Shown piece by piece: positions 1 through 64,000 of a stretch of DNA of 64,000 nucleotides. The notes under the pieces are model-generated. The model had not been told where the DNA came from and made no database searches. It saw only the letters and a list, made by a program, of their open reading frames with translations. Each line of letters opens with the position of its first letter. The stretch's first letter is position 1. Both the position numbers and the translations under genes were made by a program. Origin of the DNA: Lentisphaeria bacterium (lineage in GTDB: Bacteria > Verrucomicrobiota > Lentisphaeria > Victivallales > UBA1829); the NCBI GenBank assembly GCA_017615635.1, contig JAFZZR010000079.1:1-64000 (forward strand), read 5' to 3'.

Positions 1-812
1 CCGTTGGTCAGCGGGACCGCCGCCGCCGTCTGGCTCAGGTTGGAGGCCAGAAGACACAGCGAGACCTCCAGACGCCGACCGCAGACGCCGATCCCCAGGA
101 ACCACAGCGCCGCCGCCAGAAACGGGAAGAAGACGAACGTGGTGGCCGTGATCCAGCCCAGCAGAACCTTCCAGTTTTTCCGATAGTGCGCGATGGCCTC
201 CGCCGCCCGGGTGAATGCGCCTCCTGAAAAACGGTCCAGCAAAGAGAGTATCTTTTTCATGAACGCAAACCGGTAGAGGATGTCATGGAAGAACACGGCG
301 GCCACGGCGCAGAGAACTCCGGTGCAGATGACCATGGCCGTATAGATCCCGATCCGGAGTTCTTCCGGAAATTCGAGGATCACCGGGAAAAAGACCGCGC
401 AGCCAAGCAGCGTGAAAAGCATCAGCGCCGTGAGACCGCAGAGACGGTCCACCAGAATGGAAAAGACGCCGTTGAACTTCTCTCCGCCGGGCGATCTTTT
501 CGCCAGGATGCCCGCTTTGATCAGATCGCCGCCCACCGATCCGGCGGGTATGAACAGCGAGAAGAACTGGCCCTGCATGCCCAGAGAAAAAATCTCGCGG
601 AACGGAAGGCGGATCCCGATGCACCGGAGAAGAAAATGCCAGCGGATGATCGTCAGGACCAGCTGGATGAAGACGCATGCCGCGGCCAGCGCCGGATAGA
701 GCAGGGGGACCGCCACGGCGGACTGGAAGTCGAGTCCGGACCGCCGGATGAGCCATACGAGGATCCCGACTGCGATCCCGATTTTCAGAATGAAGAGAAT
801 GATTTTTTTCAT
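1..812 (-). CDS. Flippase-like membrane protein (UPF0104 / lysylphosphatidylglycerol synthase TM family), 3' part missing
   Basis: The gene runs off the left edge; 270 codons are visible. The product starts with a membrane segment (MKKIILFILKIGIAVGILVW) and carries several more, and the stretch PAGSVGGDLIKAGIL near residue 90 matches the glycine-rich G-G-D-x-x-(K/R)-A signature of the UPF0104 (TIGR00374, LPG synthase transmembrane) family. Members are inner-membrane proteins linked to lipid or glycolipid transfer; the substrate cannot be told here. The ATG overlaps the trmL stop by four bases (ATGA), so the two are co-transcribed and probably translationally coupled. The fold call is firm, the exact role is not. 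Confidence 0.85.
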   Translation of the reverse strand, partial: MKKIILFILKIGIAVGILVWLIRRSGLDFQSAVAVPLLYPALAAACVFIQLVLTIIRWHFLLRCIGIRLPFREIFSLGMQGQFFSLFIPAGSVGGDLIKAGILAKRSPGGEKFNGVFSILVDRLCGLTALMLFTLLGCAVFFPVILEFPEELRIGIYTAMVICTGVLCAVAAVFFHDILYRFAFMKKILSLLDRFSGGAFTRAAEAIAHYRKNWKVLLGWITATTFVFFPFLAAALWFLGIGVCGRRLEVSLCLLASNLSQTAAAVPLTN

Positions 813-1312
813 GACGTTTTCCTGTTGTCGGCGGGCTGAAGATCCGGTCTCAGACGGCGCAGTCCCTCGTATACGGCCACGGCCACCGAATTCGCCAGAT
901 TCAGGCTCCTGTAAAAATGGCCGGGCATGGGGATCGTGTAGAGATCCGGGGCGTATTTCGTGTAAAATTCATCCGGAAGACCGTGCCCTTCGTTTCCGAA
1001 CACCAGCCAGGAGCCCGGTTCCAGCGGACAGTCCCAATAGCATTTCTCTCCCTTCGTGGAGAAAAAGTAGAGCTTCGCACCGTCCGCTTCCTTCAGCAGA
1101 TCCTCCCACGTGTCGTGGATCCGGCAGTCCACATGACGCCAGTAGTCCATGCCGGCCCGCTTGAGATACCGGTCTTCGAAGGAGAAGGCGACGGGCCGGA
1201 CCAGGTGCAGTCTGCACCGGGTGCAGCAGGCGATGCGTCCGATGTTTCCCGTGTTCTGCGGGATTTCGGGTGCAACGAGAACAATGTGATATAAAATTTC
1301 GTCCATTTTCAT
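809..1312 (-). CDS. trmL: tRNA (cytidine(34)-2'-O)-methyltransferase TrmL
   Basis: 167 aa, the usual size of the minimal SPOUT methyltransferase TrmL, which 2'-O-methylates the wobble nucleotide of tRNA-Leu isoacceptors using S-adenosylmethionine. The three knot motifs are present: PQNTGNIGRIA at about residues 18-28, LVFGNEGHGLP near 103-113, and the C-terminal MPGHFYRSLNLANSVAVAVY. There is no extra N-terminal RNA-binding domain, which argues for TrmL over TrmH or RlmB. It is the first gene of a two-gene minus-strand unit with the flippase-like gene, behind a promoter at 1334-1362. ATG start taken; a shorter start two codons in (ATGGACGAA) is possible. Confidence 0.93.
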   Translation of the reverse strand: MKMDEILYHIVLVAPEIPQNTGNIGRIACCTRCRLHLVRPVAFSFEDRYLKRAGMDYWRHVDCRIHDTWEDLLKEADGAKLYFFSTKGEKCYWDCPLEPGSWLVFGNEGHGLPDEFYTKYAPDLYTIPMPGHFYRSLNLANSVAVAVYEGLRRLRPDLQPADNRKTS

Positions 1313-1333
1313 TCATCCGGCCTGAAATCATGT

Positions 1334-1362
1334 AAGATAATCCCTCTTTCCCCTTCTTTCAA
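1334..1362 (-). promoter_or_regulatory. Promoter of trmL
   Basis: On the minus strand TTGAAA, 17 bases, TATCTT. The -35 lies back to back with the -35 of the plus-strand lipoprotein promoter (one base between the boxes), so both directions fire from one short control region. Confidence 0.5.
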
Positions 1363-1363
1363 C

Positions 1364-1391
1364 TTGATTTTTGTTTTTTTCGGCGTAAATT
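1364..1391 (+). promoter_or_regulatory. Promoter of the small lipoprotein gene
   Basis: TTGATT, 16 bases, TAAATT, followed after about 30 bases by an AAAGGA Shine-Dalgarno and the ATG at 1422. Confidence 0.5.
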
Positions 1392-1421
1392 ACGAAACGC
1401 TAATCGAAAGGACCGATCCGC

Positions 1422-1865
1422 ATGAAACGTATTCTTTCTCTCTTTTCCGTCTCTCTCCTGCTCTTCGTCCTCGTCTCCTGCGCCGGAGAATCCAGCCATT
1501 CGTCCGGCAGCTGGTTCACCTCCCTGTTCACCGGAGTTCCTGCCAACAACGATGTCCCCATCGACGAGCTGGTGAAGTATATCCTCACGAAAACCGACTC
1601 TGAGCCATGCTGCGACATGGAGCCCGGGCCCGTTCATGCGGAAAGCGGATTCAGCGTGTTTCTGGCGGGCAAGCAGGTGGCGTTCTACAAGTACGACGCC
1701 ACCAAGAAGAAGATGCGCAAGAAGCTGGACTACATAAGAAAAAACGGGTGCGTCTATATCGTGGGACACCGTTTCCCCGCACGGGTCAACGGCTCTTTCG
1801 TCATGGTGGATTACGAGATCAATCCCCAGAAGGACACCCTCATAAAAGTGTTCGACGAGTTCTGA
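1422..1865 (+). CDS. Small hypothetical lipoprotein
   Basis: 147 aa with a type II (lipoprotein) signal peptide: basic start MKR, hydrophobic core, and lipobox LVSC with Cys20. The mature part begins with a Ser/Gly-rich linker and then a small globular region of about 100 residues with lysines near 90-105 (KKKMRKK) and no recognisable domain. An AAAGGA site precedes the ATG. It sits 26 bases before an MFS transporter on the same strand and may share its transcript. I do not recognise the family; membrane anchoring is the only role that can be stated. Confidence 0.8.
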   Translation: MKRILSLFSVSLLLFVLVSCAGESSHSSGSWFTSLFTGVPANNDVPIDELVKYILTKTDSEPCCDMEPGPVHAESGFSVFLAGKQVAFYKYDATKKKMRKKLDYIRKNGCVYIVGHRFPARVNGSFVMVDYEINPQKDTLIKVFDEF

Positions 1866-1891
1866 ACCCTTTCCCCGGCGGACCGGACTCC

Positions 1892-3112
1892 ATGATAACA
1901 CCGAGACTTTTTTCCATTTTCCGCCGCGAGGCGGGCGCGGGCGCCTTCTTTTTGAGCATCCTGGTGTGGGGCATCGGTGTCGGATGCTTCGCCGCCGCCA
2001 TGAACAATTTTCTGTCCGATCTCTACGGCATGAACGGCATGGACCGCGGCTGGCTGGAGTTTTTCCGCGAACTGCCCGGACTGCTCCTGGTCTTCATCCT
2101 GGCCCTCCTTCACCGGGTGTCGGACTGGCGCGTCATGCGGATCGGCAGCCTGATCTCCCTGGCCGGCGCAGCTCTGCTCCTGATCCCCTCCGATAAGATT
2201 TTCGTGACGGCCACCATCATGATCTGGAGCATGGGCGAACATCTGGTCATGCCGGTCCGTTCGGCCATCGCCATGCAGATCGCCAGACCCGCTCATGCGG
2301 GGCAGTCTCTCGGATACCTTACGGGCGTCATCAATTTCGGGACGGTGGCGGGCAGTCTGCTTGTGGCGGCGATCTTCTTCCTCGGCGTTACGTACTTCGA
2401 CATTTCCAGAGCCTCGCTTTTCCGGATCGTCTGGTGCATTATCGCCGGACTTATGCTGGTCAGCGTCATCTGTTCCTTTTCGCCGTCCGTGCCCCGGATC
2501 CCCTCCCGGCGGCCCCGGCTCCTGTTCCACAGAAAATTCGGCAAATTCTATGCTCTGGAACTTTTTTACGGCGCCAGAAAACAGATTTTCATCACTTTCG
2601 CACCCTACGTCCTGATCCGCGAATACGGTTTCTCCACCTCCCAGATGGCCGCGCTCCTGGGCGTCTGCGCGCTGGTCAACATCTTCGGCGGGCCGGCTGT
2701 GGGACGAGTGACCGACCGCCTCGGATACCGTACGGTCATGATCTGGGACACGGTGATCCTCTTCTTTGTCTGTCTACTGTACGGCTATGCGGGGAGGATC
2801 TTCCCCGCCGCTCTCGTCACCCTCGTGCTCTGCCTGAACTTCCTGCTGGATACCGTCCTCAGCACTACCTCGCTGGCGACCAATATCTATGTGCGGACTC
2901 TGGCGGACAGCAACGACGAGCTTACCGCCACCCTCTCCACCGGCATTTCCATCAACCACCTGATCGCCATTCTCTCGGCTCCCATCGGCGGCTGGATCTG
3001 GATGAAGTTCGGGATCGGCGTCCTTTTCAGTTTCGCCGCGGTCATGGCCGTCTGCAATACGCTGTTCGCCATGACCATTCCCCGTCCGGCGGCCGTCTCC
3101 GCCCGCCGCTGA
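1892..3112 (+). CDS. MFS transporter
   Basis: 406 aa, about twelve hydrophobic segments, the usual size of a major facilitator. The second half has a motif-A-like loop, GRVTDRLGYR, between TM8 and TM9. Charged loops separate the two six-helix halves (HRKFGKF near the middle). The reading frame is open further upstream to 1607, but that extension overlaps the lipoprotein gene in another frame and is not pilin- or transporter-like, so the ATG giving MITPRLFSIF is chosen; no strong Shine-Dalgarno is seen there. Substrate unknown. A strong hairpin follows the stop. Confidence 0.85.
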   Translation: MITPRLFSIFRREAGAGAFFLSILVWGIGVGCFAAAMNNFLSDLYGMNGMDRGWLEFFRELPGLLLVFILALLHRVSDWRVMRIGSLISLAGAALLLIPSDKIFVTATIMIWSMGEHLVMPVRSAIAMQIARPAHAGQSLGYLTGVINFGTVAGSLLVAAIFFLGVTYFDISRASLFRIVWCIIAGLMLVSVICSFSPSVPRIPSRRPRLLFHRKFGKFYALELFYGARKQIFITFAPYVLIREYGFSTSQMAALLGVCALVNIFGGPAVGRVTDRLGYRTVMIWDTVILFFVCLLYGYAGRIFPAALVTLVLCLNFLLDTVLSTTSLATNIYVRTLADSNDELTATLSTGISINHLIAILSAPIGGWIWMKFGIGVLFSFAAVMAVCNTLFAMTIPRPAAVSARR

Positions 3113-3147
3113 CGGTCATCCTGCCCTTCCACCTCAACGCAGGTGCT

Positions 3148-3172
3148 GCGCCCCGGTATCAGAACGGGGCGC
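3148..3172. terminator. Hairpin between convergent genes
   Basis: GCGCCCCG, a nine-base loop and CGGGGCGC form a perfect eight-pair GC stem (extendable by one T-A pair) between the MFS gene and the symporter gene, which converge here. There is no long T run, so it is either a weak bidirectional terminator or a mRNA 3' end stabiliser. Confidence 0.5.
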
Positions 3173-3202
3173 ACCAGCCGAAGAAGACTGGCCTTTCCGG
3201 GA

Positions 3203-5521
3203 TCAGGACTGTTTCCTGTCGCCGGAGGCTGCCGAAGCCTTATCCACGGCTTCCAGCTGGGCTTTGTCGGCCAGGGACATATTGCCTTCCACCATGCCGT
3301 TGTCCAGGGCGTTGACCTGCGTCCGGGCGGCCAGATCGCGGAACATCTGCTTCATGTCGATGACTCCTCCGATGAGGAACCAGACCATGGAGATCACCGC
3401 GACAATGCATCCGACCACCACGGAGATGATGAAGAGGCGCCATCCCCACCATTCGGCGGGCCAGCGGTAGAAGGCGTTCCAGACGATAGTGCCGATATAG
3501 AAGAGGCCGAAGGAGATGCCGAAACTGTAGATGAAGGTGCCCCAGGCGATGCATTTATCGCCGAAGGTGTAGTCGGGCGTGATCCCGATGATCTTCTTGA
3601 AGGCGTTCCTGAATGTCAGCTTTTCGAAGTGCTTGATCTCACCGTCCACGGCGTACTTCCCGCGGTGCAGCATGCGGTTCAGATTGAACGGCCGGCGGCA
3701 GGTAAGCCGGGAGACGACGCAGTACATGGCGATGCTCAGGATCATGGCGATGAACATGATCTCGGTGGAGTTGATGGGGAACTTCACGGCGTCCATGCGC
3801 CAGAGAATCCACGGCTCGAAGGGGCCGCTCAAGGTCTCCAGCAGACGGGAGAAGAAGGGGATCATGCCCATGCGGTCGAGGAAGGGATACACGTAATCCG
3901 GCCAGTTCCGCTGAACCAGCATGCCGCCGCCGGAAACCACCGCGCCCGTCAGGATCGAGGCGTATGCTCCGGCTGTGGTTCCGAACCGGGTATACAGTCC
4001 GCCGATCATCACCGCTCCGGCGCCGCCGCCCCAGATGGCTCCCACCACCGTCATATACAGGTTGATGTAGTCCAGCTGGACCATGTAAAGGGAGGCGAAG
4101 AAATAGAGGATGCAGATGAGCACAGTCAGGACTTTGATCATGAGAATGTGCGTCTTCGGATCCAGCGGCGTCTTGCGGAACGGCAGAATGACGTCCTGCA
4201 TGACCGACATGGCCGCACTGAAGATGTGACTGTCGTCCGAGGATACCATGAGCATCAGCATCAGCAGAATGAAGACGCCGATGAGCGCGCCCGGCAGGAT
4301 GTGGCGGAACGCCACCGGCAGACGCAGCTGATTGTACAGAGTGCGGAACTCCTGGAATTTTGCATTGCCTTCCGGCGTGTCGCCCAGCGTCTCCTTGACC
4401 GTATCCAGATAGGGCGTATCCAGATTCTTTTTCTCCGAAAGAGGCTCGTCCTTGCCGATGATGTGGATCTGTTCCGGGATCGCCGCAGTCCTGGCTCTCA
4501 GCTCGTTCCGCATCTCCTCGTCCTGAATGATCTCGCCCACGATCCGGCTGCACATTTCCGTCCGGATCTCTTTCGCTTTCGGCGCATAATGCACGTGATT
4601 CATCACCACCAGGATCATGCCGCCCATCAGCAGATAGAAAAGCGGATTGAATCCGTTTCGCCAGGCGCCGAGGATGCCCGCCATCTTCTGCTCGTGGGCC
4701 GTCCGGGCCGCCGAGGAGGCGCCGCCGCCGAACCAGTTTCCGCGGTTCAGAATACCGGCAAAGATGGTGACGATCGCCGCAAACAAGTTGAAGTCGCGCA
4801 AGGACTTGATATCATACGGGTTGATAAAGCTCTCGCCCGCTACGCGGTCCGCCATCACCGGCACGATCTCATCCCACCACGAGAAGCTCAGGATGATGTA
4901 CATGGTGAAGATGAAGATGATCGGGTAGGTGAGGAGTCCCTGGATCGTGTCGGTGATCAGCAGCGCCATGGAGCCGCCGGCCAGCAGAATGGTGGCGGCC
5001 AGAATCAGAACGATCCCGATCACCAGCGCCAGGCTTTGGATCTTGAATCCGAAAATATCGATATAGTGCGGAATGCCCAGCAGATAGATGAAGAACCGAG
5101 CCGAGATCGCCGGCAGGATCATGTTGGAAAGCAGTTCCACCGAGGTCCTCAGACATGCGCAGAACAGCCGGAACGGACGGTTGTACCGCATCTCCAGAAA
5201 CTGCCCGATGCTCAATGCCTTCGTCTCACGGAGACGATACGTCACGAATCCGGTCAGCGAGACGATCAGCGAGATCGGCGCCGCGAATCCGCCCCAGAAT
5301 CCGGTGGAGAATCCGGTTCGGTAGTGGACTTCGATATAGGCGATCAGGAACATGACGCTCAACCCGGCCTCCATGCCGCCCACCGAGAGCAGATACCGTC
5401 CGCAGAGCCGTCCGCCCGCCAGAAAGTCCGGGATCCCGCGGATGTACTTCCGGGTGTGGAAGGCCATGTAGAGAACGAAAGAAAACGGGACGATGGCGAT
5501 CAGCCAGTTGTACCAGGTCAT
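3203..5521 (-). CDS. Sodium:solute symporter family (SSS) protein
   Basis: 772 aa, far longer than the usual 500-550. The N-terminal half has the SSS pattern (loop SDF-like IPDFLAGGRLCG near 30, then GLSVMFLIAYIEVHYRTGF and SMALLITDTIQGLL near 184-197). Residues about 310-408 form a hydrophilic, charged insertion between two membrane segments, and the C-terminus adds three further hydrophobic segments and a charged tail. Transport of a sugar or organic acid with sodium is the family role; the solute is not predictable. It is a single-gene unit with AGGAG ten bases before the ATG and a possible -10 TATATT at 5561-5566. It lies between the MFS gene and a glycosidase module. Confidence 0.88.
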   Translation of the reverse strand: MTWYNWLIAIVPFSFVLYMAFHTRKYIRGIPDFLAGGRLCGRYLLSVGGMEAGLSVMFLIAYIEVHYRTGFSTGFWGGFAAPISLIVSLTGFVTYRLRETKALSIGQFLEMRYNRPFRLFCACLRTSVELLSNMILPAISARFFIYLLGIPHYIDIFGFKIQSLALVIGIVLILAATILLAGGSMALLITDTIQGLLTYPIIFIFTMYIILSFSWWDEIVPVMADRVAGESFINPYDIKSLRDFNLFAAIVTIFAGILNRGNWFGGGASSAARTAHEQKMAGILGAWRNGFNPLFYLLMGGMILVVMNHVHYAPKAKEIRTEMCSRIVGEIIQDEEMRNELRARTAAIPEQIHIIGKDEPLSEKKNLDTPYLDTVKETLGDTPEGNAKFQEFRTLYNQLRLPVAFRHILPGALIGVFILLMLMLMVSSDDSHIFSAAMSVMQDVILPFRKTPLDPKTHILMIKVLTVLICILYFFASLYMVQLDYINLYMTVVGAIWGGGAGAVMIGGLYTRFGTTAGAYASILTGAVVSGGGMLVQRNWPDYVYPFLDRMGMIPFFSRLLETLSGPFEPWILWRMDAVKFPINSTEIMFIAMILSIAMYCVVSRLTCRRPFNLNRMLHRGKYAVDGEIKHFEKLTFRNAFKKIIGITPDYTFGDKCIAWGTFIYSFGISFGLFYIGTIVWNAFYRWPAEWWGWRLFIISVVVGCIVAVISMVWFLIGGVIDMKQMFRDLAARTQVNALDNGMVEGNMSLADKAQLEAVDKASAASGDRKQS

Positions 5522-5781
5522 GATGGATTGTCTCCTGTGCGTGCAGAATTCGATATGTAGAATATAGGGGGGACCGTCTATGAAAAAAAGCCGCTCTACG
5601 CGCCTTCTGAATCAGCGTGCCGAAGAAACCTCCTTGTATCTGAACCCGGGGACCTGGGTTTCGTACCGTAGCACGTTTTCAGGAAAATGCAAGAGTCTCC
5701 CGGAAAAATACCGGGATTTATTTCGTCTCTTTGCCTCCCTTTTTTCCATCGGAAAACGATAGGCCCTGTGCCGATGCGGGA

Positions 5782-8322
5782 TCACTCGTATTCCACCCGG
5801 GCCAGCTTCGAGGAATCCGCGCCGCCCGCGATGCCCGGGGTGAATTCCAGCCGGTAGGGAGCCGACGAATGCACCGGATCGTTGTTGTCCCACACGAGAA
5901 ATCCGAAACGTTTCGCCTTTCCGCCGACCGCCGACCATGGGACGGCGACTTCGTACCGGGTCGTATTTCCCTCCCGGACGACGGATGCGGGGAAGTCCTT
6001 GATGCCCGGATCTTTGCCGCCGAGTTTCACCACCTGAACGCCTTTCGGCGTGAGCGCCAGCCCGAAGTTGAATTCGGAAACCTCCTTCGGTTCCGTGTCG
6101 TTCAGCAGACATGACGGACGGTGATCCCGGGGCGACAGCACGAACTGAATCGAGTCGTCGCGCCAGACGGCTCTTCCGGTATAGCGCTGGAGATGCACCG
6201 GATCGTCCACTTCCACAGCCAGGTAAAAGTTTTTATTGTCGTATCCGGTCCAGTATTTCGCCGAGACATTGTGTCCGTTGGGGTTGAAATTTTTCGAGTA
6301 GAAGAAGCATCGTTCCGGCTGAAGAGCCTCGATGGGGCGGATGTGATCGGGATAGTGCAGAAGTCCTGGGGCGCCGGTGCGGAGCTGTTCCGGTCCGGAG
6401 ACTCTCTTCAGGGTGCAGACGGGAATGTCTTCCAGCGGGATATCATACTCTCTTTCCCCGGAGATCAGTTTGCCCGGCGCGGTCACGGTCATGGGAAATG
6501 CACAGGTCTCATCCGGCTGGATCTCCGCCGTGAGAAGATCCTGTCCCGGCATCCGGATTTCCACCTTGCGGGGAGTGCGCAGCAGACTTCGGATCAGAAC
6601 CGAATCCGGCAGCGCAACACATTTGAATTCCGGTGTGTTGGCGTAAATCGCCCGGTCGATGACGGGAACGACATCCGCGGCCGGTCGATCGACCGTGATA
6701 TAAAGCGGATCCGGTCCGATGACCAGAGGGTGTCCGGTGATATTGCGGCCGTACATATTCAGGACCCTGCTCCCGGCCGGCAGAGGCAGAGGCAGAGGGA
6801 ATGACTGCTGTTTCCCGATTGTCCAGATCGTCACCAGAGTCGATCCATCCGGTTTGCGGAATATGTAGGAATAGATTCCGCCGTTGATGATTTCGGCTTC
6901 CGCTTCGGCGAAAGCGAGTTCGGCGGCCGCTGTCGCATACATGGCCCCGCCGGGAAGCGGCACCCGGTGATAAGCCCCTCCGAACGGAATTGTTTTCCAG
7001 ATGGTCGCCATGTGCATGGAATCATTGCTTTCGGGGATCCGGTTATAGTCGTTGGGGCGGAAGAGCTGATAGAAAAGGACGGGCGCGGCTTTGGAGATGA
7101 TCAGGCTTCGTGCGGTCAGGCGGGCCTGTTCCGGAGCCAGACCGGTATCGAACGGCGCGCCGAAATTGATGGAATATCCCGTTTCGTTATTGGCAATGAA
7201 TTTTCCCTTTCCAAGCTGGACGGAAAGAGCCGACGCCTCCCGGTAGAATTTCATCAGGGCGGCTTCCGGAAGGGTCACGCTGCCTTTGGCAAGATCCCAG
7301 TTCCCGGTATAGGCGTCGATGTAGTAGATATCGAAATCATCAACGATGTCTCCCATCTGGATCGGTTCGATGTCCTGGGTCCGGGGCGGAACGTTGTTGC
7401 CGCCGGCAATGATCCTGATTTCCGGGTCGATCTGCTTCAGCTGGCGGGATCCCAGACGGACCAGCGTGACGAAATTGGCCATTGCCTCGCTCCAGGTGCC
7501 GATATACCGGCTCTTGTTGGTGGCGTTGCTCGGCGTTTCCTGACCGATGACCCATTCTTTTGTTTTGATCCGGGGGGCGACTTCCGCGATGAAATCCGAA
7601 TAAACTTTTATGACGCTGTCGTTCATCAGCGGCATGCCCCGCTTCATCTCTTCCGGCGAACGGATGTCCGCCCGGGGCAGCGAGGTGCCGAGATCGGCGA
7701 CCAGCTGAAAGTCGCCGGATTCCAGAAACGGCTTGTAACTTTGATTCAGCATCTGATCCGCCGTCCGTTTCACATCCCGGTGCGGCAAGGCGAAACGCCA
7801 GTCCAGTTTCATGGCGATGGAACCGCATCCGACCCGCTTGTATCCATCATGCAGTTCGCGGAGCACACCGAATCCGAACTGGAAAAACGGATCCCGCTTT
7901 CCCGGCACGGGCGCGACGGCGAAACCGCCCTGGACGCGATAGGATTTCGCCCCGTCGGCAAAAATTTCCGCCTCGACCACGTAGTATCCGGCTTCCTGCC
8001 CCGGGAGACGGATCAAGTCCTCCCGTTTCTTTCGGGGAATGCGGCAGATCTCACGCCCGGATTCGTCTTTGACGGTCAGGGCATAATCGAGATCCGCGGC
8101 CGGACTTTCGATCAGAAGCCGCAGCGTGATCTCCTGACCGGGTTCGAAGAATCCGAATACGCCTCCCGGGATCAGCGCCGCTTGACGGACAGCCGGATCA
8201 TACTGCTCCCGGAAGCATTCCGGCTTCTTTTTTCCGTTTTTTCCGTCGATGGCGGAGCTCGGTCCGGCAGCCAGAATGCAGAACGAAATGAATACGAACA
8301 GGAGCAGAAAACTTTTTTTCAC
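5782..8322 (-). CDS. Secreted glycoside-hydrolase-like protein with C-terminal CBM9-like domain
   Basis: 846 aa from a GTG start, chosen because AAGAGGATA lies just upstream and a clean signal peptide follows (KKSFLLLFVFISFCILAAG). An in-frame GTG at 8364 would add 14 residues and has no such support. Residues about 50-140 look like a beta-sandwich; 150-480 resemble a clan-A TIM barrel with paired candidate carboxylates, E262 in WVIGQETPSN and E380 in FIANNETGYS. Residues about 650-846 (KYWTGYDNKNFYLAVEVDD, VWRDDSIQFVLSP) have the hallmark of carbohydrate-binding family 9-like modules. It is the last gene of the pseudopilin / GH42-like / CBM9 operon. The GH family and substrate are not assigned; a GH39/GH5-type relative is likely. 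Confidence 0.75.
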   Translation of the reverse strand: MKKSFLLLFVFISFCILAAGPSSAIDGKNGKKKPECFREQYDPAVRQAALIPGGVFGFFEPGQEITLRLLIESPAADLDYALTVKDESGREICRIPRKKREDLIRLPGQEAGYYVVEAEIFADGAKSYRVQGGFAVAPVPGKRDPFFQFGFGVLRELHDGYKRVGCGSIAMKLDWRFALPHRDVKRTADQMLNQSYKPFLESGDFQLVADLGTSLPRADIRSPEEMKRGMPLMNDSVIKVYSDFIAEVAPRIKTKEWVIGQETPSNATNKSRYIGTWSEAMANFVTLVRLGSRQLKQIDPEIRIIAGGNNVPPRTQDIEPIQMGDIVDDFDIYYIDAYTGNWDLAKGSVTLPEAALMKFYREASALSVQLGKGKFIANNETGYSINFGAPFDTGLAPEQARLTARSLIISKAAPVLFYQLFRPNDYNRIPESNDSMHMATIWKTIPFGGAYHRVPLPGGAMYATAAAELAFAEAEAEIINGGIYSYIFRKPDGSTLVTIWTIGKQQSFPLPLPLPAGSRVLNMYGRNITGHPLVIGPDPLYITVDRPAADVVPVIDRAIYANTPEFKCVALPDSVLIRSLLRTPRKVEIRMPGQDLLTAEIQPDETCAFPMTVTAPGKLISGEREYDIPLEDIPVCTLKRVSGPEQLRTGAPGLLHYPDHIRPIEALQPERCFFYSKNFNPNGHNVSAKYWTGYDNKNFYLAVEVDDPVHLQRYTGRAVWRDDSIQFVLSPRDHRPSCLLNDTEPKEVSEFNFGLALTPKGVQVVKLGGKDPGIKDFPASVVREGNTTRYEVAVPWSAVGGKAKRFGFLVWDNNDPVHSSAPYRLEFTPGIAGGADSSKLARVEYE

Positions 8323-8407
8323 GATTATCCTCTTTCGTCTTGAGGTGACTGTTTTGGTATACACCGGTTTTTCGTCCGGGCCGCGTCAACCCGTTTTCGA
8401 GTATGCG

Positions 8408-10276
8408 TCAAGATTTTTTAACTTCAAAAAGAAGTGTTTCCGGCGCATGGATGTCCAGTTCCAGCGTGTCCGTGTTTTCGAAGCGGAGTTTCCCCTCGAA
8501 AAGCTCGGTGATCACGGCGGCCTTCTCCGGCAGACGGATCACGGTTTTCCCGCTGTCCGCCGAATGAACCATCAGCAGATCCTCCGAGGCAAAGACCGGG
8601 ATCGCCTCCTCGGCATAAAGATGGACTCCGGCCCTTGCCGCGGCCGCCTTCAGACCGGATGGTGTGACCGCCTCGGGCGCTCCCATGTAGCAGGAGAACC
8701 AGCTGCCCATCGAAACAGGTTCATTGACGGGCGAGGCTGCCGAGACGCCGCAGATTTCCGCCATCCGCCCATCGTTCCAGCCTTTGCCGTCGGAACATCC
8801 GCAGCCGGCGCCCCACATGACATGTCTGTCGGAATGCAGCACATGTTTTTTCAGAAGCGCCAGCCGTTCTTCCGTGATCTCGTACAGATCCGGGAAAAGG
8901 AAGAGCTTGAACCGTTCCGCATTTTTGATATGAGGAATATCATCGAAGGAGAAAACCGTATACGGCGCGCCCAGTTTGTTGAGCTGTGCCAGCAAAGGGA
9001 TCCGGCTGTTGCAGCCGGCGTTTCTGCCGTCGTCGTTGACATAGAGGACGCTGGCGGGATCGGCGATCAGGGCAACTTCGGAGACCGGTTCGCGGGTCTC
9101 ATCATCGAAATCCTCCCAGATCTCCCGGCATCGGTGCAAAGCATCCAGGACCTCTCTGCTCTTGTAAAAACCGCCCCACATATCGAACATCCAGAGAGAT
9201 GTCCCGTGGATCAGCGACCGGGCGAACTCCCGCCGGACGCCCGCTACGTCGGCTTTCGTATTTTCCCATCCGACGTAGTCCACGGTAACGTGCGGAGACA
9301 GCTTGCGGTTGAAGGTGCTGGTGCGCTGATCGCACTCGTGCATGTATCTTTTGCCGTAGCGGTGGATCGTGCCGTTCGGCGGCATGAATCCGCCGAAGCC
9401 GCCCGTTTTTCGGTCGTGATACATCCCCGGACTGATCAGGAAATCCACATCCGGAGACGCCAGCACTTTTTCGTAGGCCAGGTGTCCGCACTGGACGATG
9501 CGCTTGGACTCGAGTTCGTTGATATAGCCGTAGAACACGCCCACGTCCTTCGGGGTCAGACAATGCTCCTTGATCAATTTCGCGAAATCAAGGATCCCTT
9601 GTGCAACCAGTTCGCTGTGAAACTTCCAATAGGCGAGCGCGTCGGCGTTTTTCTCCGGATCGCGAAGCCGGTTCTCCAGATGCGAGGAGGCAAAACGGTC
9701 GGCGCAGCAGGGAATGCAGCGGGGGATTTCCGGAAGATTGTCCTTGGCCCATGTCTGATAGGCGGCCAGCTTCTGCGGGGTTTCCACGCCGCCGGAGTAG
9801 TCCATCCACTCGTCGGTGACTCCGCAGGCTGGAATATAGGCCCTGATCCGGTCTCCGTACTTTTTCTCGGCGTAGTCAACGAAGGAGACCGCATATTTTT
9901 CCGTGTACGTTCGCCAGCGGGGATCGCATAACGCATCGGTCAGACTGCTGAAGCTGTCTGCCCCGAGCCGGTTGCCGCAGGCGAGCTGCCGATGGAGCCA
10001 CAGAGGCGTATTGAGGTCGATCATGCAGAGGAATTTTGCATCGGGATTGATTGCGAGGACATCGCGGATCTGCTCGTCGAAGGGGGCGAAATCGTATGTT
10101 TCGTACCAGTGCCAGAGGGGTTTGTACTGGGAATACGGTTCGCCCAGCGAGTTGGCGGTGTTGGAAGGAAAAATGGTAAAGAGATCGAATCCCGCCGCGG
10201 TGAAATCCCGCATGGCGTCGAATTCCTTCCAGAACGAGCGATAGGCAAAATAATTCTTATGATCGCGCTTTGACAT
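8408..10276 (-). CDS. GH42-like glycoside hydrolase (beta-galactosidase-type), cytoplasmic
   Basis: 622 aa with no signal peptide. The N-terminal 380 residues read as a TIM barrel: candidate acid/base E156 in ACGVTDEWMDY and candidate nucleophile E314 in YMHECDQRTS. Residues about 400-520 look like a class-I amidotransferase-like fold as in the trimerisation domain of GH42 (EVALIADPASVLYVND then LFLFPDLYEITEERLALLKK), and a short beta domain ends the protein. It starts 27 bases after the pseudopilin stop, so it is in the same operon, upstream of the secreted CBM9 protein. Hydrolysis of imported beta-galactosides or similar is likely but substrate is unproven. Confidence 0.7.
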   Translation of the reverse strand: MSKRDHKNYFAYRSFWKEFDAMRDFTAAGFDLFTIFPSNTANSLGEPYSQYKPLWHWYETYDFAPFDEQIRDVLAINPDAKFLCMIDLNTPLWLHRQLACGNRLGADSFSSLTDALCDPRWRTYTEKYAVSFVDYAEKKYGDRIRAYIPACGVTDEWMDYSGGVETPQKLAAYQTWAKDNLPEIPRCIPCCADRFASSHLENRLRDPEKNADALAYWKFHSELVAQGILDFAKLIKEHCLTPKDVGVFYGYINELESKRIVQCGHLAYEKVLASPDVDFLISPGMYHDRKTGGFGGFMPPNGTIHRYGKRYMHECDQRTSTFNRKLSPHVTVDYVGWENTKADVAGVRREFARSLIHGTSLWMFDMWGGFYKSREVLDALHRCREIWEDFDDETREPVSEVALIADPASVLYVNDDGRNAGCNSRIPLLAQLNKLGAPYTVFSFDDIPHIKNAERFKLFLFPDLYEITEERLALLKKHVLHSDRHVMWGAGCGCSDGKGWNDGRMAEICGVSAASPVNEPVSMGSWFSCYMGAPEAVTPSGLKAAAARAGVHLYAEEAIPVFASEDLLMVHSADSGKTVIRLPEKAAVITELFEGKLRFENTDTLELDIHAPETLLFEVKKS

Positions 10277-10303
10277 AAAGAACCCCGTGCGTTTGAAAAT
10301 ATG

Positions 10304-11071
10304 TCAATGGGCCCACGGATCCGTGCAATAGCCGTCCGGCCTGCCCGTTTCGTAGGTGGCATGTCCGTCCATCCAGAGAAAGTTGCTTCCTTTCAGGTGT
10401 GCGCTGTTGATCCCCCAGGGCTGCGTCGTTTCCGCGTCGGTACCCAGAGGAAGCTGATTCAGCGAGGTATTGCTGTTGAACGCGGTTTTCCATGTATCCG
10501 CCAGAAGCGGGATCGTGCTGAAGGAGAATTTCGATATCGCAGAGATATTGCTGACTACGAGCGATGACGCAGGCGTACGGAAATAGATCCGGCGGTTGTA
10601 CCCGTATCCGGTCGGCATGGGAACGTTGTTGTAGGTCCAGTAGGTTTTTCCATCCGGTCTCAGATCCGGCTGACTGGGACACTGAAAATACTGCCCGAAG
10701 AGCGCTCTGGACTTTTCACCCCGAACGTTGGCATCTCCGTCCTGTACGGCATTTATCAAATTCTGTGCGCTCATGTGGCAGGGCATTTGCGCTTCCGGCG
10801 CGGTGACCATGATCGCCGCAAAATACTCCGTCAGATTGGTTCCCGGAAGCGTGCCGTTGCTGGGCAGCATATAACCGCCCGTCCCGTCCGTATAGAATTG
10901 CCAGAACAGCCCCAGCGATTTCAGCCTGCTTGTACAGGAAATTCTCCTCGCGGTTCCCTTTGCCTGACTCAACGACGGCAGAAGCATTCCCGCGAGGATC
11001 GCGATGATGGCGATCACGACAAGAAGTTCGATGAGGGTGAACGCACGCGTTTTCAAGAGGTATGTCTTCAT
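10304..11071 (-). CDS. Type II secretion pseudopilin-like protein with H-X9-DG motif (first copy)
   Basis: 255 aa. The class III (prepilin) signal is textbook: short basic leader [10 protein letters not shown], then [16 protein letters not shown] with the conserved Glu5, followed by a globular C-terminal part. [15 protein letters not shown] near residue 225 carries the H-X9-DG motif that marks a large PVC-specific pilin-like family. The frame is open to 11260, but the upstream codons overlap the promoter, and GGAAGGGAAAGAAAG precedes the chosen ATG. It is processed at the inner membrane by a prepilin peptidase; function after that is unknown. First gene of an operon with two carbohydrate enzymes, divergent from a GntR-type regulator. 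Confidence 0.9.
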
Positions 11072-11147
11072 CTTTCTTTCCCTTCCGTTCCTGTTTTTCG
11101 CTGTTCGGGATTGTCTGCGCTGTCTTGTCGGCAGCCGCTCCTGCCAT

Positions 11148-11176
11148 ATTCTAATCTCTAATCCTGTTTCTGTCAA
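11148..11176 (-). promoter_or_regulatory. Promoter of the first pseudopilin operon
   Basis: Minus-strand TTGACA, 17 bases, TAGAAT; consensus -35 and good -10. It drives pseudopilin, GH42-like and CBM9 genes and faces the regulator promoter. Confidence 0.65.
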
Positions 11177-11221
11177 TGGAACGAAAGGAAAAAGAACCGA
11201 TAAAATTCCGGAGGAAGAAAA

Positions 11222-11245
11222 TTTCAATACAGTTTTCAATACAGT
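11222..11245. promoter_or_regulatory. Two tandem 12-bp repeats, candidate operator
   Basis: TTTCAATACAGT occurs twice in a row without spacer, ending exactly at the -35 box of the regulator promoter and lying between the two divergent promoters. This position suits autoregulation and joint control by the GntR/LacI-type regulator next to it. Confidence 0.45.
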
Positions 11246-11273
11246 TTGCAATCGCATCAATGCACCTTATATT
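11246..11273 (+). promoter_or_regulatory. Promoter of the GntR/LacI-type regulator
   Basis: TTGCAA, 16 bases, TATATT. The first three bases of this -35 box are also the first in-frame TTG of the regulator frame, which shows that TTG is not the start codon: transcription begins about 30 bases later. Confidence 0.6.
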
Positions 11274-11305
11274 ATGGAATTACGGAAAACAGAGGAGTCC
11301 ATGCC

Positions 11306-12382
11306 ATAAATCCGAGAGACAACATATACAGCCGGAATGTCCGCCGGGTAACCGACTGTCTGCGGGAAATGCTTCTGCCGCTGTCGCCGGGGGACAAACT
11401 GCCGGGGATCCGTACGCTGATGAAGCGGACGGGATACGGTCAGATCACGGTCACCAATGCCTTGCGGGAACTGCAAAAGGAAGGTTTTGTCCGGGTGGAT
11501 CCGTACCGCGGGATTTTCCGGATCCGGCCGACCGAAAACGAACGGGATATCCGCCTGATCCATTGGCAGACACTGGTGGATTCGAAACGGAAAAACGGTT
11601 TTTTTCAGATCCTTTTCCGGAAGCTGCAGGAATGCGCGAAAGAATCGGGCCGCAGGATCGTCATAGAAAATGTCAAGGACCGGCTCCCGGAGGATATCGC
11701 CTCGGAACTGGTGAACGACGGGATCTCCCGCTGCATCGTCTGCAGTGCCCGCGAACGGGATTTTGCGGTCTGTCTGAAAAGACGGAAGATCGTATGTCTG
11801 GAACTGCTGCCCCGGCATACGAAGGAGGTGACGGCGACCCTGCGCGACGCTCCCGATATGACCGTGCGGCAGATGGACTATCTGCTTAAACGAGGCTACA
11901 GGCGGATTGGATATCTCACCTTCGGCGGCAATGATACGACCCAGTATCCGCTTCAGGTGCTCCGCCTGATGGATTATTACCGTCTGATGGCGGAAAACGG
12001 TCTGAAAGTCGATCCGGACTGGGTGCTCCAGTGTTCGGATCGGTATGAAAATCTGAATGACGGCATGGATCGGATCATGAACACGGATCCGTGCCCGGAA
12101 GTCCTGATCGTACCTGGGGCCGCGCTCTCCCGGCTCTATCCCTGGTGCCGGAGGCATCGTATCCGGATCGGGAAGGATCTGGCGGTGTTCAGCTGCGACG
12201 ATTACAACGAGCACTACACGCCGGAGCCGACGAGCATCACCAACAATCCGGAACATATTGCTGAAACTTTCTGGGAGATGTTTCAGGCGGCGGAACGGGG
12301 CGAAAAGGTGGAAAGCCGCTATACGGAACTTTTCATCCGCACGGGCATGACGGTCCCCCATCTGAAAAACGCAGGGAAGTAA
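11306..12382 (+). CDS. GntR-type repressor with LacI-like sugar-binding domain; probable AUA start
   Basis: About 358 aa. Residues 10-80 form a winged helix (NVRRVTDCLREMLLPLSPG, IRTLMKRTGYGQITVTNALR) and the rest is a periplasmic-binding-like sensor of the LacI/GalR kind (RRIGYLTF, then DLAVFSCDDYNEHYTPEPTS). Start choice is odd: there is no in-frame ATG, GTG or TTG downstream of the promoter near the N-terminus. AGAGGAG at 11291-11297 lies eight bases before an in-frame ATA, the best-spaced candidate. An out-of-frame ATG at 11301 is only three bases from it and meets TAA after two codons. It is divergent from the pseudopilin operon, which it likely controls. Confidence 0.8.
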   Translation: MNPRDNIYSRNVRRVTDCLREMLLPLSPGDKLPGIRTLMKRTGYGQITVTNALRELQKEGFVRVDPYRGIFRIRPTENERDIRLIHWQTLVDSKRKNGFFQILFRKLQECAKESGRRIVIENVKDRLPEDIASELVNDGISRCIVCSARERDFAVCLKRRKIVCLELLPRHTKEVTATLRDAPDMTVRQMDYLLKRGYRRIGYLTFGGNDTTQYPLQVLRLMDYYRLMAENGLKVDPDWVLQCSDRYENLNDGMDRIMNTDPCPEVLIVPGAALSRLYPWCRRHRIRIGKDLAVFSCDDYNEHYTPEPTSITNNPEHIAETFWEMFQAAERGEKVESRYTELFIRTGMTVPHLKNAGK

Positions 12383-12393
12383 GTCGGGAATTA

Positions 12394-12411
12394 TTTCCGC
12401 CGGAGCGGAAA
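12394..12411 (+). terminator. Weak hairpin after the regulator gene
   Basis: TTTCCGC, loop CGGA, GCGGAAA: seven pairs just after the regulator stop, followed by AATAAAAG rather than a T run. It may be a partial terminator or processing site ahead of the next promoter. Confidence 0.35.
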
Positions 12412-12430
12412 AATAAAAGCAGGGGCGGAC

Positions 12431-12458
12431 TTGACTTTTCTGTGTTCTCCGCTATCTT
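12431..12458 (+). promoter_or_regulatory. Promoter of the 1026-aa protein gene
   Basis: TTGACT, 16 bases, TATCTT, with the AAGGAGAG ribosome site and ATG 35-45 bases downstream. Confidence 0.55.
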
Positions 12459-12504
12459 TACCGGAAAACATCCGTTTTAAAAGCACAGGCAAGGAGAGCA
12501 CGAA

Positions 12505-15500
12505 ATGCTGCTGAACTTTCGAATCGACTGGGGATATCAGTATCTCTATTCCCGCAGACACTATCATCCGTTCTATCACTGGGACGGTCATCTGGAATGC
12601 TCGGCGGGGATAATCCGGAAGGTCTTTCAGCTGGAATATCCGGTGATCTGGTTCGGACCCGGTCACTGCGCCCATGAAACGCTGCTCGACGGGCCATCGT
12701 GGAAAAGCACTACGAGGCGCGGACTCAGCGGGATCCGGATCGAGGCGGACGTGCCCGAGGATGCCGTTTTCAAACTGGTCACGATGTCCGGCTCGTTCGA
12801 GTTCCGGGCGGGCGATGTCCGGGACAAAGGACGGATCGAGTTTCCCGTCGGTCCGAAATACCTGGGATGTCACGTGATCGTGACCCGGATCGGATACTAC
12901 TGGTTTCAGCCGAAGGCGAGGCCGGGGCAGATGATCTTGGAGGCGGACGATCTGGCGAAAAGCGTGCCCGTGCACGACTGGGCGAGGATGCGCACCGCCT
13001 GGATCGAGCCCGGCGGTCAGGCGGAATTCGAGGCGGATCTCCCGGAGACCCGCGGGGACAGCGATGAAACGATCCTCCACATAGTGGCCATGGCGGCGCC
13101 GGAATACACGCCCGGCGCGGAAAAACAGATCCATGACGAGTTTCCGCTGACGCTTCTCTGCGACGGCAAGGTCGTGGCGGAGGGGCGTCATTATTTCCGC
13201 GAGCACGACGCCTATATGCAGATGCTGGAAGATGTCTGGCTCCGGTTCCCCGCCGTCTCGGGAAAACATCATTTCCACCTCAAAAACGGAAACGGGCGGT
13301 TCTTCCTGCTTGTCACGCGCCTGATCCTTCAGCAGTCGGAGCACCGGCATCTGGAATTCTCTCTGCCGCCCTGGGCTCTGGCCGGCGAACCGCTGATCGG
13401 ACGGATCTTCGCCGCCCGGAAGGACCGGACCGTCGTCCGCTGGGAGGACGGGCAGATGAGCCTGGATTTGCAGCCGGGCTGGAACGAGTTCGCCTTTTCC
13501 GTCTCCGCGCCGGGCCGGGATGTGGAGGTCTCCACGGATACGACACGCGGCGTCATCCCCGCGGTCTACGCACTGAAGGACGAGGCTCCGGAAGTGACGG
13601 TTGGGTACGACATGACCGTGGTGCCTCACGACGGCAACGGGTTCATGGACTGGCTTTTGGACTACACCTGGCGGACGCGGCTGGGAAATCTGGTGGTGTT
13701 CCGGTCGTTTCGGAGGCTGGGCCCCGAAACGCACGAGCGTGAGGAGATATCGGATGACCTGCTGTCACGCTGGGGGGATTTCTGCCGCCGTCACCGGATC
13801 CACGTGGAGGCTGCCAACTGCTACGAAAGCGGGGCTCTGGTGAAGTCGTCGGGCGAAATGATCCACAGCGTTGGCCGTCATGAATGGCCGGGTGCGGTGT
13901 ATGCGTTCGATCCGGGCTTCGAATGGAGGTCCGAGGATATGAAAACGGCCATGGAGCACTGCCTGGCGCGCCTGAAGATCGAAATCGACAAAGCGCACAA
14001 GGTCTGCCGCCGCGCCGCCTTCGGGGATGCCTCCGGCGGACACCGCTACTGCTATCTGGCGGGAGCGGATTTCATCCGGACGGAGACCATGGTACCGCAT
14101 ACGCAGCATCTCTGCTCCCAGGCCCGGCCCGCGGCGGAGGCTCTTTCCGACGGGGAATGGGGCGTCCACATTGCGATCCAGCACGCGTTTCAGCCGTATT
14201 ATGAGACGCATCTCGGCGTGTACTTCCTTTCCCTGTTCCAGCCCTGGATGATGGGGGCCTCCATGATCTATGAGGAGGACAGTCTGTTCCAGCTCTTCAA
14301 GGAGGAACGGCAGGCATGGGACGACCGTCTAACCAAGGGGAAACGGGATATGACGCGGGAGTTTTTCCGCTTCGTCAAGACCCATCCGCGCAAAGGAACG
14401 CCCACGCGGAAGATCGCGTTCGTGGAGGGGCGGTACGCCGCGCCCTTCAACGGTTTCATCTGCGATACGGATCAGGATCCCGACTACGCCGTCTGGGGCC
14501 TCTTCGGCAAGAACGATCCGCTCTGGGGACACCGTCAGCCTGAAAAATGCCGTCAGCTCCTGGACGTGCTGATGCCCGGCGCCAGCACGCAGCCGCTGAG
14601 GCAGGACTTCACCCGCCGGAGATTCTTCTTCTCCGGCACGCCCTACGGCGACTTCGATGAAGTTCCCACCGAGGCAAAACCCGAATACTTCGACCGCTAC
14701 TCTCTTCTGCTTCATCTCGGCTGGAACACCATGATCCGGGAGGATTACGACAAGCTCGCCCGTTTCGTGGATAACGGAGGTACTCTGCTGATAGGCCTTC
14801 CGCAGTTCAGCCGGCACGTGCGGAGGGATTTCCTTGAAGACATGATGGATCTCGACCTCTGGAACGAGGGTGACCTCTCCGATCTCTGCGGACTCAAGGT
14901 CAAGGGGCCCGGCAAGTGCTATTCCGGTCAGTGGAACACGTCCGGACGCGAGCAGGCCTTCATCCCGGTACTTTCCGGGATCCCCAGCAAGTCTCCGGAA
15001 GAAGACGGCCCCTGCCGTCTGGCCAAATTGGAAATGAATGGCGCGGAAGCCGTCATCTGGGATGCCATGACCGGCGAACCGCTGGTATGCCGCTTCCGCA
15101 AAGGCAAGGGGACCGTGTACGTTGTGACCGCGTACGCGTATCCGGGGCATGAAGCGCTCCGGGACGTCATGGCGTTTCTCATTGCGCGTCTGGCCTCGGA
15201 GAATCTGCCGGAAACCCGAGTGGACGATCCTTCCCGCGAAGTCTTCTGGAACGAATGGATCGAGGAGGATTCCGTTCGCCGTCTGATGCTCCTGAATACG
15301 GACTGGACGACTGCCGGGAATATAAAGTCCGTGCGCGTGGAAAGCGGAGACGTCCGGTTCGAAACGAATGTGGTCGAGCGCGAGGCGAAGATCCTCACCA
15401 TCCTGCCCGGCATGGTCCTGGAGCCGGACGATTTCTCCCTGCATCTGGAAATCACCGGAACGGGCACCATCCGCTGTCATGGCACGGGAATGCACCGGAT

Positions 15501-15585
15501 CACGATCCACAAGCCGGGGAACCGGACGGAGACCTGCACCGCGGATCTGACGGAGACCACGGTACAGGAAATCGTTCTTTCCTGA
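12505..15585 (+). CDS. Large GH42-like protein of unknown family, cytoplasmic
   Basis: 1026 aa without signal peptide; AAGGAGAG precedes the ATG. The first 350 residues look like one or two beta-sandwich domains. A middle region, about 370-700, has barrel-like alternation with candidate acidic clusters (IHVEAANCYESG near 435, MIYEEDSLFQ near 590). Residues about 730-890 have the amidotransferase-like fold seen in GH42 trimerisation domains (LLLHLGWNTMIREDYDKLA, FVDNGGTLLIGLPQ, then a GKGTVYVVTAYAYPG strand), followed by a C-terminal beta domain. It is alone between its own promoter and a strong terminator. An atypical glycosidase is the best guess; catalytic residues are not identified. Confidence 0.65.
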   Translation: MLLNFRIDWGYQYLYSRRHYHPFYHWDGHLECSAGIIRKVFQLEYPVIWFGPGHCAHETLLDGPSWKSTTRRGLSGIRIEADVPEDAVFKLVTMSGSFEFRAGDVRDKGRIEFPVGPKYLGCHVIVTRIGYYWFQPKARPGQMILEADDLAKSVPVHDWARMRTAWIEPGGQAEFEADLPETRGDSDETILHIVAMAAPEYTPGAEKQIHDEFPLTLLCDGKVVAEGRHYFREHDAYMQMLEDVWLRFPAVSGKHHFHLKNGNGRFFLLVTRLILQQSEHRHLEFSLPPWALAGEPLIGRIFAARKDRTVVRWEDGQMSLDLQPGWNEFAFSVSAPGRDVEVSTDTTRGVIPAVYALKDEAPEVTVGYDMTVVPHDGNGFMDWLLDYTWRTRLGNLVVFRSFRRLGPETHEREEISDDLLSRWGDFCRRHRIHVEAANCYESGALVKSSGEMIHSVGRHEWPGAVYAFDPGFEWRSEDMKTAMEHCLARLKIEIDKAHKVCRRAAFGDASGGHRYCYLAGADFIRTETMVPHTQHLCSQARPAAEALSDGEWGVHIAIQHAFQPYYETHLGVYFLSLFQPWMMGASMIYEEDSLFQLFKEERQAWDDRLTKGKRDMTREFFRFVKTHPRKGTPTRKIAFVEGRYAAPFNGFICDTDQDPDYAVWGLFGKNDPLWGHRQPEKCRQLLDVLMPGASTQPLRQDFTRRRFFFSGTPYGDFDEVPTEAKPEYFDRYSLLLHLGWNTMIREDYDKLARFVDNGGTLLIGLPQFSRHVRRDFLEDMMDLDLWNEGDLSDLCGLKVKGPGKCYSGQWNTSGREQAFIPVLSGIPSKSPEEDGPCRLAKLEMNGAEAVIWDAMTGEPLVCRFRKGKGTVYVVTAYAYPGHEALRDVMAFLIARLASENLPETRVDDPSREVFWNEWIEEDSVRRLMLLNTDWTTAGNIKSVRVESGDVRFETNVVEREAKILTILPGMVLEPDDFSLHLEITGTGTIRCHGTGMHRITIHKPGNRTETCTADLTETTVQEIVLS

Positions 15586-15607
15586 TCTCGTTTTTGTACG
15601 TTGCCGA

Positions 15608-15633
15608 AAGCCCGGGAGTCCGGGCTTTTTTTT
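15608..15633 (+). terminator. Rho-independent terminator
   Basis: AAGCCCGG, loop GAGT, CCGGGCTT then an eight-T run; textbook intrinsic terminator 22 bases after the 1026-aa gene. Confidence 0.92.
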
Positions 15634-15644
15634 GTTCCGGAAAA

Positions 15645-15689
15645 TCAAAAAAAGTGACGAATCGGCATTGAAATCGTCAAAAAAAGTGA
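15645..15689. promoter_or_regulatory. Pair of 13-bp direct repeats, candidate RpiR operator
   Basis: TCAAAAAAAGTGA at 15645-15657 and again at 15677-15689, identical, 32 bases apart (about three helical turns, so the same DNA face). The second copy fills the spacer of the rpiR promoter. This suits cooperative binding by the RpiR-family protein encoded just downstream. Confidence 0.55.
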
Positions 15690-15695
15690 TATATT
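15668..15695 (+). promoter_or_regulatory. Promoter of the RpiR / PMI / ROK-SGNH / GH42 operon
   Basis: TTGAAA, 16 bases, TATATT, followed by ACGGAGGTGATACG and the ATG of the regulator. Confidence 0.6.
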
Positions 15696-15713
15696 GAATA
15701 CGGAGGTGATACG

Positions 15714-16601
15714 ATGAAGCCGACACAGACTTCGAAAACTCTGCTGAAGATCCAGCAGGGATACACGTCGTTTCACGGAAATTATATCCGGATCGCGGAC
15801 CGGATCCTGGAAAATCCCTCGGTGGTGATCCGGGACAAGGTTGCGGATGCGGCGGCAGCCTGCGGGTGCGACAATGCGCAGATCATCCGTTTCTGTCAGA
15901 AACTGGGCTTCAAAGGTTTTTCCGACATGAAGCAGGCGCTGATCCACGACCTGATTCCGTTTCATACGAAGGTCGGTTCCTCCGAGCTTGACCGGAAAAC
16001 CGGCTTCCAGCGTCTGGTGCAGGACGTCCGGACCGGATACCAGCGCACGATCAACGATACGCTCGCCGTATTCGATGAAGCCGAGTTCCTGAAAACGGCC
16101 GCAGCTGTCCGTCAGGCAGGCCGGATCATGATCTGCGGAACGGGCGCCTCCGGGATCGTGGGCGAGGACCTTCAGATGAAGCTGAGCCGGATGGGGTATC
16201 CCGTCTGCTGTTACGGGGATCCCATGACCCGGCGGATGCTTTGCGCGCTTCTGACGGGGAAGGATCTGCTGATCGCGATCTCCTTCCGCGGACAGAACAG
16301 CGAGGTGCTGGACTGCGTGAAGATCGCCCGCGCGAACGGCTGCCGGATCGCCTCTATTACCAACTGCCGGACGTCGCCGCTGGCGGAGATGAGCGATCTC
16401 ACGCTTCTGACTGCAGCGGAAGAGGACGATTTCCGGATCGGCGCCATGACCTCGCGTTTCGCGCAGCTGATGGTGGTGGATTTTCTCTCCGTCATCATTG
16501 CTTCGAAAGACCAGAAGGCGGGCCGTTCGCTCGCCAGAACTTATGCCGTACTCGATCGGGCGGCAAAAAAATCCAATCCACAGAAGGAGAACAAACGATG
16601 A
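15714..16601 (+). CDS. RpiR/MurR family transcriptional regulator with SIS domain
   Basis: 295 aa. The N-terminal 75 residues form the RpiR helix-turn-helix (ADRILENPSVVIRDKVADAA then NAQIIRFCQKLGFKGFSDMK). Residues about 125-265 are a sugar-isomerase (SIS) domain, with ICGTGASGIVGEDLQMKLSR at the start, expected to bind a sugar phosphate. GGAGGTGAT gives a strong ribosome site. Its stop overlaps the next ATG by four bases (ATGA). Being first in an operon that encodes a mannose-6-phosphate isomerase and a sugar kinase, it likely senses a phosphorylated product of that pathway and represses its own promoter through the 13-bp repeats. Confidence 0.92.
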   Translation: MKPTQTSKTLLKIQQGYTSFHGNYIRIADRILENPSVVIRDKVADAAAACGCDNAQIIRFCQKLGFKGFSDMKQALIHDLIPFHTKVGSSELDRKTGFQRLVQDVRTGYQRTINDTLAVFDEAEFLKTAAAVRQAGRIMICGTGASGIVGEDLQMKLSRMGYPVCCYGDPMTRRMLCALLTGKDLLIAISFRGQNSEVLDCVKIARANGCRIASITNCRTSPLAEMSDLTLLTAAEEDDFRIGAMTSRFAQLMVVDFLSVIIASKDQKAGRSLARTYAVLDRAAKKSNPQKENKR

Positions 16602-18382
16602 GTTTCATGTTCAACCCCTATCCCTATGTCGATCCCAAGGCGGTCAACTTCCCCGGCATCCCTGCGGATGCGGTGAAATCCGTCGTACGGGGAAATGCGA
16701 AAATCGGGAGCCAGCTGGCCGGGATCCCGGGCATTCTGCTGCTGGACGGGTATGTGGGCGCCTCGTTTTCCGAGCTTCTTACAAGGATCCGCGAGGCAAA
16801 TCCCGATACCGTCTTCTTCGATATTTCCGAAGCGTACAAGTCTTCGGAGGAGATGGACTCGCTTCTGGCGGAGTCCCTGCCTGTCGACCGTGTGATCGAC
16901 CCCATTCTTCTCTTCGGCAAAAGCGTTCACCGGGAACTGGATTCCCTGTTCGATCCGGCGAAACTTCAAACCCTGACTGCGCGGATCCGCGAGGCTGCCG
17001 CAGGGAAAAAATCTGTGGTCGTCCATGGCTGCGGCGCCGCCTGCGGTCAGATCCGGGCGCTCGGAGCAAAGGTTGCGTTCATCGACACGACGCCGCTGAC
17101 GACAACGCTGCGGATTCGGGCGGGAAAGGTCAAGCCGCTGGCGGACAAGGAGACTCGCACGCTTCCTTATATCTTCCGCCGGATGTACTATTATGATTAT
17201 GAAATTATGATGCTTCACCGGAAGCAGCTGATGGATGCCGGAGCGCTGGATTTCTATATCGACGGCAATGCGGTGGACGATCTCCGGATGATCTCCTTCA
17301 CCGAACTTGAAAACATCTTCGGCGAACTTATCAAGCGTCCCTTCCGGTGCACCCCTGTCTACCTCGAGGGCGTCTGGGGCGGAAAATATGTGATGGAGCT
17401 GCGGGATCTTCCGAAGGAGATGCGGAACTGCGCCTGGGTGTTCGACATGATTCCCAACGAGGTCAGCGTGCAGGTGAAGGCCGGGCCGTGCATCTTCAAT
17501 ATCCCGTTCTCCACGTTCTTCCGTCACTGCAGCGAAAAGCTCATGGGCGAGGAGAGCGTGAAGCGGTTCGGGAACGTCTTCCCGATCCGGTTCAACTACG
17601 ACGACACCTACGGCGGAAGCGGAAACATGTCGATCCAGGTTCATCCGCCGCAAAAGTACAATCAGGAGCATTTCGGCGAGCCCTTCCAGCAGGACGAGAG
17701 CTATTACTGCGTGAAAACCGCCGGAAGCAAGACCTATCAGGGATTGCGGGACGACTGCGATGTGGACGAGTTTTTCCGCTGCATCGACCGGGCGGAAAAG
17801 GAACATGTTCCCTTCGATCATGACAAGTACGTGAACTCCTTCCCCAGTGAGGCGGGCGATCAGTATCTGCTGCCCGGCGGGACCATTCACGCATCCGGCC
17901 GGAATCAGGTGATTCTGGAGATTGGCTCCTATACTATCGGAAGCTATACTTTCAAGCTGTACGACTACCTCCGCAAGGACCTGGACGGCAATCCCCGCCC
18001 GATCCATTCCATTCACGGGAAGAACGTCCTCGTGACCGACCGCCGCCGTTCGAAAATCGACGGTGTTCTGCGTCCGAAGCCCCGCACGGTCCGCGAGGGG
18101 GATGGCTGGAAGGAGGAGATCGTGGGCGAGCACGACCTGATCTATTTCAGTCTGCGGCGCCTGAGCTTCGACCGGAACATTTCCGACTGTACGAACGGGA
18201 AATTCCATGTGCTGACTCTGGTGGAAGGCGACGAAGTGCTGGTCTATTCCAAGGCCGATCCCACCCGCTGCTATCACCAGAAATTCATGGATATCGTTGT
18301 TGTCCCGGCCGATCTGGGCGAATATGGGATCATCAATCTGGGAACGGAACCATGCAAAGTCCACAAAGCTCATCTGAAGTAA
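16598..18382 (+). CDS. Class I mannose-6-phosphate isomerase with long N-terminal extension
   Basis: 594 aa; ordinary class I enzymes have about 310-390. The C-terminal half, from about residue 320, carries the cupin metal ligands in order: Q347 and H349 in SIQVHPPQK, E367 in QDESYY, H431 in LPGGTIHASGRN. This converts mannose-6-phosphate and fructose-6-phosphate. The first 250 residues are a separate alpha/beta domain with KKSVVVHGCGAACGQ near 137-151, which looks like a degenerate nucleotide-binding loop; related long PMIs with kinase-like N-termini are known in Firmicutes by my recollection. ATG chosen for its ATGA overlap with rpiR and the AGAAGGAGA site upstream. Confidence 0.85.
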   Translation: MSFMFNPYPYVDPKAVNFPGIPADAVKSVVRGNAKIGSQLAGIPGILLLDGYVGASFSELLTRIREANPDTVFFDISEAYKSSEEMDSLLAESLPVDRVIDPILLFGKSVHRELDSLFDPAKLQTLTARIREAAAGKKSVVVHGCGAACGQIRALGAKVAFIDTTPLTTTLRIRAGKVKPLADKETRTLPYIFRRMYYYDYEIMMLHRKQLMDAGALDFYIDGNAVDDLRMISFTELENIFGELIKRPFRCTPVYLEGVWGGKYVMELRDLPKEMRNCAWVFDMIPNEVSVQVKAGPCIFNIPFSTFFRHCSEKLMGEESVKRFGNVFPIRFNYDDTYGGSGNMSIQVHPPQKYNQEHFGEPFQQDESYYCVKTAGSKTYQGLRDDCDVDEFFRCIDRAEKEHVPFDHDKYVNSFPSEAGDQYLLPGGTIHASGRNQVILEIGSYTIGSYTFKLYDYLRKDLDGNPRPIHSIHGKNVLVTDRRRSKIDGVLRPKPRTVREGDGWKEEIVGEHDLIYFSLRRLSFDRNISDCTNGKFHVLTLVEGDEVLVYSKADPTRCYHQKFMDIVVVPADLGEYGIINLGTEPCKVHKAHLK

Positions 18383-20295
18383 TTCTGGCCCTGGATATCG
18401 GCGGCACCTTCATCAAGTCCGCCCTGTTCCAGAATGGTCAACTGATCCGGAAATTGCCGCAGGTCCCCAGCCGGTCCGAGGGAACACGCGAGGAGATCGG
18501 CGAGGCCATCCGCACTGCGATCCGTCAGGCCGGCGCGCCGGACCGTCTGGCCGTTTCCATTCCGGGGCCCTTCGACTACAAAAACGGCATTTTTCGGGCG
18601 GAACACAAGTTCGCGGCCGTCTGCGGATGCGCCTTTTCGGAGTTCTCCGGGGGGCTTCCCGCCTCCTTCGTTCACGATGCCAATGCCTTTCTTCTGGGCG
18701 AACTCCTGCACGGGGCAGGGCGCGGATTCCTCCGCGTCGGCGCGGTCACGCTGGGCACCGGTCTGGGCGCGGCCTTTGCGATCGGCGGCGATCTGCAGCT
18801 CAATGCGCAGGGAAGTCCCACCGACAGCGTTTCCCTGTGGAACAAGCCGTACAGGGACGGCATTGCGGAGGACTATGTTTCCGCCCGTGCGCTGCTGAAG
18901 GATTATCCCGCGCCCGGCGGAAAAGAAATCGCGGAAGCCGCCGAAACGGGCGATCCCCGTGCGCTGGAGGCCTGGCGACGGTACAGCCTCGATCTTTATG
19001 CGCTTCTGGCGGACTGGAAAGCACGGCTGGAGCTGGACGTCATCGTCGTCGGCGGTCAGCTTCGGAGCGGGCTTCGCTTCGGAGTGCCCGTCCCGGCCGG
19101 ACTGAATCTCCGGTTTTCGAGCCTCGACGGGGATGCGCCTCTCTGGGGTGCTCTGGAAGCCTCCGGAAAGGCGGAAACGCTTCCTGAGCCCGGGGAGGAT
19201 ATGATCCGCCGTTCCATCCTTTCCACGGGAAACGTTCACCGGTTTCATGAATTTTTCCGGCGTGCAGAGTCCGGCTGCGAGCTGACGCTGGGCGTGCTTG
19301 GAGGTTCCATTACCCGGGGCGCCGCCTGTCCTGAACCGGAGAAACGGTATCACGGCGTCCTGCTGGACTGGCTTCGTTCGCAGTTCCCCCGGAGCCGCTT
19401 CTCCCTGGTCAATGCGGGTATCGGGGCTACCGATTCCGTGTACGGCTCGTTCCGGGCACAACGGGATCTGCTTTCGCACAAGCCCGATCTGGTTGTGCTG
19501 GAATACGCAGTGAACGACACCGATCAGGCGCAGTGGGCGCAGAGTTACGAGGGATGCATCCGGCAGATCCTTGCAGACGGATGTCCTCTGCTTCTGCTTT
19601 TCATGACTCACAATCATCAGCGGAACTGTCAGCGGTTTCAGACGGTGCTCGGCCGTCATTACGGCCTGCCCATGGTGAGCTGGCACGATGCCGTCATGCC
19701 GGAACTCATGCGGGGCAGCCTCGCATGGGAGAATCTCAGCCCCGATGCCGTGCATCCGAATCCCGCCGCCCACAGCCTCGCCGGAAAACTTCTGTGCGCG
19801 TTGATGGAGAAGATCCGGACGCAGGCGGATGAGCCGGAATCTCCCATTCCGGAGCCTTTGATTTCGAAGGAATTTCAGTACACGTTCCTGCTGGAAAAGG
19901 ATTCGTTTCGTCCGGAGACACTCGAAGGCTGGGAGGAAACTCCCGGGGAGGAGCCTCAGAAGTACTGGTTCCGCCGACGCTGGTTCGCCTCGCGGCCCGG
20001 CAGCCGGATGACCTTCTCCTTCGTGGGGGCGTCACTCTGGATCTCCTACCTCGGGATCCAGGGGCCCGCGGGGCGGATCTCCGTCCGGGTCGACGATTGT
20101 CCACCGGTCCTGGTGGACAGCTATTTCCCTCACGACTGGCCGGATCCCAAACAGATGTGGGCGCCCGTGCTCACCGGCCTGCCGGAAGGAAAACACCGGG
20201 CTGTCATTACGCTCCTTGACGAACATCATCCCGAAGGCGGCACGGAATTCTATTTCTGCGCAGCCGCCGGAACAGGAAAGGAATCTGCAAAATGA
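18352..20295 (+). CDS. Fusion of a ROK-family sugar kinase and an SGNH/GDSL hydrolase
   Basis: 647 aa. Residues 10-270 are a ROK kinase: ATP-binding ALDIGGTFIKSALF at 13-26, candidate catalytic base D109 in FVHDANAFLLGEL, and TLGTGLGAAFAIGG at 133-146. The zinc-binding Cys-x-Cys-Gly motif typical of many ROK proteins is absent. Residues about 310-490 are an SGNH esterase: block I GVLGGSIT with S319, block II NAGIG, block III AVND with N388, block V D465-x-x-H468. Residues 500-645 form a beta-sandwich. The start overlaps the PMI gene by 31 bases and the stop overlaps the GH42 start by four. Likely deacetylates and phosphorylates a sugar before isomerisation. Confidence 0.88.
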   Translation: MQSPQSSSEVILALDIGGTFIKSALFQNGQLIRKLPQVPSRSEGTREEIGEAIRTAIRQAGAPDRLAVSIPGPFDYKNGIFRAEHKFAAVCGCAFSEFSGGLPASFVHDANAFLLGELLHGAGRGFLRVGAVTLGTGLGAAFAIGGDLQLNAQGSPTDSVSLWNKPYRDGIAEDYVSARALLKDYPAPGGKEIAEAAETGDPRALEAWRRYSLDLYALLADWKARLELDVIVVGGQLRSGLRFGVPVPAGLNLRFSSLDGDAPLWGALEASGKAETLPEPGEDMIRRSILSTGNVHRFHEFFRRAESGCELTLGVLGGSITRGAACPEPEKRYHGVLLDWLRSQFPRSRFSLVNAGIGATDSVYGSFRAQRDLLSHKPDLVVLEYAVNDTDQAQWAQSYEGCIRQILADGCPLLLLFMTHNHQRNCQRFQTVLGRHYGLPMVSWHDAVMPELMRGSLAWENLSPDAVHPNPAAHSLAGKLLCALMEKIRTQADEPESPIPEPLISKEFQYTFLLEKDSFRPETLEGWEETPGEEPQKYWFRRRWFASRPGSRMTFSFVGASLWISYLGIQGPAGRISVRVDDCPPVLVDSYFPHDWPDPKQMWAPVLTGLPEGKHRAVITLLDEHHPEGGTEFYFCAAAGTGKESAK

Positions 20296-22355
20296 GTATT
20301 TTCACCCTGGGATCCATGTATTGGGTCAATCCGAAATATTCTCTGGATGATTTCCGTGCCGACATGCGGCGCGTCAAGGAAAACAAGCTCACGTTTCTCC
20401 GTACCTTCATTCAGTGGGAATACGTGGAAGTGGAACGGGACAAATTCGATTTTTCCATTTTCGATCCTTTTTTCCAGGCTGCGGCGGAGGAGGGGATCGG
20501 CCTTATGCCCACTTTGCTTTTCTATCTGCCCTTCCACCGCCGCGTGGAACAGATGAATAACGGACGCTCCGATGATCCGCGGCGGTATCCCTGCCTGGAC
20601 CGGCCGGAGATCCGCGAGGGCGTGGAGCGCTTTTTCACCGAGACGGTGGAACATTTCAAGGACTCTCCCGCGCTGAAGGTGTGGAATCTGTGGAACGAGC
20701 CCACGGATCCGGTCTGCCACTGTCCCGACACCCTGGAGAAGTTCGCCTCCTGGCTGAAACGGAAATATCCGGATATGGCCGCCCTCAGAGAGGCCTGGGC
20801 GGGCGAATACTACATTTTCAACCCGATCCTGCCCCGGTCCATGGATGAACTGACCGGCGCATGGCTGAAGCAGCTCTTCGATCTTCCTCTTCGGGGAAGG
20901 GACACCGCTATGAGGCTGGATGCCTTCGAGTTCCAAAACCGGAATGCGGTGGAGCATGTGGCCTGGCTCGCCTCCATCATCCGCAGGATCGATCCGGCTC
21001 ACGAGATCCATTCCAATCCAGCTTGCACCACGGTCAATCCTCTGGCGGGCAGCGGCTACTCTCCCTGGGAACTGGCTCAGGTTCAGGACAGCATTTCCGG
21101 TTCGATCCATCCTCACGGCATGCTGCCTCACCTGGAGCCCGATCCGGAGAAATATCCACGCACCATGGCATCCGTCATGGATCTGATACGGTCCTGGGCT
21201 GACGGGAAAGAGGCGTGGATCGGCGAATATCAGGGCGGTTCCACGTATGGAAAGCCGCACGCCTACACGCCGCGCGGAGCCGATATTTCCGCCACGCTCT
21301 ATCATTCGCTGGCCCGCGGACTGAAGGGCCTGATCTACTGGGAATGGCAGTCCTGGCGCCAGAGCCTTTTTGAGACGGCGGAGTTCAGCCTCCGGAATCC
21401 CTCGGACGGCGGACCTACGGAACGCTCGGAGGCCACCCGGCAGTTCGGAGAATTTCTGGAAACGCACAAATCCGAACTTGAAGGACTTCAGACACCGTGC
21501 CCGCAGGTCGCCATCCTGCATTCCATGGACCAGTTTGCCGCGGAGCCGCTTCTGGATACCGTACGCTGGATCCCCTCCCATTATGCCGCAGCCTATGCAG
21601 CCCATCAGTCTCTTCTCCGGGCCGGGATTCCCTGCGACTTCATCACCGAGTCCCAGCTCAGCCCGGAGCGGCTGAACCGGTACAAAGTCCTCATCCTGCC
21701 TCATGTCCGGATCATCGCGCCGGAGACTGCCTCCGCCATCGCCGATTTCGTCGAAGCCGGCGGAGCCCTGTGGGCCGACGGACGCTGCGGCTACCTGGAC
21801 AAACATCATTTTCTGCGGTCCGTCGTGCCCGGCAACGGTCTCGACCGCGTGTTCGGCTGCCGCGAGATCGACGAGGTTGCTCCGTTCGAAGACGACCGCC
21901 TGATCCTCAAAGACGGCTCCTCCGTGAAGCCGTGGCGCGAGATCCAGCGTCTGGAAGCGTATGAAAACGCCGAAGTCCTGGCCGAATGCAACGGATATCC
22001 CGCCGCCGTCCGCAACCGCTTCGGAAAAGGCACCGCCGAACTCTGGGGCACCTATCTTTCGGTCAACCGGGAAGCCGATCTTTCGAAGTTCCTGCCCGGA
22101 TTCGCTGAAGCGCACGGCGTAACGCCGGATATCCGGATCCGCCGCGGAGACGATGTCTTCGCCTCCCTGATTCGGGGAAAGAACGTCCTTCTGGCGGTCT
22201 TCACCTCCGTCTCGAAAGCGGAGCAGAGCGTGTCGGCGGAAATCCCGGTCCGGAATGGCTCGATCCTCAACGGATCCTCTGCCTCGCTCGATGGAAACAC
22301 GCTTTCTTTCACACTCCGGCCCGGAGAAACCGTACCGTTTTTGATCCGGGAGTAA
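20292..22355 (+). CDS. GH42 beta-galactosidase-type enzyme
   Basis: 687 aa, the size of GH42 enzymes, with no signal peptide. The barrel shows the acid/base motif VWNLWNEP with E136 and the nucleophile motif WIGEYQGG with E312. The amidotransferase-like trimerisation domain follows (residues about 395-585: VAILHSMDQFAAEPLLD, YKVLILPHVRIIAPETASAI), then a short beta domain. It ends the RpiR operon, suggesting that it releases galactose or a related sugar from an imported oligosaccharide that the fusion kinase/esterase and isomerase then process. The start codon overlaps the previous stop (ATGA). Confidence 0.9.
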   Translation: MSIFTLGSMYWVNPKYSLDDFRADMRRVKENKLTFLRTFIQWEYVEVERDKFDFSIFDPFFQAAAEEGIGLMPTLLFYLPFHRRVEQMNNGRSDDPRRYPCLDRPEIREGVERFFTETVEHFKDSPALKVWNLWNEPTDPVCHCPDTLEKFASWLKRKYPDMAALREAWAGEYYIFNPILPRSMDELTGAWLKQLFDLPLRGRDTAMRLDAFEFQNRNAVEHVAWLASIIRRIDPAHEIHSNPACTTVNPLAGSGYSPWELAQVQDSISGSIHPHGMLPHLEPDPEKYPRTMASVMDLIRSWADGKEAWIGEYQGGSTYGKPHAYTPRGADISATLYHSLARGLKGLIYWEWQSWRQSLFETAEFSLRNPSDGGPTERSEATRQFGEFLETHKSELEGLQTPCPQVAILHSMDQFAAEPLLDTVRWIPSHYAAAYAAHQSLLRAGIPCDFITESQLSPERLNRYKVLILPHVRIIAPETASAIADFVEAGGALWADGRCGYLDKHHFLRSVVPGNGLDRVFGCREIDEVAPFEDDRLILKDGSSVKPWREIQRLEAYENAEVLAECNGYPAAVRNRFGKGTAELWGTYLSVNREADLSKFLPGFAEAHGVTPDIRIRRGDDVFASLIRGKNVLLAVFTSVSKAEQSVSAEIPVRNGSILNGSSASLDGNTLSFTLRPGETVPFLIRE

Positions 22356-22360
22356 AATCT

Positions 22361-22392
22361 TCCGGCGGTATTATTCCTCCGAGGTGAATGCG
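22361..22392. repeat. 32-bp direct repeat, left copy
   Basis: Matches 28148-28179 at 30 of 32 positions, in the same orientation. It contains the palindromic core CCTCCGAGG. Read on the minus strand, it encodes the last residues and stop of the sialate O-acetylesterase gene (AFTSEE-stop) although that gene is 5.8 kb away, so it looks like a duplicated gene end bounding a cassette. Confidence 0.75.
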
Positions 22393-22395
22393 TGG

Positions 22396-22420
22396 CCTTG
22401 ACCGCGAAAAACGGTCAAGG
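22396..22420. terminator. Hairpin at the end of the GH39-like gene
   Basis: CCTTGACCG, loop CGAAAAA, CGGTCAAGG: a perfect nine-pair stem that includes the stop codon of the GH39-like gene. It sits between convergent operons and has no long T run; a terminator or 3' end stabiliser in both directions is likely. Confidence 0.5.
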
Positions 22421-23743
22421 CTTCGTAAATTCCAGGAAAACCGTCATGGAACCGGAAGCCTTCTCAAAGATCAGCCGGTTCTCCTCAAATCGGATATCTT
22501 TGGTCAGATCCCTTTTTTCTCCGTCCACATCGATTACGCTCAATTTCCAGTGTTTCGTACGGATATCGCCTTTTTCCAGCGAAAAAGCCAAATCATCCTG
22601 ATCGGTTTTGAAGCAGCTGGCAAGAATATAAATCGTACCATTCGGAGCCGTTCCGGCCAGAACCGTCGTGCCGGGGTGATCGACAGTAGCTTCGATCCGT
22701 TCCGTCTCCATCATCCGGTTCAGGAAATCGAATGCGTAATACCCGCAGTGAGGTTCGCCGAAATTGGAGAACAGCGAATATCCGCCGCCGGTGCTGCCGG
22801 TGTAATAATGAGTCATGTCGATGGGTTCATCCTGGAAGCGGGAAAGAACGGCGGCCAAATAGGCCGCGGAATGAGGGCCGACCATTTCCTGCTGCAGTTT
22901 TTTTTGCCGTCCGATATCGCATTGACTTCCCCAGCCTGCATGATAATGCCATTCCGACAGATGGATTTCCGTCTGCGAAAACCCGTATTCATCCAGCACT
23001 GCACGGATCTTTGCGGGCGCGGCGATCACCTTCTGCGGCTTGTCGCTGTATTGATGATATGTGAAGAAATCCAGAGGAGCCTGCTGATCCCGGCAGCCCT
23101 TCAGAAAATCGAGGAAGGCCGAGCCGTTGAGAGATGTGATCTTCGCCATGGAGGGGCCGCCGATCTTGAGTTCCGGGTGCCGCGACTTGAGTGCCTTTGC
23201 CGCGAAACAGTAGAAATCGATGAACTGTTTCCACGTGCCTTTCCACAGGATCGGCAGTTCGGTATCCGCCTCATTCCAGATTTCCCAATACTTGATATCA
23301 TAATGAAATCCGTTGGACCATCCGTTGTTGTAGTGGTCAATGATATGTGAGGCGATTTCGACCCATTTCGACGGATCGGCAGGGGGTGCGGTGTGATGCG
23401 CAAATCCTGAATGATCGATGCTGACGCCCAGACGGTACATGATGGTTGTTCCGTAGCTGAGCGTATTGGCAAAATAGTCGTCTGTATCGCCGAAAATATA
23501 GTTTTCCTCCTTAAACGGGTCCGCATGTTCCAGCGGGAAAACGCAGGGAATATCCACCAGCATTTTTCCGGGATTGTTCAGCGGACAGTCGTGCATTCGG
23601 GTCTGCGGGATGTTGAGTTTCCGCAGGTGATCGGAAAGCACACGGCAGTGTCCGGCATGGGTGATCGGTGCTGCCAGATTCATGCCGTGGATCCGGCGAA
23701 AGGCGGCGGATTTTTTTTCCGGATAAATCGTGAACGAGATCAT
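22415..23743 (-). CDS. GH39-like glycoside hydrolase, cytoplasmic
   Basis: 442 aa without signal peptide. A TIM barrel with clan-A residues: acid/base E158 in KYWEIWNEAD and candidate nucleophile E264 in IHLSEWHYHAG, the arrangement of beta-xylosidase/iduronidase family 39. A C-terminal beta-sandwich of about 100 residues follows. The ATG is chosen because AAGGA lies just upstream and because it overlaps the previous stop (ATGA); a TTG six codons earlier is in frame but poorer. Last gene of the GntR / pseudopilin / secreted protein / GH39 unit. Substrate unknown. Confidence 0.8.
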   Translation of the reverse strand: MISFTIYPEKKSAAFRRIHGMNLAAPITHAGHCRVLSDHLRKLNIPQTRMHDCPLNNPGKMLVDIPCVFPLEHADPFKEENYIFGDTDDYFANTLSYGTTIMYRLGVSIDHSGFAHHTAPPADPSKWVEIASHIIDHYNNGWSNGFHYDIKYWEIWNEADTELPILWKGTWKQFIDFYCFAAKALKSRHPELKIGGPSMAKITSLNGSAFLDFLKGCRDQQAPLDFFTYHQYSDKPQKVIAAPAKIRAVLDEYGFSQTEIHLSEWHYHAGWGSQCDIGRQKKLQQEMVGPHSAAYLAAVLSRFQDEPIDMTHYYTGSTGGGYSLFSNFGEPHCGYYAFDFLNRMMETERIEATVDHPGTTVLAGTAPNGTIYILASCFKTDQDDLAFSLEKGDIRTKHWKLSVIDVDGEKRDLTKDIRFEENRLIFEKASGSMTVFLEFTKP

Positions 23744-26112
23744 TCTTTTTCCTTGAGGCAAGACATTATGGAAACGTAATGCAGATTGGTTTCCGTTCCC
23801 GGCGGCATGGAGGCATTGTCCAGTTGGAGTTGAACTTCATTTCCGACGGCCGTGAACACATATTCATCGTAACAGCTGGAAATCGATCTTTTCGGATCAG
23901 GCGGCAGCTCCAGCCGAATTGCCGGTTTGAGCTCCGTTCCATCCAGCTTGAGCGTCAGATTTCCGGTCCCGCTGGTAACCAGCCGGATTTTGTAGTCCTT
24001 CTCCGGAATCAGATTCCTGACCACCTGCGAAACCGAGGCTGTTTTGTCCGTACGGACCAGCGTGACCATGTGGGAGGGATCCTTCTGCTCATTGAAACGT
24101 CTCAAAAAACGGCCTCCCTCGGATGAGCGTCCCGGAGTCACGGCTCCTTCGATCTGCCATTCATTCACCCCGTCTCGGAAAGACGCGTTGCGGAGATGTC
24201 CGGGGCAGAGCTTCATCCCTCGTTCTGCGGAAAGCAGGGTGGTTTTCCCCTCGATCACGTAATGCTTCAGCAATTCCATGACCCAGCGGGTGCGCTCCAG
24301 ATCAGCATAGTTGTCCCCCCAGAAATTGATCAGGCCGATCCCCTTGAATACCGGATGTGTTGCGATCGTCTGCATCTGCATATCCAGCAGTACCCGATGG
24401 TCGGCTTCCGGCTCATTGTCCATTGTGAAACTCAGCGCCACATTGCTGTGGCAGAGCGAAATGCCCCAATAAGGATTGACTCCTGGGCAGACTTCGTTGA
24501 TGTTCCGGGCGCAATCCGCCAGCGTTCTTACCTGATTTTCCGCTTGTGCCTCATCCGTATAGGTGCTCGGCAGGTAGACTTCCAGCATAATCCGGCTGAA
24601 ATCACTTAAATTGATGCAGCGGGAAAAAACTTCCGCGACATAAGGAGAATCCGGAAAACTTCCGGTTATATAGGTCAGCACATCACGGCCCGGCGGGATC
24701 GTGATCTTGTCCAGATTCCGGATAAAGAGGACGATCGGTTTCTCTGTGTTGAGAGTCAGTTCATCCGCAAAAAAACCGTCCCACAGACGATTTTCCGGGG
24801 CCATGCCGGGATGATCGTATGTATCTCCCTTGCAATTGATGATCTCGCCGATCGCACAATGTGCATAGAGCTTCTGATGCCCGTCCCGGAATTTTCTGCG
24901 CTCGGTCGTACCGAGTCCGCAGCCGAGAAAACTCATGACGATACCGCTCTGATATTTCATCACAAACGGCCAGTCATGTTTCGGCAGACCCGGCAGGTAG
25001 GGCCCGGCCCCCAGCTGATAAATCGAGGTTTCGGCTACAGCGGAGATCCGGACCGGCCCGGAGCCTTTTTCCGTTTTGAATGTCTGCTTGCCCATGGGCA
25101 GGAAAACGGTATCTCCATTTTTTATCTTTTTGCCATACCCATCGACTCGCAGGACCATATCCTCCGGCAGGCCAAACAAAACCCATCCGACCCTCGGATT
25201 GATGAAAGAAGCGGAAGCACCAGCTTCGACCTGCTGTTCGGAAATGACAGTGTGGAAATTGTTCAGGACCTTTCCTTCGACGGAGTCGAATCCGGGTTTG
25301 ATCTCCACGGCAAGATCGATCTCGCTTTTCCCCGCCCGGACTTCGACCGTGTATTTCCCGGGAGTCAAACCGTTCAGATCGAGCTTGACCTGTCCGTCTT
25401 CGCCGATATCGGCTTCGCGGCTGATCTCTCCGGCGGAATATCGGAGCTGACGGAGTTCCTTGTCGCCGAACCAGCGGCAGTTCAAGATCGCGTCGGCTGC
25501 CTGAAGCTGATCGCGCCGGTCCAGCACGACCAGTTCCGGGACGGGAATGAGCTTCCGATATTCCATGCTGCGTTCCATGGCGCTGATCGTAGCAGGTTCC
25601 ACGGCAATATCGGAAATTTCCAGTTTCCCGGACCGGACATTGTTGACGAGGACCGCGATACTGTAGAAATCTTTGGACGGCATTCCGGAAAAGACCTGTT
25701 CCATGCTTTCCCATTCGTTTGTCCCGTTGGGAATTTCCAGAATGAACTCCTGAGTCCAGCCGTTGTTGAAAACGGTTATCACCGCTTTTCCCGCTTCGAA
25801 GTTTTTTGTCCGGAATTTGAACCGGAGATAATATAGTTCTCCTTCGATCAGATTGAACGTCCAGTCCTGCCGGATCAGGTAGGAACATTGAGCTCCTGTG
25901 AAAATAAACCGTCCGCCGTCCTGATATCCGCCGGAACTCTGATATCCAGGTTCGGTGCGGACATACCGCCAGGACCGGGGAAACGTGCCGTCATAGAGTT
26001 CGAGTTTGCCATTGGAGATCAGATTCGGAAACGTCCCCGGCTTCACTGTCTCTGCGGCACAGAGGAATGCGGCAGTCAGCAGACATGCCGTCAGACATAT
26101 CATTTTTTTCAT
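23740..26112 (-). CDS. Secreted glycan-active or glycan-binding protein with carbohydrate-binding-like domains at both ends
   Basis: 790 aa with a Sec signal peptide (MKKMICLTACLLTAAFLCAA). Residues about 25-170 read as a CBM4/9-type beta-sandwich (NLISNGKLELYDGTFPRSW, then WESMEQVFSGMPSKDFYSI), and residues about 655-785 look like a second such module (LRNASFRDGVNEWQIEG, GGRFLRRFN). The middle has a beta-rich region and then a barrel-like region with NPYWGISLCHSN and FTMDNEPEADHRVLLDMQ, where E in DNEPEADH could be catalytic. GH family not recognised. A GTG two codons upstream is an alternative start. It lies 18 bases after the pseudopilin gene and overlaps the GH39-like gene. Confidence 0.75.
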   Translation of the reverse strand: MKKMICLTACLLTAAFLCAAETVKPGTFPNLISNGKLELYDGTFPRSWRYVRTEPGYQSSGGYQDGGRFIFTGAQCSYLIRQDWTFNLIEGELYYLRFKFRTKNFEAGKAVITVFNNGWTQEFILEIPNGTNEWESMEQVFSGMPSKDFYSIAVLVNNVRSGKLEISDIAVEPATISAMERSMEYRKLIPVPELVVLDRRDQLQAADAILNCRWFGDKELRQLRYSAGEISREADIGEDGQVKLDLNGLTPGKYTVEVRAGKSEIDLAVEIKPGFDSVEGKVLNNFHTVISEQQVEAGASASFINPRVGWVLFGLPEDMVLRVDGYGKKIKNGDTVFLPMGKQTFKTEKGSGPVRISAVAETSIYQLGAGPYLPGLPKHDWPFVMKYQSGIVMSFLGCGLGTTERRKFRDGHQKLYAHCAIGEIINCKGDTYDHPGMAPENRLWDGFFADELTLNTEKPIVLFIRNLDKITIPPGRDVLTYITGSFPDSPYVAEVFSRCINLSDFSRIMLEVYLPSTYTDEAQAENQVRTLADCARNINEVCPGVNPYWGISLCHSNVALSFTMDNEPEADHRVLLDMQMQTIATHPVFKGIGLINFWGDNYADLERTRWVMELLKHYVIEGKTTLLSAERGMKLCPGHLRNASFRDGVNEWQIEGAVTPGRSSEGGRFLRRFNEQKDPSHMVTLVRTDKTASVSQVVRNLIPEKDYKIRLVTSGTGNLTLKLDGTELKPAIRLELPPDPKRSISSCYDEYVFTAVGNEVQLQLDNASMPPGTETNLHYVSIMSCLKEKE

Positions 26113-26130
26113 TGTCACCGGACTCCCATT

Positions 26131-26868
26131 CTATTTGAGTCCGTACCGGACTTCTCTGTTTCCTGTGAATTCTTTGCTGTGTATGCTGCCGTCCACCGTG
26201 ATGTAATTGCTTTGTTTTGCGTGGCGCATACTTAAACTCTCCACCTTCGTGAAGTAATCCACCTCGCTGAAACTGGGAGACGTAGCATCCGCCATCATGA
26301 TCCGGCTGGAGGGTTGCTGAACTTTTTTCAGGTTATGGGCATTGTTGCCGGGAGAATCCTCATCCGTTGTAGCATAAAAATTCATCCCGTAACTGGAGCA
26401 GCTTCCATAGGAAGTATCGGTCCAGCCTCCGAACGGGTTGCCGGTGCTCGCCTGGCCGGTTACCACCGGGCAATCCAGAAATTCTGTTATGGCATCCCAT
26501 CCGGCCGGAGCGGTTGCCAGATTCTGGATGCAGCGCAAAGATCCGTGTGGTGTCCTTACATATCCGTTTTTTTTCAGGCAGAGCAGCCAGTTCGTCGTAC
26601 CGTAGGTGGCGAGTGCCGATGCCGACTTGCGATTCAATGGTGTCGGAAGATAATCATTGTTCTCCATGGAATAAGTCAAAATTATAGTGGAAAAACTTTT
26701 GAGATTGGAGATGCATTGAATGGCTTTCGCCCGTGCTTTTGTACTGTTCAATGCCGGCAGCAGCATGCTCGCCAGAATGGCGATGATCGTGATCACGACT
26801 AAAAGTTCGATCAAAGTAAAAGATTTTTCCCGCTTCATGGCGGCCGAACCTGTTTTTCTGCACATCAT
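26131..26868 (-). CDS. Type II secretion pseudopilin-like protein with H-X9-DG motif (second copy)
   Basis: 245 aa. The pre-pilin segment [17 protein letters not shown] with Glu5 follows a basic leader of about 16 residues. H-X9-DG is present near the C-terminus in [14 protein letters not shown]. Start chosen at the first of two adjacent ATGs because AAAGGA sits seven bases upstream; an internal ATG ten codons later would shorten the leader to the usual six or seven residues and is a fair alternative. The gene is noticeably less GC-rich than the esterase operon beside it. It is the second gene of the cassette, between the GntR regulator and the secreted protein. Confidence 0.88.
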
Positions 26869-26992
26869 ATTCCAGTCCTTTCCATGGCAAAGCTGTTGTT
26901 TTTTTGAAAACGGCGATGCTTTTTTCAATAACCTGTCGTCCTCCTTGGCTGATCGGATTTGTCCGTAAAAACCGTACGGCTCCTTCTGTTTT

Positions 26993-28033
26993 TCATCGAA
27001 TCCGACATCTTCCACGCACTTTGACGGGATAAACGGTTTGCCGTTCGATCAGCTGCACCGGGACATCGGCACTTTTCACCGCTTTGCCGGCAATCTGACA
27101 GCAGACCGTTCGGGCGACCGCCTGACCAAGAGCATCTGGATCTTCCGCTATGGTGGTCAACTGCGGGATCATGAACTCGGCGTAATCGGGATTTCCGTAC
27201 CCGATCAGGGAAATTTCTCGTCCTGCCTGATGAAACACCCGATACATTTCGTATGCGTAAATTTCCTTAAAGGTGAATACCCCGGTGATTTCCGGATGAT
27301 GTGCCAGGATCTCCTGCGCAATTTCGCTGACCGATTCCCTGTCCTCTTGCGAAAACACGGGAAATTGCGTCATGCATAAATCCCGGTGTTTCCGCTGAAA
27401 GGCAAGTGCCCCGTCGCGGCGGTCGTGAAAGAAACTGTAGGGAAGATCCAGATAAATCGTCACCATCGCCAGATTCCGGTGTCCCGCCTCATAAAGCCGT
27501 TCCGCCGCCAGCCAGCCGCCCCGGAAATTATCGTTGCTTATGGAAACATAACCGTCTATCTTATGGTTCAGCAGACAGATGCGGCCGGGCAGGAAAAGAT
27601 TCAGCCGGGACAGATCCTGCTGCTCCAGCCGGTTCGCATCCGGGACAATGACGGCCGAATATCTTTTCGGCAGATCATCCAGCCGGGAATTGAGGACCAG
27701 CTCCAGTCCTGCCTTCTGAAGTTCCGCTTTCAATACGATCAGCATCCGGGCATAAAAGCGGTTTCGGATAAAAGAATTGATATCCAGTGCGCCCAGATAA
27801 AACAGGACGGATCCACGGCTGTTTTTCTGCAATCCCTCCTGATTGACAAATACCCCTTTTCCCTGCTTGCCGTAGACAATGCCCTGCATTTTCAGCCGGT
27901 CAAGCGCCAGATGAATGGTATTGTGACTGGTTTTGTATCTGGCCTTCATCTGCGAAATCGACGGCAGCATGCCGGTGATCCGGCCGGACCGGATTTCCTC
28001 AATCAGGATATTATACAGCTCTTTTCCAGTCAT
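26993..28033 (-). CDS. GntR-family regulator with LacI-like sugar-binding domain
   Basis: 346 aa. An N-terminal winged helix of the GntR type ([20 protein letters not shown], then [20 protein letters not shown]) followed by a LacI/GalR-like periplasmic-binding domain (residues about 75-340; [39 protein letters not shown]). AGGAAATCG gives the ribosome site. It heads the pseudopilin / secreted protein / GH39 transcription unit and has its own consensus promoter with a palindrome in the leader, so autoregulation is likely. Codon use and GC are lower than in neighbouring operons. Confidence 0.9.
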
Positions 28034-28050
28034 TTGCGATTTCCTGTTTT

Positions 28051-28068
28051 AACATATCCAGATAAGTT
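28051..28068. promoter_or_regulatory. 18-bp palindrome, candidate GntR operator
   Basis: AACATATC, two bases, GATAAGTT: the half-sites match at seven of eight positions. It lies in the untranslated leader of the GntR gene, downstream of the promoter, where a bound repressor would block transcription. Confidence 0.45.
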
Positions 28069-28076
28069 TACAGCAA

Positions 28077-28105
28077 AATTTACATCGGGAAAAGTTTTTT
28101 GTCAA
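28077..28105 (-). promoter_or_regulatory. Promoter of the GntR / pseudopilin / GH39 cassette
   Basis: Minus-strand TTGACA, 17 bases, TAAATT; consensus -35 and optimal spacing. Confidence 0.7.
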
Positions 28106-28147
28106 GCGGGAAAACAAAAAAAACGCAAAAAAACCGAGAGGTATCTT

Positions 28148-28179
28148 TCCGGCGGGGTTATTCCTCCGAGGTGAATGCG
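28148..28179. repeat. 32-bp direct repeat, right copy, overlapping the esterase gene end
   Basis: Same sequence as 22361-22392 with two differences. It covers the last codons and stop of the sialate O-acetylesterase gene plus ten bases beyond. Together the copies flank the four-gene GntR cassette. Confidence 0.75.
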
Positions 28180-30110
28180 GCGGCGGGAAATTCGCGGTTG
28201 AAGAGAATGCTCACGGGATTGTACGACCAGGCATAGCGGACGTACAGAGGTTTCTCCACCTTCTCCGAATTCAGCACCAGGGAATCGCCGGAAATCCCGG
28301 CATTGTCCGCCGGATAAAATTTCCGGTCGGCGCCCGCCAGGTAAAAGCTTTTGCCCGGATGATCGTGCAGGGTCATTCCTTCTGCGTACCGGAAGAATAC
28401 CCGGAGCGATTTTCCTTCCGGCTGCGCTTTCACGAATTCGGGACCGCAGGGGAGGATGTCCTTCTTTCCGTAGACGTGATGAAGGGCCGAGGCGGCGAGG
28501 CGGCGTCCGATCTCTTTTTTGTTCTGGGGATGAATGTCATTTTCCTCGCCCGTATCCAGTGCCGTGATCAGGTGAACGTCCGGGAGATCCCCGCAGACTT
28601 TGAGCTGGGTATCCCGGAGAACGGCCCAGGTGGACTGGTCATCATAGTCGCTGGCTTCGCGGTAATCGGCCAGCTGGACTTGGAGAATAGGCAGATCCGG
28701 CTGTTCGAACTGGAAGCGCCAGTCGCGGATCAGCATTCCCATTTTTTTCCGATAGGACCCGGCCGCGGCGATCGTTTCCGTGTTGCTTTCGCCCTGATAC
28801 CAGATGACGCCCCGGATCGAGGCGGGAAGCAGGGGCCGGACCATGGAATCGAACAGCATGCCGGGCGTGCCTACGTTGTTGAATCCGTAAGGCATCCTGC
28901 TCAGAAGTCTTCCGAAGTCGACTTCCGCCTTTGCCTTCCATTCGCCGGCCAGGGACAGGGAGAAATCGGGTCCGTCCAGCGTGTAAGCGTCGGCGGGCGG
29001 CATGAAGGCGCCGTCCCAGGCAAAGGAGTAGCCCCGGATGGCCAGGGTATTTTCGCCGGGGCGCACCAGATTGCCCGGGATCGTATAACAGCGGGGCTTG
29101 TCGAAGAATGCTACGTCAAGATCTTTTCCGGTGCGTCCGACCTCTATGCCGTTGAAGTACGTTGTGTCATGCTTGTCGACGCCGCCGAGATGGAGAACAA
29201 GTTCCTTGCCTGCCAGCGATTCCGGGATGCAGACCTTCTTCCGGATCCAGACTGCTCCGTTTCCGGCGATGCCCTGATTGATCCAGCTGCCGGGGACCTG
29301 CATGGCCGTCCACGAAGAATCATCCAGCGCCGGATCGGCCCAGCCCTGTTCGAATCCTTTGTTTTCGCGGTTGGGCGTGGCGTATCTGCTGAGAAAATCT
29401 TCCCGGGTTATGGGCGGTTCCGTCCAGAGAGCCTTTCCCCGCTTCCAGGTTTCCCAGGCCTCCAGCATTTCGCGTGTTTCGGGGTCGCCTTTGAGGGAAG
29501 ACGGACTGATCCAGGTCTCCACCTTGGAGCCGCCCCAGGAACAGCAGATCAGCCCGACGGGGATGTTCAGCGTATCGCGGAGCTTCCGCCCGAACCAGGC
29601 GGCCACGGCCGAAGCTGCCGACGCGTTTTCCCTGTCTATCGGCCGCCACGAGCCCTCGAAGTACGGCTCCCGGCATCCGGTGGCGATCATGGGGACGGTG
29701 ATGAACCGGAAGGTTTCCGGCTTCGTGATCGAATCCAGAAATTCTTTTTCCTGACGGACGTTCACGGGCTCCGATCCGTCTTCCGGAAGAGCCTTGGCCC
29801 AGCGGGAGCCCAGGGTGTACTGCATATTGGACTGTCCGGAACAAAGCCACACGTCGCCGATGAAAACATCCTTCAGGATAACGGATTCCTCCGGGTTTTC
29901 CGTGACGGAGATTTTCAGCTCGAACGGACCTCCGGCATCCAGAGGGGCCAGCTGAATCAGAAAACCGCCGCCGCGGGAGGATTTCGCGTATCCCTCCTGT
30001 CCGGCGAGCTCCGCCCGGACCAGTACGCCGGGAACGGTCTCGCCCCAGATGGAGATGGTTTTATTTCTCTGTAAGACGGCGCCATCCGTAAAAATGGATG
30101 CGAGTTTCAT
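28158..30110 (-). CDS. Sialate O-acetylesterase family protein (SASA)
   Basis: 650 aa, typical of the SASA family. SGNH features: CSGQSNMQYTL with candidate nucleophile S94, IWYQGESN near 447, and DIHPQNK near 527 with the catalytic Asp/His. A jelly-roll, GH2 sugar-binding-like insert separates the catalytic halves (about residues 260-370: SWTAMQVPGSWINQ, WIRKKVCIPESLAGKELVLH). No signal peptide, so it probably removes O-acetyl groups from imported sugars in the cytoplasm. It overlaps the AraC regulator stop by four bases and is the last gene of the GH78 / AraC / SASA unit. Confidence 0.92.
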   Translation of the reverse strand: MKLASIFTDGAVLQRNKTISIWGETVPGVLVRAELAGQEGYAKSSRGGGFLIQLAPLDAGGPFELKISVTENPEESVILKDVFIGDVWLCSGQSNMQYTLGSRWAKALPEDGSEPVNVRQEKEFLDSITKPETFRFITVPMIATGCREPYFEGSWRPIDRENASAASAVAAWFGRKLRDTLNIPVGLICCSWGGSKVETWISPSSLKGDPETREMLEAWETWKRGKALWTEPPITREDFLSRYATPNRENKGFEQGWADPALDDSSWTAMQVPGSWINQGIAGNGAVWIRKKVCIPESLAGKELVLHLGGVDKHDTTYFNGIEVGRTGKDLDVAFFDKPRCYTIPGNLVRPGENTLAIRGYSFAWDGAFMPPADAYTLDGPDFSLSLAGEWKAKAEVDFGRLLSRMPYGFNNVGTPGMLFDSMVRPLLPASIRGVIWYQGESNTETIAAAGSYRKKMGMLIRDWRFQFEQPDLPILQVQLADYREASDYDDQSTWAVLRDTQLKVCGDLPDVHLITALDTGEENDIHPQNKKEIGRRLAASALHHVYGKKDILPCGPEFVKAQPEGKSLRVFFRYAEGMTLHDHPGKSFYLAGADRKFYPADNAGISGDSLVLNSEKVEKPLYVRYAWSYNPVSILFNREFPAAAFTSEE

Positions 30111-31009
30111 GATTTATGTCTCCTTGATTTGCGTTTTTTCTCGACGTTTCCAAATTTTTTGCGATAGTCTTCCGGCGAAATATGATAGATCGCCATGAAG
30201 GACCGGTAGAAGCTGGAGTACGATCCGTAATTGCAGTAATCGGAAATTTCCTTGCAGCTGCAGTTGCTCTTCTCAAGCAGATTCAAGGCCGCGCTCAAAC
30301 GCTGTCCCGCACGGTACTTCTGCAGCGTCTGTCCCGTTTCCTTGTGGAAAATGCGGGACATGTGCTCGCGCGACAATCCCAGACGCTGCGCCAGCGCGGT
30401 GGTGGAGATCGGTTCGCAGAATGCGTAGGCGAGTTCCTTTTCCATTTCCCGGCTGAGGTGTTTTCCCGGCCGGGTATCCTGCAGGGTTTTTCCGGGGAAA
30501 CACAGTTCGTTCATCAGGTCGAAGAAAATCTTTGCGCCCTCCAGCGGTGAAACGAAGAACCGAGCGCCGGAATGCTTGAGAAATGCCTTGAGATATTTTT
30601 TCAGCGAGTCGTTTTTCAGGATGAAGAAATATCCGTACACGGCGTTGATCTCGCGAATGATCCTTTCCGAGGCTTCTCCGGCGAAGCTGATCCACAGGAA
30701 CCGCCACTCCTCTTCGCTTTCCGGCGGCACAAGATACGAGACCTGCGGATCGCAGTCGGTATGCAGGAACGCCGTGCCCGGAACGCAGTCGAATGTCTTG
30801 TCTCCCACGTTCAGAATGCCATGCCCTGCGGTCGTTATGGTAAGCTGTCCGCCCGTGAATTTCGGGATGTTTTCCGGATCGGTGAGGGGCATGCGGTAGC
30901 CCGCCTTTTCGCTTTCCTCCACCACCATGGCGGGGCAGGGGAGCGAAGGGCAGACGTTTTCCGAGGAAAAGGAGACGCTGCGCATACGGATCTTCTCAAG
31001 TTCGAGCAT
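30107..31009 (-). CDS. AraC-family transcriptional regulator
   Basis: 300 aa. The N-terminal two thirds form a cupin-like ligand-binding domain (GHGILNVGDKTFDCVPGTAF) and residues about 190-290 carry two helix-turn-helix motifs, ending in the family signature YGSYSSFYRSFMAIYHISPEDYRKKFG. It lies inside the GH78 / SASA operon, so it probably activates this unit in response to a released sugar such as rhamnose or an acetylated sugar; the ligand is a guess. Start ATG with a weak GAGGT upstream. Confidence 0.92.
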   Translation of the reverse strand: MLELEKIRMRSVSFSSENVCPSLPCPAMVVEESEKAGYRMPLTDPENIPKFTGGQLTITTAGHGILNVGDKTFDCVPGTAFLHTDCDPQVSYLVPPESEEEWRFLWISFAGEASERIIREINAVYGYFFILKNDSLKKYLKAFLKHSGARFFVSPLEGAKIFFDLMNELCFPGKTLQDTRPGKHLSREMEKELAYAFCEPISTTALAQRLGLSREHMSRIFHKETGQTLQKYRAGQRLSAALNLLEKSNCSCKEISDYCNYGSYSSFYRSFMAIYHISPEDYRKKFGNVEKKRKSRRHKS

Positions 31010-31060
31010 GGATCTTATACCTCGTTTTCAAAAATGTCGTTCCGTTTGCGGCAGTTCCCG

Positions 31061-33397
31061 TCAGCGGTCGATGACGTGCAGTACGGCATTCTTTTCGGCG
31101 ACTGCCTCCAGCCCGACGGGCTTTTTCACGCGGATCTCCGGAACGCCGTCCGATCCGGTCCTCCAATCGACTTCGATCGGCCCCCGGGGCGTGGGGATCT
31201 CCCCGGAAGCGTGCGTGAGTCCGCAGGGCAGGGGATCGATCCGGAAGCGGGCGAATCCGGGTTCCAGCGGACTTACGCCCAGCAGGATATTCCCGCAGAA
31301 GAAGGGATAGATGCCGCTCCAGGCGTGACATAGACTGCCGGCGAAGCTGAAATCGTCGCCGCCCTCGCCGGTTTCCCACAGACTGGTGGCGCCGGAAAGC
31401 AGGATGGGATCGAAGATCTTCCGCAGACGGGGCAGGATCATGGCCCTGGCCCTGGAGCCGGACCGGTTCAGTCCGCGGAGCAGATAGAGGAGCGAGCTCA
31501 GGGTAGCGCTGTACATCGTGCCGTTTTCCAGATTGTCCAGCACCCGGTTCAGGCGGTCGTCCGGAAGATGGCCCAGCGTGAGGTACAGCGCCTGCATATG
31601 TTCGTAGAGTTTTCCTTCGTTGTCGTTCGCGGACAGGCTGATCCCTCCGCGCCGGGGGTCGAAGAAGTATTTTTCCACCGCCCGGATGATGGCTTCGGCC
31701 CGCTGCTTCAGAAAATCCGACCGGGCCGCATCGCCGTGGAACCGGTGCATCTTCGAGGCGGAAAGAAGAGCTTCCGCCAGATAAAGATTGTAGGGAGATT
31801 GCGGATGAACGTCGAGATGGCTCAACTCCTGCTGCCATTCGCAGAAGTTCCAGTATTTCTCGTCCGTTCCGGCGGAGTACAGATCGTCGAATCCCGGGAC
31901 CGCGTCGGCCAGCGCACGGTCGAGGATGGCGTCCACCTGAGCGCGGTACTTGTCGAAGATCCGGAAGGAACCGGAGAACATCATGTGCTCGGAAAGGGCG
32001 GTGATCCAGGCCATGGTGAAGATGGGGATCGGGCGGAAGGCGGTTCCGGGTGCGGTGAGGGTGAGATACCGTTCGCCGTCAAAGGATTTTCCCAGCAGAT
32101 CCAGGGAGGCGGCGGCGAAATCGCAGTTGCCCCAGACATAGTATCCGAAGAGCATCTGATTGCGCGAATCGTATCCGTACAGACTCTGTTCGCGCCAGGG
32201 ACAGTCCTCGTAGTGTTCGTGCATGCAGAGCGTCAGGGTCCGGATCGCCAGGTCCCGCTGAGCCACGATCATGGAATCCTCGCAGGAGAAGGCGGCTTTT
32301 TCGGGCAGGGGGATCTCGGAGGCGGCCAGACCGATACTGTTCAGCGACACGGTCCCGTTTTCCGGCACCTGCGTGATGTGCAGTTCGATATACCGGCAGC
32401 CGAAGCGCCGATGCCTCGTTGTGAAGCAGTTGCGTCCCGCCCGGCAGTGATACCGGTCTCCGAAATTCCGATTTCCGATAAATGCGCGCACACGGCCGTC
32501 GTCCAGATGCTCTCCGTGGGTGATGTCCACGATGGTCCCCTCGGGCGCTTCCAGATCCAGGGCGATGTATCCGACGGTTTCCCTGCCCAGATCGACCACA
32601 ATGAAATAGCCGTCGCAGCCCGGGAATTCGGAAAGGGGCTTGAAGGTGAATTTTTTGCCCGGCGCAAAGCGGAACTTCCGGCTGATGTACTGCTCTGTGA
32701 TCTGATCCTTGTCGTACTCCGAAAACAGCTCCTCGATCCGTCTGGGCGCACAGAAATCCCGCATGCAGGTCAACGCGAAGGAGGATTCCTCCCGCGGCCG
32801 CTTGAGCACGCCGAAAAGGCTGAGCGTCGCGTCATCGATATTCTGAAGCTCCAGCTGCGGGACCTGCCGCAGATGCAGTTCTCCCTTCGGAGAGACGATC
32901 ACCACCGGCCGATCGCAGCGCGTCTCCGGCGCATCGGCGTGATATTCGAAGGTGAATCCAAGCTGGCCTGTCAGTTTCGTGCGGAGGCTCTGTGTGTAGG
33001 CGTTGTCTTTCGCGCAGAGCCACGATCCGTCGGTTTTTGCCAGGATCTTGTCCCCGATGTATACCACCAGCTGAAGATAGCCGATCCCTTTCTGGCAGGT
33101 GAGAAAATCATCGCCGATGTAGTGCACGCCGCAGCGGATCCTGTTTTTTCCGATCCGCAGATATTTTTCCGCGGCGATCCGGGAGTACGTCCGGCTGTCG
33201 GGAAAATCGCTCAGCTGCTGAATGAGGACCGCCTGATCGTTGATGAAAAGTTCGAAGGTGGAATCTGCGGAAATTTCCAGCATGGCTCCCTGGATTTCCG
33301 CGGTTTCGAATTCTCCGGCAAACAGGTAGTAGGTATCCGGGGCGGGTTCTTTTTCGGCGAAGACCGGCTGCGCCTGATGGATCATTCCGGACGGCAT
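31061..33397 (-). CDS. Alpha-L-rhamnosidase-like protein (GH78)
   Basis: 778 aa without signal peptide. Two N-terminal beta-sandwich regions are followed by an (alpha/alpha)6 barrel. EHYEDCPWREQSLYGYDSR at about 395-412 matches the GH78 signature with its acidic residues, and SLWETGEGGDDFSFAGSLCH later in the barrel is the conserved active-site stretch; a C-terminal beta domain closes the protein (GEIPTPRGPIEVDW). It hydrolyses terminal alpha-L-rhamnosides in known relatives. CAGGAG lies eight bases before the ATG. It heads a unit with the AraC and SASA genes behind a well-formed promoter. Confidence 0.88.
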   Translation of the reverse strand: MPSGMIHQAQPVFAEKEPAPDTYYLFAGEFETAEIQGAMLEISADSTFELFINDQAVLIQQLSDFPDSRTYSRIAAEKYLRIGKNRIRCGVHYIGDDFLTCQKGIGYLQLVVYIGDKILAKTDGSWLCAKDNAYTQSLRTKLTGQLGFTFEYHADAPETRCDRPVVIVSPKGELHLRQVPQLELQNIDDATLSLFGVLKRPREESSFALTCMRDFCAPRRIEELFSEYDKDQITEQYISRKFRFAPGKKFTFKPLSEFPGCDGYFIVVDLGRETVGYIALDLEAPEGTIVDITHGEHLDDGRVRAFIGNRNFGDRYHCRAGRNCFTTRHRRFGCRYIELHITQVPENGTVSLNSIGLAASEIPLPEKAAFSCEDSMIVAQRDLAIRTLTLCMHEHYEDCPWREQSLYGYDSRNQMLFGYYVWGNCDFAAASLDLLGKSFDGERYLTLTAPGTAFRPIPIFTMAWITALSEHMMFSGSFRIFDKYRAQVDAILDRALADAVPGFDDLYSAGTDEKYWNFCEWQQELSHLDVHPQSPYNLYLAEALLSASKMHRFHGDAARSDFLKQRAEAIIRAVEKYFFDPRRGGISLSANDNEGKLYEHMQALYLTLGHLPDDRLNRVLDNLENGTMYSATLSSLLYLLRGLNRSGSRARAMILPRLRKIFDPILLSGATSLWETGEGGDDFSFAGSLCHAWSGIYPFFCGNILLGVSPLEPGFARFRIDPLPCGLTHASGEIPTPRGPIEVDWRTGSDGVPEIRVKKPVGLEAVAEKNAVLHVIDR

Positions 33398-33450
33398 GAT
33401 GAAAATCTCCTGACGGTAAAATAGATGGATCCTGATTGATGTTCGAGCTT

Positions 33451-33479
33451 AATATAATCCTGCGGAAAACGAAAATCAA
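33451..33479 (-). promoter_or_regulatory. Promoter of the GH78 / AraC / SASA unit
   Basis: Minus-strand TTGATT, 17 bases, TATATT, placing the transcript start about 45 bases before the GH78 start codon. Confidence 0.65.
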
Positions 33480-33562
33480 GAGATTTCGGAGATCCTTCGT
33501 CTGTTAATTTCGGAATAAATGGCCGCCGGGTCGTTTCCCGATGCTCCGGCCGGCGGAAAACG

Positions 33563-33770
33563 TTACGCCGATTCGGAATCCTGACTTCTTTTCGGATGTT
33601 TTGACCGGTATTCGCCGGGCGTGCATCCGCGGTTTTTTCTGTACGCGCGAGAGAAGTAGAATGGGCCTGATCGAGCTTCCCGGGGCCGCTCTGATTGATG
33701 GAGAAGCGGCTGCGGAACCGACAAAACGGGGATTCTCCAAGTTGCCCGGCGGCACAATGATAAAAAGGCG
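33563..33770 (-). pseudogene. Remnant of an AraC-family regulator (C-terminal helix-turn-helix)
   Basis: In one minus-strand frame the end of an AraC DNA-binding domain can be read, YFSRAYRKNRGCTPGEYRSK, with about ten more residues and a stop. Upstream the similarity shifts into a second frame (a leucine-glycine-rich helix, then KLDQAH), so at least one frameshift is present, and nothing of the N-terminal domain remains. A stem of CCGCCGG and CCGGCGG at 33523-33556 lies after the remnant's stop. The rest of the 33398-33906 gap holds only the two flanking promoters. Confidence 0.6.
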
Positions 33771-33832
33771 CTTTTACAAATGGCATCCGTCTGGCCGGTG
33801 CTTTTTTTGCGGAAAGTTTTCGGATATACGTC

Positions 33833-33860
33833 TTGACATTCCGTGAAACGGGGTTATATT
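33833..33860 (+). promoter_or_regulatory. Promoter of the LacI / GH2 / pseudopilin / DUF4838 unit
   Basis: TTGACA, 16 bases, TATATT, immediately followed by an inverted repeat. Confidence 0.7.
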
Positions 33861-33884
33861 GTGATTGGACGTTAAATCAATCAC
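33861..33884. promoter_or_regulatory. Inverted repeat directly after the -10, candidate LacI-family operator
   Basis: GTGATTG, ten bases, CAATCAC: perfect seven-base arms covering the expected transcript start, the classical position for a LacI-type autorepressor site. Confidence 0.55.
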
Positions 33885-33906
33885 CCACCCCGCAGGCGGA
33901 TGCATC

Positions 33907-34875
33907 ATGGCTGTAACCTTGAAAGATATAGCCGAACAGATCGGCGTTTCCAATCAGGCGGTTTCCGCCGTCCTGAATTCCAAGACCAACTGCCGCGTCT
34001 CGAAAGAAAAAAGAGAGCGGATCCTGAAGCTGGCCCGCGATCTGAATTACCAGGCGAATATGTCCGCATCCATCCTTCGGGGACGGAGATCGAAGCTGAT
34101 CGGGATCTTCGTGGATTCCTTTGCCCGGTACCGGACGCTGCGTCTCCTTCAGGAAATCGAACGGCTCAGCTCAAAACGCGGATACCGTATCGTGACCAGT
34201 TTCACGCACGACAACATAGCCCACATGAAGGCGGATTACCTTCAGTTCCAGCGTTACGGGATCTCCGACTTCATCTGCTGCGCCCATGATTATCCCAGAT
34301 TCAAAGAGGAGGTCGCGGCGCTTTTTTCCGGCGCGGAAAACGTGGTTTTCATGGAGAAGCCGTGCCTCCCCGGCATGCCGTACGTCCGGACCAGCCGCGT
34401 CGAGGCCATGACCGCCATGATCGCGGATGCCTGCCGGAAAGGATGCAAACGTTTCGGGACCCTGTACGGATATCATGCCATGCAGACCGAATACACGCAG
34501 CGTGATGAGTTCAGGCAGGCCCTGCGGAACAACGGGCTCGAAGTCGATGAAAAGCTGTTGTTCGAGTTCCCGGAAAAGCATGACGTCGACCTTCGGATCC
34601 GCCTGGCAATGGAGAAGATGATCCTGCCGTACCGGCCCGACTTCCTGTATGTAGACGATTTTCCTTACACCATCACGCTTCGGACGCAGCTGGAGGAAAC
34701 CGGACGGAAGATCATGATCCACGGCGGCAACGGAGATCCGCTGTTCCGGAGCATAAAACTGAACACGTTCGATCCCCGTTACGAAAAGATCGCGGAAAAT
34801 CTGCTGGATCTGCTTCTTCATCCGGAACTTCGGACGACTGTCCCGGTGATCGAAGCCGTTTACCGGCGGAAGTGA
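33907..34875 (+). CDS. LacI-family transcriptional regulator
   Basis: 322 aa. The N-terminal LacI helix-turn-helix is intact (TLKDIAEQIGVSNQAVSAVLN, then ILKLARDLNYQANMSASILR) and is followed by the periplasmic-binding-like effector domain (KLIGIFVDSF, with a shortened C-terminal lobe). The ATG giving MAVTLKDIA is chosen; 14 codons upstream in frame precede the family's usual start. It is first of four genes on one strand, twenty bases before the GH2 gene, and likely controls them from the inverted repeat in its own leader. Confidence 0.93.
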   Translation: MAVTLKDIAEQIGVSNQAVSAVLNSKTNCRVSKEKRERILKLARDLNYQANMSASILRGRRSKLIGIFVDSFARYRTLRLLQEIERLSSKRGYRIVTSFTHDNIAHMKADYLQFQRYGISDFICCAHDYPRFKEEVAALFSGAENVVFMEKPCLPGMPYVRTSRVEAMTAMIADACRKGCKRFGTLYGYHAMQTEYTQRDEFRQALRNNGLEVDEKLLFEFPEKHDVDLRIRLAMEKMILPYRPDFLYVDDFPYTITLRTQLEETGRKIMIHGGNGDPLFRSIKLNTFDPRYEKIAENLLDLLLHPELRTTVPVIEAVYRRK

Positions 34876-34894
34876 CGGAGAGGATTTTTCGAAG

Positions 34895-37291
34895 ATGCGG
34901 ACATATCAAAACCTGAAAACCTGGTTCTTCCGTCGGGAAGGCGATGCGGCGGAACAAGTAGTCACGATCCCCCACGACTGGGCGATCGGCGGTCCCTTCG
35001 ACCGGAACAACGATCTCCAGGTCACGCATATCATACAGGATGGCGAGACGCGCGATTACGAACACACGGGACGGACCGGTGGTCTACCGCATGTGGGAAA
35101 GGCCCGGTACCGTTGCGTGATCCCGGGGCCGTCCGCGCCCGGAAAACGGGTGGCGCTCCTTTTCGACGGCGTTATGAGTCAAGCGAAGATTTTTCTCAAC
35201 GGAAAAGAAGCCGGTTCCTGCAACTACGGCTACACCTCGTTTCTGATCGAGGCAACGGACTATCTCCATGACGGAGAAAACCTTCTGGAAGTCACGGCGG
35301 AAAATTTCCCCTCCGCTTCCCGCTGGTATCCCGGCGCGGGGATCTATCGCCGGGTTCAGCGGATCGAGACGGATCCGGTGTTTTTCGAAAACTGGTCGAA
35401 TCATCTGGAATTTCTTCCGGAGGAGAATGCTCTCCGTCTTTGTGGAATCATTGAAAACCGCACGGGCGCAAAGATTTCCGGAGAGATCGTTCTGGAATCG
35501 CCCCTGTTCGAAACAACGGTCCTGCCCGTGGAGATCCCGGCGGGTTCTCTTCCCTTCGAGCGGAAACTTCCGCTGAAGTCCTGCGAACGCTGGGGTCCGG
35601 AGTCGCCCCGGCTTTACGATGTGAAGCTGACCGTGAAAAGCGGCTCGTATTCCGATTCGGAAACGATCCGCTTCGGGATCCGGGAGATCCGGTTCGACAA
35701 GGACCGCGGCTTCTTCCTGAACGGGGAACGGATGAAGCTCAACGGCGTCTGTCTGCATCATGATCTGGGACCGCTGGGGGCGGCGTTTCATCCGGCCGCG
35801 GCGAGACGGCAGCTCTCATTACTGAAAGATATGGGCTGCAACGCGATACGGACAAGTCACAATCCGCCCGCGCCACAGTTGCTGGACCTCTGCGACGAGA
35901 TGGGCTTTCTGGTTATGGACGAGGCTTTCGACTGCTGGCGCAAGGGAAAGGTTGCCAACGATTATTCCCTTCATTTCGAACAGGATTCGGAAAAAGATCT
36001 CGTCTCCATGGTTCGCCGGGACCGGAATCATCCATGTATCATTCTCTGGAGCATCGGGAACGAGCTCATGGAGATCCGCGACCGGTCGCTGCGCGGGGAT
36101 CTGATCGCCAAACGCCTGAGCGCCATCGTGAAACAGCATGACATGGGTCGTCCCGTGACGGCGGGGATGGATGCCTGCGATATGGCCATCGAGTCGGGGA
36201 TCCCCGATCAGCTGGACATTCCGGGCTGGAATTACCGGCCCCAGTCCTATGGAAAGTATCACAGAAGGTTCCCGAATTGCCCTGTCATCGGCTCGGAGAC
36301 ACTCTCCACCGTATCCTCCCGCGGCATTTACTATTTCCCTGCACGGGAATACATTTACGGACGGCATCCCGAACGGGCGGAAGCCGCGGAGCATCAGTGT
36401 TCCTCCTATTGTCTGGACGCCCGCCCCTGGTCGCATACGCCGGAAGCGGAATTCCTGAGTCAGGATGAATACGAATTCGTTGCCGGACAGTTCATCTGGA
36501 CCGGATTCGACTATCTCGGGGAGCCCAATCCTTTCGACCGGCAGTGGCCGGCCCGGAGCAGTTACTTCGGATGCATCGATCTGGCCGGACTCCCGAAGGA
36601 TCTTTTCTATATCGTTCAAGCACAATGGAAAAAGACGGGTGAGCCGATGGTCCATATCATCCCGCATCACTGGAACTGGCGTACGGGACAAGTCTTCGAT
36701 GTCCATGTTGCCTCGAACTGCGAGGAGGTGGAACTCTTCCTGAACGGGACCTCCCTTGGAAGGATCCCGCTCCACTTCGGATCCGGTGTCCTGGCGGAAC
36801 GGTACCGCTTCATCTGGCATGACGTCCGGTGGGAGCCGGGCACGCTGCGCGCCGTCGGATACCGCAGGAACGAGCCCTGCGCGGAAGAGATCCTGCGCAC
36901 GGCCTCGGAGCCGGCGCAGCTTTGTCTGGAAACGACGCGGCCTTTCTGCGAGGCCGATGGCGAGGATATGATTTTCGTTGTCGTATCCGTGCGGGACAAA
37001 GAGGGCAATCTCTGCGCGGACAAAACGCCGTTCGTGAAATTCTCTCTGGAGGGCGGATCGCTGAAACTTCTGGCCGCCGATGCCGGGAATCCCGCTTCCC
37101 TCGAACCGTTCCCCCGGCCGGAATGCACGCTGTTTTCCGGAATGGGCGTGGTGTATCTCCAGAGTACCGGGACGGAAGGCGAAACTCTTTTGCGTGCAGA
37201 AAGTTCCGGATTGAAAACCGCGGAGATACGTTTGGCCGGCAAAGACGGGAATCGTATAAATTCGGGTGCACCCAGCACCCTTGACACATAA
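34895..37291 (+). CDS. GH2 family glycosidase (beta-galactosidase-type), cytoplasmic
   Basis: 798 aa without signal peptide. Domain order follows GH2: sugar-binding jelly roll (VTIPHDWAIGGPFDRNND, ARWYPGAGIY-like SRWYPGAGIY near 142-151), immunoglobulin-like domain, TIM barrel with acid/base E390 in ILWSIGNELM and nucleophile E468 in VIGSETLS, then two Ig-like C-terminal domains. NAIRTSHNPPAP at 316-327 is a strongly conserved GH2 stretch. GAGAGGA lies upstream of the ATG. It is second in the LacI-led unit; the galactosidase assignment within GH2 is likely, not proven. Confidence 0.92.
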   Translation: MRTYQNLKTWFFRREGDAAEQVVTIPHDWAIGGPFDRNNDLQVTHIIQDGETRDYEHTGRTGGLPHVGKARYRCVIPGPSAPGKRVALLFDGVMSQAKIFLNGKEAGSCNYGYTSFLIEATDYLHDGENLLEVTAENFPSASRWYPGAGIYRRVQRIETDPVFFENWSNHLEFLPEENALRLCGIIENRTGAKISGEIVLESPLFETTVLPVEIPAGSLPFERKLPLKSCERWGPESPRLYDVKLTVKSGSYSDSETIRFGIREIRFDKDRGFFLNGERMKLNGVCLHHDLGPLGAAFHPAAARRQLSLLKDMGCNAIRTSHNPPAPQLLDLCDEMGFLVMDEAFDCWRKGKVANDYSLHFEQDSEKDLVSMVRRDRNHPCIILWSIGNELMEIRDRSLRGDLIAKRLSAIVKQHDMGRPVTAGMDACDMAIESGIPDQLDIPGWNYRPQSYGKYHRRFPNCPVIGSETLSTVSSRGIYYFPAREYIYGRHPERAEAAEHQCSSYCLDARPWSHTPEAEFLSQDEYEFVAGQFIWTGFDYLGEPNPFDRQWPARSSYFGCIDLAGLPKDLFYIVQAQWKKTGEPMVHIIPHHWNWRTGQVFDVHVASNCEEVELFLNGTSLGRIPLHFGSGVLAERYRFIWHDVRWEPGTLRAVGYRRNEPCAEEILRTASEPAQLCLETTRPFCEADGEDMIFVVVSVRDKEGNLCADKTPFVKFSLEGGSLKLLAADAGNPASLEPFPRPECTLFSGMGVVYLQSTGTEGETLLRAESSGLKTAEIRLAGKDGNRINSGAPSTLDT
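37232..37260 (+). promoter_or_regulatory. Possible internal promoter for the third pseudopilin gene
   Basis: TTGGCC, 17 bases, TATAAA inside the end of the GH2 gene, followed by GGGTGC-ACCCA-GCACCC at 37264-37280, a short hairpin or operator. It could raise pseudopilin expression above that of the upstream enzymes. Confidence 0.35.
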
Positions 37292-37317
37292 TTTAACCAA
37301 AACAGGAGAAAGGTATT

Positions 37318-38082
37318 ATGAAAAAGAGAATCGGTTTCACCCTGATCGAGCTGCTGGTCGTGATCGCGATCATCGCCATCCTGGCGGGAATGCTTCTGCC
37401 CGCACTGGGCAAAGTGAAAATGACCGCGCAGCAGACCTCGTGCCTGAGCAATCTGAAGCAGTACGGACTTTTCCTTCAGATGTACACAACGGACAACGAC
37501 GGCTATTATCTGCCCTGCTTTGTCCCGTATGACAAGTGCTCCATCAACTATCTGGTCTGGCTGGATTTCGCCCGGGAGACCAAGCTCTTCGGAAAGGCGG
37601 AACCCGACGGCGATGCCGTCAGCTACAAATTCGCGCTATGCCCGTCCGCACCGCCGAGTCCGCGCTGCTTCGTTTATACGAAAGCGAATAATCTCTGCTC
37701 GGCAAAGATCTATACCGATTACAGCTACAACAGAGGCATCGGACCGTCAATCAATGTGGAGGGAACCGGTGCTTGGTCCACCTCCGGTCAGCTGCTCAAG
37801 GAGACGCAGAAAAATCCGTTTCGCGCGAGCTCGGTATGGGTCATGGACAGCTGGAAACAGCGTATCGGCTCCAGTTCTCAAAGCTGCAACGGCTTCATGT
37901 ATTACGATCATTCGGCCGGGAAAGTCGATTTCGGCATGTATTTTGCGCACGGACGGAGTTCCAACGTGCTGTTCCTGGACGGCCATGGCAGTGCGGAGCA
38001 GGGGCTTTACGCCACCTCCAACAGGAAACTTTATCCCTGGAATGCCGACTCCGCCAGTGACCTGGTCTTCCATCAGGAATAA
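37318..38082 (+). CDS. Type II secretion pseudopilin-like protein with H-X9-DG motif (third copy)
   Basis: 254 aa. Very short leader MKKRIG, then [16 protein letters not shown] with Glu5; H-X9-DG in [15 protein letters not shown] near residue 220. ACAGGAGAAAGG precedes the ATG. Six cysteines lie in the C-terminal part. It is located between the GH2 gene and a secreted DUF4838 protein, 12 bases before the latter, in the LacI-led operon. Processing by prepilin peptidase and a place in the cell envelope are expected; the actual task is unknown. Confidence 0.92.
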
Positions 38083-38094
38083 GGAGTGGCTGAT

Positions 38095-40452
38095 ATGAGA
38101 ATTCCGTTCTTTCCGCGCTGCACGGGTCTGCTTTTCTTTCTTTGCGCCTCGCTGGGGGCGCTGGAGATCACGGCGGACTTCCCCATTGTCCCGACCACGG
38201 CCAACGGAACGCCGGAGCGGGAAGCGCCGGAGGTCCTGCGGAGACACCTGAGCAGGATCTTCGGACGCGAAGTCACCGTCATTCCTGTTTCGGAGTGGAA
38301 GGAGGGGACACCGGCCATCGTGCTGAAGAGTGACCCGTCTTTGGATCAGGAAGAGTGGAAGATCGAAAGCGACGGCGCGATCCTGACGATCTCCGGAGGC
38401 TGGCCGCGCGGACTTTACTACGGAGTCTGCGAGTTTCTGGAGAAGTTCGGCGGGGTCCGCTGGTTCACCGCGCATGAGACCCGGATCCCGAAAGCGGAGA
38501 GCCTCACGGTCCCGGATAACGAATGCTTCCGCCGGAAGCCCGCATTTTCCCTGCAGCGGCAGATCAGCATTCCGCCGGAGGATCCCGCGTTCAAGAAATA
38601 CCGGACGCTGCTGAAATTGAGCGCGATCATTCCCTGGGATTCGTGGCCGACGCTGGGAAACTGGCCTTATTTCTTCGAATCGAGAGGGGTGAACGGGTGT
38701 CACAATTTCTGGAGACTGACCAAAGCCGTACCCGAGGGCATGGAGCGGCTGCTTCCGGTGGATGCGTCGGGGAAGCCGCAGCGGGCGGTAAGCAAATACG
38801 GGCCGAATCAGGTGTGTTTTTCCAGCCCGGAGTTCCGCGAATTTGCAAAAAAGGAGGTCGCGAAGGAGATCGCCGAAGCCGAAGAGGCCGCGAAGAAGAA
38901 GGGATTCATTCCGCAATGGTTCGATCTTTCCCAGAACGATACGGAGGGACATTGTCAGTGCGAGGGCTGCCGGGCTCTGTATGAGAAATACGGGTCGCCC
39001 TCCGGCGCCATGCTGGAATTCGTCAACGACATCGCCTCGGCGTTCCCGGAACAAACCTTTCAGACCTTCGCCTATCAGTTCACGCAGAAACCGCCGAAGG
39101 GGATCCGGGTCCGGGACAACGTGATCATCCAGACGGCGTTTCTGGGCAGCTGCGATCTGCTGCGTCCGATCTCGCATCCGAACAATGCGCCGATCCGGGA
39201 ACAGTACGATCTCTGGCGGGATATATCCAAAAGCAAGGCGGTGTGGACCTACAACCGGCTGTATCACATGACCGAGGCCTTCCCCTGGCCGCAGTGCTGT
39301 TTCTGGTATATGGCGGAAAATATCCGCTATTTCCACAAGTACGGCGCAGTGAAGCTGTATCTGGAATCCGAACATGTGGAGCCGGAAAGCTGCATCGCGG
39401 ACCGGGCGTTCAACGATCTGCACAGCTATCTCGGCTGCAAGCTGATGGACGATCCGTTTCAGGACGACAAGGTCCTGATCGAAGAGTTTTTTGAGTTCCA
39501 GTACGGGCCTGCCGTGGAGGAAATGAAAGCCTACGCCTCCTACTTGAAGAAACGGATCGACGCCGTCCCCGGAAAAGTTCAGGATACGCCTCTCAAGGCA
39601 CGCGGGATACTGGATGCGGAGTTCTTCGTGATCGTCAACGCCCTGCTGGACCGCGCGGAAGCAAAAGCCGGAGACGATCAGGGGCTCCTGACACGGATCG
39701 CCATGGAGCGGATCCCGGTGGATTATGCCGCACTGGAAATGTGGAAGCTGGGCGGGTCCGGATCCGGTCTTTCCCGGGAAGATCTTATCGCCCGGCTGAA
39801 AAGGAATCTGGAGCTCTTCTTTGTCCGGTATCAGCCGGAGATGCGGCGGCGCTGGGGAACCGTTCCCATGCGCGACCTGAAAAAACGGACTCTGGAGGAG
39901 CTGGATGCCATGCTTCATCCGATCCCCGTTCCCCCCGAGTTCGCCCGGGAGGACATCATTCAGATCCCTGTCCAGGGAACATGTGAGACCAAATTCATGG
40001 TGGACGATCCGGAGGCCGCGCTGGGCAAGGCGGAGAAGATGGATCTGGCAAAGGTGGACCCGAAATATCCGCCTCTGCCCATGGAATTCGGCGTGTACGA
40101 TCAGACCGACAAGAGATATATCCGGCAATGCTTCTTTCAAAAGCATGAGATCCCGCAGGACGAGAAATACCATCTGCTCTACATCGGCCGGTTCACCCCC
40201 AACGGATTTCACAAGGAGCAGCTTTACGGACACGTCTCCTGGCGTCTGCGCATCGCCGGACTGTACACAAAACTCTGGGATCCCATTGACGACGGCAGGG
40301 AATACGATATCTACATTTCGTGCAAGTTCACCGGCCCCGCTTATGTGGATGGCTCCACGAAGGAGAACGCCGTCTACGCGGACAAACTTCTGGCGGTCAA
40401 GCGGGGCCTTCGTACGGAACCTGAAGCGGATGCCGCAACCGGCGAAAAGTGA
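38095..40452 (+). CDS. Secreted DUF4838 protein (glycosidase-like)
   Basis: 785 aa with a signal peptide (CTGLLFFLCASLGALEI). Residues about 25-140 resemble the N-terminal domain of alpha-glucuronidases and hexosaminidases (APEVLRRHLSRIFGREVTV, GLYYGVCEFLEKFGGVRWFT). The DUF4838 core follows: SQNDTEGHCQCEGCRALYEK, then GSPSGAMLEFVNDIA and TFAYQFTQKPPKGIRV. This domain is common in Lentisphaerota and Bacteroidota polysaccharide loci. AAGGAG lies eight bases before the ATG; a GTG three codons earlier is weaker. Last gene of the LacI-led unit. A glycan-cleaving role is likely; no catalytic residue is assigned. Confidence 0.88.
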   Translation: MRIPFFPRCTGLLFFLCASLGALEITADFPIVPTTANGTPEREAPEVLRRHLSRIFGREVTVIPVSEWKEGTPAIVLKSDPSLDQEEWKIESDGAILTISGGWPRGLYYGVCEFLEKFGGVRWFTAHETRIPKAESLTVPDNECFRRKPAFSLQRQISIPPEDPAFKKYRTLLKLSAIIPWDSWPTLGNWPYFFESRGVNGCHNFWRLTKAVPEGMERLLPVDASGKPQRAVSKYGPNQVCFSSPEFREFAKKEVAKEIAEAEEAAKKKGFIPQWFDLSQNDTEGHCQCEGCRALYEKYGSPSGAMLEFVNDIASAFPEQTFQTFAYQFTQKPPKGIRVRDNVIIQTAFLGSCDLLRPISHPNNAPIREQYDLWRDISKSKAVWTYNRLYHMTEAFPWPQCCFWYMAENIRYFHKYGAVKLYLESEHVEPESCIADRAFNDLHSYLGCKLMDDPFQDDKVLIEEFFEFQYGPAVEEMKAYASYLKKRIDAVPGKVQDTPLKARGILDAEFFVIVNALLDRAEAKAGDDQGLLTRIAMERIPVDYAALEMWKLGGSGSGLSREDLIARLKRNLELFFVRYQPEMRRRWGTVPMRDLKKRTLEELDAMLHPIPVPPEFAREDIIQIPVQGTCETKFMVDDPEAALGKAEKMDLAKVDPKYPPLPMEFGVYDQTDKRYIRQCFFQKHEIPQDEKYHLLYIGRFTPNGFHKEQLYGHVSWRLRIAGLYTKLWDPIDDGREYDIYISCKFTGPAYVDGSTKENAVYADKLLAVKRGLRTEPEADAATGEK

Positions 40453-40580
40453 AATCATGCGAGGTGAAAGTTCCGTCTGCTCTTTGTCTGTGCATACTGT
40501 TCCGGAAGTAAGCCGTATCGTGTTTGCCGTCTGGTTTTTTCCGTGCGCTCACAAAATTTCATGAATCTGAAATTTTTCCC

Positions 40581-40609
40581 TTGACAATCTGCGATTCAAG
40601 GTGTAAATT
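40581..40609 (+). promoter_or_regulatory. Strong promoter in a gene-poor region
   Basis: TTGACA, 17 bases, TAAATT, followed not by a gene but by a highly structured stretch ending in a hairpin and nine Ts. Confidence 0.65.
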
Positions 40610-40615
40610 GAAAAG

Positions 40616-40851
40616 AAGGCAGTATACCCTGCAATCCTGCAGGGTGAATTGCCGTGTTGATTGAAAACCGTATATTTCAGCGAATATCTCGAAAATCGGC
40701 CAAAATTGAAAAGATTGTTCGCTTCTGTCACGGCTGGAATGTATCTGGTGAGATTGTGCCTGCACATCTTGCCGGACGTTCTTCGGTATGACAGGAGCAG
40801 GTTCTTGGCCGAACCTTCGAGATAGTGCCTGGGAGCGTTCGGTTTTTTTTT
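40616..40851 (+). ncRNA. Candidate structured non-coding RNA, about 235 nt
   Basis: Bounded by a consensus promoter and by CCGAAC...GTTCGG plus nine Ts. Hand folding gives a closing helix between 40617-40625 and 40822-40830 (eight of nine pairs), a hairpin ACCCTGC-AATCCT-GCAGGGT, a long helix GCCGTG/CACGGC carrying AGCGAA/TTCGCT, a hairpin with loop CCTG (AGATTGTG/CACATCT) and TGCCG/CGGTA. GGTTC-TTGGCC-GAACC at 40800-40815 would compete with the terminator stem, like an antiterminator. No open frame of note on the plus strand. It could be a 6S-like or other housekeeping RNA, or an attenuator for downstream genes; no known family signature was recognised. Confidence 0.5.
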
Positions 40852-41275
40852 GTCGAATTCTTTCAGGCGTGCTGGATTTTGCAGCGAGTGCTGCGGGATA
40901 GACAGCTTGGTCAGAGCCGAAGATTTTTTTCTGTCACAGCCATGAGGCTTTTCGTGAGCCGCCTCTTGTGAGGAATCATGGTTTCCTGCCACTTTTTTAC
41001 GCTTCCGTGAACTTCGGAAGCGGATCGCCTTTCCCATAGTGTGTAAGAAGGAATCTGCATTCTTTCTCCCGCCCCGGGCTTTTTGAATGTCTCAGAGTGT
41101 CTTTTTTCAAGATACTCTGCCGTGTAAAATTGAGCCGTTTCTTTTCTCCGCAGTCATTTCGCTTTGCATTGCCGTTTCATGACACTTCCGTTCGGCCGGT
41201 AAAAGGACCGGACAAAGTGTTTACGATCGTAAAGAATGTTCAACGACTCAATAATCAAAAAATCAAGGAGCTGCC
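40852..41275. other. Gene-poor stretch with several hairpins
   Basis: No convincing gene on either strand. It holds a perfect hairpin CGCTTCCG/CGGAAGCG at 41000-41022, an eleven-pair hairpin (one G-T) with loop TTTTC at 41093-41119, and GCCGGT-like CCGGT/ACCGG near 41195-41210. Base composition is clearly more AT-rich than the flanking genes. Possible 5' leader control of the exported coiled-coil gene. Confidence 0.5.
41220..41233. promoter_or_regulatory. Perfect 14-bp palindrome
   Basis: TTTACGATCGTAAA, self-complementary, 43 bases before the ATG of the exported coiled-coil protein. It is a candidate binding site for a dimeric regulator; the regulator is not known. Confidence 0.45.
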
Positions 41276-42352
41276 ATGTTGATTTCCTCAAGTGCCACAA
41301 TGAGATTACTCATCTTTTCCTCCGCACTGCTCTTCGCCGCCGGACTGTACGCGGAAAGCGCTGCTGCGGCGAATCAGGATGACCGGTGGACTCAAATCGA
41401 GGCGGAAGCCGCCAAATCAAGAAAAGAATCCGAGTTGCGTGGGAAGGCCGAAGCCGATGAAGTTGCCAGACGAGAGGCGGAGGCTTGGAAACAACTGGAT
41501 TCGGAAAAATCGAAATCTGTCGAAAAGGCCCAAAAAAACGCTGAAGCAGAGCGTAAAACCGGCGCGGTCCGTGCCGAACGGGACATAGCGCTGGAGCATG
41601 CAAAGGCCGAAGCTGCCGCGGAGCGCGCGAGAGCTGAGGCTGCCGAGAAGGCAAGAGTCGATGCCGAAAACGCCCGTGCGATGGCCGAAGCCGCCGCGGA
41701 GCGTGCGAGAGCTGAGGCCGCCGAGGAACGTTCAAGAGCCGAGGCCGCCGAGGCGCGTGCGAAAGCCTCCGCCAGGGAAACAGCAAGCTCTCAAAAAGCA
41801 GGGAAACGGGCCGGAGCCGGATCCGCCGGTGCAAAGATGTCGGCAAACTATGAAGAGGAACGCTCGGAGAGAAGTGCCGGAGACGCGTTGTTGTGGTATA
41901 TCCCCAACCGCCTCTCCGATCTGATGGATATCTTCACCGTGGAAATCGGCGCCGGCGAACTGGGACTCGATCTTCAGCTGACCCGCTGCGCTTCGTTCGG
42001 CGCTGGCGTCGGATCGTCTCACATGCTCGGCTGGAGCATCTGCAATCAGCATGGCATTTACCGGCAGCAGGGGTGGTATGCCGACCTGCTGAACCGGCGT
42101 TTCGCGGAGGTCCGCCGGGACAAGGTCTGCGGTGCCTACACTCCGTTCTGCCTGTCCGACAACGGCCGGGTCGACATAGAAAAGATGAGCAAGGCAAAAG
42201 CCGAAGATCCCTATGCGATCGGAGTCAAGGTCTGCTGTTACCTGAATCTGAAATTTCAAGTTCATGTAACGGAACTTGCCGATTTTATCGCGGGTATTTT
42301 CTTCATCGACTTCAAGGAAGACGACAATCCCGGAATCAACTGGGTCTTCTGA
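41276..42352 (+). CDS. Exported alanine/glutamate-rich coiled-coil protein with conserved-looking C-terminal domain
   Basis: 358 aa; AAGGAG lies five bases before the ATG. A signal peptide ends around ESAAAA near residue 32. Residues about 40-190 are a highly charged helix made of imperfect repeats such as AAAERARAEAAE (two near-identical DNA copies around 41611 and 41690), predicted coiled coil and probably periplasm-spanning. The C-terminal 150 residues are different: LLWYIPNRLSDLMDIFTVEI, then GAGELGLDLQLTR and several cysteines. This tail resembles, from memory, uncharacterised PVC proteins; no function is assigned. An ATG at 41300 is an alternative start. Two lipoprotein genes follow on the same strand. 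Confidence 0.8.
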   Translation: MLISSSATMRLLIFSSALLFAAGLYAESAAAANQDDRWTQIEAEAAKSRKESELRGKAEADEVARREAEAWKQLDSEKSKSVEKAQKNAEAERKTGAVRAERDIALEHAKAEAAAERARAEAAEKARVDAENARAMAEAAAERARAEAAEERSRAEAAEARAKASARETASSQKAGKRAGAGSAGAKMSANYEEERSERSAGDALLWYIPNRLSDLMDIFTVEIGAGELGLDLQLTRCASFGAGVGSSHMLGWSICNQHGIYRQQGWYADLLNRRFAEVRRDKVCGAYTPFCLSDNGRVDIEKMSKAKAEDPYAIGVKVCCYLNLKFQVHVTELADFIAGIFFIDFKEDDNPGINWVF

Positions 42353-42635
42353 GCCGTCCCGACATCGGCGTATGCGGATCATGATGCAAGCTGCGTCCGA
42401 GAAACAACAGTTCAACATGCTTGAATGAAATAGAGAGCAAAATGAGCACAAAACCGAAAACAAGTTTGTCTCGGCCTTGTCGAGAAGGAGGTGTGCACTC
42501 AGAATTATGATTTTTCGCGTCTTTTCCAAGAAAAAGCCGCATCCGGTGCGTCAAAAAAGGTTTTGACGGGAAAACCGGATCGTCATCGGACACGATCATT
42601 ATTTCGAAATCGTCTCAACAAAGGAGAAAATGGCT

Positions 42636-43460
42636 ATGAAAAAAATTTTAGTCCTGAGTATGGCCGCCGTCGCCGCGGTCAGCATCACCGGCTGCCGCTG
42701 GTGTAACGATGTTCAGACCGGAGACCCGAGCTGCGTTGATCTTTCTCACGAGATTTCTCCCCGCAATCATCCGGCAACTGTCAGCATGGTTACCCCCAAC
42801 ATCGCGATCAGCCGCGAGGTCTTCCGTCCGGTCTTCCGTGCCGGATCAGCCCGTCTGACCGTCGAGGGCTCGGGCTTCGATGTCAAAGATGCCACGTATG
42901 ATGCTATTTCAAGGTTCCTTGCCAAGGCGAACTGCGATTACATCGTTTCTGTCTCCACGGTTTCGGTCAGAACGGACCATCCGAAGCCCTGGTGGGATAT
43001 TTTCTGCCAGTGCCGCAATTCGGATCACTCCTCCTCTTTCTTCCCTCCGAGGATCCATATCTTCTGCCGTTACAATACCAACTACAAGGTTACGCTTTCC
43101 GGTATTCCGATCTATCTGGAGAAACTCTCCACCGAGACGCTCGATCCGAAGAAAGTTGAACTCTATGACACCGCCACCGGTCTCTATCTGCCCGCCCGCG
43201 GCTACGATGAGGATCCGGAGCATGTCAGACGCAAAACCTGTACGAGCCTGAAGGGTACTGATCAGACCGTGATGCCCGCCAAGGACAAAGGGCCCTTCTT
43301 CGGCAGTCTGGTGGTTCCCACTCCTGCGGCCGAGACGGTGATCCTGGATCAGAACGGCAATGTCGTCGGCGCGGGTTCGGCTCCGAACGCTGCGGCTGCT
43401 CAGCCTGCTCCTGCTGCTCAGCCCGAATCGGAAGGGGGCCTGTCGTCCTTTCTGAAGTAA
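42636..43460 (+). CDS. Hypothetical lipoprotein, about 274 aa
   Basis: Signal peptide MKKILVLSMAAVAAVS with lipobox ITGC, Cys20. The central part has a compact alpha/beta stretch (TVEGSGFDVKDATYDAISRF, then ANCDYIVSVSTVSV) and several cysteines; the C-terminus is an Ala/Pro/Gln-rich low-complexity tail. AAAGGAG precedes two in-frame ATGs, six bases apart; the second gives better spacing and a normal lipoprotein leader. It lies 283 bases after the coiled-coil gene; the gap holds no gene, a small hairpin GGTTTT/AAAACC and the palindrome ATTTCGAAAT. No family recognised. Confidence 0.8.
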   Translation: MKKILVLSMAAVAAVSITGCRWCNDVQTGDPSCVDLSHEISPRNHPATVSMVTPNIAISREVFRPVFRAGSARLTVEGSGFDVKDATYDAISRFLAKANCDYIVSVSTVSVRTDHPKPWWDIFCQCRNSDHSSSFFPPRIHIFCRYNTNYKVTLSGIPIYLEKLSTETLDPKKVELYDTATGLYLPARGYDEDPEHVRRKTCTSLKGTDQTVMPAKDKGPFFGSLVVPTPAAETVILDQNGNVVGAGSAPNAAAAQPAPAAQPESEGGLSSFLK

Positions 43461-43503
43461 TCGATACGTCGTTTACTTCGAATGATTGACGGGTAAGCCG
43501 ATT

Positions 43504-43547
43504 TCATCCGCCGATTGCAAAATATCGGCGGATGATTTTTCTTTTTT
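43504..43547 (+). terminator. Rho-independent terminator
   Basis: TCATCCGCCGAT, eight-base loop, ATCGGCGGATGA: twelve perfect pairs, then TTTTTCTTTTTT. It ends the lipoprotein transcript and also shows that the ATG at 43532 inside it is not a start codon. Confidence 0.93.
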
Positions 43548-43564
43548 CCGGAGTGATTTGTCTT

Positions 43565-43825
43565 ATGCTTTGCCGCCTGTCGTTTCTGCTGTTCGCCTTC
43601 GCGGCACTCGGTTGTACGGGATGCGCTTCCTCCGATCCCGGCAGCGAAAAAACAATCTCTATGTCGCTCGACGTCTGGGATTGTCGCGGCGACTGTCCGC
43701 GGCGGGTCACCCCGGACGACAGCGATCCGCTGTTTCCCCATTTCTCCGGACTTGAGTTCCCGCAAGACGGGACAGAACTCAACGATCTGTTCTCCGCCGG
43801 GAAGCCGGATGCGCAAAAACCGTAA
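43565..43825 (+). CDS. Small hypothetical lipoprotein, 86 aa
   Basis: Leader MLCRLSFLLFAFAALGC with lipobox-like ALGC or CTGC (Cys17 or Cys20), then a short acidic mature part ending in FSAGKPDAQKP. A longer frame starts at 43532 but begins inside the terminator hairpin, so this ATG, 11 bases after CGGAG, is preferred. It has no promoter that I can read and could be expressed by read-through. Function unknown; the small size keeps confidence moderate. Confidence 0.55.
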   Translation: MLCRLSFLLFAFAALGCTGCASSDPGSEKTISMSLDVWDCRGDCPRRVTPDDSDPLFPHFSGLEFPQDGTELNDLFSAGKPDAQKP

Positions 43826-43990
43826 ACGGACGCACCGGATCGAGCCATGTCATCATATCGGGCAGGCTCTCGCATGAACCACTCTTTTTTTCGGAGGACT
43901 ATACGCCGTCGTTCCGCGGATAAGGAAGGCCGGTGTGACATTTCTCCTGGCGAAACAAAGGTTTTCCGAATATCCGCTTGCCGATCGACT

Positions 43991-45745
43991 TTATCCGACC
44001 GGGCGGATCGCCGAAAAACGGCAGATGCTTTCGCACAGCGTGCAGCCGCCGCAGGCGGCCGGATCGATCACCGGATGCCTCCCGTCCGTCGTTCCGATGG
44101 CGGGACAGCCGCATTTCAGGCAGGCGCCGCATCCTTTGCAGAGTCCGGGATCCACAGACCGGACGATGCCGCGTTTTTTCTGATGGAGGGGGCAGGGTGC
44201 CCGGGAGATGAGCAGAGCCGGTGAATCCATTCGTGAGAGTTCGTCCTTCAGGATGCTCTGCATCTTGTCAGCGTCAAAGGGATCGCAGACATAGACTCTT
44301 TCCATGCCGCAGGCCTTTGCAATAGTCTCGATGGATGCCGCGGACGTGGTCTTTCCCTGAAGCGTGACGCCGGTCCCGGGATGATCCTGATGTCCGGTCA
44401 TGGCCGTACTCCGGTTGTCCGCCACGATCAGCAGGGAGTTCCCCTGATTGTACACCACATCCAAAAGGCCGGTGATCCCGGAATGGAAGAAGGTGGAGTC
44501 GCCCACGATCCCCACGGTTTTGCGGGATTCCCCCGATTTTGCGATTCCGTGCGCCACGGTGAATCCGCCGCCCATACAGAGCATGGTGTCCGTGCAGTTC
44601 AGCGGGGGAAACACGCCCAGACTGTAGCAGCCGATATCTCCGCAGACGATGATGTCGCGGAACCGGCTCAGCTGATAGAACAGCGCGCGATGCGGGCAGC
44701 CCGCACAGAGGACAGGGGGTCTGCCCGGAAGATCCGACGCCTCGGGAATATCCGCGGGCGGAACCGGGTCTTTTCCGAGGATCCGGTTTTTCACCTCTTC
44801 GATGCGGTCCGGGGTCAGTTCTCCGCACCGCGGGACCAGATCCTTGCCGCTGCACGGGATTCCCAGGGACTTGATATGCTCCTCCAGAATGGGATCCCCT
44901 TCCTCGATGACGATGATTCGGTCCGCCGAATCTGCGAAACGGCGAAGCAGTTCATCGGGGAACGGGAAGCTCCATGCCAGCTTCAGCATGGGGTGATCGG
45001 GGAAGCGTTCCCGGCAGTAGAGAGCGGTGACGCCGGAGGAAACGATCCCGAAGGAGCAGTCATTCCCCGGAAGGATCTTGTTCCAAGTTTCATCGGACGA
45101 TGCCTCGTCCGCCTGAAGTTTCATGCGCTCTTCCACATGGATCCGCTTCTTGCGGCCCCAGAGAGGGATCGGGATCCAGCGGGTAACATCTTTTTCGAAA
45201 TGAACGGACTTCCGTTCCATCTGCTCGGGCTCTTCCACGAAACAACGGGAATGACTGACGCAGGTCGTGGTCCGGACGATCACCGGACACCGGTACTTTT
45301 CGGAGATCTCGAACGCCCGGAACATTACGGCGCAGGCCTCTTCCGCATCCGCCGGCTCCAGGATCGGCACCTTGGCCAGCCGGGCATAGTGCCGGGTATC
45401 CTGTTCCGTCTGGGAGGAGTGCTGCCCGGGATCGTCGGCCACCAGCACGACCATTCCGCCCTGGACGCCCAGATAGGAGAGGGTCATCAGGGGATCGGCG
45501 GCCACGTTCAACCCCACCAGCTTCATCGTCGTCAGGGTCCGGGCTCCGGCCATGGATGCGCCCGCGGCGGCCTCCAGCGCGACTTTTTCGTTGGGCGACC
45601 ACTCGCAGCAGAGGGAATCCCCGCCGATCTTCGCCAGAGTCTCCAGCACTTCCGTGGAGGGCGTGCCGGGATATCCGAATGCGGCGGCGACGCCGGCGCG
45701 GAGAGCGCCCAGCGCCACGGCTTCATTTCCGGAGAGAAGACGCAT
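43991..45745 (-). CDS. iorA: Indolepyruvate ferredoxin oxidoreductase, alpha subunit
   Basis: 584 aa. The N-terminal half is the pyrimidine-binding domain (GNEAVALGALRAGVAAAFGY, EWSPNEKVALEAAAGASMAG), the middle holds the TPP-binding domain (CPHRALFYQL, then GDIGCYSLG and IVGDSTFFHSG), and the C-terminus has two 4Fe-4S clusters (CKGCGACLKCGCP and CGGCTLCESIC). It oxidises arylpyruvates, formed by transamination of aromatic amino acids, to aryl-acetyl-CoA with reduction of ferredoxin. Last gene of an operon with iorB, a CoA-ligase-like gene and an aminotransferase, 18 bases after the latter. Cytoplasmic. Confidence 0.95.
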   Translation of the reverse strand: MRLLSGNEAVALGALRAGVAAAFGYPGTPSTEVLETLAKIGGDSLCCEWSPNEKVALEAAAGASMAGARTLTTMKLVGLNVAADPLMTLSYLGVQGGMVVLVADDPGQHSSQTEQDTRHYARLAKVPILEPADAEEACAVMFRAFEISEKYRCPVIVRTTTCVSHSRCFVEEPEQMERKSVHFEKDVTRWIPIPLWGRKKRIHVEERMKLQADEASSDETWNKILPGNDCSFGIVSSGVTALYCRERFPDHPMLKLAWSFPFPDELLRRFADSADRIIVIEEGDPILEEHIKSLGIPCSGKDLVPRCGELTPDRIEEVKNRILGKDPVPPADIPEASDLPGRPPVLCAGCPHRALFYQLSRFRDIIVCGDIGCYSLGVFPPLNCTDTMLCMGGGFTVAHGIAKSGESRKTVGIVGDSTFFHSGITGLLDVVYNQGNSLLIVADNRSTAMTGHQDHPGTGVTLQGKTTSAASIETIAKACGMERVYVCDPFDADKMQSILKDELSRMDSPALLISRAPCPLHQKKRGIVRSVDPGLCKGCGACLKCGCPAIGTTDGRHPVIDPAACGGCTLCESICRFSAIRPVG

Positions 45746-45763
45746 GAGGGAGGATCCTTTCGG

Positions 45764-46954
45764 TCAGGCCTTCAGGGAGGCTGCGGCGCGCTTGAAGGCT
45801 TCCGCGGAACCGGTGATGGTTTTTTCGGGGACGCAGAAAGCCAGACGGACGTATCCTTCCATGCCGAATCCACGGCCCGGGACGGCCAGCACCCGCTCGT
45901 TCAGGAGGGCCTGGATGAAGAGGGACTCGTCCGGCACGGGGGACTTCGGGAAGAAGTAGAAAGCGCCGCCGGGCATATTGTACTCGATTCCGGCGTAATC
46001 CAGCACCTTGGCCATCATGTCGCGGCGTTTCCGGTACGCCTCCAGGTCCGCCTGGGATTCGGAAGCGGCGTTCAGGATCTTCTGGGCGATGGCGGGTGCG
46101 TTCACGAATCCGAGGATCCGGTTGGTCATGGCCAGTCCGCCCACCAGTGTTTTGGCTCCTTCGAGTTCCGGAGAAACCGCGATGTATCCGATCCGTTCCC
46201 CGGCCAGAGAGAGGCTCTTGGAGAAGGAGCCGATCACCACGGAATCCCGGTAGTGGCGGAAGACCGAAGGAATGTCCACGTTGTCGAAATTGAGAAAACG
46301 GTAGGGCTCGTCGGCGATCAGATAGATGGTCCGTCCGAACTCGGCCGATTTGCGGCGGAGCAGTTCGGAAAGTTCCGCCACGTCCGTGGGCGAGTAAATG
46401 ACGCCGGTGGGGTTGTTGGGGGAGTTGATGAGGAACGCACGGGTCTTTTCCGTGATCGCTTTTTCGATTTCTTCCAGATTCAGGGAGAAATCCTCTTTCG
46501 AGCGGACGGGCACCAGCTTGCCGCCGAAATTTCCTGCATAGAACTTGTACTCAACAAAATAGGGCGCCGGGCAGACCACTTCATCGCCGGGATTCAGCAC
46601 GGCCCGGAAGAACACGTTCAGTCCTCCGGCCGCGCCGCAGGTGACGACGATCCGGTCGCCGGAAACGGTCACGCCCTGTTCGCGGGAGACCAGTTTTGCC
46701 AGAACGGATCTGGTTTCGGCGAAGCCGGCATTGGGCATATATCCGAAGGCAAAGGGCTTGTCCGCATCGTCGGCGATTTTGCGGAGCGCGTCGCCCACCA
46801 CCGCGGGGGCGGGCATGTCGGGATTGCCCAGACTGAAGTCGTAGACGTTGTCTTCGCCGTATTTCTTTTTCAGTTCGATCCCCTCCTCGAACATTTTGCG
46901 GATCCAGGAGGAATTGGCCGCCATGGCGGCGATCTCATCGGAAAGCAGATTCAT
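45764..46954 (-). CDS. PLP-dependent class I/II aminotransferase
   Basis: 396 aa. Fold type I aminotransferase with FSLGNPDMPAPAV at the N-terminus, the NSPNNPTGVIYSPTD stretch, and the Schiff-base lysine in GSFSKSLSLAGERIGY. Annotated relatives are aspartate or aromatic aminotransferases. Because it lies between a phenylacetate-CoA-ligase-like gene and iorA on one transcript, conversion of aromatic amino acids to arylpyruvates, the substrates of IOR, is the most likely job. Start ATG follows GAGGTGCAATC. Confidence 0.92.
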   Translation of the reverse strand: MNLLSDEIAAMAANSSWIRKMFEEGIELKKKYGEDNVYDFSLGNPDMPAPAVVGDALRKIADDADKPFAFGYMPNAGFAETRSVLAKLVSREQGVTVSGDRIVVTCGAAGGLNVFFRAVLNPGDEVVCPAPYFVEYKFYAGNFGGKLVPVRSKEDFSLNLEEIEKAITEKTRAFLINSPNNPTGVIYSPTDVAELSELLRRKSAEFGRTIYLIADEPYRFLNFDNVDIPSVFRHYRDSVVIGSFSKSLSLAGERIGYIAVSPELEGAKTLVGGLAMTNRILGFVNAPAIAQKILNAASESQADLEAYRKRRDMMAKVLDYAGIEYNMPGGAFYFFPKSPVPDESLFIQALLNERVLAVPGRGFGMEGYVRLAFCVPEKTITGSAEAFKRAAASLKA

Positions 46955-46971
46955 GATTGCACCTCGATTCG

Positions 46972-48255
46972 TCAGTCTTTCGTTTCAAAAAACACCCGCT
47001 TCGCCTTGCCTTCCTGACGGGGCAGTGTGCCGGGTTTGTGTACATCGCCAGCCGGCGAAAAGCCCAGGACTTCCTTGAGCTGTTTTTCGATCATGTAGCC
47101 GGTAACTCCTTCTTCCACTTCCACATCCACGCGCAGATGCTTGATCCCGTGATTGTCTTCGATGGTCATGCGGTAGTTCGGAAGCACGCCCGGGATCTTG
47201 AGCAGCGCCTGCTCCACCTGGGACGGGAAGAAGTTCACGCCGGAGATGATCAACATGTCATCCAGACGTCCGCTGATGGTGTCCAGACGCAGTCCGGTAC
47301 GGCCGCATCCGCAGACCTCCCGGGAGAGGATCCGGCCGCGGTCGCCGGTGCGGAAGCGGATGACGGGCAGGGCTTCGCGGCAGAGGGACGTGATGACGAT
47401 CTCGCCGAACTGGCCGTCGGGCAGGTTTTTCCCGGTTTCCGGATCGATGACTTCCACGATGTACTGGTCCTCCCAGATGTGGATCCCGTTATGAAGCGGA
47501 CAGTCCATGCCGATTCCGATCCCGCCGGTTTCCGTCATGCCGTAGATATCGAAGACGTCGATCCCGAGGCCGGAACGTATGCGCTGCTTCATCTGATCGG
47601 AAAAGACTTCGGCGCCGAAGATGCCGATCTCCAGAGAGGGCAATGTGGCTTTCTGTTCCGCCAGAACTTCCATGATCCGGACGGAATACGAAACCACCGC
47701 CACCAGGACCCGGGTGCCGAAGTCCTGCGCCAGACGGATCTGCCGGGCCGTATTGCCCGCGCCGCAGGGAAGCGTGAAGAGGCCTGCCGCCCGGGCGCCG
47801 TGATAGCATCCGAATCCGCCGTTGAAGAGGCCGAATCCGGGCGTGATCTGACAGACGTCGCCGCGCACAGCGCCGGCCATGACGTAGCACCGGGCCATGC
47901 ATCCGGCCCAAAGCGCCAGATCGTGTTCGGTGTAGGGCATGACAACGGGCGTGCCGGTGGACCCGCTGGACATGTGCATTTCCACAATGGATTTGCGGTC
48001 CACGCAGGAGAGGGCCAGCGGGTAGCCTTCACGGAAATCCTTCTTGGACATGAAAGGCAGCTTCTCCAGGGAGTCCAGTCCGCCGAACTTCGCCGGATTC
48101 ACCCCGGCTTCCCGGTAACGGTCTGCGAACCAGGAATTGGAAAGGGCGGTGCGGCGCACCACGGATTTGAGAAGCCGGTCCTGAAGCGCTGTCAGTTCCG
48201 TGCGGGAGAGGGTTTCGGCCGTCCGGTCGAAAAAGCGAAAATCGGTTGTACTCAT
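46972..48255 (-). CDS. paaK: Phenylacetate-CoA ligase family protein
   Basis: 427 aa, the PaaK size. AMP-forming motifs: SSGSTGTPVVMPYT (P-loop), DIYGMTETGGIG, and FRTGDRG near residue 305, with the small C-terminal domain ending in a conserved lysine-rich strand. In IOR operons of anaerobes such a ligase can interconvert aryl-acetyl-CoA and free acid, so either direction is possible. The start overlaps the end of iorB by four bases (ATGA). The gene symbol marks the family; substrate range is not proven. Confidence 0.9.
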   Translation of the reverse strand: MSTTDFRFFDRTAETLSRTELTALQDRLLKSVVRRTALSNSWFADRYREAGVNPAKFGGLDSLEKLPFMSKKDFREGYPLALSCVDRKSIVEMHMSSGSTGTPVVMPYTEHDLALWAGCMARCYVMAGAVRGDVCQITPGFGLFNGGFGCYHGARAAGLFTLPCGAGNTARQIRLAQDFGTRVLVAVVSYSVRIMEVLAEQKATLPSLEIGIFGAEVFSDQMKQRIRSGLGIDVFDIYGMTETGGIGIGMDCPLHNGIHIWEDQYIVEVIDPETGKNLPDGQFGEIVITSLCREALPVIRFRTGDRGRILSREVCGCGRTGLRLDTISGRLDDMLIISGVNFFPSQVEQALLKIPGVLPNYRMTIEDNHGIKHLRVDVEVEEGVTGYMIEKQLKEVLGFSPAGDVHKPGTLPRQEGKAKRVFFETKD

Positions 48256-48827
48256 AAGGCCAGTCCTTTTTCAAAGGCGTTTCGGTTCAGGTCGATCAGA
48301 TCCGGACGGATCAGGGCCTCCATGGCTCGATCCCAGGCGGCTCGCGGTATTTCCGGGAGAAACGCAGCCGCCGCTCCCAGAAGGATGGTATTGGCCAATT
48401 TGGGATTTCCCAGCCTGGCCGCCTCTTCTCCGCAGGGTGCGTAGACCACGCGGGTGAAAACGCGCCGTATGCGGTCTTCCATATCCGCAGGATAGACCGC
48501 CGCCCCGGTGGTGACGGTGGTGGGGATCACGCTCTGGCGGGCTATCACGGCGGCTCCGCCGGGCTTCAGGCTCCGCGCGTTCCGGAGGGCCTCCGCATGT
48601 TCCACGGCGAAGAGAAGATCCGCCTCGCCCGCGGCAAACAGCGGAGCCAGCACTTCTCCGTCACCGAAGCGGACGGATGCCGTGACGGACCCTCCGCGCT
48701 GCGCCATGCCGTGGATCTCGTTGGTGAAGACGCGGAATCCGGCGTGGAAAGCGGCGAAGGCCATGAGTTTTGCGGCGAGCAGGACACCCTGTCCTCCCAC
48801 TCCGCAGAGCAGAATGTTTTTTGTCAT
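48252..48827 (-). CDS. iorB: Indolepyruvate ferredoxin oxidoreductase, beta subunit
   Basis: 191 aa from the ATG giving MTKNILLCGVGGQGVLLAAK, the family's canonical N-terminus (nucleotide-binding-like GVGGQG). A longer frame adds 12 residues but crosses the likely transcript start region. Internal markers include EIHGMAQRGGSVTASVRFG. It is the gamma-domain partner of iorA and heads the four-gene operon behind a good promoter. GGGAG lies about 12 bases upstream of the start. Confidence 0.93.
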   Translation of the reverse strand: MTKNILLCGVGGQGVLLAAKLMAFAAFHAGFRVFTNEIHGMAQRGGSVTASVRFGDGEVLAPLFAAGEADLLFAVEHAEALRNARSLKPGGAAVIARQSVIPTTVTTGAAVYPADMEDRIRRVFTRVVYAPCGEEAARLGNPKLANTILLGAAAAFLPEIPRAAWDRAMEALIRPDLIDLNRNAFEKGLAL

Positions 48828-48853
48828 AAAACCATAAACTCCCGAATCGGAAT

Positions 48854-48881
48854 AATATACCATGTCTCAGGAAAAAATCAA
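48854..48881 (-). promoter_or_regulatory. Promoter of the ior operon
   Basis: Minus-strand TTGATT, 16 bases, TATATT, about 30 bases before the iorB ATG. Confidence 0.6.
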
Positions 48882-48915
48882 GCTCCGGGCCCCGCATCCG
48901 CGGGAGAAAGCCGGA

Positions 48916-51387
48916 TCATTTTGGCAGGTACATATCCGGTTCGGCGGGATCCCCTTCCTGTATCTCCGCGGATCCGTAGGTGCTGATGGCTTCGGCGATT
49001 TCCAGCGGTCCCTGGAAGATCCCCCGGTCGGTGACCAGAAGGCGCAGCGGCATGTCGCGGATCGGCTCCAGGGATTCCAGATCGTTGCCGGAGCAGTCCA
49101 GATAATGGAGCTTCAGTCCGCGCAGACCTTCGAGACTGGTGAGGCCGAGGCCCGAAACGTCGAGACTGGTGAGCCATTTCGAACGGCCCAGGAGATCGCA
49201 GAGGACGGAGGCGGCTTCCGGGGAAAGGCGGTTCCGGGAAACCGTCAGCAGGCGGAGAAGGATGTCGCTTTTGGGATTCTTCTCCAGAATGGAGGAGACG
49301 ATCATCAGGGCGGGGATGCACTCTCTTTGCAACCACAGACCGGCGGCGTCCGTCTCCCGGATCAGGTCGGTATAAAGAAAGTTTTTCCGGGCGGCGATCC
49401 GTTTTTTGACTTCCGCAATTTTTTCTCTCCGGCCGGGCAGGTGCGCCCCGTACAGGATCGCGATCTGGTAGGCCTTCAGCAGCGCCAGATCGCAGAACGC
49501 CTGGCTGCCGTACGAGTCCGCGATGTTCAGATACTTCTTCAGGGCCGCCTCATAGAGACAGACCTCGAACAGCGCGTCCGCCGCGATCAGAGGCGTGGTC
49601 CGTTCCGCGGTCCGGCGGGTGGAAAGCCGGAGATTCCGCAGCAGAACGCCTTCGGATTCCGTATGGAAGGAAAAGCGCGTATTGCCTTCGGGCATGGGCG
49701 GAAGAAAATCCACGGAACAGGAATACTCCCGGGCGTCGTCGCCGGTCCGGAAGGTGATCTTGCTTCCCTCCCGCTGAAGGACGGCCCGACGGATCCCGTA
49801 GGAATCCGGGACGGCGGAGATGTTTCCGGTCAGTTCGCGCAGGACTTCGCCGGTGGCAGGATTGATCTTGCAGATCTGATCGCGCACTCCGGAGTTCGCG
49901 CCGATCCGGAAAAGCAGACCGTTATCCAGCCTGATCTCCAGCACGTCTTCCGCCCGGGGCGAAGAGAAGAGGATCTCCAGACGCCAGTCGTGATTCAGCG
50001 GATCGTTGAGGGTCATCCATTCGCCGGGGACCATGGCGAGTTTTCCTCCGGCGACGGACCATTTTTCCGTCTCCCCGCCGCCCCGGTCAAGAAACCGGAT
50101 CTGATGTCCCTCGCTGAACAAGGCGCTCAAACTGCCGGGACAGACGGGCAGCCAGGCTTCCGCCCGACGCCGCTGCTCCTGGAAGGCAAAGAACACGCCG
50201 CTGCCAAGAATCAGAAGAATGATGGCTGCGGCCGCCGCAAAGATCTTGTTCCGCAGAATCAGAAGCAGACTTTTCCGGAAGACGGACGCCTGTTCCGCAC
50301 GGGTCGCGTACCCGTTGAGATAGTTGTTCACTTCCTCGCGGAGTTCCGCCACGCTGGCATAGCGGTCTTCCGGACGGACGCTCATGGCCTTCAGCACCAC
50401 CGCTTCAATAGCGGCGGGGATCTCCTTCTCCGGCGCCCGGAGCCGGGGCGGAATGATGGCGCCCCGCACGGTATCCGCCACCATTTCCTGCACGGATTTC
50501 TTTTCGATGGGGTCCTTATGGGTGACAAGCGCGTAAAGAATGGCGCCCAGCGCGTAGACGTCCGTCCGCTTGTCCTTGCGGCTGTTGAGACCGCGGGCCT
50601 GTTCCGGCGCCATATATCCGGGCGTTCCCTTCAGAAGACCGTCCATGGTGACGATGGGGCGGAATCCCGAATCGGACCGCTTTTTCTCCGGATCGCCGGC
50701 AAGTCCGTCTATGATATCGTCGCCCGATTTGATGGTCTTCGCCAGTCCCCAGTCCATGATCAGCACTTCGCCGAAGTCTCCCAGCTGGATGTTTTCCGGC
50801 TTCAGGTCCAGATGAATGACACCCCGGGAATGGGCGAAATCGACTCCGGAGCAAATCTTCAGGAAAACGCGCAGAAGACGATACAGCGGAAAGGATTTCC
50901 GGAATTCTTCGTCCGCCGTCTCCAGCTTTGTCAGAAGGGCGGCCAGCGTGCGGCCGCGCAGCAGCTTCATGGTGAAGTAGGGCGATCCGTTGGCATCCAT
51001 CCCGATATCGTGGACAGGCACGATGTTCGGGTGTTCCAGACTGGCCGTGAGACGCGCTTCCTGAATGAAGCGGAGAATGTCCGCCGGCGGGCGGGTCTGC
51101 GCGTCCGGCATGACGGCCATGGCCACGTTTCGCATGGTGTCCATATCCCGGACTTCCAGGACCACCTTCATGCCGCCGCAGGCGATGCTCCGCCTGAATT
51201 TGTACTTTTCCGGCGGCTTCTGCGTCAGCTTGTCCACCAGAAATTCATCGATCCCGAGAACGGAGGAATCCAGCGTCCTGTCCGGTGCGTTGCTGCCTTC
51301 CCCGACGTCCGCGCCGGATGCGCGGGACTCGTCGAGGATCACGGTCGTTCCGGAAAAGTTCTGATTCTCCGTCTGCAGTTTTTTCAT
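48916..51387 (-). CDS. Membrane-anchored Ser/Thr protein kinase with displaced ATP lysine and C-terminal sensor region
   Basis: 823 aa. Kinase domain about 62-360: glycine loop SIACGGMKVVLEV, αC Glu near 110, catalytic loop HLDLKPEN at 192-199, and D212-W-G for DFG, then GTPGYMAPEQ. The VAIK lysine is missing (VAMAVM, Ala91), but Lys74 sits in the glycine loop, where WNK kinases carry their catalytic lysine. A single membrane segment spans about 382-402. Outside follow a beta-sandwich region (about 425-590), a helical stretch, and leucine-rich-like turns (LTSLDVSGLGLTSLEGLRGL). It lies 70 bases after the topoisomerase IV A gene on the same strand. Confidence 0.87.
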   Translation of the reverse strand: MKKLQTENQNFSGTTVILDESRASGADVGEGSNAPDRTLDSSVLGIDEFLVDKLTQKPPEKYKFRRSIACGGMKVVLEVRDMDTMRNVAMAVMPDAQTRPPADILRFIQEARLTASLEHPNIVPVHDIGMDANGSPYFTMKLLRGRTLAALLTKLETADEEFRKSFPLYRLLRVFLKICSGVDFAHSRGVIHLDLKPENIQLGDFGEVLIMDWGLAKTIKSGDDIIDGLAGDPEKKRSDSGFRPIVTMDGLLKGTPGYMAPEQARGLNSRKDKRTDVYALGAILYALVTHKDPIEKKSVQEMVADTVRGAIIPPRLRAPEKEIPAAIEAVVLKAMSVRPEDRYASVAELREEVNNYLNGYATRAEQASVFRKSLLLILRNKIFAAAAAIILLILGSGVFFAFQEQRRRAEAWLPVCPGSLSALFSEGHQIRFLDRGGGETEKWSVAGGKLAMVPGEWMTLNDPLNHDWRLEILFSSPRAEDVLEIRLDNGLLFRIGANSGVRDQICKINPATGEVLRELTGNISAVPDSYGIRRAVLQREGSKITFRTGDDAREYSCSVDFLPPMPEGNTRFSFHTESEGVLLRNLRLSTRRTAERTTPLIAADALFEVCLYEAALKKYLNIADSYGSQAFCDLALLKAYQIAILYGAHLPGRREKIAEVKKRIAARKNFLYTDLIRETDAAGLWLQRECIPALMIVSSILEKNPKSDILLRLLTVSRNRLSPEAASVLCDLLGRSKWLTSLDVSGLGLTSLEGLRGLKLHYLDCSGNDLESLEPIRDMPLRLLVTDRGIFQGPLEIAEAISTYGSAEIQEGDPAEPDMYLPK

Positions 51388-51457
51388 TTTTCGGCGAGAG
51401 CCCTGTCCTGTTTCCCGGACGGATCAGGTCCCGTTCGGGTCATGCGTTTTTTTGAGG

Positions 51458-53824
51458 TCAGAAACCAAGATCGGGCTGGATTCCCCAGTCTTCGTCCTCG
51501 TCCGGAGAGGTCCCTTCCGGTCCGGCGGCTTTCTTCTCCGGCTCCGGGGCCGGTTTCTTCGGTTCGGCGGGCGCGGTCTTCCGCGGTTTTTCCTGCTTTT
51601 CCGCCGTTTCAGGCGTTTCCGGCGCGGCCGGCGTTTCTCCGGTTTCGGGTGCGGCGGAAGGTTCCGGCTCCTTCTGATCGGGCGGAACGGTCAGGAGAGT
51701 CTGCTCGGAGTCGGCCGGACCGTCTTCGCCGTCCAGATAGCGCAGGAAGGTGATCTTCAGGAGTTTTCTGGGCGAAATGGGCGAGCCGCCGGCCTTCGGT
51801 GAACGAAGCGGGGCGTCGGCGAGACTGATCTGCTGAGTCTGGCGGCTTTTGATGGGGGTGTCGACCTTGATCTCGTAGACGGCATTGGGACGCGGCGTGA
51901 TAAGTTCGAGACGCGTACCCTCCGGACAGATGCGGTACTCCTTGTCCGTGATGAATTTATCGATTTTTGTCCGTTTGAACCAGGCCCGGCCTGTTTTCTT
52001 GTCGGAATAGACGACTCCGAAGACGGCAGTCTTGTCGTATTTCCGCAATTCGTACAGGCGGTCCACGTAAATTTTTTCCGGAATGCCGATGATCTTGTAG
52101 GTGCCGTCGCGCTCCACGCAGAGAAGATGATCGAACTCGTTGCAGACCACCGGTTCGTCGCATTTCACGCCGGTCCCGATGTAGCAGTTCTTTCTGGCCC
52201 AGCCGACGCGCACGTTGTTCAGCGCGGCCTGCCGTTTGTCGATCTTCTCGAATCCTTCCAGCCGGATAACGGTCTTCCTCGGGAAGAGACTTCCGTACTT
52301 GTCGATGAGGCCCTGCAGATATTTGATCGTATAGGCCTTGATCCGCTTGAGGTTGCGTTCCGCCGCAAGCAGAGTCTTGTTCAGGGCCTCGATCTGTTCC
52401 CTGTTCGCGTTGATTTCGAATGCGGCGATCCGGCGGATGGGGATTTCCACCAGATATTCGATTTCCGAATCCGGTATGATCCCTTCCGACAGCTGGGCCA
52501 GACGTTCGGCCGCGGCCTTTTCCATGGGCATGATCCGGGGCCCTGCATCGAGTGTCTCGTGCAGATGCCGGACGATGGGAAGCCACTCGTCCTTGAATTT
52601 CTCCAGGCCGCTGCGGACTTCCCGGAACATATCCTCCCGGGATTTGCATTTTTCGATCCGGCGGTAGATCCCTTCCTGAATGAAGATTTGAGCCAGCGTG
52701 CGTGCGAGAATCTTGTCCAGACACTTGCCCGCTTCGATCTGCAGCTCCCATTTCAGATACTGGACCAGTTTTTCCGTGTTCCGCCGCAGAATGGCGCTGA
52801 CGCTCATCTTTTCGGGGCGGTTGTCCCGGATCACCATGGAGGAGCAGGTGATGCTCTTCTGGCAGTCGGTGTAGGTGTAAAGCGCGCTCAGGCATTTTTC
52901 CGGGGAGTATCCCCGCTGCGGGATCAGCTGAATGTTTACGGTATCCGCTGAATAATCGTGAATGCCGGAAAGTTTGATCTTGTTCTTGTTGACCGCAGTC
53001 TCCACGGAGTCCATGAGCCGGGAGGTGTCGGTATCCGCCGGGATTTCCCGGATCACCAGATTACGGCCTTCGATCTCGATCTTCGCCCGGATCACCACCT
53101 TGCCGAGACCGTCTTCGTATGCGGTGACGTCCATCTCGCCGCCCTGGGGGAAGTCGGGATAAAGATGGAACTCTTCGCCGTTGAGGATGGCGATCTGGGC
53201 TTCCAGCAGCTCCTTGAAGTTGTGGGGAAGGATTTTTGTCCGGGTGCCCACGGCCACGCCGTCCGCTCCCATGAGCAGCAGGTTCGGCAGCTTCGAAGGC
53301 AGACAGACCGGCTCTTTGTTCCGTCCGTCGTAGGAGTCAACAAATTCCGTAATATCATCATTGAAAAGGACTTCCCTGGCGATAGACGCCAGACGGCACT
53401 CGATGTACCGGGGCGCTGCCGCGCCGGTCCCCAGGATCACGCTGCCGAAGGAGCCCTGCTTTTCGATGTAGAGATCCTTGTTGGCCAGATTCACCAGCGC
53501 ACCGCCGATGGACTGATCTCCGTGCGGATGGAATTTCATGGTGTCGCCGATGACTCCGGCGGCCTTGTGGAACATGCCGTTATCCAGCAGATGGAGAGTC
53601 CAGAGAATGCGCCGCTGCACGGGCTTGAGTCCGTCGTCCACGTCCGGAATGGCCCGGTCCTTGATCACGTAGGAGGCGTACTCGATGAAGTTCTGATCCA
53701 TCATGGCACGGAGTCTGGCGTTGGCTCCGGCCTGCAGGGAAGCGGAATCGGCGCCCGCGGCGTTTTCCTCTTCCTCTTCTTCGGACATCCGTCCGGTCCA
53801 GTCTTTGTCCTGTTCGTCGCTCAT
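51458..53824 (-). CDS. parC: DNA topoisomerase IV subunit A (type IIA, ParC/GyrA family)
   Basis: 788 aa from the ATG. The winged-helix and tower core is intact: DGLKPVQRRILW, KFHPHGDQSIGGALVNL, and catalytic Y140 in GAAAPRYIECRL. The C-terminal region is shorter than a full GyrA pinwheel and ends in a Pro/Ala/Glu/Lys-rich tail of about 90 residues, probably disordered; the N-terminus begins with an acidic EEEEEE run. It lies eight bases after parE, so it is coupled. A TTG overlapping the parE stop would add four residues. Decatenation of chromosomes with ParE is the expected role. Subunit naming as ParC rather than GyrA follows from the short C-terminus. Confidence 0.9.
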   Translation of the reverse strand: MSDEQDKDWTGRMSEEEEEENAAGADSASLQAGANARLRAMMDQNFIEYASYVIKDRAIPDVDDGLKPVQRRILWTLHLLDNGMFHKAAGVIGDTMKFHPHGDQSIGGALVNLANKDLYIEKQGSFGSVILGTGAAAPRYIECRLASIAREVLFNDDITEFVDSYDGRNKEPVCLPSKLPNLLLMGADGVAVGTRTKILPHNFKELLEAQIAILNGEEFHLYPDFPQGGEMDVTAYEDGLGKVVIRAKIEIEGRNLVIREIPADTDTSRLMDSVETAVNKNKIKLSGIHDYSADTVNIQLIPQRGYSPEKCLSALYTYTDCQKSITCSSMVIRDNRPEKMSVSAILRRNTEKLVQYLKWELQIEAGKCLDKILARTLAQIFIQEGIYRRIEKCKSREDMFREVRSGLEKFKDEWLPIVRHLHETLDAGPRIMPMEKAAAERLAQLSEGIIPDSEIEYLVEIPIRRIAAFEINANREQIEALNKTLLAAERNLKRIKAYTIKYLQGLIDKYGSLFPRKTVIRLEGFEKIDKRQAALNNVRVGWARKNCYIGTGVKCDEPVVCNEFDHLLCVERDGTYKIIGIPEKIYVDRLYELRKYDKTAVFGVVYSDKKTGRAWFKRTKIDKFITDKEYRICPEGTRLELITPRPNAVYEIKVDTPIKSRQTQQISLADAPLRSPKAGGSPISPRKLLKITFLRYLDGEDGPADSEQTLLTVPPDQKEPEPSAAPETGETPAAPETPETAEKQEKPRKTAPAEPKKPAPEPEKKAAGPEGTSPDEDEDWGIQPDLGF

Positions 53825-53832
53825 GTTTGTAT

Positions 53833-55665
53833 TCAAACCAGATTGTCCTGAATATGGGCCCAGCGCGATTCATCGTTCGTGCCCATGTAGAACCGGAGCA
53901 TTTCCGGGATGCCTTTCGTGTTTTCGATGGTAACTTTTTCGAGCCGTATATCCTTGCCGATAAACTGCTTGAATTCCTTCGGAGAAATTTCGCCGAGCCC
54001 TTTGAACCGTGTGATCTCCGCCGATTTTCCCAGCTCTTTCGCACGCTGGTCCCGCTCCTCCTCCGAGTAGCAGTAGAATGTCCGTTTCTTGTCGCGGACC
54101 CGGAACAGCGGCGTCTCGAAAATGAAGACGTGTCCGGACATGACCAGCGATTCGAAGTACTGCAGGAAGAAGGTCAGAAGAAGGTTTCGGATATGCAGCC
54201 CGTCCACATCCGCGTCCGTGGCGATGACGATCTTGGCATACCGCAGATTCTCCGTATCGTCTTCGATATTCAGCGTGCGCATGATGTAGTACAGTTCTTC
54301 GTTGGTGTAGACCGCATCCAGCTTTTTTCCCCAGGTGTTGAAGGGCTTGCCGCGCAGAGGAAACACGGCCTGATAGTCGGGATCCCGGCTTTCCACCAGA
54401 GAGGATCCGGCGGAGTCTCCCTCCGTCAGGAAGATCATGGTCTCGTCGGCGAATTTGGACTTGTCGCCCAGATGGTGCTTGCTGTCCTTCAGTTTGCTGT
54501 TCCGCAGACTGAGCCGTTTGGCCATGGGCTTGCTCTTGTTCTGGATCTGCTGGATCTCCTTGCGGACGTCCTGGTTCCGCTGGATCTTCTCCAGAAGCTG
54601 CTGTGCATCGTCCGGATGCTTCAGGAACCAGTCGATCATGGCGTTCTTGACGGCCGTTTCGATCCAGGACTTGATATCCGTATTGCACAGTTTGTTCTTC
54701 GTCTGGGATTCGAATTGCGGATTCTTGATCCGGACCGCAATGGCGCCGATGATGCCGTCCCGCAGATCCTTCGCATCGAAATTCTTGCCGAAGTGTTCGT
54801 TGACGGCCCGGGTCAGCGCTCCCTTGAAGGCGGAAAGATGCGTTCCGCCATCGGAAGTATACTGCCCGTTCACAAAGGAGTAGTATTTTTCGCCCGTGTC
54901 CGCCGTATGGCAGAGTGCGAACTCGAGCATGGTGTCCTTGAAGTGGATCACGGGGTAGAGGTTGGCATCATCCTCCAGTTTGTCGCTGATCAGATCCAGC
55001 AGTCCGTTTTTGGAGTAGTAGCGCTGATTGTTCAGGTAGAGGGAAAGGCCGCTGTTCAGCCAGGCGTAAAGCCAAAGCCGTTTCTCCACCTCCTCCGTAT
55101 GAATGACGAACTTCGGAAACAGTTCCCGGTCCGGCGTGAAGATCACCAGCGTTCCGTTCCGCTCGTCCGTTGCCCCGTCTTTTTCCGACGTGAGCACGCT
55201 CCGGTGGAACTCGGCCTCCTTGAATTTTCCGTCCCGGTAGGAGACCACCTTGAAGTATTCGGAGAGGGCGTTGACCGCCTTGGTTCCCACACCGTTCATT
55301 CCCACGGAGAATTGGAATGCGTCCGTATCGAATTTACCGCCCGTGTTGATCTTGGATACGCAGTCCACCACTTTGGCCAGCGGGATCCCCCGCCCGTAGT
55401 CCCGGATCGTGAACGTGCCGTCGTCGATTCGGATGTCGATCCGCCGTCCGGCGTGCATGATGAATTCGTCCACCGCGTTGTCCACGACTTCCTTGAACAT
55501 CACATAGATCCCGTCGTCGGAATGGGATCCGTCTCCCATGCGGCCGACATACATGCCCGGCCTTTCGCGGATATGCGTAAGCGGATCGAGTGTCCGTATC
55601 TGATCTTCCGTATATTGTGTCAGGTTTTCGGGAATTACCGAATCTTCAGCTGTTTCATCCGTCAT
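53833..55665 (-). CDS. parE: DNA topoisomerase IV subunit B (ParE/GyrB family)
   Basis: 610 aa, ParE-like length. GHKL ATPase motifs: EVVDNAVDEF, IRDYGRGIPL, and NGVGTKAVNALS. The Toprim domain has LTEGDSAGSSLVESRDPDYQ, and the acidic DADVDGLHIRNLLLTFF. It supplies ATP hydrolysis and gate opening to ParC, whose gene follows directly. The promoter is well formed, about 30 bases before the start. Confidence 0.93.
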   Translation of the reverse strand: MTDETAEDSVIPENLTQYTEDQIRTLDPLTHIRERPGMYVGRMGDGSHSDDGIYVMFKEVVDNAVDEFIMHAGRRIDIRIDDGTFTIRDYGRGIPLAKVVDCVSKINTGGKFDTDAFQFSVGMNGVGTKAVNALSEYFKVVSYRDGKFKEAEFHRSVLTSEKDGATDERNGTLVIFTPDRELFPKFVIHTEEVEKRLWLYAWLNSGLSLYLNNQRYYSKNGLLDLISDKLEDDANLYPVIHFKDTMLEFALCHTADTGEKYYSFVNGQYTSDGGTHLSAFKGALTRAVNEHFGKNFDAKDLRDGIIGAIAVRIKNPQFESQTKNKLCNTDIKSWIETAVKNAMIDWFLKHPDDAQQLLEKIQRNQDVRKEIQQIQNKSKPMAKRLSLRNSKLKDSKHHLGDKSKFADETMIFLTEGDSAGSSLVESRDPDYQAVFPLRGKPFNTWGKKLDAVYTNEELYYIMRTLNIEDDTENLRYAKIVIATDADVDGLHIRNLLLTFFLQYFESLVMSGHVFIFETPLFRVRDKKRTFYCYSEEERDQRAKELGKSAEITRFKGLGEISPKEFKQFIGKDIRLEKVTIENTKGIPEMLRFYMGTNDESRWAHIQDNLV

Positions 55666-55698
55666 AGTCTGCGCTCTTTCTGCTGGATCTCAGGGCGC

Positions 55699-55727
55699 AA
55701 TATACTCCGGTTTTCGTGGTCCGTCAA
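55699..55727 (-). promoter_or_regulatory. Promoter of the topoisomerase IV genes
   Basis: Minus-strand TTGACG, 17 bases, TATATT. Confidence 0.65.
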
Positions 55728-55751
55728 GTCCCCGGTTCCTATTTTTTTTAT

Positions 55752-56528
55752 TCATTTTTCACCGGCAAAGACGATCTTGACTCCTTTTGCGCGGATCTCT
55801 TTGTAAAACGAATGATTTCCCGAATCGAATACCGTTACGAGCACATGGATCTTTTCCCACGGCAGACAGCGGCAGAAGGATTTCCTGCCGAATTTCGTGT
55901 GATCCGCCAGAAGGATCCGGGTCGATGACTTCTCCAGCATCAGCGAGATCTGCTCGGAACATTCATCGCTGATATCCAGAAGTCCCTCTTCATCCACGCC
56001 GAACGCGGACGAAAATCCCACGTCGCACTGATACTTCTCCATGGAACGCCGGACGGCGGGCCCTTCCAGAAGTCCCGTCAGATAGTTGAGCTGTCCTCCG
56101 GTCAAAATCAGTTCGGGTCCGTTCCCCGTGGGAAACCGGTCCCGGAAGATCCGGCAGAGTTCCGGAAAATTCGTGATGATCCTGCTCGCATTCAGAAAAT
56201 GCGCCAGATGCCCGGTCGTCGATCCTCCGTAGACCATGACCGTCTGCCCCGGATGCACGAACTCCGCCGCCCGGAGCGCGATCATCCGCTTTTCTTCCGC
56301 ATTCCAGGTGGCCCGGATACGGAACGGGACCGACGGCGCAAGATGCTGCGTGTCCGGGATCCGGATCCCCCCGTGGACCCGGACGGCCAGCCCCGATCCC
56401 TCCATCTCCTGAAAATATCTGCGGATCGTGGCTTCGCTGGCGTGATACATCCGGCAGGCCTCCGCAGTGGAAATGGACCGGAGTCCCTGAAGATCCAATA
56501 TGATTTTCTGGATGCGCTCTTTCTTCAT
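55752..56528 (-). CDS. DeoR-family transcriptional regulator
   Basis: 258 aa. The N-terminal DeoR helix-turn-helix is clear (STAEACRMYHASEATIRRYF, then EMEGSGLAVRVHGG), and the rest is the phosphosugar-sensing DeoR C-terminal domain (MVYGGSTTGHLAHFL, GVDEEGLLDISDECSEQI, RILLADHTKFGRKSF). DeoR repressors usually answer to phosphorylated sugars or glycerol-3-phosphate; the divergent gene is a glycerol-3-phosphate dehydrogenase-like gene, which fits. ATG start with its own promoter in a 218-base intergenic space. Confidence 0.92.
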   Translation of the reverse strand: MKKERIQKIILDLQGLRSISTAEACRMYHASEATIRRYFQEMEGSGLAVRVHGGIRIPDTQHLAPSVPFRIRATWNAEEKRMIALRAAEFVHPGQTVMVYGGSTTGHLAHFLNASRIITNFPELCRIFRDRFPTGNGPELILTGGQLNYLTGLLEGPAVRRSMEKYQCDVGFSSAFGVDEEGLLDISDECSEQISLMLEKSSTRILLADHTKFGRKSFCRCLPWEKIHVLVTVFDSGNHSFYKEIRAKGVKIVFAGEK

Positions 56529-56556
56529 GATGGTGTCTCCCGTCCGTCATTTCCAT

Positions 56557-56585
56557 ACGATAGCATGAGAACCGCTCAAAATCAA
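56557..56585 (-). promoter_or_regulatory. Promoter of the DeoR gene
   Basis: Minus-strand TTGATT, 17 bases, TATCGT, about 25-30 bases before the start codon. Confidence 0.5.
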
Positions 56586-56659
56586 TGAAAGAATTGCCCG
56601 GTATCAATCAGAAATTCTGCATTTTTTACGAAAAATGATCGTTCAAGAGGATTTTCTGA

Positions 56660-56687
56660 TTGTTTTCCGGAATTTCCCGTGTATTCT
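56660..56687 (+). promoter_or_regulatory. Possible promoter of the glycerol-3-phosphate dehydrogenase-like gene
   Basis: TTGTTT, 16 bases, TATTCT; the spacer holds the palindrome TTCCGGAA and CTTCCCGGAAG follows the -10, possible DeoR half-sites. Confidence 0.4.
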
Positions 56688-56746
56688 TCCCGGAAGACTG
56701 CAAACACAGCCGTCCGTTCCACGGACAGGAAGGAGCAACGGAAAGT

Positions 56747-57829
56747 ATGAGCATCGTAACGATCATCGGTTCCGGAATGATGGGGGCTGCCATGGCGCGG
56801 CCGGCCTCGGACAACGGTCATCACGTCCGTCTTGCGGGTTCGCCGCTGGATAATTTCATTATTGACGCCCTGAAGGCGGGAAAGGATCATCCCACGCTGA
56901 AACGCAGCTTCGCCGGTGTGTCCGGTGAATTTTATTCCGCGGACGAACTGGAGCCGGCGCTGAAAGGTGCGGATGTGGTTGTGGCCGGGATCAGCAGCTT
57001 CGGCGTGGACTGGTTTGCGGATCATGTTCTGCCGCTGCTTGCACCCGGCACACTGGTGGTCTCCATTACCAAAGGGCTGAGGCTGGAGGCGGATGATTCT
57101 CTTCAGATCTTTCCCCGCTATTTCGCATCCCGGCGTCCGGACGTGGATTTCGCGGCGGTGGGCGGACCTTGTATCTGCTTCGAGCTGTTCGACCGCCGTC
57201 AGACCATGGTCTGCTACTGCGGAGAGAAGATGGAGGCGGTGAGGAAGGCCCGTTCGGTCTTCGCAACATCCTATTATCATATCATGTGTTCCGACGACGC
57301 GGTCGGCGTGGAATGTTCCGCAGCCCTGAAAAACGCCTACGCCATGGGCGTTTCCCTGGCCGTCGGTCTGGCCGAACGCGAAAAGGGCATTGCCGATGCC
57401 CGCGGCATCACCGAGAACTGCATCCCCGGCGCGCCGGATCTGAATCCCGTCTACAATCCCCAGGCCGCGCTGTTCGCGCAAAGCTGTCTGGAGATGCGCC
57501 GATTTGTGGATCTGATGGGCGGGAACGGCAATTTCGTGGCCGGTCTTCCCGGCGCCGGCGATCTGTATGTGACTGTCTTCGGCGGGCGGACCCGCCGTCT
57601 GGGCACTCTTCTGGGACGCGGTATGACGTATAGCCAGGTGCGGGAGGCCCTGAGCGGCGTTACCCTGGAGGCCGCGGCGATCATCACCCGTGCGGCGGAG
57701 TTCCTGCGCCGCGCTCAAAAAAGCGGAAAAGCCGATCCGAAACTTTTCCCGCTGATGATGCACATGGATTCCATCCTGAACGCGGAGTCCCCTGCGGCGC
57801 CGGACTGGGATGCCTTCGGCGGTTTCTGA
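56747..57829 (+). CDS. NAD(P)-dependent glycerol-3-phosphate dehydrogenase-like protein
   Basis: 360 aa from the ATG giving MSIVTIIGSG, with AGGAAGGAG upstream; the open frame extends 29 codons further, but over the promoter. Rossmann motif GSGMMGAAMA at the N-terminus, then VSITKGLRLE, ALKNAYAMGVSLAVGL and AGLPGAGDLYVTV as in GpsA. The family's substrate loop is altered (GGPCICFELF where GpsA has SGPSFAxE), so the substrate may differ from dihydroxyacetone phosphate. Divergent from the DeoR regulator and not in an operon with lipid genes, which also speaks for a special role. Confidence 0.8.
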   Translation: MSIVTIIGSGMMGAAMARPASDNGHHVRLAGSPLDNFIIDALKAGKDHPTLKRSFAGVSGEFYSADELEPALKGADVVVAGISSFGVDWFADHVLPLLAPGTLVVSITKGLRLEADDSLQIFPRYFASRRPDVDFAAVGGPCICFELFDRRQTMVCYCGEKMEAVRKARSVFATSYYHIMCSDDAVGVECSAALKNAYAMGVSLAVGLAEREKGIADARGITENCIPGAPDLNPVYNPQAALFAQSCLEMRRFVDLMGGNGNFVAGLPGAGDLYVTVFGGRTRRLGTLLGRGMTYSQVREALSGVTLEAAAIITRAAEFLRRAQKSGKADPKLFPLMMHMDSILNAESPAAPDWDAFGGF

Positions 57830-57850
57830 TTTTTCCGCAGCCGCTGTGAT

Positions 57851-59020
57851 TTACGGACGGCACACCCCGGAGATGCGTCCGGCAAAGATGGCGGCGCCCC
57901 GGGCCAGGGAGTGTTCGTAATCCAGACGGATGAAATGCAGGCTCAGACTGTTCCGGATGGAGGGGAAGACAAGGGTGTTGATCTTCTCCTCCAGCATGGT
58001 CTGGAATTCCGGTCCCAGCTCCAGCATGCGTCCGGTGAGGATCAGTTTGTCCACGGGACAGCTGTTCAGCAGATTGGCCGCCGCCGTCCCAAGATACGAG
58101 GCTGCGGAAGCGGTCTCACACCTCACGGCTCCATTTCCTTCCTGAAAGAGAATGCACAGCTGCTCGAACGTCAGATCGGGACGGCGGAGCCGTTTCCGGG
58201 TGTTCTGCAGAAGTGCGCGGAGCGAGGCCGCCGTCTCCAGACATCCTCTGCGTCCGCAGCTGCACAAAGGGCCGTCCGGAATGCTGATGGTGTGTCCCAG
58301 CTCGCCGCCGTGGTTGTTCCGGGCGAAAAGGAAACGTCCGTTTTCCGCCATGAGCGAGCCGATGCCGCTGCCCGAGGAAATGAGCATGACCAGTCCCGAA
58401 TTGAACTCCGGGAACATGCGGGTCAGAAAGGACATCTTCGCCACCAGATGATCGCAGATCAGTGCATCGGGACCCGCCGCACGATCGAGAAACGTCCGCA
58501 GATTCAGTCCGTTCAGCGCGGGCAGGGCGGCCGCGTTCTCCAGTACGAAATCCCGATCCGAATAGCTGCCGAAGGCGGCCACGGCGATCCCGGCCAGGCG
58601 CTTCCCGGCCGATTGCTTCAGCCGCCGGATTACCGACTCGATCTGGGACAGGAACTCTTCCCGGTCCGGCGCGTGACCGAAAACTACCTGATCCCGGTTC
58701 CTCACTTCGCCGCGCAGATCCGTAATGACTCCGGTGACGCGTTCGGCTTCCAGTGAGATCCCGATAACCGCCGGGCCCTCCGGATTCAGCCGGAGCGTCA
58801 CCCGCGGACGGCCGTGTTCCTGTTCGTTTTTCTCGCCCGGAATGACGATCCCGCGGTCGATGAGCGCCTTTACCGCCCGGGAGACCGTGGTGTTGTCGCA
58901 TCCCATCTTCCTGGCGAGCTCGATGCGGGACAGACCGTCCGACTGCAGCAGAATGTCCAGCACAGTCTGGAGATTCGTACTTTTGATATCATTCAGTTTC
59001 AGTATTTTCTCTTTCATCAT
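57851..59020 (-). CDS. ROK-family transcriptional repressor (NagC/XylR type)
   Basis: 389 aa. An N-terminal winged helix (GLSRIELARKMGCDNTTVSR) precedes a ROK domain with the zinc motif CSCGRRGCLE and the HGGELGH stretch. The ROK kinase catalytic Asp is not conserved in an obvious way, as in other repressors. The start is taken at the first of two adjacent ATGs; the open frame upstream (24 codons) crosses the promoter. No Shine-Dalgarno is seen and the -10 ends six bases before the ATG, so a leaderless mRNA is possible. It is divergent from the transketolase genes and probably controls them. Confidence 0.9.
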   Translation of the reverse strand: MMKEKILKLNDIKSTNLQTVLDILLQSDGLSRIELARKMGCDNTTVSRAVKALIDRGIVIPGEKNEQEHGRPRVTLRLNPEGPAVIGISLEAERVTGVITDLRGEVRNRDQVVFGHAPDREEFLSQIESVIRRLKQSAGKRLAGIAVAAFGSYSDRDFVLENAAALPALNGLNLRTFLDRAAGPDALICDHLVAKMSFLTRMFPEFNSGLVMLISSGSGIGSLMAENGRFLFARNNHGGELGHTISIPDGPLCSCGRRGCLETAASLRALLQNTRKRLRRPDLTFEQLCILFQEGNGAVRCETASAASYLGTAAANLLNSCPVDKLILTGRMLELGPEFQTMLEEKINTLVFPSIRNSLSLHFIRLDYEHSLARGAAIFAGRISGVCRP

Positions 59021-59026
59021 GCCAAT

Positions 59027-59055
59027 AATGTACCGCCCGGCCCGTAAAAAATCAA
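59027..59055 (-). promoter_or_regulatory. Promoter of the ROK repressor, possibly leaderless
   Basis: Minus-strand TTGATT, 17 bases, TACATT, with the start codon seven bases after the -10. A second, weaker pair (TTGTCA, 17, TTTATT) at 59055-59083 would give a leader of about 30 bases. Confidence 0.5.
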
Positions 59056-59076
59056 ATAAAAAAGAGAAAAAAAGGC

Positions 59077-59105
59077 TTGACAAGGGATGCATGACGATAT
59101 ATATT
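59077..59105 (+). promoter_or_regulatory. Promoter of the transketolase / SDR unit
   Basis: TTGACA, 17 bases, TATATT; near-perfect. Its -35 overlaps the weaker divergent promoter. Confidence 0.75.
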
Positions 59106-59141
59106 AGACAATAGAAAATAAATCACGAAGGAGGCTTTTTT

Positions 59142-59186
59142 ATGAATGAACAGTAACGGAAAGAGTGTCATGAACTGGCACGAAAA
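59142..59186 (+). other. Original 5' end of the transketolase gene, interrupted by in-frame UAA
   Basis: A perfect AAGGAGG and ATG start the frame, which reads MNEQ and then TAA at 59154-59156 before continuing in the same frame as RKECHELARKVRIH into the transketolase protein. The four codons before and ten after the stop fit the usual N-terminal helix of split transketolases (MNEQ-type starts). Confidence 0.75.
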
Positions 59187-59966
59187 GTGCGGATCCATTG
59201 TCTGAAAATGGTTCACAAAGGCAAGAGCGGACACATCGGAAGCATGCTTTCTATGGCCGATATACTGCCTGTTTTGTACACTCGGATATTAAATGTCGAT
59301 CCGAAAGAACCGAAGAAGGCGGACCGCGACCGGTTCATCCTGAGCAAGGGACACGGCGGCGCCGCGCTTCTGGCGACCCTGGCGGAACTCGGGTATTTCC
59401 CGCTGGAATGGCTGAACGAATATTACTGCGACAACGGCAAGCTCAGCGGCCACATCTCTCATCATATTCCCGGCGTGGAATTTTCCACCGGCTCCCTCGG
59501 GCACGGTCTTCCCGTGGCCTGCGGCATGGCCATGGCGGCGAAGCAGTCCGGAAAGAAGCACCGGATCTTCTGCATGTCCAGCGACGGCGATCTGAACGAA
59601 GGATCCAGCTGGGAGGCCATCATGCTGGCCGGACAGCATCACTGGGACAATCTGGTCATGCTGGTGGACTACAACCGGCTTCAGGCGCTGGGCAAATCCC
59701 GGGACATCATCGATCTGGAATCCTTGAAGGAAAAACTGGAGATCTTCGGCTGGGCGGTCCGCGAGGCCGACGGGCACGATCAGGCGGCCGTCTACGAGTC
59801 GCTCCGGGATCTTCCGCTCCGGGACAATCAGCCCTCGGCGGTGATCTTTCATACGGTGAAGGGCAAAGGCGTCTCCTTCATGGAGAACGAATACAAGTGG
59901 CATTACGGAGGTCTGACCGATGAACTTCTGGCGCAGGCCCTGAAGGAAGTGGAGGAAGCGAAATGA
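59187..59966 (+). CDS. Transketolase N-terminal (TPP-binding) subunit, intact part after an in-frame UAA
   Basis: 259 aa from an in-frame GTG; the gene's own ATG is at 59142, but codon 5 there is TAA. All core features are present: KMVHKGKSGHIGSMLS, HGLPVACGMAMAAK, and the TPP motif GDLNEGSSWEAIMLAG with the trailing VDYNRLQ. It is the first half of a split transketolase; the second half overlaps it by four bases. The GTG lacks a Shine-Dalgarno, so expression would need read-through of UAA, reinitiation, or a base-call correction. Pentose-phosphate chemistry downstream of sugar isomerases is expected. Confidence 0.85.
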   Translation: MRIHCLKMVHKGKSGHIGSMLSMADILPVLYTRILNVDPKEPKKADRDRFILSKGHGGAALLATLAELGYFPLEWLNEYYCDNGKLSGHISHHIPGVEFSTGSLGHGLPVACGMAMAAKQSGKKHRIFCMSSDGDLNEGSSWEAIMLAGQHHWDNLVMLVDYNRLQALGKSRDIIDLESLKEKLEIFGWAVREADGHDQAAVYESLRDLPLRDNQPSAVIFHTVKGKGVSFMENEYKWHYGGLTDELLAQALKEVEEAK

Positions 59967-60883
59967 GAAAAGCGTTCAACAAGGAACTTCTGAAAATCGC
60001 GAAGCAGGATCCCCGTGTCTTCATGATCCTGGCGGATATCGGGTACGGCGAGATCGAGGAATTTGCCGAGACCTTCCCGGATCGTTTCATCAACTGCGGC
60101 GTAGCCGAGCAGAATATGACCGGCGTGGCTTGCGGCGTGGCCATGGAGGGCAATATCGCCATCACCTATTCCATCGCCAACTTTCCGACGCTGCGCTGTC
60201 TGGAGCAGGTGCGCAACGACGTCTGCTACCACAACGCCAATGTGAAGATCGTCATCATCGGCGGCGGCATGGCCTACGGCGAACTGGGCATCTCCCATCA
60301 TTCTACCGAGGATATCGCCATCATGCGGTCCCTGCCGAACCTCGTCGTCCTGGCGCCCTGCGACAAGGCCGAGACCATCGCGCTCACCGACGCCATGATG
60401 GCCTACGAAGGTCCGGTCTACTTCCGCTGCGGATACAAGAACGAGCCCGACATCCATTCCGGCCCTGTCGAGGTGAAGATCGGCGGTTCCGCGCAGATCC
60501 GCGACGGCAAGGCCGCCACCGTGTTCTTTGCGGGGACGGTGGGGATCAATGCCGTCAAAGCGGTCGAACAGCTGGCGCAGGAAGGGATCGAGTGCCGTCT
60601 GGTCAGTCTCTACTCCATCAAGCCTATCGACAAGGCGGCGATCCTGCGGGCCGCAAAGGAGACGGGCGGGATCGTGGTGCTGGAGGAGCACAACATCTGC
60701 GGCGGCGTGGGCAGCGCCGTGGCCGAAGTTCTCATGGATGAGGGTGCGGGCAATGTGCTCTTCAAGCGTCTGGCCATGCCGGACGTCAACGCCACCAAGG
60801 TGGGCTGTCAGGCCTGGATGCGCGAGCAATACGGCCTCGGCGTGAAGGATGTGGTCAACGCAGTCCGGGAGATCGTCAAATAA
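59963..60883 (+). CDS. Transketolase C-terminal (pyrimidine-binding) subunit
   Basis: 306 aa. The catalytic-partner Glu lies in INCGVAEQNMTGVACGVAM, and the C-terminal Rossmann-like domain follows (TVFFAGTVGINAVKAVEQL, SLYSIKPIDKAAI, GGIVVLEEHNICGG). It pairs with the N-terminal subunit to make a complete transketolase/DXP-synthase-like enzyme. ATGA overlap with the previous gene. A stretch of it, about 60647-60676, is repeated with two silent differences in the chimeric remnant downstream. Confidence 0.93.
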   Translation: MRKAFNKELLKIAKQDPRVFMILADIGYGEIEEFAETFPDRFINCGVAEQNMTGVACGVAMEGNIAITYSIANFPTLRCLEQVRNDVCYHNANVKIVIIGGGMAYGELGISHHSTEDIAIMRSLPNLVVLAPCDKAETIALTDAMMAYEGPVYFRCGYKNEPDIHSGPVEVKIGGSAQIRDGKAATVFFAGTVGINAVKAVEQLAQEGIECRLVSLYSIKPIDKAAILRAAKETGGIVVLEEHNICGGVGSAVAEVLMDEGAGNVLFKRLAMPDVNATKVGCQAWMREQYGLGVKDVVNAVREIVK

Positions 60884-60903
60884 AATCAAGGAAAAAACAG
60901 CAA

Positions 60904-61662
60904 ATGATTCTTGACCGTTTCAAACTGAATGGGAAAAAGGCTCTGGTCACCGGAGCCGGACGCGGGATCGGCAGAGGATTGGCGCAGGCGCTTGCCGAAG
61001 CCGGTGCCGATGTCGCGATTGTCGATCTGATTGCCGAAAATGCCGAAAAGACAGCTGCGGAAATCAACCGGGCCACGGGCCGCAGAACAATTGCCGTCTC
61101 CTGCGATATTTCCAACGCGGAAAGCGTCAACGCAATGGTTGAAAAAGTCATTGCCGAATTCGGACGGCTGGATATCGCGGTCAACAATGCCGGGATCTCC
61201 ATTCCGATCAAAGGGATCCTGGATGTTTCCGCCGACGAATGGAAAAAACAGATGGACGTCAACCTCAACGGCACCTGGAACTGTCTGAAAGCCGAAGCCA
61301 AGGTCATGATCCCCAACGGATACGGTAAAATCATCAATACCGGTTCGATTTGCGGCCATGTGATCTGGCCCGATCCCCAGCTGCCGTACAGCGTTTCGAA
61401 AGCGGCCGTCATCCACATGACCCGTGCTGCCGCCGCGGAACTGATCAAACACGGCATCCGGGTCAACTGCATCTCCCCGGGCGTGACCAAAGTGGCGGAT
61501 CTTTTCCCGGAAGTCGTGGATGTGTTTTTCAAAACGGCACCGATCGACCGTTTCGGTTCGCCTGCCGACCATCAGGGCGCCGTGGTTTACCTGGCTTCCG
61601 AAGTTTCCGATTTCATGGTCGGTCAGGAACTCGTCCTGGACGGCGGATACACTATAATGTGA
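60904..61662 (+). CDS. SDR-family oxidoreductase
   Basis: 252 aa, classical short-chain dehydrogenase. NAD(P) motif ALVTGAGRGIGRGLAQAL, NNAG at about 97, catalytic Ser in NTGSICGHV and YSVSK, and the family C-terminus VGQELVLDGGYTIM. It follows the transketolase genes by 20 bases on the same transcript, so a sugar or polyol dehydrogenase feeding the pathway is likely. The substrate is not predictable. AAGGA lies about twelve bases before the ATG. Confidence 0.92.
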   Translation: MILDRFKLNGKKALVTGAGRGIGRGLAQALAEAGADVAIVDLIAENAEKTAAEINRATGRRTIAVSCDISNAESVNAMVEKVIAEFGRLDIAVNNAGISIPIKGILDVSADEWKKQMDVNLNGTWNCLKAEAKVMIPNGYGKIINTGSICGHVIWPDPQLPYSVSKAAVIHMTRAAAAELIKHGIRVNCISPGVTKVADLFPEVVDVFFKTAPIDRFGSPADHQGAVVYLASEVSDFMVGQELVLDGGYTIM

Positions 61663-61681
61663 AAAATCAGGAGCAGGAGAT

Positions 61682-61795
61682 ATGGAACGTCTGAAAGGGA
61701 AAACCGTGATCGTGACCGGCGGCGCAGGCGGTATCGGACGGGCCGCGAAGGAGACGGGCGGTATCGTGCGGGAAGACGTCCGCACAGACAGGTAA
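61682..61795 (+). pseudogene. Chimeric remnant: SDR N-terminus joined to a transketolase fragment
   Basis: CAGGAGATATG starts a 37-codon frame. It begins as an SDR (MERLKGKTVIVTGGAGGIGR), then continues with RAAKETGGIV, which is the same as the transketolase C-subunit at about 60647-60676: 28 of 30 bases agree, both differences silent. After that it runs out of similarity and stops. This looks like the scar of a deletion between a second SDR and a second, slightly diverged transketolase gene. It may still be translated as a short peptide. Confidence 0.7.
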
Positions 61796-61812
61796 AAACG
61801 GTGCGTTTTTTT
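61780..61812 (+). terminator. Weak terminator after the remnant
   Basis: CGCAC, a long loop, GTGCG, then eight Ts. Only five pairs, so low confidence. Confidence 0.35.
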
Positions 61813-61838
61813 TAACTTTGCGGAATCGGTCTGTACAC

Positions 61839-61867
61839 TTGCAAGGGGATGTCTTCCGGTGTAAATT
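61839..61867 (+). promoter_or_regulatory. Promoter of the second GH78 gene, with inverted repeat
   Basis: TTGCAA, 17 bases, TAAATT. CTTCCGG, twelve bases, CCGGAAG (61853-61878) straddles the -10, the position of a repressor site. Confidence 0.6.
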
Positions 61868-61903
61868 ATGTCCGGAAGTACAACCTGAACAAGGAGAGAG
61901 AGA

Positions 61904-64000
61904 ATGGATCCCAAAATCAGCGGAACAGACGGAACTCGTGCTGTAAGTTTCTGGATCGCACCCGAGGGTGAAGAGACGCGGAAAAACTGTCACTTCTTTG
62001 CGAAGAAGACGTTTTCCGTATCCGACGTTCCGGAGAGTCTGGAACTCAAGATCGCCTGCGAGAGTTACTATCTTCTGGAGATCAACGGAATCACGGTCGG
62101 GCGCGGCCCGGCGCGCGGATCGAGCACCATTTACTTCTACGATACTCACGAGATCGCCGGATATCTCCGTCCGGGCGCCAACACCCTGAGGGTGGAGGTG
62201 CTCTGCATGAATATCCCCACAGGCCGGAACATTCCCCTGCAGGCGGCGCTCCGGGTGGAATGCGGCAGTCTGTTCGGCAGTGACGACACCTGGGCGATGG
62301 GACTTCGGGACCGGGAATGGCCCGGCGAGCCGCCGTTCTACAATATGCAGCAGGGATACTGCGAGTGGCGCGATCTGCGCGAGGAGAAGAATTTCCGCCG
62401 CGTGCGCGCCGTGATCGTCCCGGACGGTTCGCCTGTCTGCCGCCGCAGGCTTCTGCCTGCCGGGATCCCGCTCCCCCTCGAACGGGAATATCTGCCCGGA
62501 GAATGCCTGTTTCCTGCGCTGGTTCCCGAGGCGGATCTCTCGGATACGCGCATCGCCGTGCTGGGCGATGCCGAATCGCATGCCCCTGCGCCGGACGGCC
62601 TGGAATCGGCCCTGGCGGAGCTGACGCTCGGCGGGGACCATGCGGTAGCCCTCCCGGTCCCTCCGGATCACGGAGGTCTTACCATGATCTTCCATTTCGA
62701 CCGCCTGATCTCCGGCCGTTTCGAGGTGGAATTGGAGGCTCCCGCCGGAACCGTGGCCGATATCGCCCACGAGGAGTCGCTTCTGCCCGGCGGACGGCTC
62801 CGCAGCGATCACACCGCCACGAATCCCACGTACAATCACAGCGACCGGTATATTCTGAAGGAGGGACGCCAGACGGCCGGCAATTTCATGGTGGACCGCG
62901 GATTCCGTTATGTGAGGCTGACCCTCCGCAATTTCGAACGGCCCGTCGTACTGCGCCGGGTTCGCGGGATCAACCGCCGGTATCCTTTCGGTTCGAGGAG
63001 CCGGTTTACCTGCAGCGACCATCGGCTGAACCGGCTCTGGGAGACCGCGGCGGAGACCATTTCCGCGTGCACGACCGATGTTTTCACCGACTGTCCGTGG
63101 CGGGAACGTCTTTTCTTCATCAACGACTTCGTGGTGGAAAACCGGAGCGCGCTCCAGCTCTTCGGCGATCCCGGACTCCATCGGCACGCCTTCCGGATGA
63201 TTTTCTCCGAGGCCGATGAGAACGGCATCATTCCCTGCGTGATCCCCAATTCCAGACCCTCTCTGTTTTTTCACGGATTCCCCGCTGACACCGCCCTGGG
63301 ATACATCCTTTCCGCCGACCTCACGCTGCCCCTTTCCCTTTGTGAATACTGGCTCTATACAGGCGATGCCGAACTCGTTCGCGAAGGGTATCCCGTTTTG
63401 CAGACCATGATGCAGACCTTCCGGCAATGGAAGAATGAGCGCGGCGTTCTGGAACTGCCGCGCCGTTACTGCGCGGTCAACAACTTCTTCGACTGGTCCT
63501 TCGAACTGAACGGAGTCCAGATCCCCTCCGCCGGCAGCTCTCTCATGAATTCTCTTTACATCATCGCCCTGAAGGCCATGGAGGAGCTGAAAGTCCCCGC
63601 GGGCGACACTTCTTCCGATTTCTCCGGGGAGATCCGGTCCATGCAGGATGCGACCTGGCGGGAGTTCTGCGATCCCGCAGGCGGATTCCTGCGCGATTGC
63701 CGGGAATACGTTGTCAACCGGGAGGAACTGGACCTGTGCGGTGTGCCTGATTTCGGCAAGGCGAAGATCCGGACCAGCCGCGTTGCCCAGGCACTGGCTC
63801 TGCTGGCCGGTATGGGCTCGGATCCGGCCCGGCGGGAGATTCTGGAGAAAGACCTGATGTCCAAAGAGAATTTCGATCCGGAACTCTTTTACGGATCCTT
63901 CCTCCTGCTGGCCATGAAGAAGCAGGGGCTTTTCCGCGAGGCTCTCGATCATATCCGGCACTTCTGGGGGCCGATCCTGGATTCCGGATGTTCCACGATC
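61904..64000 (+). CDS. Alpha-L-rhamnosidase-like protein (GH78), 3' end outside the window
   Basis: 699 codons visible, then the edge. AAGGAGAGAGA precedes the ATG. N-terminal beta-sandwich domains (FFAKKTFSVSDVPESLELKI, YYLLEINGITVGRGPARG) are followed by the GH78 barrel: FTDCPWRERLFFINDF at about 394-409 and the RYVRLTLRNF strand before it. It shares the D-C-P-W-R-E core with the other GH78 gene of the window but little else, so they are not a recent duplication. No signal peptide. It has its own promoter and follows the transketolase unit; the catalytic C-terminal part is not in view. Confidence 0.85.
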   Translation, partial: MDPKISGTDGTRAVSFWIAPEGEETRKNCHFFAKKTFSVSDVPESLELKIACESYYLLEINGITVGRGPARGSSTIYFYDTHEIAGYLRPGANTLRVEVLCMNIPTGRNIPLQAALRVECGSLFGSDDTWAMGLRDREWPGEPPFYNMQQGYCEWRDLREEKNFRRVRAVIVPDGSPVCRRRLLPAGIPLPLEREYLPGECLFPALVPEADLSDTRIAVLGDAESHAPAPDGLESALAELTLGGDHAVALPVPPDHGGLTMIFHFDRLISGRFEVELEAPAGTVADIAHEESLLPGGRLRSDHTATNPTYNHSDRYILKEGRQTAGNFMVDRGFRYVRLTLRNFERPVVLRRVRGINRRYPFGSRSRFTCSDHRLNRLWETAAETISACTTDVFTDCPWRERLFFINDFVVENRSALQLFGDPGLHRHAFRMIFSEADENGIIPCVIPNSRPSLFFHGFPADTALGYILSADLTLPLSLCEYWLYTGDAELVREGYPVLQTMMQTFRQWKNERGVLELPRRYCAVNNFFDWSFELNGVQIPSAGSSLMNSLYIIALKAMEELKVPAGDTSSDFSGEIRSMQDATWREFCDPAGGFLRDCREYVVNREELDLCGVPDFGKAKIRTSRVAQALALLAGMGSDPARREILEKDLMSKENFDPELFYGSFLLLAMKKQGLFREALDHIRHFWGPILDSGCSTI

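Follow-up and report, generated by a model that had tools for sequence, protein, structure and literature searches.

A ROK sugar kinase and a CE17-type acetylesterase joined in one reading frame within a ManA operon of a Lentisphaeria bacterium

The operon and its genes

We have analyzed a window of 64,000 nt, the whole stretch of DNA considered here, from contig JAFZZR010000079.1 of a Lentisphaeria bacterium. An operon at positions 15714-22355 encodes an RpiR regulator, a ManA-like isomerase, a protein that combines a ROK kinase with a CE17-type esterase, and a GH42-like glycosidase, with an overlap at each step (Table 1). The fused gene is a single frame of 647 aa without an internal stop. 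It overlaps the end of the ManA gene by 31 nt (18352-18382) and the start of the glycosidase gene by 4 nt (ATGA, 20292-20295). The earlier note on this DNA had placed it between a mannose-6-phosphate isomerase and a GH42 gene and overlapping both; the positions and overlaps stand, and the GH42 label needs refining, the gene being at least as close to GH164. No dedicated manno-oligosaccharide transporter was identified adjoining the operon. Rhamnosidase and SASA esterase genes also occur within the window.

Table 1. Genes and features of the operon, with the evidence for each
Feature	Position	Strand	Evidence
RpiR-family (HTH_6 + SIS) sugar-phosphate sensing regulator, first operon gene	15714..16601	+	Pfam HTH_6, SIS
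ManA, class I mannose-6-phosphate isomerase homologue	16598..18382	+	PDB 1qwr; NCBIfam manA
Fused ROK kinase and CE17-type acetylesterase with CBM35-like domain	18352..20295	+	open frame, Pfam, PDB 6hfz, AlphaFold
Complete ROK kinase half spanning residues 1-~272	18352..19167	+	full-length alignment with 16 ROK homologues
Join, residues ~273-284 (KAETLPEPGEDM)	19168..19203	+	codon usage, CE17 N-terminal alignment
CE17-type half, residues ~277-643	19180..20280	+	phmmer alignment with RiCE17 6hfz; profile
GH42/GH164-like glycosidase, 687 aa, acid/base E136, nucleophile E312	20292..22355	+	Pfam GH42; 6t5o

The ManA homologue matches the cupin core of a phosphomannose isomerase (PDB 1qwr, E = 5e-11) over residues 244-575 and has an extra N-terminal region of ~240 aa. 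Its NCBIfam manA score is weak and under the cut-off, which makes it a divergent member of that family.

The glycosidase was assigned to GH42 by Pfam (E = 1.3e-28). In a single-sequence search, however, the GH164 beta-mannosidase Bs164 (6t5o) scored better than the best GH42 protein (3.6e-22 versus 1.7e-16), and in a profile search the two were separated by a narrow margin (162 bits for 6t5o versus 153 bits for GH42 4oif). A GH42 beta-galactosidase as the sole reading of this gene was dropped. The active-site residues described for Bs164, namely Arg73, Asn159, Glu160, Glu297 and Trp336 (PMC7105311), have aligned counterparts in R37, N135, E136, E312 and W350, which are invariant among the homologues. 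Judged by these residues, the active site is compatible with that of a GH164-like beta-mannosidase, most of the residues being shared with GH42.

Two complete enzyme halves

Pfam places ROK at residues 12-237 (E = 2.9e-18) and Lipase_GDSL_2 at residues 315-475 (E = 9.3e-14) of the 647-aa protein, both exceeding the curated cut-offs. The open frame and the two domains bear out the proposal in the earlier note that a ROK kinase and an SGNH esterase share one chain. That the motifs of both enzymes are complete also holds, the residues named for each being invariant in aligned homologues.

The ROK half has the length of a stand-alone ROK protein, and 16 homologous ROK proteins, mostly of 271-303 aa, align across all of it at 33-55% identity. 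The ATP motif DIGGT lies at residues 15-19, D109 in HDANAF, LGTG at 134-137, E173, and GGQ at 234-236; D15, G17-G18-T19, D109 and T136-G137 are invariant in the ROK half and the 16 homologues. The ATP site and D109 are thus found within the first 270 residues, as previously noted, and the ROK fold, the DxGGT phosphate motif, the catalytic Asp and LGTG are all present. Typical ROK kinases carry a zinc-binding CxCGxxGC motif and a GExGH sugar motif. In the alignment, neither the zinc motif nor a canonical GExGH is present in the ROK half or in its homologues in ManA-ROK operons, and from the GCxE part of the motif the ROK half retains E173 only. Of the solved structures, 3mcp, a protein from Parabacteroides named as a glucokinase, gave the best profile match; it has the same altered stretch and indicates that the ROK half belongs to a variant clade. 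Because this clade lacks the zinc and GExGH motifs, the sugar phosphorylated by the ROK half is uncertain and not readable from sequence. A ROK repressor was dropped as a reading, as there is no HTH or other DNA-binding domain.

The second half is, on sequence criteria, a complete CE17 carbohydrate esterase, an identity that the earlier note had overlooked. Residues 288-643 align end to end with RiCE17 (6hfz) in a phmmer search of solved structures (E = 4e-51; identity about 28-30%). A profile of 21 homologues gave E = 1.3e-91 for RiCE17 and 1.4e-10 for the next SGNH protein. The SGNH residues are S319, N354 (in NAGIG), N388, D465 and H468. S319, N388, D465 and H468, already named in the earlier note, were confirmed and are invariant in 21 aligned sequences. 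In RiCE17, the catalytic triad is Ser41-Asp190-His193, the oxyanion residue is Asn110 and the clamp residue is Trp326 (PMC13276840); these correspond to S319/D465/H468, N388 and W596 here. The C-terminal beta-sandwich that had been read from the sequence is real and is the CBM35-type clamp domain of CE17: this domain (~500-643) is predicted by AlphaFold as beta strands, aligns to the end of RiCE17 and carries W596 at the Trp326 position. In a CE17 tree the fused esterase lies on a long branch (0.99). Its nearest neighbor is L081 of genome G321 (support 100/97, both branches long), whose contig also carries part of a GH42-like gene.

The AlphaFold model of the fused protein has a mean pLDDT of 86 and a pTM of 0.62. 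Foldseek searches with this model returned 6hfz, the two-domain CE17 chain, as the top match (TMt 0.86), and matched the N-terminal half to ROK hexokinases (prob 1.00). The join is a short linker of low confidence (block pLDDT 62), and given this and the pTM, the model does not fix how the halves are placed relative to each other.

Relatives and the proposed pathway

In all relatives examined, as a search for separate genes suggested in the earlier note revealed, the kinase and the esterase are encoded by separate genes, the CE17 genes lying outside the operon. The operon of these relatives is RpiR-ManA-ROK or RpiR-ManA-ROK-GH42, with a ROK of ~270-300 aa. ManA is directly upstream of an esterase-free ROK in 17 loci (Lentisphaerae and Bacteroidia MAGs and one viral-collection contig among them), the nine closest of which have the same 31-nt overlap, and RpiR is near the pair in most relatives. 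A GH42-like gene follows the stand-alone ROK directly in genomes G035 (two loci) and G002, with a 4-nt overlap in G035; this adjacency places the CE17 part where the rok and glycosidase genes of such operons meet. Separate CE17 genes are present in some of the same genomes (e.g., G002, G321 and G229), and CE17-like genes of the phylum also adjoin rhamnosidase and SASA esterase genes.

The fusion is carried by one genome only, a 204-contig MAG. No second ROK-CE17 fusion was found in its own family (36 genomes), order (137) or class (198), in 388 genomes sampled evenly across the phylum, in another class of the phylum (346), in plasmids, in viral contigs or in one peptide-pattern scan of genome contigs. 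The other genome of the genus that was examined has no close match to the fused protein. A match in genome G143 spanning residues 162-586 was rejected as a fusion, since it reads across a stop and on into the sequence preceding a CE17 gene with its own N-terminus. The earlier note knew of no described ROK-SGNH fusion, and a limited literature search likewise found none, returning unrelated papers only.

It is hypothesized that the starting point was an RpiR-ManA-ROK-GH42 operon in which a CE17 gene came to be placed between rok and the GH42/GH164-like gene and was fused to rok in frame near residues 272-277. In F. prausnitzii, imported manno-oligosaccharides have been described as intracellular substrates of CE17 enzymes (PMC8262883). 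The N-terminus of the fused protein (MQSPQSSSEVILALDIGGT) shows no apparent signal peptide, and we infer a cytoplasmic location for both halves. The CE17 half would deacetylate imported acetylated manno-oligosaccharides or mannosides, most likely at the axial 2-O-acetyl of mannose. The downstream glycosidase would then free mannose, the ROK half would phosphorylate it at O6, and ManA would convert mannose-6-phosphate to fructose-6-phosphate.

The CE17 identity points to acetylated mannose and, together with ManA and the GH164-like neighbor, makes mannose the probable sugar. The original proposal of an operon that handles an O-acetylated sugar is supported; among the candidate sugars put forward, mannose is probable, while galactose is without particular support. 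The proposed order of release by GH42, deacetylation and phosphorylation did not hold up. RiCE17 binds manno-oligosaccharides with the aid of its CBM35 clamp (PMC13276840) and Bs164 recognizes the 2-hydroxyl of mannose (PMC7105311), so deacetylation most likely precedes glycosidic cleavage. The glycosidase step would then stand between the esterase and the kinase, which makes the fused steps non-consecutive and direct channelling unlikely; channelling of substrate between the halves, which the earlier note had predicted, was dropped on this ground. The fusion may instead mainly ensure that the two enzymes are made together and in a 1:1 ratio, with co-location as a further, modest option and without need of a direct channel.

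Alternative readings and comparison with known systems

The join has no in-frame stop, and out-of-frame stops lie at 19185 and 19202. If the fusion were an assembly or sequencing error, rok and the CE17 gene would really be two adjacent, translationally coupled genes, and one indel would suffice to restore two ordinary genes: the TGA at 19185 would give a ROK of 278 aa, near the expected end of such proteins, and the TGA at 19202 overlaps an internal ATG at 19201 (M284) as ATGA. The occurrence of the fusion in a single MAG, with separate genes in all other genomes searched, is in keeping with such an error. We nevertheless regard it as unlikely. Codons 268-284 resemble coding sequence in frame 0 (margin of 10.3 bits; median of 10.5 for real codons), and no more than 0.13% of the out-of-frame stretches sampled (0.13% or none) reached this score. 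Within residues 243-283, frame 0 has no ATG, GTG or TTG, yet the CE17 homology begins before M284, with the N-termini of sister CE17 proteins aligning across residues ~263-284. The LPxxGE stretch at the join is LPEPGED here, versus LPD-GER (L081) and LPDSAE (L079) at native CE17 N-termini. The Shine-Dalgarno-like GGGGAGG is only 2 nt upstream of M284, and the other main reading frames of the window appear intact. Codon usage, homology across the join and the intact frames therefore disfavor a frameshift; of the earlier note's suggestion that relatives have two genes and the fusion stems from a base error, the former part is correct and the latter is disfavored. A substitution that removed a stop codon, real or erroneous, would look the same at this level.

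We consider it probable that two whole cytoplasmic enzymes of one pathway have been genuinely fused end to end in this gene. A reading that overlaps with this one, the sole difference being that the fusion brings no benefit, is that the loss of a stop codon joined neighbors neutrally and that the protein works as two separate enzymes without functional consequence. It is a serious possibility, although we stop short of favoring it: the linker is short and of low model confidence, the neighbors would be in one pathway anyway and the fusion is confined to a single lineage, while nothing direct speaks against it, the intactness of both halves despite the fusion being neutral as to selection. It is doubtful that the fusion is real but that the activity of one half has been lost or altered, with the ROK half sensing or structural, or the CE17-like half acting on, for example, acetylated rhamnose. 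The ROK half does lack the zinc and GExGH motifs, and the branch leading to the CE17 half is long. Moreover, the modest identity to RiCE17 (~28-30%) and the rhamnosidase and SASA esterase genes, both in the window and near the CE17-like genes of relatives, indicate that the substrate is perhaps not mannan. Set against a loss of activity, every residue invariant in stand-alone ROK proteins is retained in the alignment, as are the clamp Trp and the SGNH triad; the stand-alone homologues in ManA-ROK operons likewise lack the zinc motif, and no DNA-binding domain is present. The earlier note had also considered that one domain might be inactive, but with catalytic residues kept, neither half looks so. 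A selected bifunctional enzyme whose halves influence each other, for example by tying the rate of phosphorylation to deacetylation or by both being held on the trimeric glycosidase, is more improbable still; it would be, to our knowledge, the first case in glycan catabolism of a kinase and an esterase in a single chain.

If the fusion is natural, as we prefer, the gene is evidence that the CE17 esterase shares a pathway with the ManA-ROK pair. It would link a widespread, hitherto unassigned operon (RpiR, ManA-like, zinc-less ROK) to the use of acetylated mannose. The fused gene also offers a ready-made construct with which to ask whether joining non-consecutive steps helps.

RiCE17, the acetylmannan esterase of Roseburia intestinalis (PDB 6HFZ/6HH9), likewise consists of SGNH followed by CBM35 over its full length, but it has no kinase fusion, whereas the CE17 half described here sits behind a ROK kinase. 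According to a 2026 paper, CE17 has been described from Bacillota only (PMC13276840); the present protein lies outside Bacillota, in a different phylum, judging from its relatives (Lentisphaerae MAGs), and extends CE17 to a phylum with none described before. Bs164 (GH164, PDB 6T5O) and GH42 beta-galactosidases share the barrel and trimerization-domain layout and the catalytic residues of the neighboring glycosidase, which has low identity to both. The stand-alone ROK proteins of ManA-ROK operons (L035, L033 and L036) have 43-55% identity to the ROK half, the same length and the same place behind ManA; these and others stop about 8-16 residues past the invariant G266 and have no esterase. A ROK kinase and an enzyme of the same pathway are also joined in one chain in GNE (UDP-GlcNAc 2-epimerase/ManNAc kinase), whose kinase structures 2yhw and 3eo3 were among the matches in the profile search of solved structures with the ROK half. 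In GNE, however, the partner enzyme is a different one, the ROK part is C-terminal and there is no SGNH domain or CBM. Each part of the fused protein is thus of a known kind, and it is the combination of ROK with CE17, within a known kind of operon, that is new.

ROK and ManA-like proteins

The ROK proteins of the ManA-ROK operon, in which a ManA-like gene directly precedes a stand-alone ROK gene in relatives, apparently constitute an uncharacterized ROK subfamily. In residues 150-180 of the ROK-CE17 fusion (18799-18891) and in the homologous stand-alone ROK proteins aligned with its ROK half, the zinc motif and the GExGH sugar motif are absent, and the sequence GSPxxxVSLWNxPFRxGIxED is common to most ROKs of this operon. 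The second ROK protein of the window carries an N-terminal winged helix domain and is therefore a ROK regulator.

In the ManA-like protein (16598-18382), the isomerase core begins near residue 244 and is preceded by approximately 240 extra N-terminal residues, a region that matched no Pfam family. This long form is kept directly upstream of the ROK gene at the relatives' loci with a complete gene.

A ManA-like and ROK gene pair was also observed at 1528-4057 of a contig from a viral collection (IMGVR_UViG_3300001919_000283), which may represent bacterial DNA binned as viral or a metabolic module being carried.

Neighboring genes in the window

The acetylesterase, regulator and rhamnosidase genes constitute a second acetylated-glycan cluster near the fusion. 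Searches with the 1026-aa protein gave no match in Pfam, in NCBIfam or among solved structures, and the operon loci of the relatives contain no counterpart of it.

Other features of the window
Feature	Position	Strand	Remark
1026-aa protein	12505-15585		Upstream of the RpiR-ManA-ROK-CE17 operon
SASA acetylesterase, AraC regulator and alpha-L-rhamnosidase genes	28158-33397	minus	Consecutive
ROK protein with N-terminal winged helix domain	57851-59092		Second ROK of the window

N-termini of CE17-like proteins

Among CE17-like genes from genomes of the same phylum (L079-L098), inspection of N-termini by eye revealed an apparent signal peptide on many, with others beginning close to the domain. Secreted and cytoplasmic forms thus seem to occur side by side in the phylum.
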